From positions 1 to 64,000 of IMG/VR virus record IMGVR_UViG_3300035698_013326: a stretch of 64,000 nucleotides of DNA, one strand, 5' to 3'. A program made the position numbers and the translations under genes. Shown piece by piece: positions 1 through 64,000 of the stretch. The DNA is from a virus. The notes below the pieces were generated by a model. The model saw only the letters and a list, made by a program, of their open reading frames with translations, had not been told where the DNA came from and did not search any database. Numbering within the stretch: the stretch's first letter is position 1; each line of letters starts with the position of its first letter.

Positions 1-783
1 ATTGCAGTAGCTGAAGCGAGGGCGGATTGCATTGCTTTGTTAGACATACCTTGGGCATCTGTGCAGTCAGTGACAGATATGGTGACATTTAGATCTACTA
101 CTTTGAATGCGAATTCAAACTATGCAGCGATGTACTCTGCGTGGCTTCAGATTCATGATCCGTATAATGATCTATTGATCTATGTTCCACCGTCCGGACA
201 TGCTGCGGCTCAGATGGCGTACAATGATTATGTGGCGTATACATGGTATGCTCCTGCTGGATTTGATCGTGGGCAGTTGGATGTGATAACACCATCTTAT
301 GTCTTCACTGAGGGTATGCGGGATGTACTGTATCAAGCTCAGATCAATCCGATTCAGATGTTCAGAGGTGAGGGAACTGTAATTTGGGGCCAGAAGACGC
401 TTCAAAGTAAGACATCAGCATTGAGTAGTATCAATGTGCGTCGGATGTTGATTATCTTGGAGAAGGCTATGGCTGTGTCTCTGAGAGGCTTTGTGTTTGC
501 ACCGAATACTGAGGTAACTCGATTCCGAGTTACAGCTTTGTTGACAGAGTATTTAGAGCAACTGTCTACTCAGGGCGCATTCCAGACTGAGACTGGAGAT
601 GGTGGGTATCAGGTTCTTTGTGATAGTAGGAATAATACCACAGCAGTTATTGACAATAAGGAACTGCGAATTGATGTGTTTGTGAAGCCGGTGAGAGCTG
701 CGGAGTTCATCCGTCTTTCAACAATTATCACACCCACAGGTGCCACTTTCGAGGAGCAGATTGATCGTGGGGCGATGTATTGA
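1..783 (+). CDS. Tail sheath protein, C-terminal part (5' end outside window)
   Basis: The reading frame is open from base 1 and the last 260 residues are visible, so the start lies left of the window. Sheath proteins polymerise around the tail tube and contract to drive it through the cell envelope. The visible part matches the conserved C-terminal half of phage sheath proteins: an APAG segment, then NPIQMFRGEGTVIWG, then INVRRMLIILE, and a C-terminal segment rich in beta strands. Two tube-like genes follow directly, which is the usual gene order. A TTG at 37 could serve as a start but would remove conserved sequence, so it is unlikely to be real. Confidence 0.93.
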   Translation: MAVAEARADCIALLDIPWASVQSVTDMVTFRSTTLNANSNYAAMYSAWLQIHDPYNDLLIYVPPSGHAAAQMAYNDYVAYTWYAPAGFDRGQLDVITPSYVFTEGMRDVLYQAQINPIQMFRGEGTVIWGQKTLQSKTSALSSINVRRMLIILEKAMAVSLRGFVFAPNTEVTRFRVTALLTEYLEQLSTQGAFQTETGDGGYQVLCDSRNNTTAVIDNKELRIDVFVKPVRAAEFIRLSTIITPTGATFEEQIDRGAMY

Positions 784-844
784 TGGATGATTACGATCAT
801 TTGTGTGTATGTGGGTGTGCTGGGGTTCACTAAGGAGGTGTGTT

Positions 845-1360
845 ATGGCTGACATGTCAGCGGATGTATTAAGAAATAACCTGACAAATCCTGCGAAGAC
901 GTATTTGTGGGAAATGCTCTTCACCAATCCGATTGGTGGTGGGGATAGTAATGTCATGGATTTGCGGTGTCAGACTACGATCATTCCGGGTCGTAGTCAT
1001 GGAGAGATTTTGATTCCGTATAAGGGTACTCCTGGAATCAAGTTTCCTGGTAAGCTTGTGATGTCTCATTCGTGGGCGATGACGTTCATTGAGGGCACAG
1101 ATCGAAAGGTGTTTGATGCTCTGCATGGATGGTCGGAAGCTATCACGAATGCGCAGACAGGTATTGGTGGTCCAGACGTGGCCATTAAGTCTGACATTTA
1201 TCTGCGGTGTTTGAATATGCAGGGAGTGGTTTGGATGACAATCAAGGTGGTTGGTGCGTATGTTCAGTCTGTGGATGATGTCCCTCTGAATTACGAAGAC
1301 GACACATCGATTTACTATAACGTGACGTTCAGTTACGACCGTTGGGAATTGGTGAGCTAA
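845..1360 (+). CDS. Tail tube protein (gp19-like)
   Basis: A 171-residue protein placed directly after the sheath gene, matching in size and position the T4 gp19-type tube protein that forms the inner tail tube. The ATG at 845 is preceded by AAGGAGGTG at good spacing; an in-frame start at 803 lacks a site and would add an unlikely Cys/Trp-rich leader. Visible features are a mixed alpha/beta sequence with IPGRSHGEILIPYKG near residues 50-65 and a C-terminal beta strand ending YYNVTFSYDRWELVS. It abuts the next gene (TAA then ATG). Family assignment comes from context, length and fold character. Confidence 0.8.
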   Translation: MADMSADVLRNNLTNPAKTYLWEMLFTNPIGGGDSNVMDLRCQTTIIPGRSHGEILIPYKGTPGIKFPGKLVMSHSWAMTFIEGTDRKVFDALHGWSEAITNAQTGIGGPDVAIKSDIYLRCLNMQGVVWMTIKVVGAYVQSVDDVPLNYEDDTSIYYNVTFSYDRWELVS

Positions 1361-2035
1361 ATGGCAACTTTGGGTTTCGATTTATCTGGTGTGGGTTTTT
1401 CAGGGCTGTCCAAGACGTGGATGCTTCAGCGCAAATACAATTGGCAGCTCTTGCTTCCCCATAATATCAATGGCAATATTGGGTTTTTCGTGTCCCAGTA
1501 TTGCCAGGATATCCAGTTCGGGAACTATGGCATGGGTGCGTTGTCACAGCTGAGGTATGGTGCGTTCCAGAGGTTCTATGCTGGGATGCAAAATATCAAT
1601 AAGGTTACGGCTGTCTTTTTGGCCCCAGTGGATAACTCAGTGCTGAGCTACTTCCATGGATGGTACAATTTGATGGTTGATGGGAGGGGTTTTTATTATC
1701 CAAAGGCTCATTACAGGAAGAACATGTACGTTGCAATGTATGACAGATCCTATGTGGAGTCTGTGCGGTTTGAGTTGCGGGGAGCCTTCCCTACTCAGAA
1801 GCCGTTTGTGGATTTGTCGTATGGTAATGAGGATGTTCTGAGATACGTGGTGGAGTTGTCAGTGGATCGAATTGAGATGACGAGTTTGATCGGATCTATT
1901 CGAGAGGGTATTACAAGTGTGGCTGGGGATGTGGCCACAAAAACTGTGGAATTGTTAGGTGGTGCAGGTGGTACAATCAATGGCGCGTTGACCGCATCGG
2001 GGAACGTCATTACTAGAGGAGGTCTCAACCTGTAA
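1361..2035 (+). CDS. Second tail tube-like / tube-associated structural protein
   Basis: A 224-residue protein that begins immediately after the tube gene stop and is probably translationally coupled to it. The body resembles the tube fold in length and beta-rich character (segments FFVSQYCQDIQFGNYG and VELSVDRIEMTSLIG). The C-terminal 45 residues are a low-complexity Gly/Ala/Thr tail. It could be a second tube subunit, or a tube initiator or terminator of the gp54/gp3 kind. Context supports a tail structural role; the exact role is inferred. Confidence 0.55.
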   Translation: MATLGFDLSGVGFSGLSKTWMLQRKYNWQLLLPHNINGNIGFFVSQYCQDIQFGNYGMGALSQLRYGAFQRFYAGMQNINKVTAVFLAPVDNSVLSYFHGWYNLMVDGRGFYYPKAHYRKNMYVAMYDRSYVESVRFELRGAFPTQKPFVDLSYGNEDVLRYVVELSVDRIEMTSLIGSIREGITSVAGDVATKTVELLGGAGGTINGALTASGNVITRGGLNL

Positions 2036-2060
2036 TCACTCAAATTGACCGGAGAGAAGA

Positions 2061-2765
2061 ATGAGTGAGTATTTGCCAATTCAATTACCGTCTAAGTGTA
2101 TTCCTTATGATGTGAGTCCAGAGGCTATCAGAGTACGTCCATACATGGGTAGGGATGAGATTGTACTGTCACAGATCAATCCAGTGAACGTGGAATCGAA
2201 GTTCATACAGATCCTCCGTGATGTTGTGCAGGGGATCGAGGTGGAGAAGTTGACACTGGGTGATCGTTTGTACATCATTCTCTGGGAGTACATCAATTCA
2301 TACAGCGAATATATGAAGGTGCGAACAGTTTGCACACACTGCTTTGAGTCGATTGAGCCAATGATCGATTTGAGGAAGCTGGAGCGGATTGATCTTCCCA
2401 ATGAATTTGTACAGCCATATACCCTTTCTCTGCCTTCGGGAGAGTCCGTAGATCTTCGGCTTCTCACTGTGGGTGATCAGATTGAAATTGAGAAGAGAAA
2501 GGTATCGGATGGATACCTGTTCAAGTGGGCATGCTCTATAGTGTCAGATGATGATGTGCTTGGTCGTATGAATAAGCTTCGTGGGATGGGTGTTCGTGAC
2601 ATAGCAACTATTCGGGCTTGGCATGAGAAGAGATTTCATGGTCCGGACATGGTGACTCAGGTCCAGTGTCCACACTGTGGGGAGGAGGAAGAAGTAGAAG
2701 TACCCTTTCGACTTGACTTCCTTTTTCCGGATGGTGAAGCCCTTACAGACACTTTTGGAACGTGA
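2061..2765 (+). CDS. gp26-like baseplate/tail assembly protein
   Basis: A 234-residue protein resembling the T4 gp26 family (baseplate assembly). It starts PIQLPSKCIPYDV, has a helical middle and carries two CxxC pairs: CTHC near residue 93 and CPHC near residue 204, which together could bind a zinc ion. It lies between the tube genes and the tape-measure candidate, where tail assembly chaperones are usually encoded. Its 3' end overlaps the next small gene by 35 bases in the +1 frame. gp26-like is favoured over a general chaperone because of the Cys pairs and length. Confidence 0.55.
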   Translation: MSEYLPIQLPSKCIPYDVSPEAIRVRPYMGRDEIVLSQINPVNVESKFIQILRDVVQGIEVEKLTLGDRLYIILWEYINSYSEYMKVRTVCTHCFESIEPMIDLRKLERIDLPNEFVQPYTLSLPSGESVDLRLLTVGDQIEIEKRKVSDGYLFKWACSIVSDDDVLGRMNKLRGMGVRDIATIRAWHEKRFHGPDMVTQVQCPHCGEEEEVEVPFRLDFLFPDGEALTDTFGT

Positions 2766-2898
2766 GTTTCGGCTGTGCTACGATGTCCCTGGTTTTACTC
2801 TTAGGGATCTTAGGAATACAAGTTCAAGGATGTTGGATTGGTTTTATGGCAGGCTCATGAAGCAGATTCAGGATGAGAACGAACGGAATAAGGGATAA
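2731..2898 (+). CDS. Small protein overlapping the gp26-like gene
   Basis: A 55-residue protein starting at ATG 2731 inside the 3' end of the gp26-like gene, in the +1 frame. No ribosome binding site is visible upstream of the ATG, so it is made either by translational coupling or as a frameshift extension of the upstream protein. The sequence is helical and charged, with DLRNTSSRMLDWFYGRLMKQ. Small proteins in this position between the gp26-like gene and the tape measure are common in contractile tail clusters. Function is unknown. Confidence 0.6.
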   Translation: MVKPLQTLLEREFRLCYDVPGFTLRDLRNTSSRMLDWFYGRLMKQIQDENERNKG

Positions 2899-2901
2899 GG
2901 C

Positions 2902-4461
2902 ATGATTCGAAAGCAGCGATTCTATTACGAGAACATGTTTGGTGTGGATCAATATAGCATGAAGACGCTGAGGGCCATTCACGCTAAGTACACTAGGGAT
3001 TACTTGATATTTTTCAAGTCCCTCTCTAAGATGTATGGGCCTAGTCCACAGAAACGCGAAATCGATGATGCTCTATCCTTGATCCAGAAGGTTCGTGGGA
3101 TCATTGAAAGTATTCTTCAGAGCAAGTCTATCGACAGGGCAGATGCTAAGAGCCTGTACGAGTTGACAGAGCAAATCGAGGAGAAGAAGCAGAATATGTT
3201 AGAACAGGCGTCTCAGGTTAAGGCGCTGAGGGATAGATTGGATAAGATTCAGAGTGAAGTTGGTCTTTCTGCCAATGATCTCAATGTAACGCGCCAGATC
3301 GTCCGTAGGGGCGTTAAGCAGGCAGTGGGGCAGCAGAGGGAGGGGGCCATGGACTTTTTGTCCAGAGCGGCTCCTGGGACGCTAGAATTGGGTCGTAAGT
3401 TCGCACGTGGTTCGGCTGCGGTGTTGGCGGGTCCATTTGCCCCATTATTGGGTGCTGGGTATGGGGCTGCAAAGGGTGTGGCGGGCGTTGCCAAGGGGCT
3501 CCGTCAGAAGATGCGGGAACGTCAGGAGCGTAAGCTTGGTGGGCGTCTTCGCACGTATACGCCGTCTGAGGACGTGGAGGGTGTTTCGCGGGCTCGTGGA
3601 GCAGGCACTCCACTCGCCGGAATCTCTGGTATGGTGGAACAGCAGGTAAAGAGAAGTATGGGAATTGAACCAGGGACAGGAAAGGGCCGTGATGTTAATA
3701 AGTCCTTGATGGATTTCTGGAGTAAGGGCGCATATCGGGCGAAGTACACAAAAGAGTTGCTGAGTGTGCTGAAGAGTGGTTTGGGTAAGGGCAGTAAGGT
3801 TGGTGGCATCAAGAACAGTTTGTTGGATGCTGCGGATGACTTTATGATTCTTGGCGTTTCAATGCTTCCTTTGTTGGGCAAGATAGGGAAGTTTGCCGCA
3901 TTGGCGATAGCCATTGGGTGGTCAACAAAGCAGATGGTGGGTCTTGGTAAGGCATCAATTGATTACGCGAAGTCTAAGAAAATTGAGAAAAATGCTACTG
4001 ATGCATACGCAGCTTCTGTCACTCAGCATATGAAGTTGATGAAGGATGTGGGCATTAATGAGTATGCGAGGATGATGGGGCAGTCTGTTGATGAGGCTGC
4101 GAAGAGTTTGGTGGAGAAGGAGCGGAAGCTAAGTCGCAAGAGGCAGATGGCACAGCCTTTCCACAAAAAGGTTGCCACGAGATTGAATGTGGAGCTATTG
4201 GGTGGGAGAGATCCATTCGAGGATGTTCCGGAAGATATCAGAACGAAGCAAATTATCCGTGAGGGTGGTGGGACAGCAGGTGGGGCTGCTAGGGCCATTG
4301 AGGAACAAACACAGAAGTGGGCAGAGTTGGTAGAGGCTATTAAGGCTGCGGCAAATCGTATGGATGGTGGTTCCACATCTGTTGTGGTGCCTCCGAATGT
4401 GCATGATGCTGGTGATGCTCTGACCACTGGGCATGGGAATGGTTTGGAGATGGGAGACTGA
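2902..4461 (+). CDS. Tape-measure / tail hub candidate
   Basis: A 519-residue protein with a helical N-terminal third (coiled-coil-like stretch near residues 70-125), a Gly/Ala-rich hydrophobic segment near 165-200, a second hydrophobic segment near 310-350 (FMILGVSMLPLLGKIG) and a helical Lys/Arg-rich C-terminal part. This architecture and its place after the gp26-like gene fit a tape-measure protein, which sets tail length. It is shorter than many tape measures and close in length to T4 gp29. The ATG at 2902 follows AAGG and is four bases after the previous stop. Confidence 0.5.
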   Translation: MIRKQRFYYENMFGVDQYSMKTLRAIHAKYTRDYLIFFKSLSKMYGPSPQKREIDDALSLIQKVRGIIESILQSKSIDRADAKSLYELTEQIEEKKQNMLEQASQVKALRDRLDKIQSEVGLSANDLNVTRQIVRRGVKQAVGQQREGAMDFLSRAAPGTLELGRKFARGSAAVLAGPFAPLLGAGYGAAKGVAGVAKGLRQKMRERQERKLGGRLRTYTPSEDVEGVSRARGAGTPLAGISGMVEQQVKRSMGIEPGTGKGRDVNKSLMDFWSKGAYRAKYTKELLSVLKSGLGKGSKVGGIKNSLLDAADDFMILGVSMLPLLGKIGKFAALAIAIGWSTKQMVGLGKASIDYAKSKKIEKNATDAYAASVTQHMKLMKDVGINEYARMMGQSVDEAAKSLVEKERKLSRKRQMAQPFHKKVATRLNVELLGGRDPFEDVPEDIRTKQIIREGGGTAGGAARAIEEQTQKWAELVEAIKAAANRMDGGSTSVVVPPNVHDAGDALTTGHGNGLEMGD

Positions 4462-4463
4462 TC

Positions 4464-5324
4464 ATGGCTGATCCTAGAGATATCAATCCAATCTCTCCTG
4501 GGGAGAGAACGGTTAAGAATGTGGACTTAAGACCAGAGTCTACAATTTTTTCAGAGGATGTGGGTAGCAGAGCAGGCCAGCCTACAGGGCAAAAGGGGAT
4601 GGCGATTTATGGTCATCAGGCAGATGGGGATGTGGTTCCCGATGCATATAAGGTGAAAATCACTTCGTATAGAAACAATGTGAGGATCATTGGATTGATG
4701 CAGGATGATATTCAGATGAAGGTGGCGTCCCGTTGGGAGTCTATTGTTCCTCAGAATGTATCCAGCATTGGCAATATAGCGACACAGGCTATTACGAAGG
4801 GAGAGAAGTCGTTTATTTCCAAGGCGACAAGTCGAAGGATTTGGGCTGGAGTGTCACCTATCATAATGTCATTGAATCTTAGGTTTGAGGCAGTGGATAA
4901 TGCGAAAAAGCAGGTGGTCGATCCTTGTAGAATCCTTCAGTCTTTGGCGCTGCCTTCAGAGCCTTCTTCTGATCCAAACAGGGCAATAAGTAAGGTTCCG
5001 CTTCTAGGTCCTCCAGGCCCTACTCCGTTTGTGTTGGAGACATTGGGGACGTATAGGAGATCGAATCAGGCTATCCAGCAACCTCCGGATTCTTTCAATG
5101 ACCTTCGGGGCGGTGAGTTGATTGTTGTGGAGCTGGGAAGTTTCATTACCTTCTGGAATGTGATCGTGTCGGAGGTGGCTGTATCGGTGCCTCCGAAGTT
5201 CACTGAGAATGGCAATCCTATTAGTGCTACTGTCACTATTGTATTTGAAACGTATGAGATGCCGACAGTGGAAAGTTTGCAGTCGGCCTATCATAGGGCG
5301 TCTCTGGTGGAGAGGACTGAGTAA
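4464..5324 (+). CDS. Baseplate-tube junction protein (gp48/gp54-like)
   Basis: A 286-residue protein between the tape-measure candidate and the gp53-like wedge protein. The C-terminal region carries PPKFTENGNPISATVTIVF followed by a pattern of the form PTVESLQSAY, typical of phage proteins that cap the tube at the baseplate. The Pro-rich linker near residues 180-195 (LLGPPGPTPF) separates two likely domains. The stop codon overlaps the next start (TAATG). Assignment to gp48 or gp54 is inferred from order and motif only. Confidence 0.45.
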   Translation: MADPRDINPISPGERTVKNVDLRPESTIFSEDVGSRAGQPTGQKGMAIYGHQADGDVVPDAYKVKITSYRNNVRIIGLMQDDIQMKVASRWESIVPQNVSSIGNIATQAITKGEKSFISKATSRRIWAGVSPIIMSLNLRFEAVDNAKKQVVDPCRILQSLALPSEPSSDPNRAISKVPLLGPPGPTPFVLETLGTYRRSNQAIQQPPDSFNDLRGGELIVVELGSFITFWNVIVSEVAVSVPPKFTENGNPISATVTIVFETYEMPTVESLQSAYHRASLVERTE

Positions 5325-5635
5325 TGGATCGATCAAAATTCTATCAGAAGTTTACAGTGGATGGGACTTTGCAGTTGGATTTTCTATACAATCCTCTATC
5401 CAAGTTTAAGATGATCTACGATCCGGATTACTATCGGGTGATGGGTGAGGATGATATGCGTTCGGACAAAATTTCCAAGAAGATGTATGGGACTGTGGAG
5501 TTCTGGTGGGTATTAATGTTGGTGAATGATATCTCCAATCCACTGGTGGACATCGATTTGGGAACTGTGTTGATTATACCGAATCGTATTGATATCTATA
5601 ATTTTCAGAAGAAGTACAGACTTCGGAGATCATAG
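5324..5635 (+). CDS. Baseplate wedge protein gp53-like, LysM-type
   Basis: A 103-residue protein of the gp53 type, which helps assemble wedges around the hub. It has the family pattern KMYGTVEFWWVLMLVNDISNP followed by an IPNR-containing LysM-like ending (segment quoted in part: YGTVEFWWVL). Length, the WW pair and the position before the hub gene agree with the family. It overlaps the previous gene by one base. Confidence 0.75.
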   Translation: MDRSKFYQKFTVDGTLQLDFLYNPLSKFKMIYDPDYYRVMGEDDMRSDKISKKMYGTVEFWWVLMLVNDISNPLVDIDLGTVLIIPNRIDIYNFQKKYRLRRS

Positions 5636-5637
5636 CA

Positions 5638-6810
5638 GTGAACTTTTCAGGTAATTACACTTTGAATCTGACTATAGGGGGTAAGACAGTTCCGGTCTTT
5701 CCTCAGATGATACAGGAGATGACGATTGCATTAGATATTGATCGTCTTCTTCCATCATTCAAGATGGTTCTCAGCGATGCGACTCATATTCTTAGTGAGG
5801 TGGCTCCATATGATAAGACAGCGAATGTTATTGGGCTGGAATTCACTAGGAGTGAGGACCTGTCTTATTTGAATCGTTTTGAGTTCGAGGTGAAGCGCAG
5901 AAGAATTTTGAATGGTGATACATATGAGGTGGAGGGGCTCTTGAGGGTTCCGACACTGTTGACGAAGCAGAGGAGTCGGGTTTTTACTGGCAATCTGAAG
6001 AGCCAGTTGGAGTCTATGGCGAATTTGGACTTGGGGATTAAAAAGACAGAGATTGGATCTTCACTTTCCATTGATAAAACGTTTGTGCAGCCGAGTTGGA
6101 CGGATGCGAAGATGCTCCAGTATTTGAAGGATAACTTGCTGGGTAGTGATGGTGAGGCTGGGTATTATTGCTTTATCAAGAATGTGCTTGGTGAGCAGGT
6201 GTTGACGTTCAAGAGTATTAATGAGTTGTTTATGGCTCCTGTGGCAGCTAACTTGATTGTTGGGCATAAATCCTTTGAGGATTTCATTCCAGTCACGGAC
6301 CATCGAATCTATGACAATTCTCAGCTTCTGGCTGACTTTGGTGCTTCACAGCAGTCGTACAGTTATTGGGATTATGAGAATGGGACATGTGTGACAGGAT
6401 CTGTGAGCTTGGATGATTGTCCTGCTTTGAGTGATTTCTTTTTGGTTGACAGTGATCGTGAGGCGGACAGTTTGACGCTTTTGGGGTCGGGGAGATCGAA
6501 TGATTTTTCACCGAATTTTCAGGGACGTATTCGGAACATGTTCTATCGAAAGAATACGGAAGCAATCCACATGTGGGCGTCTACGTGGGGTGTTGAGAAT
6601 TTGTCTCCAGGTAACTTGGTGAAGGTCATCTTTAGTGATGCGATGGGTCATGGTGAGTTGTTCGTGTATCAGAATTCTGGGTATTGGATGGTGAAGCGCG
6701 TTGTCCATCTTCTGGGATCTACGTTCATGTCTAATCTTTTGCTGACTAGATGTGGAATTGATACGGACAACGACACAACTCTACAAGAGTCTGTTCTAAG
6801 GAAGAGATGA
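5638..6810 (+). CDS. Baseplate hub protein (gp27/gpD-like)
   Basis: A 390-residue protein starting at GTG 5638, two bases after the gp53-like stop. Beta-rich N-terminal half, then a region near residues 170-220 with YYCFIKNVLGEQVLTFKS, which resembles the hub proteins that hold the central spike. The next gene encodes the spike with an OB fold, and the two overlap (ATGA), which matches the gp27-gp5 or gpD-gpV pairing. Exact family not provable by eye. Confidence 0.62.
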   Translation: MNFSGNYTLNLTIGGKTVPVFPQMIQEMTIALDIDRLLPSFKMVLSDATHILSEVAPYDKTANVIGLEFTRSEDLSYLNRFEFEVKRRRILNGDTYEVEGLLRVPTLLTKQRSRVFTGNLKSQLESMANLDLGIKKTEIGSSLSIDKTFVQPSWTDAKMLQYLKDNLLGSDGEAGYYCFIKNVLGEQVLTFKSINELFMAPVAANLIVGHKSFEDFIPVTDHRIYDNSQLLADFGASQQSYSYWDYENGTCVTGSVSLDDCPALSDFFLVDSDREADSLTLLGSGRSNDFSPNFQGRIRNMFYRKNTEAIHMWASTWGVENLSPGNLVKVIFSDAMGHGELFVYQNSGYWMVKRVVHLLGSTFMSNLLLTRCGIDTDNDTTLQESVLRKR

Positions 6811-7367
6811 TGAATATTAAGAAGAGCACGTGGAAGGTTGGTGGGTTTCTTAGGGGCATTGTGAAAGACAATGCTGATCCTAAGCAGCAGGGGCGGGTTC
6901 GTGTTTGTGTTCCGGTATTGTTTGAGGGAATAGACACTCAGTATCTGCCGTGGGCTGTGCCTGCAATGCCTTTCTCATTTGGTGGTGGTGCAGGGTTGGG
7001 GCATGGCGCGTTCTGTGTGCCTGAGGTGGATTCTACAGTCTGGTGCTTCTTTGAGGGTGGAGACTACAATCAGCCGGTGTATTTTGCAGCTGCGCCTGAT
7101 GGTGTGCATGGGCTTCCGACAGAAAGGACTACAAATTATCCGGATCGTCGGGTTACAAAGACTCCTAATGGTATTGTGATCTATGTGGATGATACATCGG
7201 GCGTTGTGCGATTGACTCATTCTACTGGAAATTATGTTCAGATGGATGGAAGTGGGAGTGTGACAATAGATGCTTCTAACGTGACTATAAATGCTAGTGG
7301 GAAGATAGATGTGACTGCTGTTGGTGATGTCACAGTAACTGGGGCTAAGGTAGATTTGAATCCGTAG
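6807..7367 (+). CDS. Baseplate central spike protein, OB-fold (gp5/gpV-like)
   Basis: A 186-residue spike protein. An N-terminal OB-fold domain has the family pattern GIVKDNADPKQQGRVRVCVP near residues 17-36, followed by AFCVPEVDSTVWCFFEGGD. The C-terminal 60 residues alternate polar and Val/Ile (VTIDASNVTINASGKIDVTA), as in the triple beta-helix needle. There is no lysozyme domain, unlike T4 gp5. The PAAR tip gene lies 2.6 kb downstream. ATG 6807 overlaps the hub stop; ATG 6810 is an equally possible start. Confidence 0.85.
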   Translation: MMNIKKSTWKVGGFLRGIVKDNADPKQQGRVRVCVPVLFEGIDTQYLPWAVPAMPFSFGGGAGLGHGAFCVPEVDSTVWCFFEGGDYNQPVYFAAAPDGVHGLPTERTTNYPDRRVTKTPNGIVIYVDDTSGVVRLTHSTGNYVQMDGSGSVTIDASNVTINASGKIDVTAVGDVTVTGAKVDLNP

Positions 7368-7375
7368 GTATAATC

Positions 7376-9739
7376 ATGGCTTATACATTTGCAAATTTTT
7401 CATATGGAGAATTGGCATCTGATATTTCAGATGCTGCGCTTCAAATTACTCTGGTTTCAGGGAATAGTGTTCCTATATCAGGTAGTGTGATACTGGTGGT
7501 GTGGGATATGGATACCTTTCCTAATCCAGCAGATGATGCTAATACAGAAATCATGGTGGCTGTTTACTCTGGGTCTGGGGAGGTTTTCAACGTTCAAAGA
7601 GGTCAGGAGTCTACTGTTGCAGTTTCTCATAGCTCTGGGAATCAGGTTGCTTTGCATATGACCGCAGGGGCATTGAATAGTGAGCGGCTTGTGATAGGTT
7701 CACAGACAGTTGATGAGGCATTAAAGGGTGATGGAAAAGTGTTAGTTGCCTCTGGTGCAAATTTGGTGTATGGTGGACATGATGATTTGAGTGGGTATGT
7801 GGTTGATGAGCATGTGGCACATTCTGGTGTGTCTGTCATAGCAGGTGCGGATCTTACAGGTGGTGGAACAATAGATTCCGATGTTACATTGAATGTCGAT
7901 CCTGCATCGGGTGCGAATTGGGATACGGCATATGGTCATTCTTTATTGGCGGCTGGAAATCCTCATATAGTGACACCGACAGAGCTATCTCTAGTCATAG
8001 GCACAGATGTTCAAGCATGGGATACTCAGTTAGATGATATAGCAGCACTAGCTTTTACTGACGGCAATTTCATCGTCGGGGATGGAAACAACTGGGTTGC
8101 TGAATCCGGGAATACGGCTAGAACTTCCCTCGGTCTGGGGACGACGGACAGCCCGACATTTGCTGGACTTACAATAACAAATGAAACCTTGTCTTTTACT
8201 GAAAGTTATAGTTGCCTAGATATTAATGTCACGAAGACAGATGGGGCATCCGACGCCAATGATAAGTACAATGGCACGGATATTCTGGTAGAGCTAAATC
8301 AAGCCGGTGGAATGGTAGGCTATTTCAAGGGTTTGAATGTCACCACTAAACTAAGTGTCGGTGAGGTGGGTGATACAGATAACTTCCGATCCATTTATGG
8401 TCAATACGTGAAGACTGATCTCAATGGCGGAAAAATCTGGGGCGATGCTTATGGTCTTCAATTTGTCGTAGACCAAGAAGCTGCTAACGAAGTTACTGGT
8501 GACGTGTTTGCGATGCGGCTTCTGACAGACTGTGACGGAACAGTAGGCGGGACTGTATACAACCTATACATGTCAGAGGGCAACAACGTAGACTATGGTA
8601 TTTATAATGGTGGGGCCGCTGATAATTACCTTGCTGGCAAGCTAGGGATAGGGATTAACGCCCCGCTAGCTAAGCTAGATGTAGTCGGGGACGCAAGATT
8701 CGGGGACAGTGCGACTAATTACGTCAGTATCTCTGGTTCAGGCGTTATGGCATTTACTGGGGCAGCATATATAGGCGGGGATGTGGGAATTGGACAAATT
8801 GGGCCTTTGAGCAGGTTGCACGTATCTAAGAGTGATAATACTGCTGCTATAAATTGGATGGGTCAGCTTCACAACACATGGGCAGCATCAGATATGGGCG
8901 GCACTGGAGTAGGTCTAAAGCTCAAGACGTATTCCTACGGGACTTCTGGGCTAAAGTTGAATAAGTGGACTGGCATAGCATCCGAAAGTCAATCATTGCC
9001 TACGTATGGCAAAAGAGTAGATCAAGTTTTCTATACTGTGGCGAATGCGGATGTGGATGTTCCTACTGAAAAAATGCGACTCACTGGGCCGGGCTTGTTG
9101 GGTATCGGAGTTACTGCACCATTGGCTACTCTCGATGTGGTGGGGGATACAAGATTAGGCGACAGTGTTACTAACTATCTTGCTGTTTCTGCTATTGGCG
9201 TAGTCACATTTCATGGCACTAGTAGGGCTACTGTAGATCAATGGATTGATGCGGGAGGTATTAAGGCACCGGGGGCTAAGCCTCCTGTTGAAATAGCTTT
9301 CGGCATACTAGAAACTCCAGCATGGCAGTTTGGTAATGAAGCTATTGCTGGCAACCAAGAGTATGTCACCTTCAGTATAAAATTTCCAGAAGACATGGAT
9401 AAATCTGTTGCTCCGGCTATGTGTGCTGGGTGGAGTGCTGATGGGATAAGTCCCGGTAATTGTGAATGGGAACTAACGTATCTTTATACTGCATTGGGAG
9501 AAGATACTGGAGCGGCTGCTCAAGATACTGACACTGTAACTGTTGCGGCGTCTGCCATTGCTGATGGGTTGATTATTTCTTCATTCAATGGTATGGACGT
9601 TGCTGGTGCTGCCGATGTCTGTCTTCATGGGAAATTAAGACGACTTTCTGCTGGTGCTAACGATACGATTGCAGATACCGTAGAGTTACATGGTATCTCT
9701 ATGACTTATACTCTGAATAAACTTGGAGCTGCTATTTAG
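7376..9739 (+). CDS. Tail fibre / appendage protein with repeated tail segments
   Basis: A 787-residue fibre-type protein. The N-terminal part has the phage tail fibre pattern with STVAVSHSSGNQVALHMTAG. The shaft contains two diverged copies of one segment near residues 423 and 578 (LGIG-APLA-LDVVGD-R-GDS-TNY), the kind of repeat found in phage appendages. The C-terminal 150 residues (from about PAWQFGNEAIAG) are globular and probably carry the tip. It lies in the baseplate operon between spike and PAAR. Receptor binding is inferred; no receptor can be named. Confidence 0.75.
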   Translation: MAYTFANFSYGELASDISDAALQITLVSGNSVPISGSVILVVWDMDTFPNPADDANTEIMVAVYSGSGEVFNVQRGQESTVAVSHSSGNQVALHMTAGALNSERLVIGSQTVDEALKGDGKVLVASGANLVYGGHDDLSGYVVDEHVAHSGVSVIAGADLTGGGTIDSDVTLNVDPASGANWDTAYGHSLLAAGNPHIVTPTELSLVIGTDVQAWDTQLDDIAALAFTDGNFIVGDGNNWVAESGNTARTSLGLGTTDSPTFAGLTITNETLSFTESYSCLDINVTKTDGASDANDKYNGTDILVELNQAGGMVGYFKGLNVTTKLSVGEVGDTDNFRSIYGQYVKTDLNGGKIWGDAYGLQFVVDQEAANEVTGDVFAMRLLTDCDGTVGGTVYNLYMSEGNNVDYGIYNGGAADNYLAGKLGIGINAPLAKLDVVGDARFGDSATNYVSISGSGVMAFTGAAYIGGDVGIGQIGPLSRLHVSKSDNTAAINWMGQLHNTWAASDMGGTGVGLKLKTYSYGTSGLKLNKWTGIASESQSLPTYGKRVDQVFYTVANADVDVPTEKMRLTGPGLLGIGVTAPLATLDVVGDTRLGDSVTNYLAVSAIGVVTFHGTSRATVDQWIDAGGIKAPGAKPPVEIAFGILETPAWQFGNEAIAGNQEYVTFSIKFPEDMDKSVAPAMCAGWSADGISPGNCEWELTYLYTALGEDTGAAAQDTDTVTVAASAIADGLIISSFNGMDVAGAADVCLHGKLRRLSAGANDTIADTVELHGISMTYTLNKLGAAI

Positions 9740-9793
9740 TTGATCTGTCAGAATTCGATGTTAGATGACAACATACTTATGTAAGGGGTCAGG

Positions 9794-9985
9794 ATGAAAA
9801 TTATCGTAGATGAAGAAGCGAAAAAATTGGTTCATCAGCTTTGTGATGTGACCTTGAAGGCAGTCGGGCTCCAGAGTATAAATTCTGTGACTACTGTGTT
9901 GCAATGCATGGAAAATTATGTTTCCCCGGTTTCTGTTGAACCAGAGGCAGTTCCTGCTGAGCCTGAGGTAGTTTCCAATGAGTAG
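9794..9985 (+). CDS. Small hypothetical protein of the baseplate operon
   Basis: A 63-residue protein with a ribosome binding site (AGGGGTCAGG) before ATG 9794. The N-terminal 40 residues look helical, the last 20 are Glu/Pro/Val-rich and probably disordered. Its end overlaps the PAAR gene by eight bases, so the two are translated together. Not recognised. Confidence 0.65.
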   Translation: MKIIVDEEAKKLVHQLCDVTLKAVGLQSINSVTTVLQCMENYVSPVSVEPEAVPAEPEVVSNE

Positions 9986-10310
9986 GTTTGGTACATTTCT
10001 GTTTGGGGCGACAGAGTTCCTCCGAAGATTAGTTGGGGGAAGTCGGAATGTTGCCTGTGTTGGTGATGCCAGTTCGCATGGGGGCACAATTATAATATCT
10101 GGACAGGATGGTACGGTTTTTGCAGCAGGCGCTGTAATAGCAGTTCAGGGCGCATTGCATTCCTGTCCTCGTAAGGACCATGGGGTGACTCCTATTACCC
10201 CTGTGATCACTAAGACGTTCATCAATGGTAAGCTATTGATTACAGCTGGGGCAGTTGCAGGTTGTGGTGCAAAAATGAATCCGCCGGATCGGAAAGTATA
10301 TGCGGGGTGA
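9978..10310 (+). CDS. PAAR-domain spike tip protein
   Basis: A 110-residue PAAR protein, which caps the spike with a metal-bound cone. It has VGDASSHGGTIISG near residues 28-41, ALHSCPRKDHG near 59-69 and a late Cys (GCGAKMN). The two His and Cys positions are those that normally hold the metal ion. An extra N-terminal stretch of about 25 residues precedes the domain. Placed directly before gp25, as in other contractile injection systems. Confidence 0.88.
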   Translation: MSRFGTFLFGATEFLRRLVGGSRNVACVGDASSHGGTIIISGQDGTVFAAGAVIAVQGALHSCPRKDHGVTPITPVITKTFINGKLLITAGAVAGCGAKMNPPDRKVYAG

Positions 10311-10314
10311 TGAT

Positions 10315-10713
10315 ATGTCAGTTAGTGATAAGATGGGTGTGATCTGGTCTGATCTTGATCCTAGGATTGTTCCGGATGGTCAAGGTGACATCAAGATCGT
10401 GGAGAATGTGGCATCTGTGATGGGATCTATTGATAATATTCTTCGGACACGTAAGGGGGAGCGAGTTATGCTTCCGGAGTTTGGGTCCAGCTTAAGTAGT
10501 ATGGTCTTTGAGAATATTGATCAAACGTTGATGAAGTTTATTGCCCATGAAGTGAAGGAATCTATTGAGCGATGGGATGGTAGGGTGCTTATAGAGCAGG
10601 TGCAGGCTGTTACGGAGCCTGACAAGGGTGCTGTGTCTATTGTGGTGAAGTTCAAAATCAAGGGGTACGGTAGTTCCATTTTCAAACATGAGATTTTGAT
10701 GCGAGGAGAATAG
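10315..10713 (+). CDS. Baseplate wedge protein gp25-like
   Basis: A 132-residue gp25/gpW family protein. It has NILRTRKGERVMLPEFGS near residues 43-60, the hallmark of the family, followed by a helix and a final beta sheet. The ATG at 10315 has GGGGTGAT upstream; an in-frame ATG at 10300 lies inside the end of the PAAR gene and is less likely. gp25 links the sheath to the wedge. Confidence 0.92.
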   Translation: MSVSDKMGVIWSDLDPRIVPDGQGDIKIVENVASVMGSIDNILRTRKGERVMLPEFGSSLSSMVFENIDQTLMKFIAHEVKESIERWDGRVLIEQVQAVTEPDKGAVSIVVKFKIKGYGSSIFKHEILMRGE

Positions 10714-10714
10714 G

Positions 10715-12421
10715 ATGGCAATAAATACACTTTCCTATGTGGATTTTGATTTTAATACGATTGTGACTCAGTTGCAGGATCGTATGGCGAACAGGAATGC
10801 CTGGATGGATTTGTATAGATCTGGGACGGGTGAGGTCATTTTGGAGGTTATGGCCTATGTTTTGAATATGGGATTGTTCTACACAGAGAGGCGAGCAGAG
10901 GAGTCCTATTGGCCTACAGCGAAATTGAGATCTAGCTTAGTGAGTATGGCACCTTTAATTGGGTATTCTCCGAAGCGGAAGTCTTCGTCTACTGGAAATC
11001 TTCAGTTCTCTATTTCAGTGGCATTGGATAAGATTGTATACATTCCGAAGTATACAGAGTGTCAGACTTCAAATGGGGTGAAGTATCTTACCAATGCGAG
11101 CGCTGCGATTGAGAAGGGTTCTTTGTCTGTGACAGTGGAGGGCATTCAGGGGGAGCTGGTTCAGACAGATATTACATCGGATGGGTCTTTGAATCAGGAG
11201 TATTCGATCAATGATACAGGTGTGGAGAATTCTGGTGTTTCTACTAACCCCACACTTAGGGTGATTGTGGATGGTGAGGAGTGGGTGGAGGTCACCTCAT
11301 TTTATGCAAGTGAAGTGACGGATGAGCATTTTCGGGTCATCGATGAGATGGACGGAACTGTGACAATTCAGTTTGGGGATGATATCAATGGTGAGTCTCC
11401 AAATTCTGGATCAGTGGTTCGGATTCAATATGTGAAATCAGTGGGCTTGAGTAGCAATGTGACTAATGTTGGTTACATTACTACATTGAATGATGCCATT
11501 TATGACGAGGATGCAGCGGTGGTGTCGAGTGTTTCGGTCACCAATTCTAGCTCATTCTTGGGCGGGGATGATGAAGAGAGTATCGAGGAGATTCGTTATG
11601 AAGCTCCACAAGTATTTAAGACGGGTGATAGAGCTGTCAATCGGTCTGATTTCGTCTCTATCATTAACAATTACTCAGGTGTGGCTGACGTGAATGTGTG
11701 GGGTGAGAATGAGGAGGCTGAGTTGGCTGGGACAGATGCCGATTATGAGATGCTGAATAAAGTGAAGATCTCCATCATACTACAGGAGTGGCAGCTTGCT
11801 GATGCTGTATTCAAGGCAACCTTGACCACCCACATCTATGCAAAGTCCATGTTGACGGTAAAATATGAGTATGTGACTCCTACCATTCTCTATATAATTC
11901 CCAGGCTTTGGGTCAAGGCGGCAACTGGGGAATCATTGTCTCAGACGCAAGCTGACATTGAGACAGCCTTGGCTGCTCAGTTTTCTCTGGGGGACACAAC
12001 GAAGCTGGGAACTACAGTGAAGTACAGTAATGTGCTGGCAGCTGTGGATGACTTGGATCGTGTTGCTTATGTGAACATGCAGTTGGAGGTTTACAAGGTC
12101 TTGTCCAGCACCTACAATTCCATTTATGATTGGGGGGCTTTGTTGGGGGTGACGGAAATTGATCCGGGAACGGTTCGGTTGTTTTTGGATAGTGTATACT
12201 CAACAACGGATGTGGACAATCAAGATGGGACTGGGACCTTCACAGCATCTGGAGTGACTGGAACAATTGATTACAGTACTGGAGAGCTTCTGTTGGATGC
12301 TCCAGGCGCATCAGCAGCATATGTGAGGTATCAGCAGGATGAGACTGGGAACATTGTCCCCACGTTCAGACAGATCTGTAAGTTGCATGACGTGGATATC
12401 GTAAGCATTTCGAATGTATGA
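10715..12421 (+). CDS. Baseplate wedge protein, gp6/J family
   Basis: A 568-residue baseplate J-like protein. The N-terminus (DLYRSGTGEVILEVMAYV) and the following ERRAEESYWPTAKLRSS segment are typical of the family that forms the baseplate ring. A conserved central part has VFKTGDRAVNRSDFVSII near residue 310. Directly follows gp25 with a one-base gap, the usual order. C-terminal 130 residues vary more and may carry a wedge-specific domain. Confidence 0.88.
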   Translation: MAINTLSYVDFDFNTIVTQLQDRMANRNAWMDLYRSGTGEVILEVMAYVLNMGLFYTERRAEESYWPTAKLRSSLVSMAPLIGYSPKRKSSSTGNLQFSISVALDKIVYIPKYTECQTSNGVKYLTNASAAIEKGSLSVTVEGIQGELVQTDITSDGSLNQEYSINDTGVENSGVSTNPTLRVIVDGEEWVEVTSFYASEVTDEHFRVIDEMDGTVTIQFGDDINGESPNSGSVVRIQYVKSVGLSSNVTNVGYITTLNDAIYDEDAAVVSSVSVTNSSSFLGGDDEESIEEIRYEAPQVFKTGDRAVNRSDFVSIINNYSGVADVNVWGENEEAELAGTDADYEMLNKVKISIILQEWQLADAVFKATLTTHIYAKSMLTVKYEYVTPTILYIIPRLWVKAATGESLSQTQADIETALAAQFSLGDTTKLGTTVKYSNVLAAVDDLDRVAYVNMQLEVYKVLSSTYNSIYDWGALLGVTEIDPGTVRLFLDSVYSTTDVDNQDGTGTFTASGVTGTIDYSTGELLLDAPGASAAYVRYQQDETGNIVPTFRQICKLHDVDIVSISNV

Positions 12422-12432
12422 TGAGGTGAGAC

Positions 12433-12930
12433 ATGTTGGAACAAAGATGGTCAGTTAGACAAGTACGTTTGGGGAATGTGATCTGGGAGATTGAGGACAA
12501 GAAGAATCGTCTCGTGGATGAGGGTGAGCGAGCAATTGTTGACTCTTTTTATAGAGATAAGGCAGCTAACTACTTTGGCATGACCAATTTCTACGTTGGG
12601 ATGTACAATGGGTCTATCCAAGAGTCTACGATCTTGGCTACTCTGCCGAATGAGCCCACGTCTGGGGTCAATAACTATGCTCGTGAGATGGTGGAGAGGT
12701 CCGATATTGGTTTTCCAACTTTGGAGAAGCATGAGGATGATTGGCGGGTTGTGTCGAAAAATCTTACCATTACAGCTTCTGGGGGGGACATTGGTCCTGT
12801 GAATGGTGCTTTTATTGGCACTTCTTCAGATAATACGGGAACATTGATCGGTGTTGTGTCGTATGGTGTTGAGAGGACTATCATTGATGGTGATGCTATC
12901 ATTCTAACTGTCAAGTGCAAGATGAAATGA
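12433..12930 (+). CDS. Virion protein downstream of baseplate J (unassigned)
   Basis: A 165-residue protein with a helical start (DEGERAIVDSFYRDKA) and then a beta-rich body (FYVGMYNGSIQE, TLIGVVSYGVERTIIDGD). Its shape and position suggest a small wedge or fibre-attachment protein. The ribosome binding site is GAGGTGAG. I do not recognise the family. Confidence 0.6.
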   Translation: MLEQRWSVRQVRLGNVIWEIEDKKNRLVDEGERAIVDSFYRDKAANYFGMTNFYVGMYNGSIQESTILATLPNEPTSGVNNYAREMVERSDIGFPTLEKHEDDWRVVSKNLTITASGGDIGPVNGAFIGTSSDNTGTLIGVVSYGVERTIIDGDAIILTVKCKMK

Positions 12931-12946
12931 TCTAAGGAGATTGAGA

Positions 12947-13342
12947 ATGCCTTTTTCAAATTACTGGAGAAATCACTTGTTGGGTCATGCCTTCAATAAG
13001 GAGGTGTTTGCACCTCTAGATGTGTATTGTGTGGGCCTGTCTTCTGCTGAGCCGTTGAGAGATGCTTCTGGGTTGGCAGAGCCATCTGGTGGTGGGTATG
13101 TAAGAATAGCTACATCTGCCAGCGATTGGACAGATGTTTCTGGTGGAGATATTCACAATCTTGATACCATATACTTGGCAGAGGCAACAGTGAATTGGGG
13201 TTGGGTGTATTATTTTGTGCTTTTCGATGCACTAACCGGAGGGAATATGTTAGTGTACGGAGCATTGACTGCGGGAGTGGATATTTCTGCTGGAGATATT
13301 AAAAAGTTCAATGCCAATGACTTGGCTGTTTCATTGGCCTAA
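12947..13342 (+). CDS. Small tail-associated structural protein
   Basis: A 131-residue protein that starts MPFSNYWRNHLLGHAF and continues VYCVGLSSAEPL and VRIATSASDW, a layout shared by small phage tail or fibre-attachment proteins. The start at ATG 12947 has AAGGAG upstream; a TTG at 12941 is too close to the ribosome binding site. Followed by the Kelch-containing protein with a clear ribosome binding site between. Function inferred from context. Confidence 0.6.
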   Translation: MPFSNYWRNHLLGHAFNKEVFAPLDVYCVGLSSAEPLRDASGLAEPSGGGYVRIATSASDWTDVSGGDIHNLDTIYLAEATVNWGWVYYFVLFDALTGGNMLVYGALTAGVDISAGDIKKFNANDLAVSLA

Positions 13343-13357
13343 GGCAGGAGGGTAGCA

Positions 13358-15301
13358 ATGTCTATTGTTCTTACTACAGCCTCTCAGTGTGGGATGTATC
13401 CGGGTCCTATTGTGTCCGCGCTTCCATTTACTATTTTCACATGGTTCAAGTCTACAGATGATTCTGCATTGCAGGCCATATGGGCTCAATCAGATTATAA
13501 CGATACAAAATATTACTGGAGATTGGCAGCATCTGGACATGTGGCTGGAGACCCTGTGGGCGTTACTATGCGTAATGGGGGGACTCCCGATGTATTTGAG
13601 ACGACTTCTGGGTTCACTGCAAATGTTTGGCATAGTGCATTTTTCATTAATATCAACGCCACTGATCATAGGGTGTATATAGATGGGGGTTCTGTAGGTG
13701 CTTCTATAATTAATATGGGTTCCATTGCGGCTGCTAGGATGACAATTGGGGCAATGGCCTATGATTTCAGTGGTAACTATGTCAATCAGTTTTTTGGGAA
13801 AATAGCACATACAGCTGCATGGGACATCGCACTATCTTCAGAGGAGTATGGGCTTCTTGCTGCTGGAAGGACACCTTTGGAAATTCAGCCAGCGCATTTG
13901 TTAGGGTACTGGCCTTTGGTTGAGGATGTTAAGGACTACAGTGGTAGTGGCAAAAACCTCATTATCATAGGTGCTCCAACATTTGATGCTGTTGATGATC
14001 CAATTGTTCGTATGGAGCTAATTGGTGGTGTGTCTGTTCCAGAGCGACTTGATGATATGCCTGACTCATTGGATCAGTTTGGATTTGAGGAGTTGGGTGG
14101 TCTTCTGTATGTTGTAGGTGGAGTTAATAACGATACATCTGAGGGTGCTCAGGGCACTCATCAAAAGACGGTGTATGCATACGATCCAGCCACTGATACG
14201 TGGTCACAAAAAGAAAGTATTCCGGTTGCTATGCAGAGTGTGGTTCTTCGGGCAGCTGGGGGCAAGCTGTATTGCATTGGTGGCTACAATAGCTATCTTG
14301 CTCTTAAGTACGATACCGTTTACGAATATGATCCGGATACTGATAACTGGGCAACAAAGACTCCCATGGCCACTGCTCGTGAGGATATGGCATCGGCAGT
14401 TGTTGATGGAAAAATTTACATATTTGGTGGATTGGAGAATGCTGGTCATGTTATTCCAACTTCCGTAGAAATCTATGATCCAGCTGCTGATACATGGGAT
14501 AGCACTAAAACATGGCCAACTCCAAGAGCATTAGGGGATTTTGGGGTAGCACATAGTGGTAAAATCTATTTGATCAGTGGTACAGATGATATGTCCACAT
14601 ACCCCACAGATTTGAGAAGTGTCACAACTGTGGAGGTATATGATCCGGTTCTTGATACGTATACTTCTAAGACCGCAATACCGATAGCTGTGAGCTATAA
14701 GAATGTTGAAGAATTGGAGGGGATGCTGTATGTCATTGGTGGAGTAGGAGATACTCTTACTGATTACATTGAATCTAATCAAGTATACGATGTTAGTTTG
14801 GATAATTGGCAGACGTATCGTAATTTGGCATATTCAGCACGGAGCATTGGTTCTACTAAATACAATGGTAGTTTATACTTTGCAGGCGGGGACATTGGAT
14901 CTAGAGTTGCATATCTGTACAAACTAACACCTACAGGTGTGGGAATTTCTAGTGCTTCTGGAACACTGTCTGCGAGTACGGCATCACCGGTAATTACTTC
15001 ACAATCTGGTTCTGAGACGGTATATGTTGATTCTGTTCCCACACCTTTGTCGGTGGTAGCAACTGGTCAACCTTCTCCTACATATCAGTGGTATGCAGGA
15101 GGCGCACTCATTGATGGGGCCGTTCTTGCAACCTATTCGCCATCTGCTCAGACATCGCCTGTGGCGATTTCATATGTTTGTCGAGTCACAAATGTAGAAG
15201 GATCTGTGGATTCCACCCCAATGGTGGTGACATGGCAAGTGGCCTCAGTTCCTACTACATATAATATTTTGAATATGCCGTTAGATCTCAATAGAACATA
15301 A
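13358..15301 (+). CDS. Receptor-binding candidate: LamG-like, Kelch propeller and Ig-like domains
   Basis: A 647-residue multidomain protein. Residues 1-205 look like a concanavalin/LamG jelly roll (FTIFTWFKS, VYIDGGSVGA, LLGYWPLVEDVKDYSG). Residues 225-520 contain Kelch repeats, recognised by motifs such as VYAYDPATDTW, VYEYDPDTDNW, VEIYDPAADTW and VEVYDPVLDTY with GG pairs, forming a beta propeller. Residues 545-630 look like an Ig-like domain (VVATGQPSPTYQWYAGG). Such folds bind sugars or proteins, so a receptor-binding role is likely. Placed among tail fibre genes in the late operon. Confidence 0.82.
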   Translation: MSIVLTTASQCGMYPGPIVSALPFTIFTWFKSTDDSALQAIWAQSDYNDTKYYWRLAASGHVAGDPVGVTMRNGGTPDVFETTSGFTANVWHSAFFININATDHRVYIDGGSVGASIINMGSIAAARMTIGAMAYDFSGNYVNQFFGKIAHTAAWDIALSSEEYGLLAAGRTPLEIQPAHLLGYWPLVEDVKDYSGSGKNLIIIGAPTFDAVDDPIVRMELIGGVSVPERLDDMPDSLDQFGFEELGGLLYVVGGVNNDTSEGAQGTHQKTVYAYDPATDTWSQKESIPVAMQSVVLRAAGGKLYCIGGYNSYLALKYDTVYEYDPDTDNWATKTPMATAREDMASAVVDGKIYIFGGLENAGHVIPTSVEIYDPAADTWDSTKTWPTPRALGDFGVAHSGKIYLISGTDDMSTYPTDLRSVTTVEVYDPVLDTYTSKTAIPIAVSYKNVEELEGMLYVIGGVGDTLTDYIESNQVYDVSLDNWQTYRNLAYSARSIGSTKYNGSLYFAGGDIGSRVAYLYKLTPTGVGISSASGTLSASTASPVITSQSGSETVYVDSVPTPLSVVATGQPSPTYQWYAGGALIDGAVLATYSPSAQTSPVAISYVCRVTNVEGSVDSTPMVVTWQVASVPTTYNILNMPLDLNRT

Positions 15302-15313
15302 GGGAGAGTGATT

Positions 15314-16549
15314 GTGACTACTTGGTATTTAGATCAGACATTCTATTTGGATCAAGAGGATTCCAGAGAGGTCTATGGTGAGGGAACCATAGATGGTGAC
15401 AATCAGTATGTCCATAATCCATTTGCGGATCGTGAGTTGGAGATGGAGCATGAGTTGACAGTGGATATCATTCATGATATTCCACTTGATCTTATGCCGT
15501 TGTTTCCGATGAAGTTTCATAGTTCTGCTATTTTGCAGGATTTAGTGGCTGAATTTGGGATTCAGGTTGGGAATTGGCTCACTAAGACTGAGGACATTGT
15601 TAAGTTGTTGGGTCCGAACACTGTGTCTTCTACCACGTATATTCGGTATTTGGGTGCGCTGATTGGTGTTACGTTCCCATCGGAGGATGATTCGACAGAA
15701 GCTGAGTTGCGTAAGACGTTGACGGATGCGATTGATTGGTATAAGGTCAAGGGTACATATGATTCCATCAATGTGATTGCAGCCATTAATCAGTTGTCTA
15801 TTAACATTTGGGACATGTATACAAATGATTATTCCACGTTCTACCTAGTGGAGTGGTTTGTGGGTGATGAGGATGAGAATCCTCCGGGGTTCGATTCGAC
15901 TTATTACAAGAGTCCACATTTTGGGGCTGAGGTGGTCTTGGATCGTGTTCGTGTATATGGGTCTCAGAATTATTTGTGGTATGAGGGTTTGAGTGACAAT
16001 TTCATCTTGTTGGTGGAAGAGACTCGTCCGGTGCATACGGTTCCGCATTACATGATCTTATTGAATCCGAAGACGGATGAGTTTGGGAATGTGATTGAGG
16101 TGAGTGGTGGGATTACGGCTAAGATCACTGGTAATTGGGAAGTGAGTCAGGATTATTTTGATGTAGCTACCAGTGGGGTGACTTGGGAGTTTGACAATGG
16201 TTCTATGGTGTTTGACAATTCATTAGAGGGTTTTGTGAAATCCATTACGAAATGGGTTCTGGGCACTGGGAATTATGGTGGAGATTTGTCAGATACTGGA
16301 TTTGATATTCAGAGTCCTGCATTGACTGGAACTATTTTGGCTGGGGATATTACTATTACTGCTGATAAGATCATTTATGAGTTCATCGTTTCAAAGGCGA
16401 CAGTTCAGGCAGGATTAACAGAGCTTGGATTATATGTGGGTGGTTCAGATACATTGGTGTTAGCGAGTCTGTTTCCGAAGATCGATAAGACTTCAGACGT
16501 GGAATTGCGTGTAGTGGTTGAATTGTGGAAAAAGGATTTATCTAGTTAG
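15314..16549 (+). CDS. Baseplate/tail protein I-like
   Basis: A 411-residue protein. The middle of the N-terminal half has SSAILQDLVAEFGIQVGNW and a segment with ELRKTLTDAIDWYKVKGTY, the pattern of the P2 gpI-like family that connects the baseplate to fibres. The C-terminal 200 residues are beta-rich. GTG 15314 gives a proper seven-base spacing to GGGAG; the in-frame GTG at 15308 would lie almost on the ribosome binding site. Confidence 0.65.
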   Translation: MTTWYLDQTFYLDQEDSREVYGEGTIDGDNQYVHNPFADRELEMEHELTVDIIHDIPLDLMPLFPMKFHSSAILQDLVAEFGIQVGNWLTKTEDIVKLLGPNTVSSTTYIRYLGALIGVTFPSEDDSTEAELRKTLTDAIDWYKVKGTYDSINVIAAINQLSINIWDMYTNDYSTFYLVEWFVGDEDENPPGFDSTYYKSPHFGAEVVLDRVRVYGSQNYLWYEGLSDNFILLVEETRPVHTVPHYMILLNPKTDEFGNVIEVSGGITAKITGNWEVSQDYFDVATSGVTWEFDNGSMVFDNSLEGFVKSITKWVLGTGNYGGDLSDTGFDIQSPALTGTILAGDITITADKIIYEFIVSKATVQAGLTELGLYVGGSDTLVLASLFPKIDKTSDVELRVVVELWKKDLSS

Positions 16550-16561
16550 GGGGAGGTTGAT

Positions 16562-17824
16562 ATGCCAGCTGATGTTGGATCACAAACATTAAGTTTGAAG
16601 TACGGGGCTCCTGGAAATTCGGCGGAGATAAATCGAAGATTTGTTGACGTGCGCCCAGTTGGGATTTATGAGGATGGTGTGTTGTCAGTGGTTGACAATA
16701 CTCATGCCAGTCTTTCTGCATTGGTGTGTGAGATAGCAGATGGCACACATCAGGTGCGAATTGCTACGACAGCGGCTGTCAGCATTCTAGTGGGATTGAC
16801 TACACCATACATTATCCTTCGATGGTCATATACAGGGACTACTTCTGATTATATGGAGATCCTTGCAGTGAACAGTACCAGCATTTTGGTTACAGATTTG
16901 GTTGTGGCAAAGTGTGCATTCTCTGGTGGTGGGGCGCTGAATGGTTTTGATTATGGAGATAGTGATTATCCAAGAACACATCCCAACATGCAGGACTTTG
17001 CCTTGAGGGTGGTTCCAGCGACGGGGTTGCGGATGTATGTGCAGCCGGGGTATTTCCAGGACAGTTTGCAGGCTACTCTGATTCCTTTTCAGTTGACAGA
17101 TGCATTGTCTGCGCCTGCCACGAACAGTAAGATTTTTTTGGTGTATATCGATACATCAACTGGGGTGGTGAGTGTGGATTCGTCTGGGACGGCAGCGGCG
17201 TCTCCTGTGGCTCCTGAATACAATGGGAAGCTTGTGTTGGCTGAGGTGACTCTTGCCAGCACCACTACTACAATTATAGCATCCATGATCAGAGACGTGC
17301 GTCCTCATGTGACATATGGGAAGGAATCGGTGGATGGGACATCCATCACCCATAATGCAGCTGGAGCCCTGAAGCACGTTGATCCATATTACATGTTGAC
17401 GAGAACGATTGGGCATCAGCTTGATGGAAATACAACATGGACTCCGTTGACGAATTATGGTACGGTGATTGGGTCGAATGGAATTACAGTGGCTGTGGGC
17501 GGCATCTTCACACTTCCTGCTGGAAGATTGTATGAGCTTGCTTATACTATGATGTTTCAGAGGCAGACTGGGTCTCCAGAGGTGCGGGTTAGGTATCATG
17601 TGCTTTCTGGTGATCTGAGTTGGTGGCTTGCGGATGATGAATACAATCAGTCTATAGCAAGGTGTGAGATCGAGAATGATGCGGATTCACACAATACGTT
17701 GTCATATAAGGGCATGATTCTGCCAGCTACGAATACAACATTGAGGCTTGAGGTGATTACGAAGGACGCATCTACGGCAGACGCATTCGTATGGGCATGT
17801 ACATTGGCTATGATTGGTAGATAG
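16562..17824 (+). CDS. Tail fibre-type protein, paralogue 1
   Basis: A 420-residue structural protein with a beta-rich N-terminal module (DVRPVGIYEDG, TPYIILRWSY, VVAKCAFSGG) and a separate C-terminal module after about residue 275 (TRTIGHQLDGNTTW). The N-terminal module is clearly related to the next gene, which starts its copy DVMPVGIYSGG. The pair probably attaches to the same baseplate position. Receptor binding is inferred from the neighbourhood. Confidence 0.7.
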   Translation: MPADVGSQTLSLKYGAPGNSAEINRRFVDVRPVGIYEDGVLSVVDNTHASLSALVCEIADGTHQVRIATTAAVSILVGLTTPYIILRWSYTGTTSDYMEILAVNSTSILVTDLVVAKCAFSGGGALNGFDYGDSDYPRTHPNMQDFALRVVPATGLRMYVQPGYFQDSLQATLIPFQLTDALSAPATNSKIFLVYIDTSTGVVSVDSSGTAAASPVAPEYNGKLVLAEVTLASTTTTIIASMIRDVRPHVTYGKESVDGTSITHNAAGALKHVDPYYMLTRTIGHQLDGNTTWTPLTNYGTVIGSNGITVAVGGIFTLPAGRLYELAYTMMFQRQTGSPEVRVRYHVLSGDLSWWLADDEYNQSIARCEIENDADSHNTLSYKGMILPATNTTLRLEVITKDASTADAFVWACTLAMIGR

Positions 17825-17834
17825 GAGAGAAGAA

Positions 17835-18995
17835 ATGGGATCAATAAACCATGGAACACAGACAATGACCTTCGCATATTATCTGGAGGCCACTGCTTTG
17901 AATTTTGGTAAGCGACTTTTGGATGTGATGCCAGTGGGTATCTACAGTGGTGGATATTGTACTAGAGTAACGGACAGTCAGGTGTCCTTGAGTACACTTG
18001 TGGCTGAGATCAAGGCTGCTTCAGCTCAGATCAATGTTAGGACGGCAGTGGTGGCCACATTGGATTCAACTACGCTGGATAGTGGATCTATCTCTTCTGC
18101 TACGCCGTATCTGGTGTTGCGATGGGCCTTCTCTGCTACAGTGGCGAATTATGTGGAGGTTCATGCTATTGCTTCCTTGGCTGCGAAGCTGGAGAATGAT
18201 GTGGTTATTGGGAAATGTGTGTTTTCTGGGGCCACATTAGTTAGCTTTGATTATGCGGATAGGACGTTCCCGATGATTCAGAGTAGATGTCTTCATGTGG
18301 AAGCTACGCCTGATACGGAGATGTATGTGTGGTTACGTGGTGGTGTGGTGAATATAGGGACAGCAAAGGTCGTGATTGGTGATCAGAAGGTGGGCTTGTT
18401 TGTGGCTCCGTCTTCCCCCAATTCTCGCATAGATCTGGTCTATTTAGATTCAGATGGTGGTCCACAAATTCTTCAGGGTACGGCGGCTGTTTCCCCCTCT
18501 GCTCCGGCATATGGGAATAAGTTGGTTTTGGCTGAAGTGACAGTGGTGAATGGGGACACGAATTTGACATGGGATAGGATTGTCGATGCCAGAGCATTCT
18601 TGTCATACCCGCAATCAAGTGCATCACAGATGGTAGAGTCATTTGGAACGGATGACATTTCTTACAATATAGCAGCATGGGCTACCATTCCAAATATGAC
18701 ACTGACCATCACAACTACTGGGGGTAGGCTGCATATCGTTGGAAAAGTTCCAATTACATATTCGACGGATGAGCTTTACAACAAATTTCGATTGCGCGTT
18801 GATGGTGTAGAGAAGTCTGTTGAGCGGATCGAGTGTGGTTATCATCAGTCACATGTTACATGGAATATTGATTATTATGTACAATTGAGTGCTGGAGCCC
18901 ATACTATTGATCTTCAATGGTATAGAGAGCAATTGACGTCATACCAGTATGGTTCACAATGGAAACGATATCTCCAGGTAGTGGAAGGGAATTGA
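17835..18995 (+). CDS. Tail fibre-type protein, paralogue 2
   Basis: A 386-residue protein starting at ATG 17835 behind AGGAGAGAAGAA; an upstream in-frame start at 17814 lies inside the previous gene. It shares the N-terminal half with the preceding gene (TPYLVLRWAF against TPYIILRWSY; VIGKCVFSGA against VVAKCAFSGG) but has an unrelated C-terminal part from about residue 275 (FGTDDISYNIAAW) that looks like a small jelly roll. Conserved base with swapped tip is typical of fibres adapting to receptors. Its stop overlaps the next start. Confidence 0.7.
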   Translation: MGSINHGTQTMTFAYYLEATALNFGKRLLDVMPVGIYSGGYCTRVTDSQVSLSTLVAEIKAASAQINVRTAVVATLDSTTLDSGSISSATPYLVLRWAFSATVANYVEVHAIASLAAKLENDVVIGKCVFSGATLVSFDYADRTFPMIQSRCLHVEATPDTEMYVWLRGGVVNIGTAKVVIGDQKVGLFVAPSSPNSRIDLVYLDSDGGPQILQGTAAVSPSAPAYGNKLVLAEVTVVNGDTNLTWDRIVDARAFLSYPQSSASQMVESFGTDDISYNIAAWATIPNMTLTITTTGGRLHIVGKVPITYSTDELYNKFRLRVDGVEKSVERIECGYHQSHVTWNIDYYVQLSAGAHTIDLQWYREQLTSYQYGSQWKRYLQVVEGN

Positions 18996-19738
18996 TGGGC
19001 ATTTTGATTAACACACATCGTGGGACATCTGTAAAGAAGGTGCAGTTGACTAAGAAGTTCAAGGGGAAGTTGATTACGGATGTTCTTCAGAATGGTGATT
19101 GGAGTGATGAGCGGTGTCTGATCATTGGTGGTGGTCCCAGCTTAGTGGGGTTTGATTTTAATCAGTTGGATGGTGAAAAGACGATTGGAATCAACAAGGC
19201 GTTCGTGCAGTATCATGCCACGGTGAATTATTCGATGGATCACACATTTTTTGAGATGGTGGAACTGAATAGGTCACCGAAGCAGAATCATTATGAACTG
19301 CATCAGCAGTGGTGTCAGTATGAGGGCATCAAGGTGTTTCTGAAGACCATGCATCAGCAGTACAATGAGAATGTGTACTGTGTGTCAGAGTTGGGGAAGA
19401 AGGGCATCAGTTTTGATCTGGCGCAGGGCATTTTTCAGGGGAACAATGCAGGGTGCGGTGCTATCATGTTGGCAGTGGCTTTGGGATGCAAGAGGATCGG
19501 GCTATTGGGCTACGACTTTAAGATCCAGCAGATCGGTGCTAAGATAAAGACACATTGGCATGATGGGTATGGGAAAGGGACAACCAGGAGCTTGATGAGG
19601 AATCTGGAGAGTTTTAGGACATGCATTGAGGAGATTGGTCCTGGTTTATTGGAAATGGGATTGTCAGTGTACAACTTGAATCTAGACAGTGGATTGCAGT
19701 GTTTTCCTAAGATTTCTGTAAAAGAGTTTTTTTCCTAG
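18995..19738 (+). CDS. Rossmann-type sugar-pathway protein (DUF115-like), copy 1
   Basis: A 247-residue protein with a nucleotide-binding start, CLIIGGGPSLVGFDF, then IGINKAF, a middle HTFFEMV, and a conserved GNNAGCGAIMLAVALGCKRIGLLGYDF near residues 150-176 (partial: GCKRIGLLGYDF). This layout is seen in proteins encoded with glycosyltransferases in bacterial and phage surface-sugar clusters. ATG 18995 overlaps the fibre stop. A homologue follows directly. Exact reaction unknown. Confidence 0.6.
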   Translation: MGILINTHRGTSVKKVQLTKKFKGKLITDVLQNGDWSDERCLIIGGGPSLVGFDFNQLDGEKTIGINKAFVQYHATVNYSMDHTFFEMVELNRSPKQNHYELHQQWCQYEGIKVFLKTMHQQYNENVYCVSELGKKGISFDLAQGIFQGNNAGCGAIMLAVALGCKRIGLLGYDFKIQQIGAKIKTHWHDGYGKGTTRSLMRNLESFRTCIEEIGPGLLEMGLSVYNLNLDSGLQCFPKISVKEFFS

Positions 19739-19801
19739 GTCAAATGTTGTATAGTGATAGTGAAGGAGTTATTGCTGGAATTCAATGGGTTGGAGTGCTT
19801 T

Positions 19802-20479
19802 ATGAGTGACATCTCTAGATCGTGTTACATCGTGGGTAGTGGGCCTTCTATGTGTGGGTTTGATTATGAGGCACTGCGCTCATGTGATACAATCACAATC
19901 AATCAATCTTTGTTTGTGGTTCCTAATCCGACATACTTTGTCACAAAGGATTATACGTGGGTAAATAAGGCTCAGAAGGTTCAGAATAAGCCCCTTTCCC
20001 ATATGGATGTGTGGGGAGCTGTGGACTCTTACTTCATTGTAGGAATGAGAGAGCCACGAATGGTGAGAGTTGGCAGAGATTGTATAGATACAAAGTTTGA
20101 TTTGCGATATAATTTGTCTGCATTTAAGAACGTCATCTATACAAGTTCAGAGGGTGGAATTGGGATGAGCTTTGATGATTTTCGTAATGGGGGCGATTCT
20201 GGATATGCGGCGTTGCAGTTGGCAGTGATTTTGGGATACTCTCGAATCTTTCTGTTGGGGATAGACATGTTTGTGGCTGGAGATAGGACACATTGTCACA
20301 GGGATTATGGTAATAGATCTCCTATTGCATACATGAATAAGTTGACCAGTTTTTATAAAAAGTGGGTGAAGGCATTGGGGGTGATTCATGAGACTGTGAA
20401 TTGTCAGGTAGTGTCGTGCTCTCCTATTAGTCGATTGAATTCAATTATACCCTATCAGCGAATTGAGGATGTCTTATGA
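19802..20479 (+). CDS. Rossmann-type sugar-pathway protein (DUF115-like), copy 2
   Basis: A 225-residue paralogue of the preceding gene: CYIVGSGPSMCGFDY, TITINQS, then GGDSGYAALQLAVILG and FLLGIDMF. The start at ATG 19802 places the Rossmann glycine loop at the same distance from the N-terminus as in copy 1; a GTG at 19754 would add 16 residues without a counterpart. The ribosome binding site is weak. Its stop overlaps the next start (ATGA). Not recognised beyond the fold. Confidence 0.6.
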   Translation: MSDISRSCYIVGSGPSMCGFDYEALRSCDTITINQSLFVVPNPTYFVTKDYTWVNKAQKVQNKPLSHMDVWGAVDSYFIVGMREPRMVRVGRDCIDTKFDLRYNLSAFKNVIYTSSEGGIGMSFDDFRNGGDSGYAALQLAVILGYSRIFLLGIDMFVAGDRTHCHRDYGNRSPIAYMNKLTSFYKKWVKALGVIHETVNCQVVSCSPISRLNSIIPYQRIEDVL

Positions 20480-21135
20480 ATAAGATGACGATAATAATTG
20501 CCACTAGAAATAGGTGGGATAAGCTTTGTGGTGTTCTGGATTCCATTGATATGGATGTGAACGTTGTGGTGATGTGTGATGGGGATCAGGATACGTATGA
20601 TAGGTTGGATGGTATTGATGTGGAGAGGCGATTGTCTCATGAGCATATTGGGTCTGTTGCATGTCGAAATTTGATACTGAGGCAGCATGAGATGGATGGT
20701 TGTCTTTATGCTACAGATGATATTGAGTTTTATCCTGGCGCATTGCGGCGTGTTTTTGATTTGTTTAATGTGACATTTGAATCAGATGATGGTGTGGTGG
20801 GCTTGGTGCAGGATCAATCTCACCATTCTACTGGTGTTGCATTGGTTGGGGGCGCGTTTTTGGGTAGGTATCCGGATCGACAGTTGTTTTATCCTGGGTA
20901 TTTTCACTTTGCTGCACAGGAGATTTTGCGGTATTGTAAGTTTTTGGAGGAGATGACTGATGAGACGTATTTTGTGAAAGACACTGCCATTTCGCTTTCA
21001 CATAAGCATCCATCCATATATAGGAAATTCCTTGATCAGACACATGTGGATGCTCGTGAGCATAAGAGTAGAGATATGAAACTGATGAATTTTCGTGCGT
21101 TTCACAGAAAGGTATGGCCAATAGATGCGGATTAA
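20476..21135 (+). CDS. GT-A family glycosyltransferase-like protein
   Basis: A 219-residue protein with a GT2-type N-terminus (MTIIIATRNRWDKLCGVLDSI, quoted here as IIIATRNRWDKL), a CDGDQD strand end near residue 35, and YATDDIEFYPGAL near 78-90 in place of the usual DxD metal site. This suggests sugar transfer from a nucleotide sugar. It sits in a run of overlapping sugar genes behind the fibres. Shorter than most GT2 enzymes, so activity is not certain. Confidence 0.75.
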   Translation: MNKMTIIIATRNRWDKLCGVLDSIDMDVNVVVMCDGDQDTYDRLDGIDVERRLSHEHIGSVACRNLILRQHEMDGCLYATDDIEFYPGALRRVFDLFNVTFESDDGVVGLVQDQSHHSTGVALVGGAFLGRYPDRQLFYPGYFHFAAQEILRYCKFLEEMTDETYFVKDTAISLSHKHPSIYRKFLDQTHVDAREHKSRDMKLMNFRAFHRKVWPIDAD

Positions 21136-21937
21136 TCAGATTTGGACGGCGACGTCATTGAGACATTTTGATTGGAGAATGAAGAAGAAGTATGGATTGG
21201 TTCAGTATAATACTGACACAGATCCTGCCATTTTCTATGGGTTGTTTTCTTCGACGATTCCAGTTCTTCAGGCACATAAGTCAAGTGTGGTTATTATTTG
21301 GGCTGGAACAGATGCTCAGATGTTGAGGGGTTGGAGATTACATGGGAAGCCTTTTGCAAAGTGTCAGCAGGTGGATCGTATTTTGCAGCGCTCTAATGTT
21401 TATCACATATGCAGGTCGAGACAGTTAGCGAAGGATTTAGATCTGTGTGGTTTGCCATATCGCTTTGAGCGTGTTAGTCCTGTATTGGTGGGTCAGTTTG
21501 AGGTGGGGCCTCTGGGTCCATGTGTTTACAGTTATGGCAGTGACAGGTGTCGTGAGAAGTATGGTGGTCACATTGTGGATGAACTGAAAGTTCGGTTTCC
21601 AAATGTGAAATTTTTATCATATGATCCAGTAAATATTGTGGTTCCGTATGACTGCATTGCAAATGTGTACTCTAGGTGTTTCTTGAATTTGAGGCTAACG
21701 AAGCATGATGGGTTCCCCAACTCTGTTCTGGAGATGGGATTGATGGGTCGTCCGTCTGTGTTTAATGGGGACATTCCTGGGGCTATCCCGTGGCGTTCGA
21801 CGGAAGATGTGGCGTCAGCTATTGATGCACATGTGTCAAATGTGGGATGCTGTGGGGATACTCAACTATCTGATAGTATTCGGAATGAGTTGAGTATTTC
21901 AGATGATTGGTTGGATACCGATATGTATGGGGGTTGA
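21125..21937 (+). CDS. GT-B family glycosyltransferase-like protein
   Basis: A 270-residue protein with a GT-B like C-terminal part: HDGFPNSVLEMGLMGRPSVFNG near residues 195-216, the acidic-rich donor-binding motif typical of GT4 enzymes (Glu at the E position). The N-terminal half is short for GT-B and may accept a different acceptor. It overlaps the GT-A gene by 11 bases. Substrate not predictable. Confidence 0.72.
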   Translation: MRINQIWTATSLRHFDWRMKKKYGLVQYNTDTDPAIFYGLFSSTIPVLQAHKSSVVIIWAGTDAQMLRGWRLHGKPFAKCQQVDRILQRSNVYHICRSRQLAKDLDLCGLPYRFERVSPVLVGQFEVGPLGPCVYSYGSDRCREKYGGHIVDELKVRFPNVKFLSYDPVNIVVPYDCIANVYSRCFLNLRLTKHDGFPNSVLEMGLMGRPSVFNGDIPGAIPWRSTEDVASAIDAHVSNVGCCGDTQLSDSIRNELSISDDWLDTDMYGG

Positions 21938-22524
21938 TGATGACATTTTTGTATGGCGCAGAATTTCACTCTAAGCGGCATAAGCATAGGGACTGGCAGA
22001 TTGGTGTGGGAAGGGCATTGTGTGAGCTGTTCCACATCACAAGTGTTGTTGATTTCGGGTGTGCTATTGGGTCATTTTTGGAGGGGTTTCAACAAGTTGG
22101 GGCCATGGTGCATGGTTATGAGTTGGGATTTGAGTACTCTTCAGAGCATACACCAGAAACAGTGTTGCCATTTATTGAATTTGGAGATGTGACAAAGCCA
22201 ATAAATGCGCCTGTTTCTGATTGTAGCTGGTCTATTGAAGTAGCAGAGCACATTCCTGAGGAGGGTTCGGATCTATACGTGGAGAACCTGTGTCGTGCAT
22301 CTATTCGGCTGGTGGTGGTGAGTGCTGCTCCTCCTGGGCAGGGTGGTGTTGGGCATATCAATTGTCAGCCTAGGGGGTTTTGGTTGGATAAGTTCAAATC
22401 ACATGGGTTTGTCTTTGATGAAGAAAAGACAAAGAGTGGATGTGAGTGTGTTTCGAATGTAAAAGGCTGTGCTAAATGGGTGCAGCAGAATCTGATGGTG
22501 CTGTCCTATGAAGCTGTACATTGA
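21937..22524 (+). CDS. Class I SAM-dependent methyltransferase
   Basis: A 195-residue protein with motif I VVDFGCAIGSFLEGF near residues 37-51, a following acidic region, and CSWSIEVAEHIPEE near 98-111 which matches the methyltransferase core of the Methyltransf_11/23 type. It probably methylates a sugar or small molecule made by its neighbours. The start at ATG 21937 overlaps the previous stop. ATG 21940 is also possible. Confidence 0.8.
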   Translation: MMTFLYGAEFHSKRHKHRDWQIGVGRALCELFHITSVVDFGCAIGSFLEGFQQVGAMVHGYELGFEYSSEHTPETVLPFIEFGDVTKPINAPVSDCSWSIEVAEHIPEEGSDLYVENLCRASIRLVVVSAAPPGQGGVGHINCQPRGFWLDKFKSHGFVFDEEKTKSGCECVSNVKGCAKWVQQNLMVLSYEAVH

Positions 22525-23446
22525 TCGTTATGATGAAACCACGTCGAGGTTGGATGGTAAGACGTTGTTTTGTAATCGTTTGGGCACATCCTTAAAGGAG
22601 GGTGGGCTGTTTGTTACTGGCGATCCTAATGAACAAGTGGACATTTCTTTGAATGTGGTGTGTGTTAAGCATCAAAAATCTGATACACGAATTCTGAGAT
22701 TGAATGGTGTTTGTTTTGATTTGGATAGGAACTACAAGGCTAAGAATGGGAAGCTGATTGCTGCACTGCGGAAAGCGGATGGAGTAGTGTATCAGTCTCA
22801 GTTTTCACGTCAAATGTGTGATAGATTTTTGGGAACATTTGATGGTCCAAGTCGTGTGATTTTGAATGGGACTAGGTGCAGTAGTGAGAGATGTCAAGCA
22901 CCAAACAAGTATAGCTTTTTGACGTTTGCGCGTTGGCGTGTGTTTAAGAGATTGCATGATACAATTGAATCATTTTTGTTGTCGGACATAGATGATAGTA
23001 AATTGTATGTGGTTGGGGATGTGTCAGAGTCTGGTGTGGATCTACAGCAGTACAAGACAAATCCAAAGGTTGAGTTTTTGGGGCAGGTGGGACAAGGTAC
23101 TCTATCGCATATTTTGTCGTTTGTTGTGGGGAGTATTCATTTGTCGTGGTTTGATTCTTGTCCTAATAGTGTGGTGGAGGCAGTGGCAGCTGGGGTTCCT
23201 GTGGTGTGTGGGAATGTTGGTGGCACAAAGGAGATTGTGGGGCCTTCTGGGGGGTTTGTGTGTGAGATAGATGATGTGTATGATTTTGAGCCCGTTCGGG
23301 TATATGATCCTCCTCCAATTGATCGACGTGTTGTGGCTGACGCCATTCGAAAGTGTGCAATGGGTTGTTTAGTGACGAATGACCATGTGAGTATTGATAA
23401 TGTGGCAAGTCAATACCGGGAATTTATGCTTGAGGTGTGGAAATGA
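22508..23446 (+). CDS. GT4-type glycosyltransferase (GT-B)
   Basis: A 312-residue glycosyltransferase with a C-terminal donor-binding domain: VEFLGQVGQGTL, then SWFDSCPNSVVEAVAAGVPV with the E-x7-E type signature and the following GGTKEIV near residues 235-243. N-terminal half provides the acceptor domain (GVVYQSQFSR). It overlaps the methyltransferase by 17 bases. Retaining GT4 mechanism is known for the family. Confidence 0.85.
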   Translation: MKLYIDRYDETTSRLDGKTLFCNRLGTSLKEGGLFVTGDPNEQVDISLNVVCVKHQKSDTRILRLNGVCFDLDRNYKAKNGKLIAALRKADGVVYQSQFSRQMCDRFLGTFDGPSRVILNGTRCSSERCQAPNKYSFLTFARWRVFKRLHDTIESFLLSDIDDSKLYVVGDVSESGVDLQQYKTNPKVEFLGQVGQGTLSHILSFVVGSIHLSWFDSCPNSVVEAVAAGVPVVCGNVGGTKEIVGPSGGFVCEIDDVYDFEPVRVYDPPPIDRRVVADAIRKCAMGCLVTNDHVSIDNVASQYREFMLEVWK

Positions 23447-24213
23447 GTGAGCCCCGCGTTTCAGTTGTGTCTACATTGTACAATTATCGTCACTATGTGA
23501 AAGATATGATTGTGTCTGTGCAGTCACAGGATTTTCAGGATTGGGAGTTGGTGATTGTGGATGATGGGTCTACAGATTCTCCTTATGATGTAATTTGTCC
23601 ATATGTGAAATCGGATAGTCGAATTCGATATGTGCCATTAGGGGAAAACCAAGGATATAGTACCGCAAAGAATGAGGGCATCATTCAGGCTAAGGGTGAA
23701 TATCTGGTGATGTTGGATGCAGATGATATGTTAGTTCCTGGATCAATCCGTGTACGATATGATGCATTGGAATCTGATCCTGATTCTTGGTGGTGTCATG
23801 GTAATGCGAAGGTGTTGCGGGCTGGTAAGAAGAGGGATGATTCATTTACAACTAGAGCGAAGAGACGTGCGCAATTCATTTCAGAGGGGAAGGATCTGAC
23901 TAAGTGGTATGATTCTGGGTTGATTCATGCTCAGTCTGTTATGTTGAGGCGGGATATACATAAGAAGGTTGGTCTGTATGATGAGCACTTGCCATTTTCA
24001 TCAGATACAGAAATGTGGAAAAGAATAATCGGTTTGGGTCTCATGCCCATTCATGTCAACAGTTGGGTGTGTTTGTATCGAGTTCATAATGCTCAAATGC
24101 ACAAGTCTGAGACGAAGAAACGTTTGATTAAGAAGTACAGAGCATATCGACGTGTGGCCACAGCTAGGCGCATTAAAGAAGGCATTAACTTGAATAATAC
24201 GAGGTTGCTATGA
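23443..24213 (+). CDS. GT2 family glycosyltransferase
   Basis: A 256-residue GT-A glycosyltransferase with all family marks: VSVVSTLYNYRHYV at the N-terminus, LVIVDDGSTDS near residues 37-47, AKNEGIIQAKGEYLVMLDADD near 72-92 (partial: LVMLDADD, the DxD metal site), and ETKKRLIKKYR near the C-terminus. Start ATG 23443 overlaps the previous stop (ATGA). It transfers a sugar from a nucleotide sugar; the acceptor may be a fibre glycan or host glycan. Confidence 0.92.
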   Translation: MSEPRVSVVSTLYNYRHYVKDMIVSVQSQDFQDWELVIVDDGSTDSPYDVICPYVKSDSRIRYVPLGENQGYSTAKNEGIIQAKGEYLVMLDADDMLVPGSIRVRYDALESDPDSWWCHGNAKVLRAGKKRDDSFTTRAKRRAQFISEGKDLTKWYDSGLIHAQSVMLRRDIHKKVGLYDEHLPFSSDTEMWKRIIGLGLMPIHVNSWVCLYRVHNAQMHKSETKKRLIKKYRAYRRVATARRIKEGINLNNTRLL

Positions 24214-24821
24214 TAATTGATGAAATGAAAGATGCTCAATTTGGATTCAAGCTTGGGTTTAGTAGGCACTATTTTTTACTGTATTCTGTCGTGTTGGGTT
24301 TGGAGGCCTCTCAGGTATTTGAATTTGGTATTGGCATGTCTACACGTGTTCTATTGGATGCTCTGAGATATACGGGTGGTAATTTGGTGTCCTGCGCAAA
24401 TATGAATCCTTTGGTTGCTAGAATGACTGAAGATGATGTGCGTGCTGATCATTGGACATTTTTATATGGAAAGTCACAAGATGTATTATCGAATGATGTG
24501 TTAGACAAGGCGGGCATGGATGCATTAGATTTGGTTCTGCATGATGGGTCACATACTCCAAATGTGGTTCGATCAGATTTGAAGTTGATTGTGCCGAGAA
24601 TGAAAAAGAATGGGATAATTTTGGTACATGATACTGAGCACAAATATACTGGCTTATTGAACAGTGTTCATTTGGCATTGAAGGACATAGGTGTGAAATG
24701 TCAATGCATGACACTACCATATGGTTGTGGCCTTACTATTGTTCGAATTGTTGGGGATCAGGGAAATGGGAAGGTGAAGTTGACATGGGAAAAACAGAAA
24801 AAGCAAAAACAAGTGAACTAA
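24210..24821 (+). CDS. Class I methyltransferase-like protein of the sugar cluster
   Basis: A 203-residue protein with VFEFGIGMSTRVLLDAL near residues 37-53 as SAM-binding loop, LDLVLHDGSHTPNVV near 106-120 and GIILVHDTEH near 135-144. This is the Methyltransf_24 type layout, often found with sugar O-methyltransferases. Overlaps the GT2 stop (ATGA). C-terminus is Lys-rich and overlaps the FkbM-type gene by 37 bases. Confidence 0.75.
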   Translation: MIIDEMKDAQFGFKLGFSRHYFLLYSVVLGLEASQVFEFGIGMSTRVLLDALRYTGGNLVSCANMNPLVARMTEDDVRADHWTFLYGKSQDVLSNDVLDKAGMDALDLVLHDGSHTPNVVRSDLKLIVPRMKKNGIILVHDTEHKYTGLLNSVHLALKDIGVKCQCMTLPYGCGLTIVRIVGDQGNGKVKLTWEKQKKQKQVN

Positions 24822-25504
24822 GGCACGCACTGAATCACTATATTGGAATATTGGTTGGTTTGTTGATGTCTAATATTCCACATGAGAATTTATGCATGAT
24901 TGATATTGGTGCTTTTGATGGAAGGGAAACAAGTCAATTTATTGATTTGCATCCGGGAAGTACAGCTCATGCTATTGAGCCGTGTCCAGTCAATGCAGAT
25001 TACATACGACAGAAGAATACAGATGGAGTGCAGGTTCATGAGATGGCCATTGCAGGAAAAAATGGAGAGGTCTGTTTGTATGTGGGTCAGATTAAGAAAT
25101 ATGGGGAGTTGGGTTTGTCTTCTCAAAGCAACAGTTTGTGTAAGGGACTTGGTGGTATGATAAATAATCATACAGTGCCTGCATTGACGTTGGATTGTTT
25201 TTGTGATGTGAACAACATAGAGAGAATTGATTTGCTTGATATCAATTGTGAGGGATCGGAGTTTTATATTCTTGGTGGTGAACAACCGGTACATGCTTTG
25301 GATAGGGTGAATGTGATTGATTTATCCTTGCATGGAAAGTACAAGCAATTCCTTACTTCAAAGATGACTAGAAGGAAATTGGATATCAATCGCAAATTGA
25401 AAAGTCGTGGCTTTAAGTTGATGTATGGGCATGATTTACTCAATATGAAGAAAATTCCAACGGGTCACATGCAGCAAATTTGGGCTAGGAGTAGGATGTT
25501 GTGA
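24785..25504 (+). CDS. FkbM-type methyltransferase
   Basis: A 239-residue protein with MIDIGAFDGRETSQF near residues 38-52, AIEPCPVNADYI near 63-74 and LLDINCEGSEFYILGG near 145-160, the three motifs of FkbM methyltransferases, which methylate sugar hydroxyls. The start at ATG 24785 lies inside the previous gene; a start at 24698 in the same frame adds an unlikely leader. It closes the overlapping sugar-gene run. Confidence 0.88.
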   Translation: MGKTEKAKTSELRHALNHYIGILVGLLMSNIPHENLCMIDIGAFDGRETSQFIDLHPGSTAHAIEPCPVNADYIRQKNTDGVQVHEMAIAGKNGEVCLYVGQIKKYGELGLSSQSNSLCKGLGGMINNHTVPALTLDCFCDVNNIERIDLLDINCEGSEFYILGGEQPVHALDRVNVIDLSLHGKYKQFLTSKMTRRKLDINRKLKSRGFKLMYGHDLLNMKKIPTGHMQQIWARSRML

Positions 25505-25517
25505 CATGGAGGAGTAG

Positions 25518-25817
25518 ATGGATAATTTGATAGACATCTCTACAGATGCAAAGGGAAAGAGTGTTTGTGGCAAGCTTACCATTTGTGAGGCCCATAGGCA
25601 GTTGTATGATCTAATAGAGATTGAGGTGGATGATTCGTGTGAGCAAAAGGATAGGATGCTTTTGTTAGTCAACAAGGCTTTCAATATGGGCATAGCACTG
25701 GTGGGGAAATTGGCGGATCGAAAGATCGAACTACTGGGGTGGGAGAAACATGAGGATGTAGAGGAGATTAAGCGCTTAAGAGATCTTCGGATCACTCTAC
25801 AAAAAAGGAAGGAGTGA
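25518..25817 (+). CDS. Hypothetical helical protein
   Basis: A 99-residue protein with a strong ribosome binding site (GGAGGAG) before ATG 25518. It looks mainly helical, with a C-terminal EEIKRLRDLRITLQKRKE that could be a coiled coil. It is followed by a small Cys protein. Not recognised; it may be a subunit or regulator for the sugar cluster. Confidence 0.7.
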   Translation: MDNLIDISTDAKGKSVCGKLTICEAHRQLYDLIEIEVDDSCEQKDRMLLLVNKAFNMGIALVGKLADRKIELLGWEKHEDVEEIKRLRDLRITLQKRKE

Positions 25818-25819
25818 TA

Positions 25820-26005
25820 ATGGAAAAGCATGGGATTATGGATCATAGTAGGATCGGAGGTGGGTTTCCCTCTTCCAGAGATTGGAATATGCCTACCGTG
25901 AGATGTGCTGTGGTAGATTGTGTGGCGAATCGGAATGGGGAGTGTGTATGCCCCAGTCTTGTTGAGATTGGGAATGATGGCAAATGTGTGGGAGCTAAGA
26001 AATGA
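25820..26005 (+). CDS. Small Cys-rich protein (DUF1540-like)
   Basis: A 61-residue protein with the pattern C-x4-C near residues 30-35, N-x3-G-x-C-x-C near 38-45 and a final C, similar to DUF1540-type small metal-binding proteins. Ribosome binding site AAGGAG precedes ATG 25820. The stop overlaps the next start (ATGA). Function unknown. Confidence 0.6.
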   Translation: MEKHGIMDHSRIGGGFPSSRDWNMPTVRCAVVDCVANRNGECVCPSLVEIGNDGKCVGAKK

Positions 26006-26748
26006 ATAGTATGATCGTGGCTTACTTTACTACAGGGACCATATACGAGGAGCATGCGAAGAATTTCATTCGATCTGTGAGGAGTTTTGACCTGCCGTAT
26101 GAGGTGGTGCCCATTGTGGATAAGGGGGATTGGTATGCAAATATGCAATGGAAACCTGACTTCATCAATGATATGATGATGAAATATTATCCACGATCTA
26201 TTGTGTATGTGGATATTGATGCTGTCTTTTTCAGATGTCCGGTATTATTTAACGAACTTGATGAAGATCCCAGCGTACATATAGCAGTGCATCTTCTCGA
26301 TCATTCAAAGAGAAGAAGATCAAATCATCCACCAGAGTTATTGAGTGGCACTATTTATCTGAAGAACACAGTGACATCTCAAGAAATTGTGCGAAAGTGG
26401 ATCAAGCAGTGTAAGAAGAGTCCAACAATGTGGGATCAGGTTGCGCTGAATCATGTGTTGAAGGAGGGCAACTATCCATATTATGCCTTACCTGAAACAT
26501 ACTGTACGATCTTTGATTACATGTCTGATGTGAAAGAACCTGTGATCAAACATTATCAGGCATCTAGAACAGTTCGGAATGCAGTTCCACGTAAGCATAC
26601 TAAGTTGAAATCAAAAGTTGTGGTGTCGAAGCCAAAGGTTGTGGTGTCGAAACCAAGGATTGTGGATATGAGTGTGGTGAAGTGTCATCCAGCGACATCT
26701 GTTCGTAGGGGTGGCGTGACTCGTATTGGCAGGAAACGTAGACCTTAA
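26002..26748 (+). CDS. Glycosyltransferase-like protein (GT8/GT77-type) with repeat linker
   Basis: A 248-residue protein. MIVAYFTTGTIYEEHAKNFI at the N-terminus (partial: YFTTGTIYEEHA), YVDIDAVFFRCP near residues 72-83 with the DxD metal site, and LSGTIYLKN near 112-120 match nucleotide-diphospho-sugar transferases. MWDQVALNHVL is the conserved acceptor part. The C-terminal tail from about residue 195 is basic, with a direct repeat of KVVVSKP and a final GRKRRP. It is the last glycosyltransferase of the cluster. Confidence 0.75.
   Translation: MNSMIVAYFTTGTIYEEHAKNFIRSVRSFDLPYEVVPIVDKGDWYANMQWKPDFINDMMMKYYPRSIVYVDIDAVFFRCPVLFNELDEDPSVHIAVHLLDHSKRRRSNHPPELLSGTIYLKNTVTSQEIVRKWIKQCKKSPTMWDQVALNHVLKEGNYPYYALPETYCTIFDYMSDVKEPVIKHYQASRTVRNAVPRKHTKLKSKVVVSKPKVVVSKPRIVDMSVVKCHPATSVRRGGVTRIGRKRRP
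26614..26655 (+). repeat. 21-bp tandem duplication in the glycosyltransferase tail
   Basis: Two copies of a 21-bp unit run head to tail inside the gene at 26002-26748 and encode two copies of KVVVSKP. The copies differ at few positions, so the duplication is fairly recent. It extends a basic, flexible C-terminal tail. Confidence 0.85.
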
Positions 26749-26762
26749 GTAGGAGAGAAGAG

Positions 26763-27194
26763 ATGGAAAGACCGAAGGTGTATTATGCAATTCCTATCAG
26801 AGGAAAGAAGGGCACTGATGCTACCATGGAGGACATGGCAGAGAATTGTGCCAGGGCTAAGAAGAACATCGATGCACTTCAAGTGATCATTCCGGATATT
26901 GAGTGGATATCCGTGGCCCCATATGATCGTATTGTGCAGTACTTGCTGGGTCATGGGCATGTGACTATTGATCATGTCTTGGAGGCTGATTTCACGTTGG
27001 GTGATTTGAGTCAAGGATTGTTTGCCCATATGTGGGAGCCCTCTGGTGGGGCTGAGGCTGAGCTTGCTCGTCAGCTGGAGAGGAATAAGCCTTGTCTTCG
27101 ATTGGAAGCTTGTCCTTCCGCAATTTGGAAGTGCGACTGGGCATTGATAGAGGATTTCAGAGACAGAGTTGTGAGCTATTACATCCGTTTGTGA
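26763..27194 (+). CDS. Nucleoside 2-deoxyribosyltransferase-like protein
   Basis: A 143-residue protein with YYAIPIRG at the N-terminus, DFTLGDLSQG near residues 77-86 and PSGGAEAELARQLERNKPCL near 94-113. This order (Rossmann-like first strand, D-rich middle, G-x2-E loop before a conserved KPC) fits the deoxyribosyltransferase-like family that acts on nucleotide sugars. Strong ribosome binding site AGGAGAGAAGAG. Chemistry is inferred from the fold. Confidence 0.45.
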   Translation: MERPKVYYAIPIRGKKGTDATMEDMAENCARAKKNIDALQVIIPDIEWISVAPYDRIVQYLLGHGHVTIDHVLEADFTLGDLSQGLFAHMWEPSGGAEAELARQLERNKPCLRLEACPSAIWKCDWALIEDFRDRVVSYYIRL

Positions 27195-27208
27195 GCTATC
27201 ACATCCGT
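27169..27208 (+). repeat. 20-bp tandem direct repeat at a stop codon
   Basis: Two near-identical 20-bp copies, 27169-27188 and 27189-27208, with one mismatch. The first encodes the last residues of the upstream gene and the second carries its TGA at 27192. It looks like a duplication that created or moved the stop. Confidence 0.85.
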
Positions 27209-27242
27209 CGTTGCAATCCGTAACTGAGTAAGGAGGAGAGGT

Positions 27243-28592
27243 ATGACTATGGATTTGTCTGCATTTCGTGAGAGAGTATGGAAACTCAAAGAGGAACATC
27301 CTGATTGGGGCCGTTTGACTATGGCCAGGGAGCTGGATGTCCCTGAAGGCAGGGTGCGTCGGGCCATGGCGTGGCTGGAGAAGAATGGTTCGGGGGCATA
27401 CTCGTTACTAGAGAGTGGAGATTTGGATCAAGCATGGTTGAATGCCCCATTGGGTGCGCCTGTGGAAGAGATCAAGAAGGACATCGGCCAAGAGAAGGCC
27501 ACTATCACAACGAAGTCATTGCACATCAAGACACTGGAGGACCTACTGAAGGTGTCGGAAGTCGATATGGAAGTTTGGGATGTTGAGCGCCATGTTGTCA
27601 ACTCGTGGGAAGTTACTATGGGTAAGGACAAGACAGGGACTGATCTTCCACAGACCTTCACGAATTATCAGGTCAAGGCATGGTTGAAGAAGCGGAATGT
27701 CAAGACTCCGGAAGTGGTGATGGATAATCTGGTCAACAGTCTTCGCAGTTTTGCTCCGATTTACACACCAATGAAGTATAAGACAGTGGAAGACCCTCAT
27801 CTATTGGAGATCTGTCTGTATGATCACCACTTTGGCATGTTGGCGTGGCGTCATGAAACTCGTCAGGACTATGATATCAAGATTGCAGAGAGGTTTTATC
27901 TGAGAGCTGTGCAGGATCTGCTTCAGAAGGTCAAGTATTTCAATGTTGAGGAGATCTTGATTCCATTCGGGCAAGATTTCTTCCATCTGAACGATCCGAC
28001 AGCGACAACTCCGAAGAGCAAGAACCGGCTGGACTGTGATTGCCGATTCGCCAAGGTGTTTGAGGCTGGGAAGATGGCATTCATTCGTGCCGTCGAGTTG
28101 TGCCGACAGGTGGCTCCGGTGAGTATCCTTTGGGTGCCGGGCAATCATGATCCTGAGTCATCGTACTATCTGGCGCAGGTTATGGACGCATTGCATACGC
28201 ATGATCCTAATGTGAGTGTCAATTGTGCTCCGAACACGAGGAAGCATTACAAGTATGGTGTCAACTTCATTGGGTACACACACGGTGATTCAGAGCCTGT
28301 TCGGGATTTGCCTAGAATTTTCATGGATGAATATACAAAGGATTGGGCCGAGACTCAGTATCGTGAGATTCACATCGGTCATGTTCACAAGAAGAAGAGA
28401 ATGGACTTCATCTCTACGGAGTCATTTGGGAGTACATCAGTAAGGGTGATTCCTTCGCTATGCAGCACTGATGCATGGCACTATCAGCAGGGTTATGTGG
28501 GTAAGGACAGGGCGGCTCAAAGCTTCCTGTGGCATAAGGAGGAGGGCCTGATTGGTTCGTATCTGACACATGTGCTGGGAGATGATGTGTAG
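27243..28592 (+). CDS. Calcineurin-like metallophosphoesterase with N-terminal wHTH
   Basis: A 449-residue protein. The first 45 residues resemble a winged helix (RLTMARELDVPEGRVRRAMAWL). The C-terminal 260 residues are a metallophosphoesterase: YDHHFGML near residue 193, GQDFFH near 240, VPGNHDPES near 297-305, YTHGDSEP near 343 and GHVHKKK near 378, which supply the metal-binding Asp, Asn and His residues. It could act on nucleic acid ends or cyclic nucleotides. It ends the late transcription unit, right before a strong terminator. Confidence 0.8.
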   Translation: MTMDLSAFRERVWKLKEEHPDWGRLTMARELDVPEGRVRRAMAWLEKNGSGAYSLLESGDLDQAWLNAPLGAPVEEIKKDIGQEKATITTKSLHIKTLEDLLKVSEVDMEVWDVERHVVNSWEVTMGKDKTGTDLPQTFTNYQVKAWLKKRNVKTPEVVMDNLVNSLRSFAPIYTPMKYKTVEDPHLLEICLYDHHFGMLAWRHETRQDYDIKIAERFYLRAVQDLLQKVKYFNVEEILIPFGQDFFHLNDPTATTPKSKNRLDCDCRFAKVFEAGKMAFIRAVELCRQVAPVSILWVPGNHDPESSYYLAQVMDALHTHDPNVSVNCAPNTRKHYKYGVNFIGYTHGDSEPVRDLPRIFMDEYTKDWAETQYREIHIGHVHKKKRMDFISTESFGSTSVRVIPSLCSTDAWHYQQGYVGKDRAAQSFLWHKEEGLIGSYLTHVLGDDV

Positions 28593-28672
28593 AAGGGTCA
28601 TAGGAGCTGTTCTGACAGCCTGTGGTTGACGAAGTGTCGGTGTGGGCAGTCTGGGTGTGGGTATGAAGAAAA

Positions 28673-28697
28673 AGCCCTCTAATCGTCTCAGAGGGCT
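28673..28697 (-). terminator. Hairpin terminator for the minus-strand gene
   Basis: A perfect 8-bp stem AGCCCTCT/AGAGGGCT closes a 9-base loop. On the minus strand it is followed by a T-rich run, so it can end transcription from the gene at 28766-29122. It may also help stop the plus strand. Confidence 0.7.
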
Positions 28698-28724
28698 CTC
28701 AAGTATCTCATTTCTTTCCGGGGA

Positions 28725-28763
28725 GGTGGGTCGGCAACACCAGCTGACTCACCTTTTCTTTTT
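28725..28763 (+). terminator. Rho-independent terminator of the late operon
   Basis: Stem GGTGGGTC/GACTCACC (eight pairs, one G-U) followed directly by TTTTCTTTTT. It lies 130 bases after the metallophosphoesterase stop and between convergent genes, so it ends the long plus-strand unit. Confidence 0.85.
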
Positions 28764-28765
28764 GA

Positions 28766-29122
28766 TCAGGAAGCACCTTTGATCATTTGAAAGTCCTTTC
28801 CTTGTGGGGAGGCCTGGAATATCACCTGTTTTGAGCTTCTATGAATGGCAATCCCTTCGATCTCGTGGATCATGTATCCCTGTTCGGCCATTAGGGCAAG
28901 CTCCTCATCGGTGAACCACTCCATGAGCTGATTCAGGGATTCAAAGCCAAAGATGTGCTTTTCATGCATAAGATACAGCATGGTCATCTGCTCATCTTGT
29001 GGTGTGGGATGGAGTTCTTTGGTTAGAGAGCCATGATCCTTGATCATTTTGTCGAGTGAATGTCCACCAGTCCGGTAGGGTCCATTGCCATCTTTGTTTT
29101 GTATTCTGTAGAAAATAGGCAT
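28766..29122 (-). CDS. Hypothetical phage protein
   Basis: A 118-residue protein on the minus strand. It starts MPIFYRIQNKDGNGPYRTG, a layout I associate with a widespread small phage protein of unknown role, and then has a helical middle. A GGAG site precedes the ATG. Last gene of the minus block before the terminators. Confidence 0.75.
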   Translation of the reverse strand: MPIFYRIQNKDGNGPYRTGGHSLDKMIKDHGSLTKELHPTPQDEQMTMLYLMHEKHIFGFESLNQLMEWFTDEELALMAEQGYMIHEIEGIAIHRSSKQVIFQASPQGKDFQMIKGAS

Positions 29123-29148
29123 TGGTATTCTCCAACCTTATACCGTGA

Positions 29149-29550
29149 TTATTTGGAAAAGGTTACTAGGAAAAAGATTCCAGCAGTCAAAATAAAAACC
29201 ATAGCGGGTTCAGGTACACCATGTCTGCATCTGGGTGGGTCAGGGAAGCATCGTCGGGGATCGCCCTTCCAGGGTGACGATCCGCTAATTCCTCCAGAAT
29301 GGCCTCCGCCTGGGAGACGACATGAAAGAGGGTCGGATAGTCCTCCCCTTCTAAGACTTGGATCAATCTTCTGTAGCTCTTCCCACCAATTTGGCCCTGA
29401 GGGGTTGGTGGACCATTGGGCAACTACACTCTGCCCAAGGTACTCTATTAACGGGATTCTATCCCAATTTACCAGCTCCTCACCAACACAGCGTGTAGAT
29501 GGGAGAAGGCACGCAAGAATCAGTATCAACTGTGCGAGACACATTCTCAT
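29149..29550 (-). CDS. Secreted or membrane protein, frame uncertain downstream
   Basis: Starting at ATG 29550 (AGGAG eight bases upstream) this gene gives 133 residues with a clear signal peptide (LAQLILILACLLPSTRC), a possible lipobox at the first Cys, and a hydrophobic C-terminal segment VFILTAGIFFLVTF. The middle is Gly/Pro/Arg-rich and looks like out-of-frame sequence, while the +1 frame from about 29420 down to 29187 reads like normal helical protein. A frameshift, or an overlapping second gene, is possible. A TTG at 29556 is less likely as start. Confidence 0.5.
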   Translation of the reverse strand: MRMCLAQLILILACLLPSTRCVGEELVNWDRIPLIEYLGQSVVAQWSTNPSGPNWWEELQKIDPSLRRGGLSDPLSCRLPGGGHSGGISGSSPWKGDPRRCFPDPPRCRHGVPEPAMVFILTAGIFFLVTFSK

Positions 29551-29552
29551 GG

Positions 29553-29720
29553 TCAATTCTCCTCTTTCTGCATCACTTTCAATGCCTGAACCAGAAGACC
29601 ATAGCTATATGTTTCCAGCGCCTTGTGAAATTGCCCACCATGTTCAGGTTTGCTAGATGTCTTTTCCACATGATTAACGATCTCGTTTATGGCGTCCGTT
29701 TTATCTTGTGTTGCATTCAT
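29553..29720 (-). CDS. Small hypothetical protein
   Basis: A 55-residue protein starting at ATG 29720 with GAGGAG upstream, about 30 bases after the predicted promoter at 29755-29782. Mainly helical and charged (DKTDAINEIVNHVEK). First gene of this promoter's unit. Not recognised. Confidence 0.7.
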   Translation of the reverse strand: MNATQDKTDAINEIVNHVEKTSSKPEHGGQFHKALETYSYGLLVQALKVMQKEEN

Positions 29721-29754
29721 GTTTGATCTCCTCAAAGGTTCCTTGTATACCTTA

Positions 29755-29782
29755 AGTATAACACACATGGGAGAGAATGCAA
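29755..29782 (-). promoter_or_regulatory. Promoter, TTGCAT-N16-TATACT
   Basis: On the minus strand, TTGCAT (29777-29782) and TATACT (29755-29760) are separated by exactly 16 bases. It is one of a family of near-identical promoters in this window and sits just upstream of the gene at 29720. Confidence 0.85.
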
Positions 29783-29790
29783 ATGACATG

Positions 29791-29842
29791 AAAGAAAATA
29801 GGGCTCCAAAGCCCGGAACACTAGCCCGTTACTTTGGAGCCC
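29791..29842 (-). terminator. Terminator after the DUF932 gene
   Basis: An 11-bp perfect stem, GGGCTCCAAAG (29801-29811) with CTTTGGAGCCC (29832-29842), closes a 20-base loop. On the minus strand it is followed by TATTTTCTTTC. A second hairpin, GGGAGGT/ACCTCCC, lies at 29853-29872. It separates the DUF932 gene from the next promoter. Confidence 0.82.
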
Positions 29843-29888
29843 ATGGAGGGGAGGGAGGTGACCAAACCTCCCTGTGATGAAATTCTTG

Positions 29889-30878
29889 TTAGGTGGTCAC
29901 CAGGATCTTGGCTTCGGGCTTCAGGATGTTGAAGGCCCTCTGCTTCAGCTTGGAGCCAGATCCGAAGATGGCCGAGTTCATGCGAGCTTCACCTTCACTG
30001 GTATTGCCACACTTGCGAATGGTGGCCTCATGGTCCACGTACTCGGTGACGGCGTTGAAAGCGGCCCAGCGGGTGTTGGCAACAGCGGCCTGCCCTCGTC
30101 CGGTGTGGAAGAGTTCCAGGATTCGGTTTCGGTTGTTTTTGGTCTTCGTGGCGGCTTCGCCTTCCGAAGGTATCAGTTGCTCAGTGAAGGTCCGCATCTG
30201 ATCATTGGAGAACTGCTCGTCCAGGAGGCGGTTGAATTCCTCTTCCATGACGCTGTAGTAGTGCTCAGTCACGTTCAAGACGTTGCGGGCCTGCTCTACC
30301 TTGGAGCGGTAGTTTTTGGTGTGCTTGATGTTCATTGAGGCATCAGCGCCACCTCGAAGAGCCATGCCGAGGGTGTTCATGCAGACAACACGGACGGGAG
30401 TCCAACGAACCTGGAGGCTCATGGAGCCATCATGCGAGCTGGAGAGGAGGATGTACTTCTCAATGACGTCGTCACCGATCTTGGCGCTGTCCGGGAACTT
30501 AACGGTCATGAAGATGACCTTGCCATTCCGAAGGGAGCCAGCAGTCTGGTAGACGGCCTGTCCATCACCAATCACGTCATCCAGGAAGTTGAAGCAATCA
30601 CTGTTCTGGATGATGTGGTAATTGGTGCCGACGATTCCAAGGATGGACTTGTCGGATGTGCGGACGACTGCCTTGTGGGACGGAGCGCGTGTTCCGACAA
30701 CCTTGATGTCGTCCACAGTCTGCTCACTGGCGAGGTACAGAGGCTGCTCTTCACAGGTCCAGTTCATTCCACCAGCGATGATGGCTTCTTTGGCTGTGAG
30801 TTCATTCTGAACAATGGTGCCCTGTCTGTGCCAAGGAACTTCTCTGACTGATACCATCGTTTCCACTTCACTTGCCAT
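29889..30878 (-). CDS. DUF932 family protein
   Basis: A 329-residue protein of the DUF932 family found in phages and plasmids. Recognisable parts are EVPWHRQGTIV near residues 13-23, LGIVGTNYHIIQNSDCF near 80-96, VIFMTVKFPD near 122-131 and VRVVCMNTLGMALRGG near 162-177. The family is often expressed early but its biochemical role is not settled. Preceded by GAGGAG and its own promoter 48 bases upstream. Confidence 0.9.
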   Translation of the reverse strand: MASEVETMVSVREVPWHRQGTIVQNELTAKEAIIAGGMNWTCEEQPLYLASEQTVDDIKVVGTRAPSHKAVVRTSDKSILGIVGTNYHIIQNSDCFNFLDDVIGDGQAVYQTAGSLRNGKVIFMTVKFPDSAKIGDDVIEKYILLSSSHDGSMSLQVRWTPVRVVCMNTLGMALRGGADASMNIKHTKNYRSKVEQARNVLNVTEHYYSVMEEEFNRLLDEQFSNDQMRTFTEQLIPSEGEAATKTKNNRNRILELFHTGRGQAAVANTRWAAFNAVTEYVDHEATIRKCGNTSEGEARMNSAIFGSGSKLKQRAFNILKPEAKILVTT

Positions 30879-30925
30879 GATCTTGTCTCCTCAAACGATT
30901 TAGGTTGGTGTCTTTCACTACCTAA

Positions 30926-30953
30926 AGTATAATACATATAGGGGAGAATGAAA
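30926..30953 (-). promoter_or_regulatory. Promoter, TTTCAT-N16-TATACT
   Basis: On the minus strand, TTTCAT (30948-30953) and TATACT (30926-30931) are 16 bases apart. Expected start site is about 40 bases before the DUF932 start codon. Confidence 0.85.
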
Positions 30954-30965
30954 ATAGAATCTTTG

Positions 30966-31226
30966 TTATGTTGCAGAAAAAATGTGAAACACGAGATATC
31001 CGTTCGCCATAAAGAAGGTGCCCAAGAATTTCCCCGGATCATCGGGCATTTGGCCTCCGGTGGGGTAGATGGGAATGAAACGATTCACTAATGATCTACT
31101 TGGATCAACAAGAGCCCATAGTTGTGCTACTCCATGCTGTTCATGGACACTCAGGAGTTCAGCTCCATCAGGCATGGGGTAGATACTTCTTAAAGGGTCT
31201 AAGTTGTATTTCCAAATCGTTTTCAT
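30966..31226 (-). CDS. DUF7352-type small protein
   Basis: An 86-residue protein starting MKTIWKYNL, with MPDGAELLSVHEQHG near residues 18-32 and LWALVDP near 36-42. This pattern fits a small family widespread in phages (DUF7352-like). ATG 31226 follows TTAGGAGATGCC; an upstream in-frame start at 31241 lies within the ribosome binding site region. Function unknown. Confidence 0.75.
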   Translation of the reverse strand: MKTIWKYNLDPLRSIYPMPDGAELLSVHEQHGVAQLWALVDPSRSLVNRFIPIYPTGGQMPDDPGKFLGTFFMANGYLVFHIFSAT

Positions 31227-31234
31227 GGCATCTC

Positions 31235-31321
31235 CTAACAAAGTGCAATGCAGGTTCCAATGAAGCAGAATACGAATTTCGCATTCCAGAAATCATTCAG
31301 ACTGTAGATCAGGTCTTTCAT
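31235..31321 (-). CDS. 28-residue membrane microprotein
   Basis: A short frame starting at ATG 31321 behind AAGGTGG, about 16 bases after the predicted transcription start. It encodes 28 residues with a hydrophobic C-terminal half (FVFCFIGTCIALC). Its TAG overlaps the ribosome binding site of the next gene, so it may act as a coupled leader. Not recognised. Confidence 0.45.
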   Translation of the reverse strand: MKDLIYSLNDFWNAKFVFCFIGTCIALC

Positions 31322-31343
31322 TATGCGCCACCTTTCTATATAA

Positions 31344-31371
31344 GGTATAGCCTGTATCCAAGAGAATGCAA
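31344..31371 (-). promoter_or_regulatory. Promoter, TTGCAT-N16-TATACC
   Basis: On the minus strand, TTGCAT (31366-31371) and TATACC (31344-31349) are 16 bases apart. It lies immediately after the sigma-like gene and drives the microprotein and the DUF7352-like gene. Confidence 0.82.
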
Positions 31372-31377
31372 ATGAAA

Positions 31378-31887
31378 TCAGAGAATTAAGGCAGCTTTCT
31401 TATGGATTCTGTCCAGATACTTTTTTTGTTGATGCCAAGTGATTCCCAGTTCTCGTTGTACAGCGACCTGCACTACTCTACCGGATGTGACTATAGATGC
31501 GGCGACTCTCACATATTCCAATTCTTCATCTGTTAAGGCGTTCAGGAATTCTTGAACTATTGCAAATTTCAGAGGAGAGTTCTTGATTTGGAGTTTGCAA
31601 TTTTCATCGTAGTAGTATGCTGTATTGTCGTTTCTTACCTGCCACGATCTCTTAACAATACGCGCCATAGTATGTAGTATATGTCTGAAGATGTAGGTTT
31701 TGACGGATGCTTGTGGGCTCTTTTCATGGTCCCGAATAGCTCTCATACTGGCTATTCGGGCCTCTTGAATCAAGTCATCTAGACCTATGTAGTTAGGGCG
31801 TCTCAGTTTCCGCATTGCTACATTCGCCATCCGAAGAATCATGCTGGAGTTTGCATCAATGGTGTCTTGGATTTCAGCGTTGGTCAT
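31378..31887 (-). CDS. RNA polymerase sigma-70-like factor
   Basis: A 169-residue protein with a sigma region 2-like segment: YIGLDDLIQEARIASMRAI near residues 33-51, then ASVKTYIFRHILHTM near 60-74. The C-terminal 55 residues (LTDEELEYVRVA, then REL-GITWHQQKKYLDRIH) resemble a region 4 helix-turn-helix. The protein is shorter than host sigma factors, like phage and ECF-type factors. It probably redirects host RNA polymerase. It overlaps the TOPRIM gene by one base. Confidence 0.72.
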   Translation of the reverse strand: MTNAEIQDTIDANSSMILRMANVAMRKLRRPNYIGLDDLIQEARIASMRAIRDHEKSPQASVKTYIFRHILHTMARIVKRSWQVRNDNTAYYYDENCKLQIKNSPLKFAIVQEFLNALTDEELEYVRVAASIVTSGRVVQVAVQRELGITWHQQKKYLDRIHKKAALIL

Positions 31888-32792
31888 CAGTCTTCCTTGT
31901 TCAGAAATTCTACTACCTCATCCCATCGACTGGCAACTTTTCGCAGCGTGGTCACATGTTCACGTTGTCGGCACTTGGCGTCATATAGTCGAACTGGATT
32001 TGTTAGCTGCTCCACATGAGTCTCTATGAGATCATCCAGGACGGAGGGCTCCAGAGCATCCAGCTCCCAAGATTGATCTCCGTACATCTGGATGTAGCTT
32101 CCAGATCGGCTGTCAGTCAGCTTGGCAGGATTGGGTGGTGGATTATACATTTCCACCTGATCCATGTTGAGTGCGATTCGATGGACGTTGATAGGAACGT
32201 GGAACATCTGTAGTCGTTCCCGAATATCACGTGTCATGTCGATTCCACTGGGATCGTGGTCTCCAAGGTGGATAAGGTACGGTTCTTGTCCCTGTTGCAT
32301 GGCGTTGAGGAATCGCATGGAGGCCTTCCACATGGCACTGAGGCTCACGTAGCCACGGCAGGAGAAGTGGGGGACATCTAGGCGCTTGCCAGCACCACCC
32401 ACGATTCCGGCAAGGGCTTCCTTTTCCACCCCAACTTCGATATAGTTGGGCTGATCGGCACGAGTGTCAATTCGGAAGCATTCAGCGTCACATTTGATGA
32501 TCTCTTTCGGATTTTCCCAGTGGGAGTTTTGTTTGATCTGACGTGTCCGGTCCACAATAGCATCCCAAGGAAGTCTTCCGGCAAGGCGGGCATCACTGAT
32601 AATGGTCCCAAGGCGCTTGTACTCAGACTGTTGGTTTGCAATGATGTCACGAGCCACGAATTGGTAGTACAACTGACGAAGGGTCAGGTCGTATCCCTGA
32701 TCGTGGTATTCCTCAATGATCTCATTGGCCGTCTGGATCAGAGCCAGAGAGGCGATAGAGAATCTATGGGATTTGTACTCATAGTAGTGCAT
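31887..32792 (-). CDS. Topoisomerase VI-A / TOPRIM-like protein
   Basis: A 301-residue protein with LTLRQLYYQFVARDII near residues 36-51, EYKRLGTIISDARLAG near 57-72, VEKEALAGIVGGAGKR near 122-137 and HLGDHDPSGIDMTRDI near 173-188. The Glu of VEKEAL and the DHDPSG motif fit a TOPRIM metal site as in topoisomerase VI A/Spo11 relatives. Without a B subunit nearby, a DNA cleavage or repair role is more likely than full topoisomerase activity. Overlaps both neighbours. Confidence 0.7.
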   Translation of the reverse strand: MHYYEYKSHRFSIASLALIQTANEIIEEYHDQGYDLTLRQLYYQFVARDIIANQQSEYKRLGTIISDARLAGRLPWDAIVDRTRQIKQNSHWENPKEIIKCDAECFRIDTRADQPNYIEVGVEKEALAGIVGGAGKRLDVPHFSCRGYVSLSAMWKASMRFLNAMQQGQEPYLIHLGDHDPSGIDMTRDIRERLQMFHVPINVHRIALNMDQVEMYNPPPNPAKLTDSRSGSYIQMYGDQSWELDALEPSVLDDLIETHVEQLTNPVRLYDAKCRQREHVTTLRKVASRWDEVVEFLNKED

Positions 32793-33285
32793 CAGTTTCC
32801 TCCGGAGGGTCTACCCATCGGAAAAATCCAATGCTGTAGCAGACCGTTTCTGTTGTATTGGTTAGCTTGCCATGATCTGTGTATTGATAATGGTGATGAT
32901 TGAATGCATTACTGATTTGAGCTTTCCATCCATCCACCTCAAAGGGTCGCACGGCCTTCTTCACAATGTCAAGACTCTCATTTTCATCTTTGTTGAGATA
33001 TAATTTGAGAGGTTTTTTGATTGGGACGGTGAGATTTTTGTACTCATATAGCATGCCCACCAGATCTATGTTTCTACCCAATCGTCCCTCAGCAGGGGTG
33101 TGGGAATGGGAGAAGACGGCACGTGTAAAATCATGGTGAGTGAGTTTTAGCTTAGCTATCAAGCACCCAGAGTCTTTGTCACCGATTTCAATTTGTACGT
33201 AGTCTTCTTCCATATTGGATTGGACTTCTGAGATGGATAGTTGTGCTTTGAATCGCATCTCAGTGTTTTTCTTAGTCTTCCTCAT
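32779..33285 (-). CDS. Hypothetical protein upstream of the TOPRIM-like gene
   Basis: A 168-residue protein with a mixed alpha/beta sequence (VQIEIGDKDSGCLIAKLKL; NLTVPIKKPLKLYLNK). AAAGG lies seven bases before ATG 33285, and the gene overlaps both neighbours by a few bases, so it belongs to the same translation unit. Not recognised. Confidence 0.75.
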   Translation of the reverse strand: MRKTKKNTEMRFKAQLSISEVQSNMEEDYVQIEIGDKDSGCLIAKLKLTHHDFTRAVFSHSHTPAEGRLGRNIDLVGMLYEYKNLTVPIKKPLKLYLNKDENESLDIVKKAVRPFEVDGWKAQISNAFNHHHYQYTDHGKLTNTTETVCYSIGFFRWVDPPEETDALL

Positions 33286-33433
33286 AGTGACGCCTTTCTC
33301 GTTTCACACGAGGCTTTTCGGGTGTGAAGGCAGCAGGACACTGTGATTCGTTCCTACGTTTCCGGTTTAGATTCATCTCACGACATTCCCCATCGCAGGG
33401 CTTGTTATTGCATGCACACATTAGCTTATCCAT
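33272..33433 (-). CDS. 53-residue Cys-rich microprotein
   Basis: Starts at ATG 33433 behind TAGGAG. It encodes 53 residues with C-x-C-x4-C-x3-C near the N-terminus (MCACNNKPCDGEC) and a basic C-terminal half (VKRERRHYEED). The first half is likely to bind zinc. It overlaps the next gene by 14 bases and is the first gene after the attenuator-like hairpin. Confidence 0.68.
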   Translation of the reverse strand: MDKLMCACNNKPCDGECREMNLNRKRRNESQCPAAFTPEKPRVKRERRHYEED

Positions 33434-33443
33434 GATACACTCC

Positions 33444-33494
33444 TACATAAAAATGAAAAGAAGGGAGCCAGAGCGGAAATCTCCGGTAGCTCCC
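33444..33494 (-). terminator. Attenuator-like terminator in the leader of the sigma/TOPRIM operon
   Basis: On the minus strand GGGAGC/GCTCCC pairs (33463-33468 with 33489-33494), an inner CCG/CGG adds to the stem, and TTCTTTTCATTTTT follows. It lies between the promoter at 33590 and the first gene at 33433, so read-through must be regulated or partial. Confidence 0.65.
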
Positions 33495-33512
33495 ACTTAC
33501 GCCGGTTTCGTC

Positions 33513-33527
33513 TCAGCGTTGATGCAT
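33513..33527 (-). CDS. Possible leader peptide MHQR
   Basis: A four-codon frame (ATG CAT CAA CGC TGA) preceded at six bases by a perfect AAAGGAG. It lies between the promoter and the terminator hairpin, where a leader peptide of an attenuator would be. Its shortness makes it uncertain. Confidence 0.35.
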   Translation of the reverse strand: MHQR

Positions 33528-33589
33528 AAGCGGCTCCTTTCAATAGATTCGGTTTGGCACTAACACCAATACCAACTTCGTACATCCAA

Positions 33590-33617
33590 AGTATACAGCG
33601 GATTTGGAGAAAACAAA
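33590..33617 (-). promoter_or_regulatory. Promoter, TTTGTT-N16-TATACT
   Basis: On the minus strand, TTTGTT (33612-33617) and TATACT (33590-33595) are 16 bases apart. It faces away from a plus-strand promoter about 50 bases to the right and starts the sigma/TOPRIM operon. Confidence 0.75.
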
Positions 33618-33639
33618 ATGAGAATTTTTCCATTTTCAT

Positions 33640-33667
33640 TTTTATCTGAACAAATGTGGTGTATACT
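33640..33667 (+). promoter_or_regulatory. Divergent plus-strand promoter, TATACT
   Basis: TATACT at 33662-33667 with the flanking sequence shared by the other promoters (AAATGTGGTG before, CTGTAATAG after). The -35 position at 16 bases reads TTTTAT, so it is weaker. It lies just upstream of the gene at 33717. Confidence 0.6.
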
Positions 33668-33716
33668 CTGTAATAGAAGGACAATGGAACTTTAATTGGT
33701 TGGTTTGGAGGAGTGG

Positions 33717-33896
33717 ATGCAAGGATTAGAGATCATCAATGATTTTACAACTTTGTTGCATCAATATGGTCCGGAATCCGAAAAGGTGGAGTCGTTTTTG
33801 AAGCAATACGACCATATTCCGTCATTTGTTGCACGAGCACGAACGTTGCGAAGTGTTTTTCTAGAAAAAGAGCGTGTGACAAGGGCACACAGTTGA
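33717..33896 (+). CDS. Small hypothetical protein ahead of the tRNA cluster
   Basis: A 59-residue helical protein (FTTLLHQYGPESEKVESFLKQ) starting at ATG 33717 behind GGAGGAG, 50 bases after the TATACT box. It ends five bases before the first tRNA, so gene and tRNAs share a transcript. Not recognised. Confidence 0.7.
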   Translation: MQGLEIINDFTTLLHQYGPESEKVESFLKQYDHIPSFVARARTLRSVFLEKERVTRAHS

Positions 33897-33901
33897 TAAT
33901 G

Positions 33902-33975
33902 GGGGGTGTAGCTCAGCTGGCTAGAGCACCGGATTCTTAATCCGTAGGTCGAAGGTTCGAATCCTTCTACCCCTA
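33902..33975 (+). tRNA. tRNA-Lys(CTT)
   Basis: Cloverleaf with D-arm GCTC/GAGC, anticodon loop TTCTTAA and T-arm GAAGG-TTCGAAT-CCTTC. Acceptor pairs GGGGGTG with TACCCCT, ending in two G-U pairs. CCA is not encoded. Confidence 0.9.
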
Positions 33976-34117
33976 CTAGAGTTAGCCTTCTCTAACGCGG
34001 AAAAAGGCAGGCACAGGATGATTCCCGTCTTGGTTTGATTGCCGCCCAATGGTGTGGAGCGCCGTTTCTTGTCAAACAGAAATGGAATAGGTTTCTACTT
34101 TGGGAAGGGAATAATAT
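33976..34117 (+). other. tRNA spacer with small hairpins
   Basis: A 142-base spacer without a supported gene. It contains hairpin GTTAG/CTAAC at 33981-33996 and a TTTCT/AGAAA pair near 34069-34086. It may be a processing spacer. Confidence 0.4.
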
Positions 34118-34190
34118 GGCCCTGTCGTCTAGTGGTTTAGGATGCTGGATTCTCGATCCAGTTACGCCAGTTCGAATCTGGCCAGGGCTA
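34118..34190 (+). tRNA. tRNA-Glu(CTC)
   Basis: Acceptor GGCCCTG/CAGGGCT, anticodon arm CTGGA-TTCTCGA-TCCAG, T-arm GCCAG-TTCGAAT-CTGGC, discriminator A. Body resembles bacterial tRNA-Glu (TCGTCTAG). Confidence 0.92.
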
Positions 34191-34198
34191 TTTGGTAG

Positions 34199-34260
34199 CA
34201 GGTGAGATCCCGCCTGTGTCTGATTACGGCTTTGGAGTTGTCCGCAACCCCCTGTCAGAC
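34199..34260 (+). ncRNA. Structured spacer RNA between tRNA-Glu and tRNA-Leu
   Basis: Two adjacent helices: CAGGTG/CGCCTG (34199-34216) and GTCTGA/TCAGAC (34218-34260), the latter enclosing GTTG/CAAC. The region has no gene or cloverleaf. It resembles other closed elements in this cluster in general layout only. Confidence 0.35.
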
Positions 34261-34298
34261 GGGGACGATTCGTTGACACTCTGAGGAAGGGATCTTGG

Positions 34299-34379
34299 GG
34301 CCTTGTGGTGGAATGGCAGACACGCGAGTTTCAAACACTCGTGCCTTCGGGCGTGAAGGTTCAAGTCCTTCCGAGGCTA
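34299..34379 (+). tRNA. tRNA-Leu(CAA), long variable arm
   Basis: Acceptor GGCCTTG/CGAGGCT, anticodon arm CGAGT-TTCAAAC-ACTCG, variable arm TGCCTTCGGGCG, T-arm GAAGG-TTCAAGT-CCTTC. A normal type II leucine tRNA that reads TTG, a very common codon in these genes. Confidence 0.92.
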
Positions 34380-34384
34380 TTAAG

Positions 34385-34447
34385 GCCGGTTCGATTCCGG
34401 CTCGTTGGTAGAGGTCAGGAGAGACGGGAGTTGGGTTCGATTCCCAA
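34385..34447 (+). other. Two orphan T-arm hairpins (tRNA remnants)
   Basis: GCCGG-TTCGATT-CCGGC at 34385-34401 and TTGGG-TTCGATT-CCCAA at 34431-34447 are canonical T-arms. Between them lies a D-loop-like TTGGTAGAGG but no anticodon arm, and no matching acceptor strands are found. Confidence 0.5.
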
Positions 34448-34454
34448 TGATTGT

Positions 34455-34479
34455 CTTGTCGGAAGATAACGCCGACAAG
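34455..34479 (+). other. Hairpin upstream of tRNA-Glu(TTC)
   Basis: A perfect 8-bp stem CTTGTCGG/CCGACAAG with a 9-base loop; a second hairpin CCGCA/TGCGG lies at 34501-34527, directly before the tRNA. No T-run follows, so they are not classic terminators and may guide processing. Confidence 0.5.
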
Positions 34480-34528
34480 TAACTCTGGCGAGACAAAGAC
34501 CCGCAGGCGTCAGCGTTAGGCGTGCGGA

Positions 34529-34600
34529 GCCCCGGTGGTCTAGTGGATATGATCTTGGACTTTCGATCCGAGGACATCAGTTCGATTCTGATTCGGGGTA
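34529..34600 (+). tRNA. tRNA-Glu(TTC)
   Basis: Acceptor GCCCCGG/TCGGGGT, anticodon arm TTGGA-CTTTCGA-TCCGA, T-arm ATCAG-TTCGATT-CTGAT, discriminator A. Confidence 0.9.
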
Positions 34601-34607
34601 TTGAAGA

Positions 34608-34681
34608 CGCACTGTGGCTCAAAGGGTTAGAGCATCGGATTGTCGATCCGAAGGTTGGGAGTTCGAGCCTCCCCAGTGTGA
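34608..34681 (+). tRNA. tRNA-Asp(GTC)
   Basis: Acceptor CGCACTG/CAGTGTG, D-arm GCTC/GAGC, anticodon arm TCGGA-TTGTCGA-TCCGA, T-arm GGGAG-TTCGAGC-CTCCC. G34 makes it a queuosine-type tRNA. Confidence 0.93.
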
Positions 34682-34684
34682 TTA

Positions 34685-34757
34685 CACCGACTAACTCAAT
34701 TGGTAGAGTACCTGTCCTACACACAGGTTGTTCTTGGTTCAAGTCCAAGGTTGGTGA
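34685..34757 (+). tRNA. tRNA-Val(TAC) with C at position 33
   Basis: Acceptor CACCGAC/GTTGGTG, anticodon arm CCTGT-CCTACAC-ACAGG, T-arm CTTGG-TTCAAGT-CCAAG. The otherwise universal T33 is C. Confidence 0.85.
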
Positions 34758-34778
34758 TTTGGTCAAATGACCATTATT

Positions 34779-34850
34779 AGGACTATGGTGAAATGGATAT
34801 CATACCTGCCTACGGAGTGGGAGTTGAGGGTTCGAGTCCTTCTGGTTCTA
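34779..34850 (+). tRNA. tRNA-Arg(ACG)
   Basis: Acceptor AGGACTA/TGGTTCT, anticodon arm CCTGC-CTACGGA-GTGGG, T-arm GAGGG-TTCGAGT-CCTTC. A34 would need editing to inosine by the host to read all CGN codons. Confidence 0.88.
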
Positions 34851-34852
34851 TT

Positions 34853-34913
34853 GGCTTACGTGAACTTGGTAGCGGGCAGACATTCCTCGCTGGTTCGATT
34901 CCAGCCGTAAGCC
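34853..34913 (+). ncRNA. tRNA-like RNA lacking an anticodon arm
   Basis: Perfect acceptor GGCTTACG/CGTAAGCC and perfect T-arm GCTGG-TTCGATT-CCAGC with a D-loop-like TTGGTAG, but only 28 bases between acceptor and T-arm. No seven-base anticodon loop on a five-pair stem is possible. Confidence 0.55.
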
Positions 34914-34917
34914 TTAC

Positions 34918-34990
34918 GGGCGTGTAGCTCAATTGGGAGAGCGCCTGCCTTGCACGCAGGAGGTTGTGGGTTCAATTCCCATCGTGTCCA
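34918..34990 (+). tRNA. tRNA-Ala(TGC)
   Basis: Acceptor GGGCGTG/CGTGTCC, D-arm GCTC/GAGC, anticodon arm CCTGC-CTTGCAC-GCAGG, T-arm GTGGG-TTCAATT-CCCAT. Confidence 0.93.
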
Positions 34991-34991
34991 T

Positions 34992-35019
34992 TTGCATCTT
35001 TGGAAATTTGGTGTATACT
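34992..35019 (+). promoter_or_regulatory. Promoter, TTGCAT-N16-TATACT, inside the tRNA cluster
   Basis: TTGCAT (34992-34997) and TATACT (35014-35019) are 16 bases apart. The expected start site falls at or next to the 5' end of tRNA-Phe (35028), so this tRNA may need little 5' processing. Confidence 0.87.
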
Positions 35020-35027
35020 ATGAGTAA

Positions 35028-35099
35028 GGACGGATAGCTCAGTAGGCAGAGCGCTGGTGTGAAGTACCAGTAGCCTTGGTTCGATCCCAAGTTCGTCCA
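35028..35099 (+). tRNA. tRNA-Phe(GAA)
   Basis: Acceptor GGACGGA/TTCGTCC, D-arm GCTC/GAGC, anticodon arm CTGGT-GTGAAGT-ACCAG, T-arm CTTGG-TTCGATC-CCAAG. Confidence 0.92.
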
Positions 35100-35101
35100 T
35101 T

Positions 35102-35190
35102 TGCCCGGCTCCAGATAGCATCGTGGTGATGCACTTCGGATGGCGTCCGAAGAGAGACCGTTCAATTCGGACTGGGGGTGCCACCGGGCA
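35102..35190 (+). ncRNA. Closed multi-branch structured RNA, element A
   Basis: Outer helix TGCCCGG/CCGGGCA, continued by CTCCAG/CTGGGG, encloses hairpins GCATC/GATGC and CTTCGGA/TCCGAAG and a short T-loop-like CCG-TTCAATT-CGG. It has the overall outline of a tRNA with a long acceptor but a five-base loop where the anticodon would be. It fits exactly between two tRNAs. Confidence 0.5.
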
Positions 35191-35195
35191 TACTT

Positions 35196-35268
35196 GGCCC
35201 TGTAGCCCAACGGCAGAGGCAACTGGTTTAGAACCAGTACAGTGAAGGTTCAAATCCTTCTGGGGTCA
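35196..35268 (+). tRNA. tRNA-Leu(TAG) with short variable loop
   Basis: Acceptor GGCCCTG/TGGGGTC, anticodon arm ACTGG-TTTAGAA-CCAGT, variable loop ACAGT, T-arm GAAGG-TTCAAAT-CCTTC. Bacterial leucine tRNAs normally have a long variable arm. It reads CTA; the anticodon is not a stop suppressor. Confidence 0.85.
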
Positions 35269-35270
35269 TT

Positions 35271-35398
35271 GTTTCTGGGGACCGTTACAAATGGTGAAGT
35301 TGTAAATCCATGAAGACTGACGAGTCTACGGTTGCTGAAAGGTATCAATCGCTATAGAGTGGGCTGCATGATAGATGCGGCAAAGCTATCTCAGAAAC
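35271..35398 (+). ncRNA. Closed multi-hairpin structured RNA, element B
   Basis: Outer helix GTTTCTG/CAGAAAC (35271-35277 with 35392-35398) encloses TTACAA/TTGTAA (35285-35305), AGACT/AGTCT (35314-35327), ACCGT/ACGGT and GCTGCAT/ATGCGGC (35363-35381). The first and third inner helices cannot both use base 285. No gene is supported here. Confidence 0.45.
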
Positions 35399-35402
35399 TT
35401 AG

Positions 35403-35488
35403 GTCAGCGTAGATCGTTAAGGAGGCGGCACGGGCTGTAAACCCGTTCCCCGAAAGGGGCCGAGTGGGATCGTTACCCTCAGCTGGCA
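35403..35488 (+). tRNA. tRNA-Tyr(GTA), long variable arm
   Basis: Anticodon arm ACGGG-CTGTAAA-CCCGT and variable arm TCCCC-GAAA-GGGG are clear. Acceptor GTCAGCG/AGCTGGC has one mismatch, and T-arm GTGGG-ATCGTTA-CCCTC is diverged from the usual T-loop. Length of 86 fits a type II tRNA. Confidence 0.7.
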
Positions 35489-35512
35489 TTGGAGGCATAC
35501 TATGAGGAAATT

Positions 35513-35728
35513 ATGGATGGTTGGGCGACGTGGTTTTGGATTGAAACACGTCAGAAAACGAAAGAAGAAGCTATTCGGGAGTTTTGGATTGAGGCAAGGT
35601 ATTGGGCCTTTTCATGTGAACCTGAGGTATGTGAGCATGTGGTGATGTTTAGAGGATGCCGTATGGCCCTTGAGCAGGCTGTGAAGGGTCAGGAGGTGTA
35701 TCCTGATGAGAGGATTGCAGAATTATGA
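35513..35728 (+). CDS. Small hypothetical protein
   Basis: A 71-residue protein (MDGWATWFWIETRQKTKEEA at the start, partial) rich in Trp, Glu and Cys. ATG 35513 has GAGGA upstream. An overlapping frame starting at ATG 35502 has a stronger GGAGG site but encodes only a 47-residue basic peptide. Its stop overlaps the next start. Not recognised. Confidence 0.6.
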   Translation: MDGWATWFWIETRQKTKEEAIREFWIEARYWAFSCEPEVCEHVVMFRGCRMALEQAVKGQEVYPDERIAEL

Positions 35729-35889
35729 AGATTATGAAGCTTGGAAGATTAAAGATCAGCTTTGAGAGATTCTACTCAAGATTTCAGTATGTGGCATTGA
35801 GTATTGGGTACGACACTCGCACCAGATCGCTGCAATTTCAGCTCATCAATTGGGCTTTGGTAATTAAATATGAGGAAAAGCACCGGTAG
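35725..35889 (+). CDS. 54-residue microprotein whose stop lies in tRNA-Leu(TAA)
   Basis: ATG 35725 overlaps the previous stop (ATGA). The product has 54 residues with many aromatic and basic residues (FERFYSRFQYVALSIGY). The TAG stop at 35887-35889 is formed by bases 8-10 of the following tRNA, giving a 10-base overlap. Confidence 0.55.
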   Translation: MKIMKLGRLKISFERFYSRFQYVALSIGYDTRTRSLQFQLINWALVIKYEEKHR

Positions 35890-35952
35890 CCCAAAGGCAG
35901 AGGCATCCGGTTTAAGCCCGGTACAGTGGTGGTTCGAATCCACTTCGGTGTA
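35880..35952 (+). tRNA. tRNA-Leu(TAA) with short variable loop
   Basis: Acceptor GCACCGG/TCGGTGT, anticodon loop TTTAAGC, variable loop ACAGT, T-arm GGTGG-TTCGAAT-CCACT. The body is close to tRNA-Leu(TAG) at 35196, so the two arose by duplication. Confidence 0.83.
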
Positions 35953-35961
35953 TTGTGTATT

Positions 35962-36061
35962 GTGGATCGGCGTGAAAATCGCCAGCATCCCCCAGTGGCC
36001 CATTAGAATTGCGGGGACGACCAAAATTAACGGTTGTGTAGAATAAGGTCACGTGATCCAC
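35962..36061 (+). ncRNA. Closed multi-branch structured RNA, element C
   Basis: Outer helix GTGGATC/GATCCAC encloses GGCG-TGAAAAT-CGCC (35969-35983), a CCCC/GGGG pairing and ACGACC/GGTTGT (36017-36037). It ends five bases before tRNA-Cys. No gene is supported. Confidence 0.45.
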
Positions 36062-36066
36062 ATCGT

Positions 36067-36138
36067 GATGAAGTGGCCGAGAGGCTAGGCGGCAGATTGC
36101 AACTCTGTCCTACGTGGGTTCGAATCCCTCCTTCATCT
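36067..36138 (+). tRNA. tRNA-Cys(GCA)
   Basis: Perfect acceptor GATGAAG/CTTCATC, anticodon arm GCAGA-TTGCAAC-TCTGT, T-arm GTGGG-TTCGAAT-CCCTC. Confidence 0.92.
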
Positions 36139-36145
36139 TTGTTAT

Positions 36146-36218
36146 TCCATGGTAGCTCAGTTGGTAGAGCGCCTGACTGTTAATCAGGATGTCGGAGGTT
36201 CGAGCCCTCCCTGTGGAG
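36146..36218 (+). tRNA. tRNA-Asn(GTT)
   Basis: Acceptor TCCATGG/CTGTGGA, D-arm GCTC/GAGC, anticodon arm CCTGA-CTGTTAA-TCAGG, T-arm GGAGG-TTCGAGC-CCTCC. Queuosine-type G34. Confidence 0.94.
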
Positions 36219-36220
36219 CT

Positions 36221-36294
36221 GTGGCTGTGGCTCAAATGGATAGAGCAGCTGGCTGTGATCCAGCGGACTACGGGTTCAAGTCCCGTCAGTCACC
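36221..36294 (+). tRNA. tRNA-His(GTG)
   Basis: Acceptor GTGGCTG/CAGTCAC, anticodon arm GCTGG-CTGTGAT-CCAGC, T-arm ACGGG-TTCAAGT-CCCGT, discriminator C as usual for His. The base before position 1 is T, not G. Confidence 0.93.
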
Positions 36295-36296
36295 TT

Positions 36297-36385
36297 GGTT
36301 CTACTGTCTGGTGAATGCAATGTGTCACATTGTAGGAGGTTCGATTCCTCATGGAGAAATCAGGTTCGAGTCCTGAGTAGAGCCT
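36297..36385 (+). ncRNA. Rearranged tRNA-like RNA with two T-arms
   Basis: Acceptor GGTTCTAC/GTAGAGCC and T-arm TCAGG-TTCGAGT-CCTGA are canonical. Inside are GCAAT-GTGTCAC-ATTGT, which could serve as an anticodon arm (GTC), and a second T-arm-like GAGG-TTCGATT-CCTC where a variable arm would be. The D-arm is too short. Confidence 0.5.
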
Positions 36386-36453
36386 TATGAGATGCCTTTA
36401 GATTGCTGGCAATGTGCTGGCATCAAATACATCATTTGGTAGGGAGAATTGGT

Positions 36454-36687
36454 ATGAGAAATAGATTGGTGGCATTTGTGGTGATGTTGATGCTTTGTGG
36501 ATCGGCCTTGGCAGGTGTCAAGATCGATGATGCGAAGTATGGAACATGGTTTGATGTGGGGACGGTTGATGGAACGATCATGGTCTTCGATGAGGACAAG
36601 ATCCTCAATGAGAGAACTTTTCATCTCGTTACAGATGGTATTGTGACTCGTCAGGAATCTGTGAAGATAGCTGGTTCGTATCTATAA
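36454..36687 (+). CDS. Secreted periplasmic-type small protein
   Basis: A 77-residue protein starting at ATG 36454 behind AGGGAG. The first 20 residues form a signal peptide (LVAFVVMLMLCGSALA). The mature part of about 57 residues is beta-rich (GTWFDVGTVDGTIMVFDEDK). Not recognised. Confidence 0.72.
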   Translation: MRNRLVAFVVMLMLCGSALAGVKIDDAKYGTWFDVGTVDGTIMVFDEDKILNERTFHLVTDGIVTRQESVKIAGSYL

Positions 36688-36702
36688 CTTTCGGGGATTG
36701 TT

Positions 36703-36855
36703 ATGAGCATCCAACGTATGGATGTATCGCTGATTGGTCAACATCTGGATCGTACTGGACACAGGCTTGTAAGTGAAGTTACTAAGAGAAGGGGCGGCAT
36801 TGTCGCCCTCTCTGTTTTTGTTGATGGATATGAGAAAACCAAAGAAGAAACCTAG
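36703..36855 (+). CDS. 50-residue hypothetical protein (conflicts with a hairpin)
   Basis: ATG 36703 follows CGGGGATTG and opens a 50-residue frame that reads like protein (GIVALSVFVDGYEK near the end). A GC-rich hairpin followed by TTTTTG lies within it, which argues for an untranslated region instead. Confidence 0.4.
   Translation: MSIQRMDVSLIGQHLDRTGHRLVSEVTKRRGGIVALSVFVDGYEKTKEET
36790..36820 (+). terminator. Possible terminator of the tRNA region
   Basis: GGGCG-GCATTGT-CGCCC followed by TCTCTGTTTTTG looks like a Rho-independent terminator. It overlaps a possible small gene, so one of the two calls is wrong or the hairpin is read through. Confidence 0.45.
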
Positions 36856-36955
36856 ATTGCCGAGATTCAAGGTGCCTCCACCTACTTCAGTCCATGAGGA
36901 CAGGAAGAAGGAAAGGAACAAGAGGCGTTGTCGGCTTCCCATTGAGGATGAATGA
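36830..36955 (+). CDS. 41-residue basic microprotein
   Basis: ATG 36830 opens a 41-residue frame, Lys/Arg/Pro-rich (KPKKKPRLPRFKVPPP) with an acidic end. There is no clear ribosome binding site. It ends just before the next start. Could bind nucleic acid if real. Confidence 0.35.
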   Translation: MRKPKKKPRLPRFKVPPPTSVHEDRKKERNKRRCRLPIEDE

Positions 36956-36956
36956 C

Positions 36957-37241
36957 ATGACAGTTGAAGAGATGTGTGATATATTTGAAGATGAGAGAGA
37001 ATGTGACAAGGAGGATGAGGAAGTGGGACGATCTGATTTGCGTGCTTTGCTCATGTTGGATCAGTTAGTGAGTGACGAAAAAAGGATGATAAGTCACGTT
37101 ATGTGTGGGAGAATCTTTTTAGATGTAGATGTAGAGAAACTTGCATCTGTGATTTCTTATGCGCAGATTGTTACACTGGTTCGAAGTGGTGTGGATGTGA
37201 ATGTTGAAGATCCAGGATTGAGTATTTCAGTTGAGTTCTGA
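36957..37241 (+). CDS. Hypothetical protein, paralogue 1 of a pair
   Basis: A 94-residue acidic protein (MTVEEMCDIFEDERECDKED, partial). ATG 36957 was chosen because the paralogue at 37344 starts MTVEEL. Shared parts include IFLDVD-EKLASVI against IFLDVELGDLASVI and VTLVRSGVDVN against RTLVRCGLHVD. Unknown role. Confidence 0.65.
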   Translation: MTVEEMCDIFEDERECDKEDEEVGRSDLRALLMLDQLVSDEKRMISHVMCGRIFLDVDVEKLASVISYAQIVTLVRSGVDVNVEDPGLSISVEF

Positions 37242-37254
37242 AGAGGAGAAATAG

Positions 37255-37344
37255 ATGTTCACTAAGATGGAATGGCTTGTCATTGGTTTGGCAACTGGCG
37301 TGTTTGTGACATCAGCGATTTGTTCTATTATAGGAGTGTTGTGA
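37255..37344 (+). CDS. 29-residue membrane microprotein
   Basis: ATG 37255 sits behind AAGAGGAGAAATAG, a strong site. The 29 residues form one hydrophobic helix (WLVIGLATGVFVTSAICSIIG). Its TGA overlaps the next ATG, so it is coupled to the paralogue 2 gene. Confidence 0.6.
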   Translation: MFTKMEWLVIGLATGVFVTSAICSIIGVL

Positions 37345-37646
37345 TGACGGTTGAAGAGTTGATTGATTTGTTTGAGAAGATCATAGAGGAGCCGTTTGGG
37401 GACAACATGTTCAAAAACATTGAGAATCCTCTGCATCCAAGATCGGACATCTGTGCGTTTATGTTACTCCATGATTTGGTGGGTGGCACTGGTGACATGG
37501 TGGTCGCTGCGGAGCATGATGAGATCTTCCTGGATGTGGAGCTAGGGGATTTGGCTTCGGTCATTACTCCGGATCAGGTTCGTACTCTGGTTCGATGTGG
37601 ACTTCATGTGGATGAGGACCACGAAGGACTGTCAATGTTTGTATAG
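37344..37646 (+). CDS. Hypothetical protein, paralogue 2 of a pair
   Basis: A 100-residue acidic protein beginning MTVEELIDLFEKI. It aligns with paralogue 1 over the second half. Coupled to the upstream microprotein by TGATG. Not recognised. Confidence 0.7.
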   Translation: MTVEELIDLFEKIIEEPFGDNMFKNIENPLHPRSDICAFMLLHDLVGGTGDMVVAAEHDEIFLDVELGDLASVITPDQVRTLVRCGLHVDEDHEGLSMFV

Positions 37647-37654
37647 GGGGTGAC

Positions 37655-37843
37655 ATGATTACAGATAAAGAACGACTTGATTGGTTGCAGAAGCAGTTGG
37701 ACAAGGCATCATATACAGGAAGATGTGTTTTTCGTTGGTCTACAACGGATAGGGGATTTCGTCTCCATGAAACGAGTTTTCCAGGAGCCGTATCGAGTGT
37801 GAGACAAGCGATTGATGATGGAATGAAACAAATGGGGGCATAG
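37655..37843 (+). CDS. 62-residue protein whose stop lies in tRNA-Lys(TTT)
   Basis: ATG 37655 follows AGGGGGTGAC. The protein starts MITDKERLDWLQKQLDK, similar to the start of the gene at 38148 (MTTDKNRVDFLQ). The TAG stop is made of bases 8-10 of tRNA-Lys(TTT), a 10-base overlap. Unknown role. Confidence 0.75.
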   Translation: MITDKERLDWLQKQLDKASYTGRCVFRWSTTDRGFRLHETSFPGAVSSVRQAIDDGMKQMGA

Positions 37844-37907
37844 CTCAGATGCGCAGAGCAACCGGCTTTTACCCGGTATGTCGCAGGTTCGAGTCCTGCT
37901 GCCCCCA
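37834..37907 (+). tRNA. tRNA-Lys(TTT)
   Basis: Perfect acceptor GGGGGCA/TGCCCCC, D-arm GCTC/GAGC, anticodon arm ACCGG-CTTTTAC-CCGGT, T-arm GCAGG-TTCGAGT-CCTGC. Confidence 0.94.
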
Positions 37908-37910
37908 CAT

Positions 37911-37983
37911 GCTGGTGTAGCTCAATTGGAAGAGCGCTCGCCTTGTAAGCGAGGGGTTGTGGGTTCGACTCCCTCTACCAGCT
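37911..37983 (+). tRNA. tRNA-Thr(TGT)
   Basis: Acceptor GCTGGTG/TACCAGC, D-arm GCTC/GAGC, anticodon arm CTCGC-CTTGTAA-GCGAG, T-arm GTGGG-TTCGACT-CCCTC. Confidence 0.93.
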
Positions 37984-37987
37984 TTGC

Positions 37988-38059
37988 AGACCTGTGGTGT
38001 AATTGGTAGCACCTGGGACTCTGAATCCCACAGTCTACGTTCAAGTCGTAGCAGGTCTA
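37988..38059 (+). tRNA. tRNA-Gln(CTG)
   Basis: Perfect acceptor AGACCTG/CAGGTCT, D-arm GTGT/GCAC, anticodon arm TGGGA-CTCTGAA-TCCCA, T-arm CTACG-TTCAAGT-CGTAG. Confidence 0.93.
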
Positions 38060-38064
38060 TTGCT

Positions 38065-38136
38065 GGACCCGTAGTGTAACGGTCAGCACCGGAGGTTTTG
38101 ATCCTCCTAGTTTTGGTTCGACTCCAGACGGGTTCA
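38065..38136 (+). tRNA. tRNA-Gln(TTG)
   Basis: Acceptor GGACCCG/CGGGTTC, D-arm GTGT/GCAC, anticodon arm GGAGG-TTTTGAT-CCTCC, T-arm TTTGG-TTCGACT-CCAGA. Confidence 0.93.
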
Positions 38137-38147
38137 TTGGAGATGAG

Positions 38148-38459
38148 ATGACGACAGATAAAAACAGAGTTGATTTCTTGCAGTCACGTGCGGCTGAGGG
38201 TGATTCACCAGAGATCATACCGTGGGGAGACGTGCGAGAACAGATTGATAGAGAGATGGCAGAGGTTGGTTACATGGACTTCCCGGAGTACTATTGTGAT
38301 TGTGGCTTTGGGTTTGATTGTCTTGATTGTGAGGGCGCACTTGAGTGCATCCGTTCAACTCCACAGCAGTGGAATCCTGGTGGTCAGAGTTACTCGTGGA
38401 CATCGTATTACAGGTGTCCTGAGTGTGGATGTGAAATCGAAATTGAAGAGGGTGACTGA
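38148..38459 (+). CDS. Zinc-ribbon-type hypothetical protein
   Basis: A 103-residue protein with a helical N-terminus (MTTDKNRVDFLQSR) and a Cys-rich C-terminal half: CDCGFGFDCLDC near residues 50-61 and CPECGC near 90-95. These could form one or two zinc sites. Overlaps the ligase start (TGATG). Confidence 0.75.
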   Translation: MTTDKNRVDFLQSRAAEGDSPEIIPWGDVREQIDREMAEVGYMDFPEYYCDCGFGFDCLDCEGALECIRSTPQQWNPGGQSYSWTSYYRCPECGCEIEIEEGD

Positions 38460-39382
38460 TGCAGAAGCCAATGTTAGCGAATAAGTACGAGGACAAGAAG
38501 GCTGAGTTTCCTTGCTTTGTCCAACCGAAGTTTGATGGTGTCCGTTGTATGTTTGATGGTGAAGATGCATGGACACGAAACCAGAAGCCACACAAGCCAC
38601 ATATCGTGGACATGTTGAAGGCACTTCATCCGATTCTCCCTGAGGGGATGGTGTTGGATGGTGAGCTGATTCTTCCCAAGCCGTGGACATTCCAGAAAAC
38701 TGTATCGGTGGTCAAGAAGTACTACCCAGCTAAGGTTGATCTTACACCATTGTCACAGGAGATATCTGATAAATGGAAGCGAGAGATAGCTGACAGGTGG
38801 AAAGATGAGGATGATGATGCATTCTACACACATAAACCAGAGGATGATCTATATGTCTCCAGCGACCTGCTGCGATACCATGTGTACGACTGCTACTTCC
38901 CAGATCAGCCTGAGTTGACATTCGCAGGACGTATGGAGCGGGTTCGACGTGCAGTGTGTGAGGATGCAGTAGGGGCTGTGATGATCTATGCGCCTAAGGA
39001 TTTGTGGGAGTGGTTGGATACGTATATTGATCAGGGCTATGAGGGTCTGATTTATCGCAATCCGAAGGGTGTGTACAAGCATGGTCGGAGTGGGAGAGAT
39101 CTTCTGAAGCTGAAGAAGTTTTTGGATGATGAGTATCAGATCGTGGGAGCCATTGAGGGTAAGGGTAAGGACAAGGGCACTCCAATTTGGGTGTGTCGAG
39201 TGTCTGCAACAGATGCGAGAACATTCAAGGCTCGTCCTATGGGAACCTACAAGTGGCGCAGAGAAGCGTGGGTAGATCGTCTGAGTTACTATGGTAGGAT
39301 GCTCACAGTCAAGTACCAGGAGTTGACCGATGATGGCATTCCGAGATTCCCGATTGGTGTTTCGGTGAGAGACTACGAATAG
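38459..39382 (+). CDS. ATP-dependent DNA ligase
   Basis: A 307-residue ligase that seals nicks with ATP. The adenylated Lys is in QPKFDGVRC near residue 24; VLDGELIL near 64-71 is motif III, GYEGLIYRNP near 193-202 motif IV, LLKLKKF near 213-219 motif V. The C-terminal 90 residues form the OB-fold, ending GIPRFPIGVSVRDYE. It completes the replication set. Seven bases later a tRNA follows. Confidence 0.94.
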   Translation: MQKPMLANKYEDKKAEFPCFVQPKFDGVRCMFDGEDAWTRNQKPHKPHIVDMLKALHPILPEGMVLDGELILPKPWTFQKTVSVVKKYYPAKVDLTPLSQEISDKWKREIADRWKDEDDDAFYTHKPEDDLYVSSDLLRYHVYDCYFPDQPELTFAGRMERVRRAVCEDAVGAVMIYAPKDLWEWLDTYIDQGYEGLIYRNPKGVYKHGRSGRDLLKLKKFLDDEYQIVGAIEGKGKDKGTPIWVCRVSATDARTFKARPMGTYKWRREAWVDRLSYYGRMLTVKYQELTDDGIPRFPIGVSVRDYE

Positions 39383-39388
39383 AGTACT

Positions 39389-39462
39389 GGGATCATAGCT
39401 CAAATGGATAGAGCGGCAGCCTCCTAAGCTGCATGTTGAGGGTTCGAGTCCTTCTGGTCCCA
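39389..39462 (+). tRNA. tRNA-Arg(CCT)
   Basis: Acceptor GGGATCA/TGGTCCC, D-arm GCTC/GAGC, anticodon arm GCAGC-CTCCTAA-GCTGC, T-arm GAGGG-TTCGAGT-CCTTC. A T-rich stretch follows. Confidence 0.94.
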
Positions 39463-39481
39463 ATTTTTTGTCATTTCTTTT

Positions 39482-39509
39482 TTGTACATTCCCAAATATG
39501 TTGTATACT
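39482..39509 (+). promoter_or_regulatory. Promoter, TTGTAC-N16-TATACT
   Basis: TTGTAC (39482-39487) and TATACT (39504-39509) are 16 bases apart. It starts the next block of small genes at 39550. Confidence 0.85.
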
Positions 39510-39549
39510 ATAAGTGTAGCTATAGTGATCCTTTTTGGAGATGTAGACA

Positions 39550-39951
39550 ATGACCACCAAACAGAAGCGCGTCAGAGTGGAGCAGATTGAAAAGCAGCTG
39601 AATGTGTTGGCTGAGCGACAGGAAGATCTTACAAGAAATCAAAAGAAAATGGTAAAGCTCATCGACAAGCTGTTTAAGAGGCATCCCACGGCGGCGAAGC
39701 AGCGTGCTATCATTCAGCAGACCATTGACGTTTATGTGGAGCAGGTTGCTACTCAGGTTCAGACTGTCAAGGATGCAGCCTTGGTGCTCAAAGAGACCGT
39801 CAATGGTGAGGATCTTCAGGCTGTCTATTCGCAGGGCAAGACGTCCTGGATTACGGATCAGCTTCTGGGCTATGCCAAAACGCACAAGGTTATCTTGGAG
39901 ATGAAGAAGCAGGGTGATCCTTCCATCTCGATTCGAAAGGTCAAGAAGTGA
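39550..39951 (+). CDS. Helical hypothetical protein
   Basis: A 133-residue, Lys/Gln-rich helical protein (VEQIEKQLNVLAERQEDL and VKDAALVLKETVNG), first gene behind the promoter at 39482. The N-terminal 60 residues could form a coiled coil. GGAG lies upstream of ATG 39550. Not recognised. Confidence 0.75.
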   Translation: MTTKQKRVRVEQIEKQLNVLAERQEDLTRNQKKMVKLIDKLFKRHPTAAKQRAIIQQTIDVYVEQVATQVQTVKDAALVLKETVNGEDLQAVYSQGKTSWITDQLLGYAKTHKVILEMKKQGDPSISIRKVKK

Positions 39952-39956
39952 AACGA

Positions 39957-40109
39957 ATGGCTCCAGAACATAGGGTATCAGTGGTAGATGCCATGTTGGC
40001 AAAGCTGGAGCGTGATTGGCTTTGTCATCATGGTGTGTGGAATCGAGATAAGCTTTTTGTGGAGTTGGAGCGGAAATTGAAAGAAAGGCGACGGAATGGG
40101 AAAGCGTAA
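39957..40109 (+). CDS. 50-residue hypothetical protein
   Basis: ATG 39957 begins six bases after the previous stop. 50 residues, helical and basic (KLFVELERKLKERRRNGKA). Overlaps the next gene by 14 bases in another frame. Not recognised. Confidence 0.55.
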   Translation: MAPEHRVSVVDAMLAKLERDWLCHHGVWNRDKLFVELERKLKERRRNGKA

Positions 40110-40377
40110 GAAGAAGGCAACAAAGAAAGTGACCAGGAAGGCTCCGGCTCCAGTTTTGACTTCGGCCCCAGCTTCGGCATCCAAGTTGAAGGAGAAGACA
40201 AGTATAGATCCGCGATGTAAGCAGATCCGTCATATTCTAAGTGTAATTGGCAAGCAGGTAACTGAAGCTGAGGATGCGACCAAATACAAGAAACAAGAGC
40301 ATCTGAATGCTGCTCTTGTGGCCAGTGAAACACTATGGCAGGAATTGAGAGCATTATTAGGAGAAATCGGATGTTGA
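40096..40377 (+). CDS. Basic N-terminal hypothetical protein
   Basis: A 93-residue protein with a Lys-rich start (MGKRKKKATKKVTRKAPAP), an Ala/Pro/Ser linker and a helical C-terminal half (IRHILSVIGKQVTEAED). The basic tail suggests nucleic acid binding. Overlaps the next gene by seven bases. Confidence 0.65.
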   Translation: MGKRKKKATKKVTRKAPAPVLTSAPASASKLKEKTSIDPRCKQIRHILSVIGKQVTEAEDATKYKKQEHLNAALVASETLWQELRALLGEIGC

Positions 40378-40592
40378 ACGAGCTACAAAAGAGCATTGAA
40401 GTTGAACGGAAACACATCACTTTCCTTGAGGATACTCCAGTCGCTGCTACGCGCGGCCAGCGTGAGGCGACATTGGCAGTGGCACGGTCCAACCTGCTGG
40501 TGGCTCAGGCCATTGCAGGACAGACAGATCTCATGGAGCAGATTGCTTATTGCTGTAATAACGATCATTGGGATCAACGCGAGGAGAATTGA
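40371..40592 (+). CDS. Helical hypothetical protein
   Basis: A 73-residue helical protein starting at ATG 40371 behind AGGAG (MLNELQKSIEVERKH). An upstream in-frame start at 40335 lies within the previous gene. Not recognised. Confidence 0.7.
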   Translation: MLNELQKSIEVERKHITFLEDTPVAATRGQREATLAVARSNLLVAQAIAGQTDLMEQIAYCCNNDHWDQREEN

Positions 40593-40593
40593 C

Positions 40594-40707
40594 ATGTTGC
40601 GATTCCTGGAAGGTGTGTTGGTTGGAGCACTTTTATACCATATTGGATGGGATGTGGTTAGTAGTGTAATCGAAACGGGTGTGACATTTGCAAAGGGGTT
40701 GTTTTGA
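40594..40707 (+). CDS. 37-residue membrane microprotein
   Basis: ATG 40594 behind GAGGAG opens a 37-residue frame with a hydrophobic stretch (FLEGVLVGALLYHIG). Stop overlaps the next ATG (TGATG). Not recognised. Confidence 0.55.
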   Translation: MLRFLEGVLVGALLYHIGWDVVSSVIETGVTFAKGLF

Positions 40708-41621
40708 TGCATAAAGCACTGAATGTGATGTGGGATGTGACGCATAAAGTGTGCGACAATGACGAGCACGTGTGGCTTGAGATGCGGGGCAGGCATTGGG
40801 ATTTGGCTGTTGATCAGCTATGCCAATTCAACTTGGAGAGTCCAAGTGGGAATCAGCCATATCCGGAGGGCGTGACAAATCTCACGGAGTTCCTGGTGTT
40901 TTGTCTGGTGACAAATTCCATCAACTATTGCTATTGGTATGGCTGGGATGAAATTCGCCCCAATGGATCTGGCTACAAAGTTGTGGCTGATGTGGTTGCG
41001 AAGGCGATAAAGGCATGTCCAGGCTATAATGGGGTGGAGGATCTGTTCCCTGCGGTAGTATCGAAGGTGAAGTGGGGTATTCGATTCAAGCGACTTCCAA
41101 TGTTGGAGGAGCGTTTGCGACATTTGGAGGAGCTGATTGGACCGCGCACCAATTTGCGACAAGTACACAATGAGATGCAGACAGGTGATCCATTGGAAAT
41201 GACCGTGGCACTGAGCATGCTGGAGGCATACTTTCCAGGCTATGTGTCGGACATTTTTCTGAAGCGAGCGAGTCTGTTCCTCTTGGAACTGTATCGAAGT
41301 CGGAATCTATTTGGCCGTCCGGACCTTTTCATGGGTGAAATAGGTCATTTGCCGGTTCCAATAGACTATCATATTCCGAATGTACTTCAGGCGATGGAGT
41401 TACTATGTTACGTGCCGACTTTGAAGAGCAAAATACAAGCACATGAACTAATTCCGAAGGGATCGCGGTGGGAAGTGGAGATTCGGGCTCAATCGGCCCT
41501 TGTTTGTCGGAAATTGGCGGCAAAAGTACGATGTTCTGCGGCTGAAGTGGACACATGGCTCTATTTGCAGAGAAAAAAGGTCAATACGCCGTTCCACTTG
41601 ACAATTACAACTGATTATTGA
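40707..41621 (+). CDS. Queuosine-salvage-like glycosidase (DUF2419/Qng1 family)
   Basis: A 304-residue protein. Three parts match the queuosine salvage family: NSINYCYWYGW near residue 70 (family: NFxFW), IDYHIPNVLQ near 217-226 (family: DYRxPQxL, containing the likely catalytic Asp), and SRWEVEIRAQSA near 251-262 (family: EVEIRAxS). The enzyme releases queuine from queuosine 5'-phosphate. The match is by motif, not by search. All four Q-type tRNAs are encoded by this phage. TGATG links it to the upstream microprotein; a TTG at 40704 is less likely as start. Confidence 0.68.
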   Translation: MHKALNVMWDVTHKVCDNDEHVWLEMRGRHWDLAVDQLCQFNLESPSGNQPYPEGVTNLTEFLVFCLVTNSINYCYWYGWDEIRPNGSGYKVVADVVAKAIKACPGYNGVEDLFPAVVSKVKWGIRFKRLPMLEERLRHLEELIGPRTNLRQVHNEMQTGDPLEMTVALSMLEAYFPGYVSDIFLKRASLFLLELYRSRNLFGRPDLFMGEIGHLPVPIDYHIPNVLQAMELLCYVPTLKSKIQAHELIPKGSRWEVEIRAQSALVCRKLAAKVRCSAAEVDTWLYLQRKKVNTPFHLTITTDY

Positions 41622-41628
41622 GGGAATC

Positions 41629-41907
41629 ATGGATAAACAGCAAATAATCGACTTAATGGCGAATCGTGATTACGCCTTATACACTGATACCGGAGGTCCA
41701 ATCATATTTTTTCGACATATGAAGTGGACAAAGCTTTCAGCGCAGGTGAACTTGGATAGGGAGGTGATTCAGTTCAGATTCCTAACTCAAGTGGGCGTAT
41801 TGTTGACTGTGGAGTCACAGGGTATGCTCATTGAGGAAGCAAGGACAGTTCGGCGAAATGAGGCGGCTATGATCAGAGCCATGATCAATTTGAGGGTGGG
41901 AAAATGA
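41629..41907 (+). CDS. Hypothetical protein
   Basis: A 92-residue protein with a helical start (KQQIIDLMANRDYAL), a beta-rich middle and a helical end. ATG 41629 follows AGGGAATC. It overlaps the cREC gene by four bases. Not recognised. Confidence 0.7.
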   Translation: MDKQQIIDLMANRDYALYTDTGGPIIFFRHMKWTKLSAQVNLDREVIQFRFLTQVGVLLTVESQGMLIEEARTVRRNEAAMIRAMINLRVGK

Positions 41908-42221
41908 GAACATTACTGATTGACGACGTGCGCACAATGGAGGCAGATGCTATCGTTCGGAGTGCAGAGTTGGCGAAGGCCATACTGGGTGGTCCTCTGC
42001 ATTTCGATGTGGTCTACCTGGATCATGATTTGGGGCCGGGAGAGGTTGGTTTGGATGTGCTGCGGTGGATCTTCAGGGCGAACATTCGGCCTACGTCTAT
42101 CATACTCATAACAAGGAATCCGGTAGGACTCGCTAATATGAAGGCCGAGTTGATGGCTAATGATTATACTCTTGCTCATGATGGTACGGGTGCTTGGGTT
42201 GATAGATTCAAAGGGGAATGA
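41904..42221 (+). CDS. Cyclic-phosphate-processing receiver-domain (cREC-like) protein
   Basis: A 105-residue receiver-fold protein: LLIDDVRTMEAD at the N-terminus, DVVYLDHDLGPGEVGLDVL near residues 35-53 and RNPVGLANMKAEL near 71-83. The LDHDLG and NPVG motifs are those of the cREC family, proposed from comparative genomics to process cyclic-phosphate ends. It lies 0.6 kb before RtcB, which ligates 2',3'-cyclic-phosphate or 3'-phosphate RNA ends. Confidence 0.78.
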   Translation: MRTLLIDDVRTMEADAIVRSAELAKAILGGPLHFDVVYLDHDLGPGEVGLDVLRWIFRANIRPTSIILITRNPVGLANMKAELMANDYTLAHDGTGAWVDRFKGE

Positions 42222-42223
42222 AC

Positions 42224-42535
42224 ATGAATATTGCACAGCACAATGTGACGAAGACTCTTAATGGTTTTCTTCGTGGGACAGGTCTTCACGAAATGACTGA
42301 ATATGAAGCTGGGGTGATGATCCTCTATTTCTTAGAGCGCCATAGGGAGTTGGAGCACGAGTACTTGCTTTCGACGGCTGAGAAATTTCGGCTCATGCCA
42401 GCAACCTATCTTCGGAATCTGTTGATGGTGACAAACATTCTTATGTCGGAGATTCTGGATCTGTTGTTCATGATGCGGGGTGTGGAAAGTATCTACTGCT
42501 TGAAGAGGAGAAATTATCATGAGGACAGAAAATGA
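42224..42535 (+). CDS. Hypothetical protein
   Basis: A 103-residue helical protein with AAGGGG seven bases before ATG 42224; an ATG at 42218 is too close. Hydrophobic near LMVTNILMSEILDLLFMM. Overlaps the next microprotein by 17 bases. Not recognised. Confidence 0.7.
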   Translation: MNIAQHNVTKTLNGFLRGTGLHEMTEYEAGVMILYFLERHRELEHEYLLSTAEKFRLMPATYLRNLLMVTNILMSEILDLLFMMRGVESIYCLKRRNYHEDRK

Positions 42536-42695
42536 GATCAGAGAGAAGGTGGTACAATTCGATCAGGGGATTGTCCTAATGAAGAATTGGATTATCAACA
42601 ATAAGGGCAATCCCCTTGTGTGGGATTGTCGCTGTCGAATTGTTCAGTTGGAGAAATCACGAAACCAGCTGCTGTGGGTTTTGAGAGAAAATTGA
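42519..42695 (+). CDS. 58-residue hypothetical protein
   Basis: ATG 42519 behind GAGGAG opens 58 residues (MRTENEIREKVVQFDQGIVL, partial) with a single C-x-C and an amphipathic C-terminal helix. Its stop is two bases before the next promoter. Not recognised. Confidence 0.6.
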   Translation: MRTENEIREKVVQFDQGIVLMKNWIINNKGNPLVWDCRCRIVQLEKSRNQLLWVLREN

Positions 42696-42696
42696 T

Positions 42697-42724
42697 TTGC
42701 ACTTGCTCCAAAGTGTGATATACT
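42697..42724 (+). promoter_or_regulatory. Promoter, TTGCAC-N16-TATACT, of the RtcB operon
   Basis: TTGCAC (42697-42702) and TATACT (42719-42724) are 16 bases apart. It gives a leader of about 80 bases before rtcB. Confidence 0.86.
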
Positions 42725-42753
42725 TTGGGTAGAAGATATTGGGTCCGTCGAGC

Positions 42754-42797
42754 GGTGGGTGAGCCTTTTTCCTTTTTCCTTTCAGGGCTCACCCACC
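42754..42797 (+). promoter_or_regulatory. 12-bp leader hairpin upstream of rtcB
   Basis: A perfect stem GGTGGGTGAGCC/GGCTCACCCACC closes a 20-base pyrimidine-rich loop. It ends three bases before AGTAGGAG, the ribosome binding site of rtcB. No T-run follows, so it is a leader structure that could control translation or RNA stability. Confidence 0.75.
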
Positions 42798-42811
42798 AGT
42801 AGGAGAATGAG

Positions 42812-44026
42812 ATGAGAGTTGAGAACCACAAAGATATGTTGCCGATCAAGATGTGGCTGGATGATATTGAGCCTTCAGCCATGCAACAATTGTACAACTT
42901 GGCGCAGCTTCCGTTTGCGTATAAGTGGATTGCGGTCATGCCTGACTGCCACATGGGCTATGGCATGCCAATTGGTGGCGTCATGGCTACGAAGGGCGTG
43001 GTCATCCCGAATGCCGTGGGCGTGGATATTGGGTGCGGGATGTGTGCGGTCAAGACTTCTTTGATGGCACTGGATGGGGATGAGGGATATGGGAATGAAT
43101 ATGATTCTCATATCTGGAAGAGGATCATGGGTAAGATTCGATCACGTATCCCAATGGGGCGCAACCATCATCAGCAGATGGTCCCGACGTTTGATATGCC
43201 GGATTGGGATGAGGTTTGTAATACAATCGCCGGCGCTAAAAAATCGATAATACATCAGGAATTCAACAATGCTCGTCACCAGCTGGGAACGTTGGGTGGT
43301 GGAAACCATTTCATCGAAATCCAGAAGGGTTCAGATGGGCATATCTGGATCATGTTGCACTCAGGGTCCAGGAACGTGGGCTACAAGGTGGCACAGCACT
43401 ACAACAAGCTGGCTATAGGTTTGAATGAGAAGTGGCAATCTCAGGTTCCGAAGCACGCGCAGTTGGCTTTCCTGCCTCTGGATACTCAGGAAGGACAGGA
43501 GTATCTGGTTGAGATGCAGTGGTGTGTTGATTTTGCATTGGCTAATCGTCACCACATGATGGATGAGATTCAGCGCATCTTTCGTGAGGAGTTTGGTATC
43601 GTCACATTCCCTCAGAGGATCAACATAGCCCATAACTATGCAGCGATGGAGCATCACTATGGGCAGAACGTTATGGTCCATCGGAAAGGCGCAACGAGAG
43701 CGTATAAGGGCGAATTGGGTATCATTCCTGGATCTATGGGGACGAAGTCTTACATTGTGGAGGGCCTGGGAAATCCGGAATCCTTTATGTCGTGTTCGCA
43801 TGGGGCCGGAAGGCTCATGTCTAGAACGCGAGCGAAAGAGGAGTTGAACCTGGAAGCCGAGCAGGCTGCAATGGATGCGAAGGGGATCATTCATGGTCTG
43901 CGTGGGAGAGCAAATCTGGATGAGGCTCCAGGTGCTTACAAGAACATTGATACTGTGATGAAGAATCAGACAGATCTTGTGACTTCCATAGTGGAGTTGG
44001 AACCAATAGCAGCAGCAAAAGGTTGA
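42812..44026 (+). CDS. rtcB: RtcB-type RNA ligase
   Basis: A 404-residue RNA ligase that joins 3'-phosphate or 2',3'-cyclic-phosphate RNA to 5'-OH ends. Metal and GMP-site motifs are in place: MPDCHMGYG near residue 45, VGVDIGCGMCAV near 68-79, LGGGNHFIEI near 160-169, LHSGSRNVGY near 180-189, HNYAAMEHH near 271 and SCSHGAGR near 326-333, containing the guanylated His. The gene has its own promoter and leader hairpin. Phages can use it to repair tRNAs cut by host defences. Confidence 0.97.
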   Translation: MRVENHKDMLPIKMWLDDIEPSAMQQLYNLAQLPFAYKWIAVMPDCHMGYGMPIGGVMATKGVVIPNAVGVDIGCGMCAVKTSLMALDGDEGYGNEYDSHIWKRIMGKIRSRIPMGRNHHQQMVPTFDMPDWDEVCNTIAGAKKSIIHQEFNNARHQLGTLGGGNHFIEIQKGSDGHIWIMLHSGSRNVGYKVAQHYNKLAIGLNEKWQSQVPKHAQLAFLPLDTQEGQEYLVEMQWCVDFALANRHHMMDEIQRIFREEFGIVTFPQRINIAHNYAAMEHHYGQNVMVHRKGATRAYKGELGIIPGSMGTKSYIVEGLGNPESFMSCSHGAGRLMSRTRAKEELNLEAEQAAMDAKGIIHGLRGRANLDEAPGAYKNIDTVMKNQTDLVTSIVELEPIAAAKG

Positions 44027-44036
44027 GAGGAGACAG

Positions 44037-44264
44037 ATGAAAACGGCATTGGTGGCATTGTGGTTGGTCGTGGCGGTTGCGATATTCGCCATGTACAGTT
44101 CTGCTGGAGAGCAGATGGAGCGTACCGTAGCTGTCCAGCAGGTGGAAGACTCAGAGGCTCCGTATCACGTGGTTCGGAACTTCCGTAAGGTGAGAGGTGC
44201 AGTTGCAGTCACACTGTGTGGCTTGGCTGGCTTCGCAACAATTCGTTTTGGAAAGGGTAAGTAA
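44037..44264 (+). CDS. Small membrane protein next to rtcB
   Basis: A 75-residue protein with an N-terminal hydrophobic segment (LVALWLVVAVAIFAMY), a soluble middle and a second hydrophobic stretch (AVAVTLCGLAGFATI). GAGGAGACAG precedes ATG 44037. Its stop overlaps the SPFH gene start, so the two are coupled and may form one membrane complex. Confidence 0.7.
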   Translation: MKTALVALWLVVAVAIFAMYSSAGEQMERTVAVQQVEDSEAPYHVVRNFRKVRGAVAVTLCGLAGFATIRFGKGK

Positions 44265-45313
44265 TGAAGAGGTTCAAAAGTTTCATCGTGGCAGCATTGA
44301 TGCTGATCATCGCATTTGGTGTGGGTGGTTGTTGGAAGCCCCCGCGCGTCGATCCCATCGAAGAGATCGGAAACAATGAAACGGGGTTTGTGGTTTCTTT
44401 GGAAGGTGCCAACAAGACGAACCAAGCCAAATTTGGTTCAGTTGCGTATCTGGAAGATTCCAAGGTTGCAACCAAGCGGATCGTCATTCCGCAGCGGTGG
44501 CGCAAGACGGGCCGTTTTGGTTTTCAGGGTGAGTGGATTCCCTCAGTGAAAATCATCACAGTGGATCGTACTCCCGTTACTCGCCAGTGGACTCCGGACG
44601 TAACTACAGGAACATCCAATTCCAATCAATCTATTCAGGTAGAATCGGCTGATTCTGTAGGCTTCAGCGTTGGATTCGGTTGTACAGCAATGGTGGAAGA
44701 GGCCAATACAGCAACGTTCCTTTATTACTACCCATCTGGTTCATTGGCACGTGTTATGGATTCCGAGATTCGTGAGCGCATTCAGAGGGTGGCAGCAATC
44801 GAATGTGCGAAGGATGATTTGGATCAGCTCCGAGCCAAGAAGAATGAAGTGCAAAAGGCCGTAGAAGATGATGTGGTTGCCTTCTATGAGAAAGTCGGCG
44901 TCTCGATTCGTACTGTCAGCATGTTCGGTGGTTTCCTGTATGAGAATCCGGATATCCAGTCAGCGATTGACAAGGTGTTCGTGTCTCAGCAGGAGAAGAC
45001 TGTAGCGAGCGCACTATTGGATGCTCAGGGCGACAAGAACCTGCGATTGGAGCAGGAGGGCGAGGGTGAGGCCAAGAAGGCCATTAAGATTGCTGAAGGT
45101 GCGGCTCAGGCCCTGCGTTTGGTCAATACGGCTGCGGAAGAAGCTCGTCAGAATCCCCTGTTTTTGGAGTTGAGAAAGCTGGAAGTCGAGCTGAAGCGGT
45201 TGGAAGCATGGGACGGCAAGTATCCTCAGTGGTACATGGGTGGCAGTGGACAGGACTTGGGACTCATTGTGAGCCCACCAAGCGCGCCATCGGCCTCAGG
45301 GGCGTCACGGTAG
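44264..45313 (+). CDS. SPFH/prohibitin-type lipoprotein
   Basis: A 349-residue protein. Residues 1-22 form a lipoprotein signal with lipobox GVGGC, Cys 23 being the lipidated residue. Residues 100-210 look like an SPFH core, and from about 245 a long helix rich in Glu, Ala and Lys (EGEGEAKKAIKIAEGAAQAL) is the coiled region of flotillin/prohibitin proteins. The C-terminus is a Pro/Ser/Ala tail. SPFH proteins build ring or cage assemblies on membranes; the role in a phage is unknown. A metal-free scaffolding function is inferred. Confidence 0.72.
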   Translation: MKRFKSFIVAALMLIIAFGVGGCWKPPRVDPIEEIGNNETGFVVSLEGANKTNQAKFGSVAYLEDSKVATKRIVIPQRWRKTGRFGFQGEWIPSVKIITVDRTPVTRQWTPDVTTGTSNSNQSIQVESADSVGFSVGFGCTAMVEEANTATFLYYYPSGSLARVMDSEIRERIQRVAAIECAKDDLDQLRAKKNEVQKAVEDDVVAFYEKVGVSIRTVSMFGGFLYENPDIQSAIDKVFVSQQEKTVASALLDAQGDKNLRLEQEGEGEAKKAIKIAEGAAQALRLVNTAAEEARQNPLFLELRKLEVELKRLEAWDGKYPQWYMGGSGQDLGLIVSPPSAPSASGASR

Positions 45314-45400
45314 TCATTTAGTGAGATCGTGGATTACAGAGGCAGCTGGGGGGCCTTAATCGGGCTCCTAGCTCCTCTTATTGGAGATAAGGGGCAGGTG

Positions 45401-45529
45401 ATGATGATTTACGAGCTGGCAGTGGAAGATGAGGCAAAGAAGCTAGAGCTTCTCGGTGTAATCATATGGAGGGCTTTGACTTCTGTCTTACTTCACCTAA
45501 GCGAATGCTCTGCACTCAGGAGCACATAA
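45401..45529 (+). CDS. Possible 42-residue protein overlapping the next gene
   Basis: ATG 45401 (also 45404) follows AAGGGGCAGG. The frame gives 42 residues, acidic then hydrophobic (LELLGVIIWRALTSVLL). It overlaps the following gene by 64 bases, which lowers the confidence. Confidence 0.35.
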   Translation: MMIYELAVEDEAKKLELLGVIIWRALTSVLLHLSECSALRST

Positions 45530-45735
45530 GGAGAGTGCTCCGGGCCATATTTGACAATCGTGTGAAGCACAATCCGTTCTTGGTTGTCCACATAAAGGAG
45601 CCCAACCACATCTATGAGGGCGTTAAGATCCAAGGCTGGTCAACAGAGTTCCATGATGAAGAGAAGAAAGAGGTGGTATTGTGTCAGCATTATCATTTAG
45701 ACGTGAACAACATCAAGAAGGTAATCGTACTATGA
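45466..45735 (+). CDS. Hypothetical protein
   Basis: An 89-residue protein with a basic helical part (EHIRRVLRAIFDNRVKHNPF) and a beta-rich second half (VVLCQHYHLDVNNIKKVIV). Start at ATG 45466 lacks a good ribosome binding site; an in-frame ATG at 45505 is an alternative. Overlaps the next gene (ATGA). Not recognised. Confidence 0.6.
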   Translation: MEGFDFCLTSPKRMLCTQEHIRRVLRAIFDNRVKHNPFLVVHIKEPNHIYEGVKIQGWSTEFHDEEKKEVVLCQHYHLDVNNIKKVIVL

Positions 45736-45911
45736 GCGGTCTTTGTAAGGTTGTAGGACATGATTGGTTGAGTCTTGGGCCGATTGATTTTCGAGCGCCG
45801 AAGGACATGTTTGCTATTGATAAACGTGTAGTTCAGAAGTTGCGGTATTGTGAGCGATGTCATATTTACGAAACCAAATGGAGTGATGAAAAGAAATGGG
45901 TGTCAGTATGA
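45732..45911 (+). CDS. Small protein with a CxxC motif
   Basis: A 59-residue protein with Cys at residue 5 and YCERCHIYETKW near 40-51. The CxxC may pair with the first Cys and a His to bind zinc. ATG 45732 overlaps the previous stop. Not recognised. Confidence 0.65.
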   Translation: MSGLCKVVGHDWLSLGPIDFRAPKDMFAIDKRVVQKLRYCERCHIYETKWSDEKKWVSV

Positions 45912-46138
45912 CATATGAGGAAGCAGTTCGTGCTTTAATCGATGGAAAGACTTTGGTTTTTCGAGGTCATGGATGTCATGATTACTTCAAAAAGGAAGGC
46001 CTCAAGATTCAGTGTTCTGGATTCCATGGTGGACGTGAGATGTTAGATCATCCGAAGTACGATTTATATACTGAGTGGTGGAAGAAAGAAGTAGAACCGT
46101 ATCCTACCATGAATTTGTTCATTTTGGGAGAAGAATAA
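45908..46138 (+). CDS. Hypothetical protein
   Basis: A 76-residue protein that starts MTYEEAVRALIDGKTLVFRG and ends in an acidic tail. ATG 45908 overlaps the previous stop (ATGA); ATG 45896 is also in frame. Its stop overlaps the next ATG (TAATG). Not recognised. Confidence 0.65.
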   Translation: MTYEEAVRALIDGKTLVFRGHGCHDYFKKEGLKIQCSGFHGGREMLDHPKYDLYTEWWKKEVEPYPTMNLFILGEE

Positions 46139-46314
46139 TGCCGATAGTCAGAGAGAAGAAGAGATCAGTTCAGATACAATGCCAGAGCTGCAAGGAACGA
46201 ACGTGGATCAAGAAGGGCTCATTGTGTCATCGAACGGACTTGTGTGGAAAATGTGTTAAGAACATTGACACAACTGCGTGGGCGAAAATGATAGAAGCGT
46301 CCGAACAAGACTGA
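46138..46314 (+). CDS. Zinc-ribbon microprotein
   Basis: A 58-residue protein with CQSCKERTW near residues 15-23 and LCGKCVK near 36-42, a two-pair zinc ribbon, and a basic N-terminus. ATG 46138 overlaps the previous stop. Probably binds nucleic acid or protein; not recognised. Confidence 0.7.
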   Translation: MPIVREKKRSVQIQCQSCKERTWIKKGSLCHRTDLCGKCVKNIDTTAWAKMIEASEQD

Positions 46315-46339
46315 GTGTAAAACGTATAGGAGAGAAGAA

Positions 46340-46741
46340 ATGATTGTCAGATTAAATAACCAGACATACCGAATTCAATTCATCAAGCAAGTGGAAAATC
46401 GAAAGCACGGAAAGACCACCATCATGACCATCTGCCGAGTGCTCAAGCACGTGGGTGAGGAAAACTTTGGCGATGGCAGTGGTGTCAGGCAGCTGTGGGA
46501 AGAGGTCAGCAGGGGCGCATCTCGTCAGAATCCTGTGGACAAGTACAGTCATCTGATTGGCAAGCGAGTCGCTCTGAGTGATGCTATGATCAAGAAGCTT
46601 ACTCCACAAATCGTAGATGAACTTTGCATGAACGAGCTGCTTGATGTCGCACACTTGCCTGATGCATTGTATTATTTCGACCGTGTTGAGCGAAGCATAT
46701 TCGCCCAAGCGCTGGAGGCTGAGTTTGTCCAGAGCACATAA
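46340..46741 (+). CDS. Hypothetical protein
   Basis: A 133-residue protein starting MIVRLNNQTYRIQF, with a beta-rich first part and a helical second half (QIVDELCMNELLDVAHLP). Strong ribosome binding site AGGAGAGAAGAA. Not recognised. Confidence 0.75.
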   Translation: MIVRLNNQTYRIQFIKQVENRKHGKTTIMTICRVLKHVGEENFGDGSGVRQLWEEVSRGASRQNPVDKYSHLIGKRVALSDAMIKKLTPQIVDELCMNELLDVAHLPDALYYFDRVERSIFAQALEAEFVQST

Positions 46742-46904
46742 ACTATACTGCATCTGTTGTGGGGCAAGTTGTGAAGTTTGTGGAGCCAAGATGGACAAAT
46801 ACAACTGCCCTAAATGCCATGTCTATGGTGATGTAAGTTCTGGTAGATACGTCACTTGGGAGCAATATGAGGAGAACCAGAATGAACGAACGGCTTGTAG
46901 TTGA
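46725..46904 (+). CDS. Zinc-ribbon microprotein with TTG start
   Basis: A 59-residue protein with three Cys pairs: CICCGASCEVCG near residues 9-20 and CPKCHVYG near 28-35. The TTG at 46725 lies five bases behind GGAGG; an ATG at 46791 would lose four Cys. Overlaps the previous gene by 17 bases and the next by 23. Confidence 0.6.
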   Translation: MSRAHKLYCICCGASCEVCGAKMDKYNCPKCHVYGDVSSGRYVTWEQYEENQNERTACS

Positions 46905-47292
46905 ATACGATGACATTATCCATTTGTTCGCTTCATTAGGTTTTTCTGGAAAAGCTCCCCCAAAGCCGACAGTGTTCCAAAAAGCGATCCAAGGTGAGGG
47001 CGGACGAGGAGTCCAAGCTATGTCGGCAGCAGCTGCGGATTATTACTTTCAAAATCTTAAGGATTGGTGCAAGACCACCATAACCAGAGACGGAGAGAGT
47101 AAAGTGCGAGCGCGATTCTATCAATTGTTTGAGCAGGGAATCCTGGAGTTCTTCCAAGAGAATCGTCCTCCGGATGATGGGCTGACAACCAAGACAGCAA
47201 TGATCCTCATGGTCTGGGACGGACTAGAATATCAGGACCACCGAGAGATCGGGAACATCATAGATGATCCATTCATTATTGACGGAAAGTGA
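46882..47292 (+). CDS. Hypothetical protein
   Basis: A 136-residue protein, AGGAG-preceded ATG 46882. Helical, with YQLFEQGILEFFQEN near residues 84-98 and an acidic C-terminus. Followed at once by a zinc-binding small protein. Not recognised. Confidence 0.72.
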   Translation: MNERLVVEYDDIIHLFASLGFSGKAPPKPTVFQKAIQGEGGRGVQAMSAAAADYYFQNLKDWCKTTITRDGESKVRARFYQLFEQGILEFFQENRPPDDGLTTKTAMILMVWDGLEYQDHREIGNIIDDPFIIDGK

Positions 47293-47294
47293 CA

Positions 47295-47564
47295 ATGGTT
47301 GACATGAGTGCATTCAATTGCCTAGATTGTGGTGTGAATACAAGTGAAATCGAGGAGTACTACATGCTCCATGATCGTGTGTGGAGAAGTGTCACGAACC
47401 AAAATGAACGATACGGCATGCTTTGTCTTGGATGTATAGAGAGGCGGTTAGGTAGATTGCTCGAACCTACAGATTTCGCTGATGTGGCACTCAACAACAG
47501 AAAATCACTCTCCAAACATGGCAGTGAACGAATGCTAGATAGACTCAAAGAGGGATCGAAATGA
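47295..47564 (+). CDS. Zinc-finger-type small phage protein
   Basis: An 89-residue protein with CLDCGVNTSE near residues 9-18 and CLGCIERRLGR near 45-55. The arrangement of a first CxxC, an aromatic-rich middle and a second CxxC before RRLGR is one I associate with a recurring phage protein of unknown role. The stop overlaps the next start (ATGA). Confidence 0.75.
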   Translation: MVDMSAFNCLDCGVNTSEIEEYYMLHDRVWRSVTNQNERYGMLCLGCIERRLGRLLEPTDFADVALNNRKSLSKHGSERMLDRLKEGSK

Positions 47565-48580
47565 AAGAAGACAGCTCATTCTACTACGTGATTCCAGCCA
47601 AGGTCATGCATGCTGAGGCGCTGGATTGGTCACACAAGTGCCTATATGCTCAGATAGCTGGACTGGCGAAGAAGGAGGGCTATTGCTGGGCCTCCAACAG
47701 CTACCTAGCAAATCTGAACAAGGTGAGTGAGCGACAGATTCAGAGAATCCTCCAAAAGCTGATTGAAGAGGGCTTCATCAAGACAGATCTGGACGAGAAA
47801 CAGCAACGTAGACTCTACATCGGGGCGACATGTGATATGACAGATCCGTCATATGTACATGACATATCTGTCGTGCCCCATATAAAGGATGAATTAGTGA
47901 AGCTAACAGATGAAAGAAGTAAGGGGAAGATCACTGCTTCTGAGGACAAGAAAGACCCGATAGTACCAGCAACAGATGGATACATTTTGGCAGCGGCTTT
48001 ACTCAAGATGATCAGACGGAACAAGAAGCATTACAGCAAGATAGCTAGGTTCTTTTCTATAGAAAAAGAGGAAGAGTCATTGCGTCGGTGGGCAAAGGAC
48101 ATCGATCTGCTACTTACGAGTGATGCCAAAGCCTTTGATGATGTCGTGAAGGTTCTACAGTGGTGTCAGAAGGATGAGTTCTGGCAGGGACAGATCCTAT
48201 CCGGGAATAAGCTACGGAAGCAATATGAGACATTGAGGTTGGGCTCCTGTGGCGCTGTGTATGGAGTACCGCCTGCGAATCAGAACATAACAGATATGCT
48301 GGTCAAGGCCTATGGGTATCTGTGTAACAATTCGAAGTGGCAACCGAGCAGAGGACAGGTTCCGAAGTTTCTTAAGGCAACTGATCGTGTTATAGCGTTC
48401 ATCGACCTACATAGTGACAGGGGCCTGACTCCGGAAGAATTGATCAAGCATTTGAGAAACTGTCTCCAGGAAACGTTCCGGGAGAAGGGCGAGATTGTAC
48501 ATCCAGGTCATCTAAATAGTGAATACACGTGGGATGTGCTCTTGCCACAATATTTAGAAAATGTGATAGGAGCCTTATGA
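47561..48580 (+). CDS. Winged-helix replication protein (phage O/RepA-like)
   Basis: A 339-residue protein. The N-terminal 90 residues form a winged helix: KCLYAQIAGLAKKEGYCWAS, then LNKVSERQIQRILQKLIEEGFIK (partial: RQIQRILQKLIEEG). This domain is typical of phage replication initiators that bind an origin. The C-terminal two-thirds are helical and include KDIDLLLTSDAKAFDDV. It lies 2.2 kb before the DnaB-type helicase, so it may load it. No iteron repeats were recognised in or near the gene. Confidence 0.7.
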   Translation: MKEDSSFYYVIPAKVMHAEALDWSHKCLYAQIAGLAKKEGYCWASNSYLANLNKVSERQIQRILQKLIEEGFIKTDLDEKQQRRLYIGATCDMTDPSYVHDISVVPHIKDELVKLTDERSKGKITASEDKKDPIVPATDGYILAAALLKMIRRNKKHYSKIARFFSIEKEEESLRRWAKDIDLLLTSDAKAFDDVVKVLQWCQKDEFWQGQILSGNKLRKQYETLRLGSCGAVYGVPPANQNITDMLVKAYGYLCNNSKWQPSRGQVPKFLKATDRVIAFIDLHSDRGLTPEELIKHLRNCLQETFREKGEIVHPGHLNSEYTWDVLLPQYLENVIGAL

Positions 48581-48882
48581 TGAGTAATTTGGGAACACCA
48601 GCAATATTGGCATCAGTACCATCACCTGATTCTGAAGATTTGGGTGATGTGAGACGTGAGCTGAGAAGTCTGGAGCGGCGGTTGATTGGGGCGCAGAGGA
48701 ACTTGGAATCACTGTATGATGAGCTTGCGAGGGCGCTAGTTCAGAGTATACCCGAAAAGCCACTCCCTGAGGCCCCAAATGATCCTATGACCGAGTTGGG
48801 TCATGTAGTTCGAGTACAGGTGATTCGAATTGAGGTTCTCGATGATTTGATTCAGAACATGCGAGAGCGTCTGTCTATTTGA
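48580..48882 (+). CDS. Helical hypothetical protein
   Basis: A 100-residue protein with a long amphipathic helix (LRSLERRLIGAQRNLESLYDE) likely to be a coiled coil. ATG 48580 overlaps the previous stop; ATG 48577 is equally near to AGGAG. Not recognised. Confidence 0.68.
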   Translation: MSNLGTPAILASVPSPDSEDLGDVRRELRSLERRLIGAQRNLESLYDELARALVQSIPEKPLPEAPNDPMTELGHVVRVQVIRIEVLDDLIQNMRERLSI

Positions 48883-48901
48883 TGGGCTTTGTGGGAGATA
48901 A

Positions 48902-49105
48902 ATGATGGACTTAGCAATGATAGGTCTACTGATTTGGTTTGTAGCAAGTTTGGTGATCTTCGCGGGAATCTTCGTCGGGAGGAAGTGGCCGAAGATTCAG
49001 GATAAGATGATAACTGGATCTATCATTGCTATTTGCTTTGCTGGCTTACTGATGGTGTGTCATGCTGTGAGGGCATTCATGATTGTGTGGAAGGAAGTGC
49101 AATGA
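48902..49105 (+). CDS. Small two-helix membrane protein
   Basis: A 67-residue protein with two hydrophobic segments (IGLLIWFVASLVIFAGIFVG and IIAICFAGLLMVCHAV) separated by a basic loop. GGGAGATA precedes ATG 48902. Could be a holin-like or superinfection protein, but there is no lysis gene nearby. Confidence 0.65.
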   Translation: MMDLAMIGLLIWFVASLVIFAGIFVGRKWPKIQDKMITGSIIAICFAGLLMVCHAVRAFMIVWKEVQ

Positions 49106-49401
49106 AGTACTTTGTATACAGTTCGTGGGATGGATTTGAGTTGTTCGAGACTGAGCAGGAAGCTAAGGAACATGCTGAAGGTATTCTGCAAGTGGAGCAG
49201 GATAACTCCGGCGATGGGTGGCATCCGGATGTTTTGAAGCTCTGCTGGGGATTGCTGAAGGAGCGCACTGTTCAGACGAACGTTCGACAGAAGGCGGATG
49301 AATGCATGTGTGGCGAATCAGAGTATGGCTATGATGATTGTGATTGGCCGGATCATGATTGGGATTTCATATGTGATTTTGAGTTGGAGGAGGCAGAATG
49401 A
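49102..49401 (+). CDS. Acidic hypothetical protein
   Basis: A 99-residue acidic protein starting MKYFVYSSWDGFELFETEQE, followed by a helix and a Cys/Asp-rich end (CMCGESEYGYDDCDW). ATG 49102 overlaps the previous stop. Not recognised. Confidence 0.68.
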   Translation: MKYFVYSSWDGFELFETEQEAKEHAEGILQVEQDNSGDGWHPDVLKLCWGLLKERTVQTNVRQKADECMCGESEYGYDDCDWPDHDWDFICDFELEEAE

Positions 49402-49736
49402 TTGATACGCCTGAGAGAATTACATTGAGGAAATTCCTGGAGGAGATGAGTACATTCCGGGAAGTGATGGGCTCCACGAAGTATACATTGGAGCAGAAGC
49501 GGGATGCGTTCAATAACATCTTAATTTTGGCTCTGCGGGTGGAAACCAAGACTCTAGAGGAGGAGAACACAGTTCAGACGGCCATCGATATGATGGCGAT
49601 TGAGGTGCCACCGGAGATTATTCCGGAGCGACTGTTCTATGAGGAAATGGGCATGTTAGGCACACAAACTGGTCGATCATCGTGTAAAGCACCGAACAAA
49701 TCAAATGGACCTAAGTGTGTGGGGAATGATGAGTGA
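49398..49736 (+). CDS. Hypothetical protein
   Basis: A 112-residue helical protein (LRKFLEEMSTFREVMG and DAFNNILILALRVETK). ATG 49398 overlaps the previous stop (ATGA). C-terminus overlaps the next gene. Not recognised. Confidence 0.7.
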   Translation: MIDTPERITLRKFLEEMSTFREVMGSTKYTLEQKRDAFNNILILALRVETKTLEEENTVQTAIDMMAIEVPPEIIPERLFYEEMGMLGTQTGRSSCKAPNKSNGPKCVGNDE

Positions 49737-49944
49737 GACGACAGAAAATCTTGCACGATTGTTGGGCATACCTATGTCTCAGCCGGAGATTATTCCGGAT
49801 TGTGAAATCTGTCACCATCCTATGGGCATAGCTTCAGGTGGAGATTTGTGGATATGTAAAAATCTCAACTGTCCAGGATGGCGCGCCACGAGCATGTGCT
49901 TTACTTTGCCTCGTGTTTATCCGGGAAGCACTGAACAAAGCTAA
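49729..49944 (+). CDS. Zinc-ribbon-type small protein
   Basis: A 71-residue protein with CEICHHPMG near residues 25-33 and CKNLNCPGW near 43-51, a compact zinc ribbon. ATG 49729 overlaps the previous gene by eight bases. Not recognised. Confidence 0.68.
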   Translation: MSETTENLARLLGIPMSQPEIIPDCEICHHPMGIASGGDLWICKNLNCPGWRATSMCFTLPRVYPGSTEQS

Positions 49945-49968
49945 CGTATCAGACGTATAGGAGGCATC

Positions 49969-50199
49969 ATGGGAAAGATACCAGCAGCTTGGATAGTGCC
50001 ATATTATGTACAGGTCAAGGGTCAGGATCGTCAGGAGTGGGTTGGATCTTGTGTGGCCTGTCGATGTAAGTTTTTTGGTGAGTATGCCAGAGAGCGACAT
50101 ATGCAAATGCCAAGACATCAGGCTATGCTAAGGAAGTGGTTGAATGCTTGTCGCATGGCTGGCATGGATGCTCCACCCGTGATTAATTTTGTTGTATAG
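49969..50199 (+). CDS. C2H2-type zinc finger-like small protein
   Basis: A 76-residue protein with CVACRCKFFGEYARERHMQMPRH near residues 28-50 (partial: CVACRCKFF and RHMQMPRH), a C2H2-like arrangement. Strong GGAGGC before ATG 49969. Rare in phages. Not recognised. Confidence 0.65.
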   Translation: MGKIPAAWIVPYYVQVKGQDRQEWVGSCVACRCKFFGEYARERHMQMPRHQAMLRKWLNACRMAGMDAPPVINFVV

Positions 50200-50208
50200 G
50201 AGGAGAAG

Positions 50209-50595
50209 ATGGGAAATGAATTGAATGAGCGCCTCATTAATGAATTGAATGAGCGCTTCATTGATTTGATCAAGTGGGGAATGTCAGAGGGTCAGGGCTC
50301 TAGCGCTTTGTCCATGGTTCGAGATAGGCCGTATGATGGTCAGCCACATACGGACAATGAGATTCGTGGAAAGCAGATGGTTGAGGGTCTTACAATGCGA
50401 GATATAACGGATTGTATTGTGATGGGGTTTTTAGATGCTGGAGGAATTAAACGAGAGTGCCCTATTCATGATGATATCTACACCATTGAGAAGGAGCTTG
50501 ATTTTGGAGCTGTGATTCAAAATGTCTCATGTCACATTGAAAAGATGATGGGAATTTTTCCTAACCTTCCTAACCTTCCTAACCTTCCTAAGTAG
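50209..50595 (+). CDS. Hypothetical protein with short tandem repeats
   Basis: A 128-residue protein. The start is a duplicated NELNERLI segment, the end is PNLPNLPNLPK, both made by tandem DNA repeats. The middle resembles a normal helical protein (MVEGLTMRDITDCIVMGFLD). Strong GGAGGAG before ATG 50209. Not recognised. Confidence 0.7.
   Translation: MGNELNERLINELNERFIDLIKWGMSEGQGSSALSMVRDRPYDGQPHTDNEIRGKQMVEGLTMRDITDCIVMGFLDAGGIKRECPIHDDIYTIEKELDFGAVIQNVSCHIEKMMGIFPNLPNLPNLPK
50215..50262 (+). repeat. 24-bp tandem duplication at the gene start
   Basis: Two 24-bp units (50215-50238, 50239-50262), differing by one base, encode the doubled NELNER start of the gene at 50209. Confidence 0.85.
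50561..50587 (+). repeat. 9-bp tandem repeat at the gene end
   Basis: Three copies of CTAACCTTC in a row encode the repeating PNL motif near the C-terminus of the gene at 50209. Such a run can gain or lose units without a frameshift. Confidence 0.88.
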
Positions 50596-50604
50596 GAGAA
50601 AAGG

Positions 50605-50814
50605 ATGAGACATTTAAGTTTGATACGTGTGTGTCTTGATCTGCCTGATGATGTGAAAGAGGCAATGCCTTTTGATGAGGATGAGACTCTGTGTTTTCTA
50701 GGGGAGATTCCCAATATGGAAGGTCATTGTGTGGTTATAAGCTGCACTACTAAGAAAGTCCATATTGGGTATCATGTGAATGATTTTGTGGAGCTGACAG
50801 AAGAGGAGTTGTAA
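50605..50814 (+). CDS. Small hypothetical protein
   Basis: A 69-residue protein (LIRVCLDLPDDVKEAMPFDED) with a compact alpha/beta look and an acidic end. AGGAGAAAAGG precedes ATG 50605. One base separates it from the helicase gene. Not recognised. Confidence 0.7.
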   Translation: MRHLSLIRVCLDLPDDVKEAMPFDEDETLCFLGEIPNMEGHCVVISCTTKKVHIGYHVNDFVELTEEEL

Positions 50815-50815
50815 T

Positions 50816-52183
50816 ATGAAGAAGAATGATGTTCTGAGTCAACGGATACAAGATGACTTTTTGTATCTGTGTATCACGAGTACTGATTTTCTGAAGATGG
50901 CACACACAGCAATCAAGCCTGAGCATTTTTCATCATCAGTCACAAAGGAATTAGTACAATTGTGCTATGGATACTTCATGCAATTCAATGAGGCTCCGAG
51001 CCAGCACTTTCATGATGAGCTGACGTCTCTTTTGGAAACGAAGGATGAGGATAAGAGGCATCATTTCTTGACCTATGTGAACAGGGTCAACGAGATGGAA
51101 GAACCAAACCATGCCTATGTAGTGTCTCGGATTAACTCGTTTGTTCAGGCACGTGAGTTCGAGTTGGCGGTGGTCAAGAGTATGAAGTTGGCGCAGATGG
51201 GTAAGTTGGATTTGGCACGTGAGACGATGCAGTCTTCTTTGCGGGTAGGGGTGCAGAAAGAGGAGTCTGGGGTCAGGTTTTTTGAGACTGATTTGCCATC
51301 ATATCTAAGGCCAGATAGGGCGAATGAGCCCATTCTTTCATTAGGCCTGGAGCATCTGGATGAGATTCTAAGACGTCCTATGTCACGGACAGATTTGGTT
51401 TGTGTCTTCGGTGGCTTCAAGGGTAAGAAGTCGTTCTCACTGGTTTACTTTGGAATTCGGGCGATGATGCGTGGGTTGAAGGTACTCCATGTGACACATG
51501 AGTTGTCGTTGGAAGATACAGAGGAGCGGTATGATCAAGGTCTTGGTTGTTTGACCAAAGATCCGGCTTTGGCACGTGATGGTGTGGAATTTGAGGACAT
51601 TGATGATGAGGGGACTGTGTTGCAAATTAAGACCCTTCATCCAGGATGTACAAAGGATCTGGAGACAGTGCGACAGGTGCGAAAGACTACATCGAGGTTT
51701 GGTGGTGATTTGATCATCAAGAAGTATCCGATGGGAACTTGTACCATGGGGGAGTTGAGGCGTTACATTGAGTATTTGGAGATGTATGAGAACTTCATTC
51801 CAGATGTGGTGATCAATGATTATCCAGAAAAGATGAAGCTTCCTCCGTCTGAGAAGAGAAATGATATAATCAATGATATGTATCTGGATTGCAAGGGTCT
51901 CGCGGATGAGAAGAAGTTTCTCATGATCATTGCAAGTCAGGTGACAAGGGATGCGTTGAAAAGGCCTAAGTTGCGACAGGGTGATTCGGCTGAGGACATT
52001 CGGAAGATTGGGAATGTTGATCTGGCTATCGGTATCTCTCAGATGGGTGATAGTGGAAACAGGATGTGTGCTTATGTGATGGCGAACCGGCATGGTCCTC
52101 AAAATGTGGGTTGTCTTTTTGCTCAGAACTTGGACCTTGGTCAGTTCTGCTACCAGACCTACCCGATGAAAAGGAAAGATTAG
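50816..52183 (+). CDS. Replicative DNA helicase, DnaB-type
   Basis: A 455-residue helicase. The N-terminal 150 residues resemble the DnaB N domain (helical, RIQDDFLYLCITSTDFL). The C-terminal RecA fold has Walker A FGGFKGKKSF near residue 198, VLHVTHELSLEDTEERY near 222-238, DVVINDYPEKM near 333-343 in the Walker B position, and IIASQVTRDAL near 373. It unwinds DNA at the fork with the primase encoded 5 kb downstream. Confidence 0.88.
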   Translation: MKKNDVLSQRIQDDFLYLCITSTDFLKMAHTAIKPEHFSSSVTKELVQLCYGYFMQFNEAPSQHFHDELTSLLETKDEDKRHHFLTYVNRVNEMEEPNHAYVVSRINSFVQAREFELAVVKSMKLAQMGKLDLARETMQSSLRVGVQKEESGVRFFETDLPSYLRPDRANEPILSLGLEHLDEILRRPMSRTDLVCVFGGFKGKKSFSLVYFGIRAMMRGLKVLHVTHELSLEDTEERYDQGLGCLTKDPALARDGVEFEDIDDEGTVLQIKTLHPGCTKDLETVRQVRKTTSRFGGDLIIKKYPMGTCTMGELRRYIEYLEMYENFIPDVVINDYPEKMKLPPSEKRNDIINDMYLDCKGLADEKKFLMIIASQVTRDALKRPKLRQGDSAEDIRKIGNVDLAIGISQMGDSGNRMCAYVMANRHGPQNVGCLFAQNLDLGQFCYQTYPMKRKD

Positions 52184-52191
52184 GGGTTGAC

Positions 52192-52467
52192 ATGAGTGAT
52201 TTTATTGAAAGTCCATTACTTGCAGATTCACCGGACTACCTTGTGGAGGCCTATGCTGATTATGTGAAAGCATACAATGGGCTTAAGGAAGCAAAGAAGG
52301 TTTATGATGAATCTTGTGAGCATCCTTTTTTGACTGAGTGGGATAAGGCTGTAAAATATTCTAGTGTTATGGAGCCAGCGAGACAATTATTGGGAGCGGC
52401 AACTGTAGCATTGTTGACTTGTATGGCCGATGCCCGTGGTAGTGATTTGTATGCGGGATGTTTTTAA
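52192..52467 (+). CDS. Hypothetical protein
   Basis: A 91-residue protein starting at ATG 52192 with AGGGG upstream; helical (DYVKAYNGLKEAKKVYDESC). Not recognised. Lies between two helicase genes. Confidence 0.68.
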   Translation: MSDFIESPLLADSPDYLVEAYADYVKAYNGLKEAKKVYDESCEHPFLTEWDKAVKYSSVMEPARQLLGAATVALLTCMADARGSDLYAGCF

Positions 52468-52479
52468 GGGGGACATGAT

Positions 52480-52692
52480 ATGCATTCACATGGGCATGAG
52501 ATTGTGGCCATACAGCCAAGACTTGATCCTAAGTTGCGAATCAAGTATGATAGCAAGGTGGAAGTCTTTTATCTAGAAAAGAAGGGCATCTGTGGGTGGC
52601 ATGCAATAGAAAGCACGATAGAGTTGAAGACTGCGCGTGTGTGGAGCATGGCTCATTTGATGGGTTGGATTTCGGAGCGATGGGGAGATTGA
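52480..52692 (+). CDS. Hypothetical protein
   Basis: A 70-residue protein with a beta-rich start (HEIVAIQPRLDPKLRIKYDS) and a helical end. Overlaps the SNF2 helicase start by 13 bases. Not recognised. Confidence 0.65.
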   Translation: MHSHGHEIVAIQPRLDPKLRIKYDSKVEVFYLEKKGICGWHAIESTIELKTARVWSMAHLMGWISERWGD

Positions 52693-54134
52693 ATTGGAAG
52701 GCGATAACAGATGAGAAGTTAGACTGGGCACTGGAGGGCTGCAATTTTAAGCGGGCTCCTCGGTGGCATCAGAAGGTGTCTATGGTCTTTTCCTCTCAGA
52801 GGGACCGTGTGGCCTTCTGGCACCCTATTGGTAGTGGGAAGACTGCCACAGGGTATTATGTCATGGAACACATCTGGCGGTGTCCTAGGCTGCTTGTCGT
52901 GGGTCCTACGTCGTCATTTGGAGCGTGGGAGAGTAACTTGGAATGGACGGATTATGATGGTGTGATTCTATCTGGGACTATAGATGAGAGGATCGAGAAG
53001 CTTCAAGAGAATCATAATGTGTTTGTGAGTAATTACGAGGGTTTGAAGTACATCTATGGGCGCAAGGCTGGGAATAAATGGTACATTGATTATGATGCGT
53101 TCGTGGATGAATTTGATGGTGTCATTTTTGATGAGGCGCATAGGTGTAAGGCGTTTGATTCATTGCAGTCCAAGATTTGTTGTGAGTTGAGCAGGCAGGC
53201 GAAGCATGTGATAGGGTTGTCTGGTACGCCGTTTGATAAGAATCTCTTGGAGCTGTTTAATGTGTATAAGGCCATTGATCAGGGGCAGTGTCTTGGGTCC
53301 AATTTTTTTCGGTATCGGTTGGACAATTTCAAGAAGGGCTTCTATCAGTGGGAGGAGCGTGAGGGCTCTGAGATGAAGATCTTTGACATGGTGGCTCCGG
53401 TAACATTGGCGTTTGAAAGATCTGAGTGTGCGGATCTTCCACCGTGTAATGAGGTGGTGTGGCATGTTACTCCGAGTCAGGAGTTTCGCAAATGGGAATT
53501 GAAGATCCTCACTAAGAAGTACCTCACGATCAATGGTAATAAGGTGGACGTGCGGGAGGATTCTCAGAGGTCACACAAGTACAAGCAGATTTTGGGTGGG
53601 TACATCTATTACAAAGTTGAGGGTTGTGACGATAGGTGTATCAAGTATTTGAAGAAAAGTCCAAAAGTTGATACATTTATGGAGATTGTTTCGGATCATC
53701 CGGTCAAGATTATTGTATTTTACATGTACGATGGCGCTGATGTCATTATTCAGAAGGCTTTGGAGAAGGCCAAGATATCGTATGTGACGATTAAGGGGGG
53801 TCAGAGTGCTAAGAAACGCAGAGCGGCAGAGATGGCTTTTCTTAATGATCCGGATGTGTCGGTGTGTGTTTGCAATACGAAGTGTGGTGGTGAGTCATGG
53901 GAAGGGTACTCAGCGGAGATTGTTGTGTTCTATGATATCCTCACCTCTCCGACCATTCGGAAGCAGTGTATCGGTCGGATGCATAGGGATGGGCAGGAGA
54001 AGGAAACAACTGTGATTGAGTTGGTTATGCAGGGGACATTTGATGAGAGATCGAAAGAGAATCAGGGTCCTCGCGCTGATCTTCAGAAAGAGTTCAACGA
54101 ATACTTGTCGGACTATGGAGGCACAGGTGGATAG
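52680..54134 (+). CDS. SNF2-family DNA helicase/translocase
   Basis: A 484-residue SF2 helicase. HPIGSGKTATGY near residue 47 is motif I, VIFDEAHRCKAF near 147-158 motif II, IGLSGTPFDKN near 179-189 motif III, CNTKCGGESWEGY near 402-414 motif V and QCIGRMHRDGQEK near 429-441 motif VI. SNF2 proteins move along duplex DNA; in phages they are linked to recombination and repair. Start at ATG 52680; an upstream start at 52596 lies in the previous gene. Confidence 0.93.
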   Translation: MGRLNWKAITDEKLDWALEGCNFKRAPRWHQKVSMVFSSQRDRVAFWHPIGSGKTATGYYVMEHIWRCPRLLVVGPTSSFGAWESNLEWTDYDGVILSGTIDERIEKLQENHNVFVSNYEGLKYIYGRKAGNKWYIDYDAFVDEFDGVIFDEAHRCKAFDSLQSKICCELSRQAKHVIGLSGTPFDKNLLELFNVYKAIDQGQCLGSNFFRYRLDNFKKGFYQWEEREGSEMKIFDMVAPVTLAFERSECADLPPCNEVVWHVTPSQEFRKWELKILTKKYLTINGNKVDVREDSQRSHKYKQILGGYIYYKVEGCDDRCIKYLKKSPKVDTFMEIVSDHPVKIIVFYMYDGADVIIQKALEKAKISYVTIKGGQSAKKRRAAEMAFLNDPDVSVCVCNTKCGGESWEGYSAEIVVFYDILTSPTIRKQCIGRMHRDGQEKETTVIELVMQGTFDERSKENQGPRADLQKEFNEYLSDYGGTGG

Positions 54135-54613
54135 CAGAGAGATTCCAGATTTTCCTGGGTATTTGGGTCTATGAGGATGGGCAAGTTTGGTCTGATCCAA
54201 AGGGCACTAATATTTCTGGTAAATTTCTTAGTGTTAATTGTGATGAAAATGGATATGGGTTAAATTGCAGTGGTAAGAGGTATACACGGAAGGCTCATCG
54301 TCTTGTTCTTGAAGCTTTTGTATATTCACGTCCAGAAGGAATGGAATGTCGTCATTTGGATGGTAATAAGCGGAATAATCATGTATCTAATTTGTGTTGG
54401 GGAACTAGGGCAGAGAATGTTGCTGATAAGCAGAGACACGGAACTATGGTGAGGGGAAGTAAGCATAAGTTAGCAAAGTTGACAGAACAAGATGTGATGG
54501 AAATTCGTGATTTAATGAGGGGACCATATTCTCAACGAAAAGTTGGTGAGATGTATGGTATTTGTCGTCAACAGGTGACTAAAATTAAGAGTAGGAGGCA
54601 ATGGAATGGCTAA
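54127..54613 (+). pseudogene. HNH homing endonuclease with a frameshift
   Basis: GTG 54127 behind GGAGG opens EIPDFPGYL, the usual start of phage HNH homing endonucleases, but the frame stops at TGA 54172. The +1 frame continues from VYEDGQVWSD to the end at 54613 without a stop and holds the HNH core (AHRLVLEAF, then CRHLDGNKRNNHVSNLCWG in part) and a C-terminal helix-turn-helix (VGEMYGICRQQVTKI). Removing one G from the GGG at 54165-54167 restores the full reading frame. Inserted between the SNF2 helicase and the next gene. Confidence 0.78.
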
Positions 54614-54932
54614 GAAGAAACGTGGACAGAAGTTCAAGACGAGACGTCCGTTCAATCGGGAAGAAGCATTTCCTAAGAAGGCGGCTCAGAAGAATATGGC
54701 AGAGGAAATGGTCTTGTTTCAGACCATGGTGATGAGTATTAGTCGTGCGTTTCCGGATCGTGATGAGCGGATGGAATACATTCGGGTGTTGATTGATGGT
54801 TTGACACGTGATTTGACAATGGAGGATGAGGAAGATGGCACATGCAGTGATACAGATGTTGAAGGGAGCGAAGAAGAAGCTGGAGAAGGCGAAAGCGAGT
54901 GCGCAGAGTTTGACGGGCCTGAAATTGGTTGA
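54606..54932 (+). CDS. Hypothetical protein with acidic tail
   Basis: A 108-residue protein. The first 75 residues are basic then helical (MAKKKRGQKFKTRRPFNREE, partial); the last 35 are very acidic and overlap another gene in the +1 frame by 98 bases. Start ATG 54606 overlaps the HNH end. Not recognised. Confidence 0.6.
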   Translation: MAKKKRGQKFKTRRPFNREEAFPKKAAQKNMAEEMVLFQTMVMSISRAFPDRDERMEYIRVLIDGLTRDLTMEDEEDGTCSDTDVEGSEEEAGEGESECAEFDGPEIG

Positions 54933-55020
54933 GGTGGCTGATGCTCTGGTGCAGATTTGTGAACATCAGGAACAGATGATTGAGGTTCTGAAGAAGCGCA
55001 TCAATGATCTTCAGGAATAG
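54835..55020 (+). CDS. Helical protein overlapping the previous gene
   Basis: A 61-residue helical protein (MLKGAKKKLEKAKASAQS, then VEVADALVQICEHQEQM) starting at ATG 54835 behind GAGGAAG. The 98-base overlap in a different frame is unusual for this genome. Could be a coiled coil. Not recognised. Confidence 0.55.
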   Translation: MAHAVIQMLKGAKKKLEKAKASAQSLTGLKLVEVADALVQICEHQEQMIEVLKKRINDLQE

Positions 55021-55028
55021 GAGAGAAA

Positions 55029-55445
55029 ATGTTCGTGCTACAAGAGTGGTTGGGTGATGTTGGATGCAAGCAGCAGTCGATCTTGATGAGTGGCTTTCGT
55101 AGTCCGGATCACAATACTGTGGCAATCAAGAAGTGTGTGAGGTGGTTGCGGGGCAGGTGTCAAGTCAATGCTGATCCGTCGAAGCAGAGCTATATGAAGG
55201 ACATCCCTATGAATTATGGCCTGCTTGATGAGGCTATTGGGGAGTTGGAGTACTGTGCGGTCCATTATGTTCATCACTTTGCTGACAGTTTTGCTGTGGT
55301 TGCGTTCAATCATCCGGACCACATAACAAGGTGTTTCGCTAAGTATCTCTATGATCAAGTGGCTGAGGAGAAGTTTCATTTTCATCCGATGACGAAAGAT
55401 GAGTTCCTTCATCGTCATCGTGATAAGTTCAAGAAGCGTGGATAA
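55029..55445 (+). CDS. Hypothetical protein
   Basis: A 138-residue protein. FRSPDHNTVAIKKCVRWLR near residues 23-41 and HHFADSFAVVAFNHPD near 82-97 hint at a compact fold. His-rich C-terminus. AGGAGAGAAA precedes ATG 55029. Not recognised. Confidence 0.72.
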   Translation: MFVLQEWLGDVGCKQQSILMSGFRSPDHNTVAIKKCVRWLRGRCQVNADPSKQSYMKDIPMNYGLLDEAIGELEYCAVHYVHHFADSFAVVAFNHPDHITRCFAKYLYDQVAEEKFHFHPMTKDEFLHRHRDKFKKRG

Positions 55446-55466
55446 TTTTCAGAATAGGAGAAAGAT

Positions 55467-56723
55467 ATGCTGACAAGTGCAGAGTCAAACAATGCGATTG
55501 TGGTGGAGTTGCAGAACGTGCGGCCACATCCGAATGCTGACAGACTCCAGTTGGCCACTGTGGTTGGTGATCAGGTGGTGGTTGGTTTGGATGCAAGGGA
55601 TGGTGACATTGGGGTGTATTTCGACAGCAACCTGCGCCTGTCTCCGGACTTTCTACGGCTCAATAATCTGTACTCAAATTCAGAGATGAATGTGGATGAC
55701 AGTGTCAAGGGCTACTTCGGGAAGAATGGAAGAGTTCGGGCGCAGAAGTTCCGTGGTGCGATGTCGAATGGATATATTGCCACCATCCAGTCTATTCAGA
55801 AATTGGTTGGGGCAGTGAGTGGTATGGGCCTTATGTCGTACCTTAGCGTGGGTGACGAATTTACCCACGTGAATGGTGTGAATGTCTGTGAGAAGTATGT
55901 GGTTCCTTGCAAGTCTCCTGGTGCCATTGGGTCTCGTACAAAGAGAGTGCGAGTGCCTGTGTCAGAGATGTTCTGGAAGCATTGGGACACGAAGCAATTG
56001 CTTCGAGAGTATCACCGTATTCCGACTGGTGTGGTGTACATTGAGGAGAAGATCCATGGGACATCAGCGCGTACCGGGAATGTGCTCTTCAAGACACAAC
56101 GTCCGTGGTGGAAGTTTTGGGCTCCGAAGGAGACTGAGGAGTGGGGAGTGGTTAGTGGGACTCGTCGGGTGGACAGCATTCGAGCGCACCTTCATGGGGC
56201 ACGGCAGGAGGTTGAGGATAAGGTTCGTCCTCACCTGAAGAAGGGTGAGCAGATCTATTACGAGATCTTCGGCCACAGTTTGAGTGGGGCTGAGATCCAG
56301 GGTGGTTACTCTTATGGGTGTGCGGGTGGTCAGTATCGTGTGATCTTGTACAGAGTGACAGTGACGACTCCGGATGGTTTCTGTGTGGATCTATCGAGAC
56401 CAGCAGTTTACCAGCGTGCGGTGGAATTGGGGTTGGAGATGCCTCCGTTGTTGGGTGTGGGACTCTATCATGCTGAGGAGCAGGTGGTGTCTGGTTTGGA
56501 TGTGTGGACGTTCCAGTACAAGAATATGAACTTGGAAGGGTTGAAGGGGCAGGTTAAGGGCAAGTCTACTCTGGATGCAAGTACACTCCTGGAGGGTGTG
56601 GTGGTCTGGTTCTTGGATGATTATGGCAAATGGAGATGCCTTAAGCTCAAGAGTGATGAGTTTTTGCTCAAGGAAGACAAGCAACGTGAGAAGGGCATCG
56701 GTGACGTAGAAGATAATCAATAG
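55467..56723 (+). CDS. RNA ligase, DRB0094/Rnl-type
   Basis: A 418-residue nucleotidyltransferase ligase. Residues 12-40 (VRPHPNADRLQLATVVGDQVVVG, partial) resemble the OB domain in front of DRB0094-type RNA ligases. The ligase domain has YIEEKIHGTSA near residue 190 with the adenylated Lys, YYEIFGHSL near 264-272, LLEGVVVWF near 373-381 and LKLKSDEF near 391. It seals 3'-OH/5'-phosphate RNA ends, complementing RtcB. Strong ribosome binding site. Confidence 0.85.
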   Translation: MLTSAESNNAIVVELQNVRPHPNADRLQLATVVGDQVVVGLDARDGDIGVYFDSNLRLSPDFLRLNNLYSNSEMNVDDSVKGYFGKNGRVRAQKFRGAMSNGYIATIQSIQKLVGAVSGMGLMSYLSVGDEFTHVNGVNVCEKYVVPCKSPGAIGSRTKRVRVPVSEMFWKHWDTKQLLREYHRIPTGVVYIEEKIHGTSARTGNVLFKTQRPWWKFWAPKETEEWGVVSGTRRVDSIRAHLHGARQEVEDKVRPHLKKGEQIYYEIFGHSLSGAEIQGGYSYGCAGGQYRVILYRVTVTTPDGFCVDLSRPAVYQRAVELGLEMPPLLGVGLYHAEEQVVSGLDVWTFQYKNMNLEGLKGQVKGKSTLDASTLLEGVVVWFLDDYGKWRCLKLKSDEFLLKEDKQREKGIGDVEDNQ

Positions 56724-56733
56724 GAGGATATTT

Positions 56734-56973
56734 ATGAGCTTTTCTGATCCTGCTCAGGTGGATTTGTTAAATGAACGAGCGATAGTGCAACATATCAGAG
56801 ACATGTTGAATTTGCATGATTTGATAGATGGTGGGATCGAGGAGAAATTGGAGGAATTTCGAAAGCGGTTGTTGAGTGTGGGGTGGAGTAGGGATCGTGT
56901 GCATGTTCTTGAAATGAGGGCGTCTCATAATACAAGGTATGAGCGCCTTATACCACCACCAATTGTGAGGTAG
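56734..56973 (+). CDS. Helical hypothetical protein
   Basis: A 79-residue helical protein (LLNERAIVQHIRDMLNLHDL) with AGGAGG before ATG 56734. Not recognised. Confidence 0.65.
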   Translation: MSFSDPAQVDLLNERAIVQHIRDMLNLHDLIDGGIEEKLEEFRKRLLSVGWSRDRVHVLEMRASHNTRYERLIPPPIVR

Positions 56974-56976
56974 GTT

Positions 56977-57102
56977 ATGTATAGATGTAAGCATACTGGA
57001 AGTTGGTTGGCTGCGGTATTTTTCGATAGGGGCGGAAATCTCATGAAGTTTTTGTGTGCCTATGTGAATGGTGAGGTTTATTTCTGTATGGGTGTTGGTT
57101 GA
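56977..57102 (+). CDS. 41-residue hypothetical protein
   Basis: ATG 56977 opens a 41-residue frame with three Cys and many aromatic residues (WLAAVFFDRGGNLMKFLCAY). It ends 12 bases before the primase start. No strong ribosome binding site. Not recognised. Confidence 0.45.
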   Translation: MYRCKHTGSWLAAVFFDRGGNLMKFLCAYVNGEVYFCMGVG

Positions 57103-57114
57103 AGAATACAGGGA

Positions 57115-58086
57115 ATGGATGGCGCAGGGTGGGACGAAATGAATTATGAAAGAGTGATCATTGATGTTTTGTCTGAGGCTGAGATAGAGTTTTGGACACG
57201 AGGCAAGAACGTTAGTGCAGAGACCGTTAATATCAATTGTCCACTCTGTGCTATTGATGGTCCATTGGGACCGGACCCTAGTAATCATTGTGGTATCTTC
57301 AAGGAGACTTTGAAATTTAGTTGCTGGAGATGTGGTAGGAAGGGAACTTTGGCGTTCCTGTTGGCAATCATAACGCATACCAAGATTGCATACTGTGAGC
57401 AGCTTATTATGGACATGGGTGTAACACTGGAGGATGATCCAGTGGCTCAGGTTCAGCGGATGATTCGTGGTGATGTGGAAGCTACGGTGGAGGAGCGGAA
57501 TGAATTTCAGGGACTGCCTCGTCAGTTCGAGTTGGTGGAGTTTGATACAGATTTTCCTTTGATTGATGATTACCTGGAGTGGAGAGATCTGTACATTGAG
57601 GATTTGGTGGAGCGCGGGTGTGGTATTTGTAGGACTGGGAATTGCATGAATCGTCTGGTCATTCCTGTTGTTCAAGACGGTGAGGTGGTGGCGTATCAGG
57701 CGGCTGATATGACGGGGAATGCACAAATCAAGTACAAGACATCTGACACGGATATGGACTACCTGTATGGGTTGGACGACATCCAGAAGGGTGGCATGAT
57801 GATCTTGACGGAGGGCATCTTGGACGCATGGCGTGTGAAGGAAAGCGCTGTGTGTGTCTTCGGTGCCTCACTGACGGACGGCCAGCAGACGCGGATCATA
57901 GATAGTGAGGTGTTGGTATTGGTCTTTGCCTGGGACGGTGATGCTTACTGGAAGGCCAAGGAGGAGGCGAACTACTTTGGGCCGTTCATTCCAGAGGTGT
58001 ATGTAATCCAGTTTCCGGACGGAGAAGATCCGGATAGTTTGGGGCATGATGAGGTTTGGAGATTGATCCGAGAGGAGATAGGATGA
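57115..58086 (+). CDS. DNA primase (zinc ribbon and TOPRIM)
   Basis: A 323-residue primase. The zinc ribbon is CPLC near residue 42 and CWRCGRKG near 71-78. The TOPRIM part has LTEGILDAWRV near 231-241 and FAWDGDAYWKAK near 270-281 with the metal-binding acidic residues. It makes RNA primers for the DnaB-type helicase. Start may be ATG 57115 or 57139. Its stop overlaps the methyltransferase start. Confidence 0.87.
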   Translation: MDGAGWDEMNYERVIIDVLSEAEIEFWTRGKNVSAETVNINCPLCAIDGPLGPDPSNHCGIFKETLKFSCWRCGRKGTLAFLLAIITHTKIAYCEQLIMDMGVTLEDDPVAQVQRMIRGDVEATVEERNEFQGLPRQFELVEFDTDFPLIDDYLEWRDLYIEDLVERGCGICRTGNCMNRLVIPVVQDGEVVAYQAADMTGNAQIKYKTSDTDMDYLYGLDDIQKGGMMILTEGILDAWRVKESAVCVFGASLTDGQQTRIIDSEVLVLVFAWDGDAYWKAKEEANYFGPFIPEVYVIQFPDGEDPDSLGHDEVWRLIREEIG

Positions 58087-58829
58087 GTGTAGAGCAGAAT
58101 CGAATCATATGTGGAGACTGTTTGGATATTCTTCCAGAGTTGTCGGTGGCAAGGATGGTCTTTGCTGATCCTCCGGACAATCTTGGGATGATCTATGCAG
58201 AGTTCCAAGATAAGTGGCCCACACCTCAGGAATATTACGATTGGTTGTGGAATCGGCTACAGTATTGTTTTGGTTCCTCTGTGATTTGGTGGAGTGTGTA
58301 CCACAAGCATCGTGCAGAGTTGGAGTACATGGTGCGGTCAGCTGATTTCTTTGAAGAAGTAGGGAATCCTACCTATGACTATCGTTTGCTGTTCTGGAGA
58401 TTCAAGTTTGGGCAGCATAGGACCACGGACTGTGCAAATGGGTATCGACCATTGATGCGGTACAGTCTTCCAGGAGTGGAATGGAATACAGACGAGATCC
58501 GAATCAAGTCTGATAGGCAACTGAAGTACAAGGACAAGCGGGCGAATCCTTTGGGGAAGGTTCCGGATGATGTGTGGGAAATTCCCAGAGTTTGTGGAAC
58601 ATTCAAGGAGCGACGTAATTGGATTCCGAATCAGCATCCTGAGGCGTTGATTGAGCGGATGGTACTGATGAGCACCAATCCTGGAGATTTGGTCGTGGAC
58701 CTATTTGCGGGCAGTGGCACGGTGCATCGTGTATGCAAGCGGCTGGGCAGGCAGAGCATCAGTATTGAAGTGTCACAGAAGTATGTGGACAACATTAGAA
58801 GAGAGGATGACGATGAGCGTAGATCGTAA
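58083..58829 (+). CDS. DNA methyltransferase, N6-A or N4-C type
   Basis: A 248-residue methyltransferase of the beta type: catalytic FADPPDNLGM near residue 27 comes before the SAM-binding VVDLFAGSGTV near 203-213. Phages use such enzymes to avoid restriction. No matching nuclease gene is near, so it is an orphan. ATG 58083 overlaps the primase stop. Overlaps the clamp gene by 17 bases. Confidence 0.9.
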   Translation: MSVEQNRIICGDCLDILPELSVARMVFADPPDNLGMIYAEFQDKWPTPQEYYDWLWNRLQYCFGSSVIWWSVYHKHRAELEYMVRSADFFEEVGNPTYDYRLLFWRFKFGQHRTTDCANGYRPLMRYSLPGVEWNTDEIRIKSDRQLKYKDKRANPLGKVPDDVWEIPRVCGTFKERRNWIPNQHPEALIERMVLMSTNPGDLVVDLFAGSGTVHRVCKRLGRQSISIEVSQKYVDNIRREDDDERRS

Positions 58830-59823
58830 GGAGCTGATTCAGTGTCTGACTGCCATGCTTCCGGCGTTGAAGTCTGGTGGCAGCTTTCACTTTGTGGGTG
58901 ACAAGGTTCAGGTGTCGTCTGGGGAGATTCAGATTGAGGCCCCTCTTCCTGGCCTACATGATGCACTGCATTGTAGTGTTCCAGGGAAGCCCCTGATGGA
59001 TCTGCTGAAGTGCTCCGATGCGGAGCATGTGGAATTGGAGGCTCGCCGGAGTACACTGAAGGTGGTGGCAGGTGGGCTAAAGGCCAAGCTCAAGATCAGC
59101 ACAGATTCTATAGCAAGTATTCCTTCAGCTTCTGGAGATCCCATTGAGGTGGGTGATTTGGAAGATCTGATTGCTGGGCTGAAGGTGTGCAGCATTGGTG
59201 TGTCGAAAGATGATATGGACGGCGTTCTATGTGGGGTGTGTGTGGCTGGGAAGTACCTCTATGCATCCGACAAGTTTAGAATCGTGAGATACGAATTACA
59301 GAATGAGGTGGACATGCAGTGCTCCATCCCTGTGTCATTCATCAAGGCTATAGGGAAGCTGGGCAAGCATGGTGGTAAGATCTACCACTCCTCTCGTTTG
59401 ACTTTCGTCGGTGAGGATGGTGCAGTGATCACGTCCAGCTTAGTGAAGGGTGCATATCCAGATCTATCTCATATGTTTCCGAAGTCCGATCCTGTGAAGA
59501 TCTCCTTTGGTGAGAAGCCTATCGTTACTTCTCTAGAAAAGCACCGGGTGTATCAGAGTGGGGTGAGTCTTGGGGATCAGGAGCTGGAGATCTTCATTAC
59601 TGGCACCACGTGCTCTATCATATCGGAGGGTGGTATTGGTACACTGAAGGAAGAGGTGGAAATTGATTCTGATTTTGGTGACAAGGAATTGGGATTTTTT
59701 GTGAACCCTGCGCTGTTTGAGGGCGTAGAAAAGACATGTACCTCTTTCGATTTCCATAAGGAAGAGGGCACTGTGATGTTCAATTCTGGTTCGGCCACAT
59801 ATCTGATTCGCACGAGGGAGTAG
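58813..59823 (+). CDS. DNA polymerase sliding clamp (DnaN-like)
   Basis: A 336-residue protein with clamp-like repeated domains. ELIQCLTAMLPALKSGG near the start, LYASDKFRIVRYEL near residues 150-163 (the usual TDGFRL position) and VNPALFEGVEKTC near 295-307 fit a beta clamp. The next gene is the polymerase and a clamp loader follows 3.8 kb further. ATG 58813 was chosen over 58807 for spacing. Confidence 0.78.
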   Translation: MSVDRKELIQCLTAMLPALKSGGSFHFVGDKVQVSSGEIQIEAPLPGLHDALHCSVPGKPLMDLLKCSDAEHVELEARRSTLKVVAGGLKAKLKISTDSIASIPSASGDPIEVGDLEDLIAGLKVCSIGVSKDDMDGVLCGVCVAGKYLYASDKFRIVRYELQNEVDMQCSIPVSFIKAIGKLGKHGGKIYHSSRLTFVGEDGAVITSSLVKGAYPDLSHMFPKSDPVKISFGEKPIVTSLEKHRVYQSGVSLGDQELEIFITGTTCSIISEGGIGTLKEEVEIDSDFGDKELGFFVNPALFEGVEKTCTSFDFHKEEGTVMFNSGSATYLIRTRE

Positions 59824-59826
59824 TCA

Positions 59827-62535
59827 ATGGCACGAAAGCAAAAGGCATTCTTTTTCCCTGAGGATTTCTCAGAAGATTTGAAGAAGGACCCAGGAAAAGC
59901 ATTGACTAGAGCGAGACGTGGGGCGGGGAATTCCTTGTCAGGCTCAGCCAAGGTCTATGATTGTTCTACATGTAAACTTCATCAGTCCTGTAGTTCTCCC
60001 AAGATGAAGCGGTTCGGTCATGGGGAGAAGGGTATCCTGATTGTGAGTACAGCTCCAGGCAGGATCGATGACAGGGATGGTATCACTTTCGCGGGGAATG
60101 ATGGGGATCTCCTGCGTTCAGCCCTTAGCCAGCTGGGCATTAGTCTGGACAGGGACTGCGTTCGTACTACAGTGGTAGATTGCTTTGCTGGGATGAATGG
60201 TCCATACAAGGAGAAGGAGCCCACAGAGACTCAGATGAAGGCTTGTCGGGCTAGGCTACTGGAGGACATCCGGGTAGTTAACCCTCAGCTGATCATCTGT
60301 TTGGGGACACCAGCGGTGAAGTCTGTTCTGAGGCCGAAGTACCTGAAGAAGGTGAAATTCAATACACAGCTGATGCATGGGCAGGTGCTTCCATATCATG
60401 AGTATGGATGTTGGGTGGGGGCGGCACACAAGACCGGTTTTTACAAGGCACGAGAGAAGGATAAGTTCAGTCCTGATGATAAGAATTTGTTCCTGTATGA
60501 CTTAGCAAGATGTGTGTCGAAGCTGGGGAAGAAATTGCCTCAGCCTTTAGATAGAGAAGGCTGTGAGCTGATTACAGATCCGGATGAGGCTATCGCATAC
60601 ATGGAGACGCTGGGGAACAATGGGAATCCCTTCGCCTATGATTTTGAGACGAATGGTTTTCATGCCCATATGCCTGGCGCAGACATTTATTGTGCGTCCT
60701 TTGCTGATAGCTCAAAGCATGGGGTGATGATACCATTGTCTATGAGGGATGACGATAAGAATCCATATTTCAATACGGTGGAGCTGTCCTATGTGTGTGA
60801 CACTTTTAGTAAGCTAATGAAGAGTGATGTTCCGAAGGTGGTTCAGAATTTGAACATGGAAGATTCGTGGACACGTCAGTTCTTTGGTACTCCGACGGTG
60901 CATTGTATTCATGACACGATGATTGGTGCTCATGTCATGTATTGCAATAGCAAATCCAGCAGCTTGGGCTTTCAAGCATTCCAGATGCGTGGTGATGACT
61001 ACAAAGAGGTCATTGATGTTGCGAATTTCGAGGATGCGCCGGTAGAGCAGCAGGTGATCTATAGTGTGCTGGATTCTCGATACACTTACATGGCATACAA
61101 GAGGCAGATGAGATTCTTTGAACGATATCCATCTGTGGGCCAATTCTTCTACAATCTGATGATGCCTGGGGCCAGGGCGTTGGCAACCTATAAGCGTCGT
61201 GGGGTGAAGATTAATGTGGAAGAGCTGACATTATTTGAGGAGAAGTATAAGGTAGAGCAGGACAAGTGTCTGTCTGCGGTGTATGCTGATCCCAAGGTCA
61301 AGGCATACGAGATGGCTGAGGAGAAGACATTCAATGTGGACTCTCCAGCTCAGGTTGGGAAGGTGATCTATGAGGGGTATGAGATCCGGCCTCCTAAGTT
61401 GACCAAAGGAAAGAAGCCTAGCACAGATGAGGCCACTTTGGTGGCGATTCATGCGGGCACTAAGAATGCTTCTGTGCGAAGACTGTTGTCGAATGTGCTC
61501 CGGTTCCGTAAGACGTGTTCAGCATTGGAGAGGGTGGAGGGCTATCGTAGGGTTATGGGCGCAGATGGGTATGTGCATCCGAATTACAATCTGAACAGGG
61601 CAGCAACCTACAGATCCTCTGCATCTGATACAAACGTTCAGAATGTGTTCAAGCATGATGAAGAGTTGAAGAAGTTCCGGAAGTGTATTGAACCGTCTGA
61701 GGGTCGTGTGTTCTTAGAGGGTGACCAAGGGTCTCTTGAAGTTCGGATTATTGCCATGGCTTCCAATGATGCAGAGTTGATTCGTCAGCTCAAGGAAGAT
61801 GTGGATATGCACAGTAAATGGGCCTCCCGTCTATTCGAGAGGACTATTGGTAAGAGAGACCCAGAGAGATTTACAGCAAAGAATCTGTTTGTGTTTGCAT
61901 CATTCTTTGGGGCAACTGCGGAATCCATTGCCAAGAATATGACGATGATTTGCAAGGAACATGTATTCAAGGTGTATGCTGAATTCTGGGAAGAGTTTGC
62001 AGGTGTGCGGGCATGGCAGTTGGCGAACCGAGAGCATTATCTATTGAATGGGTATCTTGAGGGTGCTTCGGGATTCCGTAGTCATGGCCCTTTGAGTTAC
62101 AATCAGCTCGTGAATTATCCGATCCAGGGTCCTGCGTTTCATCTGGTGTTGAATGGTATCATTCATATTGAGGAGGATCTAGTTGCGAAGCGATTCGTGG
62201 AAGAGCAGATTAGATCCCTGCCCATCATTGAGGTACATGACAGTGTGACATTTGATGCGGTGCCCACTGAAATCATTCGGATAGTTCCGATGGTTGATGA
62301 TATCATGACGGGCCATTATTTTGAGTGGCAGAGGGACGTTCCGTTGACATTTGAGTGGGAGGTGGGTCGGAACTGGTATGACATGTATACTCTGGCTATC
62401 CGAGGTTGTGGTCAGTGTGATCATAGTACAGCGCAGTCTGATCAAAAGGTGGAAGAGGGTGACAAGGAGTTTCATGTGTATGATTGTATGGAGTGTGGTT
62501 CAATAGAAAAGGTGGAAATTCTTAGCACACATTGA
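59827..62535 (+). CDS. DNA polymerase A with N-terminal UDG-like domain and C-terminal zinc ribbon
   Basis: A 902-residue fusion. Residues 45-245 look like a family 4 uracil-DNA glycosylase: CSTCKLHQSC for the FeS cluster and STAPGRIDDRDGITFAGNDG near 73-92. The 3'-5' exonuclease begins at FAYDFETNGF near 268. The polymerase has LEGDQGSLEVRIIA (motif A) near 630, FTAKNLFVFASFFG (motif B) near 678-691 and IIEVHDSVTF (motif C) near 800. Two CxxC pairs (CGQC near 861, CMEC near 888) form a terminal zinc ribbon. SPO1-type phages also join a UDG-like domain to PolA. Confidence 0.92.
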   Translation: MARKQKAFFFPEDFSEDLKKDPGKALTRARRGAGNSLSGSAKVYDCSTCKLHQSCSSPKMKRFGHGEKGILIVSTAPGRIDDRDGITFAGNDGDLLRSALSQLGISLDRDCVRTTVVDCFAGMNGPYKEKEPTETQMKACRARLLEDIRVVNPQLIICLGTPAVKSVLRPKYLKKVKFNTQLMHGQVLPYHEYGCWVGAAHKTGFYKAREKDKFSPDDKNLFLYDLARCVSKLGKKLPQPLDREGCELITDPDEAIAYMETLGNNGNPFAYDFETNGFHAHMPGADIYCASFADSSKHGVMIPLSMRDDDKNPYFNTVELSYVCDTFSKLMKSDVPKVVQNLNMEDSWTRQFFGTPTVHCIHDTMIGAHVMYCNSKSSSLGFQAFQMRGDDYKEVIDVANFEDAPVEQQVIYSVLDSRYTYMAYKRQMRFFERYPSVGQFFYNLMMPGARALATYKRRGVKINVEELTLFEEKYKVEQDKCLSAVYADPKVKAYEMAEEKTFNVDSPAQVGKVIYEGYEIRPPKLTKGKKPSTDEATLVAIHAGTKNASVRRLLSNVLRFRKTCSALERVEGYRRVMGADGYVHPNYNLNRAATYRSSASDTNVQNVFKHDEELKKFRKCIEPSEGRVFLEGDQGSLEVRIIAMASNDAELIRQLKEDVDMHSKWASRLFERTIGKRDPERFTAKNLFVFASFFGATAESIAKNMTMICKEHVFKVYAEFWEEFAGVRAWQLANREHYLLNGYLEGASGFRSHGPLSYNQLVNYPIQGPAFHLVLNGIIHIEEDLVAKRFVEEQIRSLPIIEVHDSVTFDAVPTEIIRIVPMVDDIMTGHYFEWQRDVPLTFEWEVGRNWYDMYTLAIRGCGQCDHSTAQSDQKVEEGDKEFHVYDCMECGSIEKVEILSTH

Positions 62536-62588
62536 GGCCGAATGTAGTATAGTGAGTGTGGGAGAATTGATAATTTTGGAGGATTGGA

Positions 62589-63599
62589 ATGTCAGAGTTG
62601 AACTTGCTTACGAGAGAACAGTTGGTAGCAACATTGGAGCCAACGGAGGGATTGACACACAGAGATGTGGAGCTTGGTCCGACAGGTCCTGTGAAGTTTG
62701 AGGAGATCTTGGAGGGACAACCGGCGCGTGTTCAGATCAACGGTGAGGTGTACCAGCTGACAGATGATGGACTGCATCAGGCAGCTACGTGTGTTGGTAT
62801 TCCCGCTTCTTACACCCGCAAGTGTCCGTACTACATGATTCGGGAGCACTTGAATTTTTGGTGTGAGGTTCCGGGCCAGAAGATGCGATTCTTTCTTCGG
62901 GATGGCAAGGTAGTGGGAGCCTACAAGAACCATCCGGATTATCATTCCAATCTCATGCTGCATGACAATATTATTGCAGGGATTAGTGAGACCCAGGTGT
63001 TGGGCTATCATCAGGTGAGTACGGACTTGGATTACTCAAGGTTCTGTGTGGTACTTGACAAGACATTTGAACCAAGGACGGGGGATACATTGTACGGTGG
63101 AATTTCAGTGCAGAACAGTATCTTTGGATCAAAGGCATTGGAGGTTACGCCATACATTTTTCGTCAGTGGTGTTCAAATGGGGCTATCACATCGGAGAGT
63201 TTGAGTAAGTGGTCTCGCAGAAGTAACAACAATGATGACATTGCTCTGTGGGCGCAGTCGGCAGCAGATCGAAGTGTCAGGGAGTTGGATTGTGAGTTCA
63301 ATCGGATTAAAGAGATTGTGGATGTCGGTGTGGTGGGGCAGATTGATTGCACACTGAAGAGCATTTTTCGGAAGTTTGGGATTCCGACTCGGACTCAGGG
63401 CATCATCCGAGATGAGGTGGCAAAGCAGAATGATGGCATGGGAGCCCAGAACATGTATGATATCTATAATGCTATCACAGTGGTGGGTACTCACCATCAG
63501 GCATTGTCCAATGCCTCTGCTCGTGATCTTCAGATGGTTGCTGGGGATATCACTAAGGACTATGCACTGTGTGATAAGTGTCATCAGGTGATTTTGTAG
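62589..63599 (+). CDS. Hypothetical replication-region protein (possibly DUF932-related)
   Basis: A 336-residue protein with an N-terminal segment LLTREQLVATLEPTEG, a middle YGGISVQNSIFGSKALEV and a late ALWAQSAADRSVREL. The order of a central beta region followed by helices resembles DUF932 proteins, as at 29889, but the match is weak. It ends with CDKCHQVIL, one CxxC. GGAGGATTGG precedes ATG 62589. It sits between polymerase and clamp loader. Confidence 0.6.
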   Translation: MSELNLLTREQLVATLEPTEGLTHRDVELGPTGPVKFEEILEGQPARVQINGEVYQLTDDGLHQAATCVGIPASYTRKCPYYMIREHLNFWCEVPGQKMRFFLRDGKVVGAYKNHPDYHSNLMLHDNIIAGISETQVLGYHQVSTDLDYSRFCVVLDKTFEPRTGDTLYGGISVQNSIFGSKALEVTPYIFRQWCSNGAITSESLSKWSRRSNNNDDIALWAQSAADRSVRELDCEFNRIKEIVDVGVVGQIDCTLKSIFRKFGIPTRTQGIIRDEVAKQNDGMGAQNMYDIYNAITVVGTHHQALSNASARDLQMVAGDITKDYALCDKCHQVIL

Positions 63600-63611
63600 T
63601 GGAGAGTGACA

Positions 63612-64000
63612 ATGTTGTATCAAAAAGTTAGACCATCCTCCCTGGAAGACGTAGTGGGCAATGAGGTGACAATCGGTGCCCTGAGTCGGACGCTTAAGGG
63701 CACGGTGCGTCCCCATGTGTATCTGCTTCATGGGCCATTCGGATGTGGGAAGACGACGTTGGCTATGATCATGGCAGCTACGTTTGGTTCTACGGAGAGC
63801 AGCACGTTTTTGTATAATGCAGCGAATACACGTGGCATTGATACTGTGAGGGAGGTTATGCACAACTCTAAGATGACTGCTGTGGATGGTGCTCCTAAGA
63901 CGTTCATCTTTGATGAGAGCCATCAGTTGACTCCAGCTGCACAGGAGGCATTGTTAGATCCAACGGATCGGCCACCGGATGATGTGTACTACATCTTTTG
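63612..64000 (+). CDS. Clamp-loader AAA+ ATPase, N-terminal part (3' end outside window)
   Basis: The frame starts at ATG 63612 behind GGAGAG and runs off the right edge, with 129 residues visible. YQKVRPSSLEDVVGNE is the usual start of DnaX/RFC small subunits, HGPFGCGKTTLA is Walker A and FIFDESHQLT is Walker B. It loads the sliding clamp encoded at 58813. Confidence 0.92.
   Translation, partial: MLYQKVRPSSLEDVVGNEVTIGALSRTLKGTVRPHVYLLHGPFGCGKTTLAMIMAATFGSTESSTFLYNAANTRGIDTVREVMHNSKMTAVDGAPKTFIFDESHQLTPAAQEALLDPTDRPPDDVYYIF

Follow-up and report, generated by a model that had tools for sequence, protein, structure and literature searches.

The gene at the center of this study encodes a protein of 304 residues that, judged by sequence and predicted structure, genuinely belongs to the Qng1/DUF2419 family, whose enzymes release queuine, a vitamin-like base, from degraded tRNA; the protein is very probably a Qng1-family N-glycosidase. 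Sequence comparison places it in a virus-specific Qng1 branch that was previously unnoticed and is absent from the named phages searched. There is good support for its family and its likely chemistry, but less for its precise substrate.

The window, i.e., the whole stretch of 64,000 nucleotides that was analyzed, comprises bases 1 to 64000 of a 64,083-base virus record. It comes from a phage with a contractile tail, as seen from genes for a tail sheath, a baseplate wedge, and T4-like baseplate proteins, and has a replication set of DnaB-like helicase, primase, processivity factor, and UDG-PolA polymerase. The polymerase (59827-62535) joins a uracil-DNA glycosylase domain to a DNA polymerase of family A, and SPO1-like phages have proteins that match it similarly over the full length. 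The region 18959-26748 holds a cluster, unusually rich for a phage, of glycosyltransferases together with an FkbM-type methyltransferase and a sialyltransferase-like protein, and a virion protein with Kelch repeats and an Ig-like domain is encoded at 13358-15301. The features relevant to the present analysis are listed in Table 1.

TABLE 1 Features of the window discussed in the text
Feature	Position	Strand	Description
tRNA array	33902..39463	+	About 20-21 tRNAs for 14 amino acids (Lys, Glu, Leu, Asp, Val, Arg, Ala, Phe, Cys, Asn, His, Thr, Gln, Tyr); ARAGORN and Rfam (Tyr by alignment)
tRNA-Asp(GTC), Q-type	34608..34681	+	ARAGORN and Rfam, 66.7 bits
tRNA-Tyr(GTA), Q-type	about 35402..35488	+	Missed by ARAGORN and Rfam; located by alignment
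tRNA-Asn(GTT), Q-type	36146..36219	+	ARAGORN and Rfam, 67.9 bits
tRNA-His(GTG), Q-type	36221..36294	+	ARAGORN and Rfam, 62.1 bits
Small upstream ORF	40593..40707	+	37 aa, read from the sequence; its TGA overlaps the qng1 ATG (TGATG); conserved in L106
qng1-like gene	40707..41621	+	304 aa from ATG 40707; viral-type Qng1/DUF2419 nucleotide N-glycosidase; predicted catalytic Asp D220 and Lys K186
Downstream ORF	41629..41907	+	92 aa; no family match
cREC_REC (cyclic-phosphate processing receiver domain)	41904..42221	+	PF20274, E = 2.2e-13; overlaps the preceding 92-aa ORF
RtcB RNA ligase	42812..44026	+	PF01139, E = 4.9e-114
ATP-dependent RNA ligase	55467..56723	+	Phage family phrog_968, E = 1.6e-46

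Family, predicted fold, and active site of the phage protein

Pfam returned a single family for the 304-residue protein, PF10343 (Q_salvage), with an E value of 1.6e-17 and a score of 64.4 bits (cutoff, 25). Qng1 was the top match of a single-sequence search against the PDB (E = 3e-9), and when a profile of 37 viral homologues was used instead, the solved Qng1 structures were matched over the full length at an E value of 5e-34. For structure prediction, an AlphaFold2 run with a three-sequence alignment was discarded (pLDDT, 46), and the 37-sequence alignment was used in its place, giving a model with a pLDDT of 92.5 and a pTM of 0.91. Comparison of this model with the PDB by Foldseek produced eleven matches below 0.001, all of them Qng1/DUF2419 structures (E values of 5e-11 to 1e-9; TM score, 0.74), followed at 0.02 and beyond by matches that include 8-oxoguanine DNA glycosylases. 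Profile search and structural superposition are thus in accordance with the original prediction, which had assigned the protein to this family on the basis of three motifs. All three are present and aligned with their Qng1 counterparts, namely, NSINYCYW (NFxFW-like), PIDYHIPN (DYRxPQ-like), and EVEIRA.

The catalytic aspartate is retained in the predicted structure. Specifically, D231 of Qng1 corresponds to D220 and K199 to K186 in an alignment that was checked against the D231N (7ulc) and K199C (7u5a) chains, and both D220 and K186 are invariant in the 37 aligned viral homologues. According to the alignment, residues N72, R140, Y232, P235, E267, R271, D298, H316, T318, and T320 of canonical Qng1 are conserved as well. 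Beside the catalytic residues, F229 and Y198 of canonical Qng1 are changed to P218 and L185, respectively; further changes concern F73/F75 (Y74/Y76), R317 (leucine), and the GYWAL stretch, which is replaced. Because positions beside the catalytic residues differ, the substrate could differ from that of canonical Qng1.

The qng1 gene in the window and in close relatives

The start of qng1 at ATG 40707 is supported by the relative L106 (DnaB, 94%), which retains the identical first codons ATG CAT AAA GCA, and an AAGGGG sequence lies approximately 8 nucleotides 5′ of this ATG. The overlap of qng1 with the 37-residue ORF upstream suggests translational coupling. The 92-residue ORF adjoins qng1 also in L001 (DnaB, 84%) and is retained in L106 and G053 (DnaB, 80%), both of which lack an intact qng1. 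A Band 7/SPFH-domain protein (44264-45313) is encoded next to RtcB in the window and likewise in G053.

L106 still carries both ends of the deleted gene (L106:2246-2319): qng1 is reduced to its first ~11 codons and its last six codons plus the stop, while the gene order is kept on both flanks. It follows from this remnant that qng1 was ancestral in this phage group and is dispensable. L001 has kept qng1 and lacks cREC and RtcB, whereas L106 and G053 have kept cREC and RtcB without qng1. Altogether, qng1 is an optional accessory, which is under selection in many viruses and has been lost in close relatives.

Q-type tRNAs

The original prediction had further linked the enzyme to tRNAs for Asp, Asn, His, and Tyr, described as exactly the four that carry queuosine (Q) at position 34. 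Their presence was confirmed, clearly for Asp, Asn, and His and by alignment for Tyr; the word "exactly" is misleading, as the four are part of an array of ~21 tRNAs, and any 14 of 20 amino acids would contain all four Q-type ones at random with p = 0.21. The tRNA-Tyr(GTA) gene aligns end to end with the ARAGORN-called tRNA-Tyr genes of L001 and G053, and since this full-length alignment shows paired changes in the anticodon stem and the variable stem, the gene is taken to be real. A second "tRNA-Asp" called by ARAGORN at 36297-36385, with a long variable region, two T-arm-like hairpins, and no Rfam support, is probably degenerate. Short tRNA-like hairpin units were also seen between the canonical tRNAs (34849-34910, 34380-34460, and 35103-35192), some of them with acceptor-like ends and T-arm-like sequence, and seemingly similar units occur in L001 (3370-3450 and 3525-3620).

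The proposal that the phage manages Q modification of its own tRNAs through a tie between qng1 and these genes finds no support in the relatives, across which the two assort independently. G053 has all four Q-type tRNAs and no qng1, while L001 has qng1 and five tRNAs, among which only tRNA-Tyr is Q-type. Other Qng1-bearing viruses possess between zero and four Q-type tRNAs, and none was detected in the G006, G024, and G002 regions. A specific tie between qng1 and the four tRNAs was therefore rejected because of this mismatch in presence and absence. Their co-occurrence is real in the window, yet it is no general rule, given that relatives range from none to all four, and it is probably coincidental.

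Distribution, phylogeny, and selection of viral Qng1

Viral-type Qng1 was found in about 40 IMG/VR records, i.e., 39 loci from scans and one from the control set. The set contains a few duplicates, and L052, which groups with canonical Qng1 and is surrounded by cellular-type genes, is probably a bacterial contig. Many of the Qng1-bearing records measure 80 to 550 kb, the largest 548 kb. No viral-type Qng1 was detected among 50,697 named phages (INPHARED) with the window protein, StQng1, and L046 as queries, a BFVD fold search matched no viral structure, and the literature searched reports no phage queuine-salvage enzyme. In the GTDB, a single genome of 84,980 has a viral-type Qng1, located in an Opitutaceae MAG contig; the search patterns were derived from viral sequences, so that canonical Qng1 would go uncounted. 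Plasmids contributed five Qng1 genes, all of the canonical type.

In a tree with few cellular sequences included, the viral proteins are separate from StQng1, the plasmid proteins, and L052. The long branch below the canonical group is supported (100/96); support for the viral group as a whole is modest (82/85). Values of dN/dS between 0.21 and 0.31 in five viral qng1 pairs indicate that purifying selection acts on the viral gene. Two of the large Qng1-bearing phages, G003 and G013, were found to have tmRNA genes (L136:2980-3340 and L138:12086-12471) and a tRNA with a CTA anticodon, possibly an amber suppressor (L136:14299 and L138:13063).

Other queuosine and 7-deazaguanine genes

The models used detected no TGT, QueC, QueD, or DpdA in the 64-kb window. 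The earlier observation that deazaguanine DNA modification genes are missing from this DNA thus stands, and the accompanying idea that freed queuine might serve DNA modification finds no support in the window. TGT (PF01702) was also absent from the 39 other Qng1-bearing records and DpdA, by the models used, from all 40, records that may be fragments. The DpdA family is diverse, and a distant form may escape the models. QueC was present in 12 of the 40 records. For QueD, the count was 13 of 41 with Qng1 (about 40 records) versus 9 of 44 controls without it (p = 0.32), and within the RNR lineage 6 of 8 versus 5 of 11 (p = 0.35). A tie between qng1 and preQ0 synthesis, strong at first sight with QueC and QueD in 12 and 13 of 40 records, was dropped, as it is not significant against the control records.

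Individual neighborhoods vary. In L048, queC (6797-7561) immediately precedes qng1, and this record also has queD at a distance of ~6 kb. On the Azospira plasmid (L125:10644-16832), qng1 is part of an operon with a DEAD/DEAH helicase and DUF4031 and adjoins a DNA methyltransferase; a methyltransferase (Mrr_N) is adjacent to qng1 in L016 too.

Proposed role of the phage enzyme

Characterized Qng1 converts queuosine-5′-monophosphate (Q-5′-MP) to queuine, the free base, and ribose-5-phosphate. The best explanation of the data as a whole, which we regard as on balance probable, is an active Qng1-type N-glycosidase that would free queuine from Q-5′-MP for a host tRNA-guanine transglycosylase (TGT). 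That the substrate would be a Q-type nucleotide is, taken by itself, a little more probable still; that the benefit would come through tRNA Q34 is a more tentative assumption. According to this proposal, infection would break or turn over tRNA and thereby release Q-5′-MP, which the phage Qng1 would hydrolyze (or a close 7-deazaguanine nucleotide in its place) to the free base and ribose-5-phosphate. The host TGT would then reinsert queuine at position 34 of the Asp, Asn, His, and Tyr tRNAs, both of the host and phage borne. Free queuine can re-enter tRNA via a TGT that accepts it (PMC11130926). Such a host enzyme is needed for the proposed role because no phage TGT is encoded in the 64-kb window. 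Most bacterial TGTs use preQ1 and not queuine, and for this reason many hosts may have no use for the freed queuine. The weakest link of the proposal is thus its need for a host TGT that uses queuine.

In favor of this role, qng1 is situated in a tRNA/RNA-repair part of the genome, with cREC and RtcB downstream, an RNA ligase, and the tRNA array. NAU accounts for 66-78% of the NAY codons of the phage, and the reading of NAU codons is affected by Q34. Q was described to rise late during infection of Shewanella by the marine phage 1/4 (PMC9963407). According to the literature, phage tRNAs can offset host tRNA loss (PMC10264068, citing Yang 2021), and the loss or cutting of tRNA in infection appears to be what phage tRNAs, RNA ligases, RtcB, and cREC act against (PMC10264068 and PMC7824862). 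Against it stand the lack of coinheritance of qng1 and Q-type tRNAs and the fact that close relatives live without qng1.

Alternative explanations

An alternative that we consider unlikely is a shifted substrate, i.e., a Qng1-fold N-glycosidase acting on another 7-deazaguanine nucleotide (of the preQ0/preQ1 type or a modified deoxynucleotide) in the nucleotide or DNA-modification metabolism of the phage and not on tRNA-derived Q. The altered residues next to the catalytic ones would fit such a shift, as would the QueC and QueD genes in Qng1-bearing records, the adjacent queC in L048, and the position of qng1 beside a class II RNR in the L018/L022 group; in addition, a bacterial gene adjoining qng1 encodes a transporter that carries preQ0/preQ1 (PMC11130926). 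However, QueD is nearly as common in controls without Qng1, both overall and in the RNR lineage, DpdA and TGT were not found by the models used, and the window itself has neither QueC nor QueD. It is just as doubtful that a separate, long-established viral lineage with a pocket reshaped for a different 7-deazaguanine nucleotide would give phages a way of salvaging bases that cells are not known to have, and that might supply the modification of tRNA or DNA.

A response to RNA damage, in which Qng1 together with cREC and RtcB would clear or recycle the nucleotides of tRNAs cut by host anticodon nucleases, appears slightly less likely again. Several such nucleases hit Q-type tRNAs, and in the window qng1, an ORF, cREC, another ORF, and RtcB follow one another on the same strand, with overlaps between the first of them. 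cREC is found two genes 3′ of qng1 in L020 and L021 as well, and links between cREC and RNA ligases have been described (PMC7824862). Yet the genes assort independently, as seen in L106, G053, and L001, and among Qng1-bearing records RtcB was present in only 2 of 13 searched and cREC in 10 of 40. A tie of qng1 to cREC/RtcB RNA repair, clustered in the window and separated in close relatives, was accordingly rejected. Least probable by far is that qng1 was captured from a host recently and is now either decaying or neutral. The deletion in L106 and the absence of qng1 from G053 would be compatible with decay, but the ORF is intact, the dN/dS values are low, the catalytic residues are invariant in about 40 viral records, and the branch leading away from cellular Qng1 is deep.

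Comparison with known systems

The synthesis of 7-deazaguanine bases for phage DNA is known; the presence of a virus-specific branch of Qng1 in large uncultured phages, about 40 in number, suggests that viruses manage the supply of queuosine in the cells they infect. This makes a direct test possible, namely, whether Q34 is altered by infection and whether the phage enzyme is the cause.

With the Qng1/DUF2419 proteins of Sphaerobacter thermophilus and human (PDB 7u07, 7u91, 7ulc, 7u5a, and 7ugk), the window protein shares the full-length fold, K199 and D231, and the further conserved residues from N72 to T320 named above. It differs from them in having only ~22% identity, in being shorter and phage encoded, and in having no neighboring Q gene in the 64-kb window. 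The plasmid-encoded "queuosine salvage family proteins" of Azospira and Variovorax have the family, the catalytic residues, and the location on mobile DNA in common with it, but their place in the tree is with canonical Qng1 and apart from the viral proteins. Phage-carried 7-deazaguanine chemistry is also represented by the DpdA and QueC/D/E systems of phage 9g and relatives (PMC6884629). Those systems synthesize bases and insert them into DNA, whereas the window gene, accompanied by no DpdA, QueC, or QueD, would release a base from a nucleotide; the paper describing those systems makes no mention of DUF2419 (PMC6884629). Finally, QueK is likewise a queuine-releasing enzyme, acting on Q or Q-MP (PMC11130926), but belongs to the unrelated nucleoside-hydrolase family.
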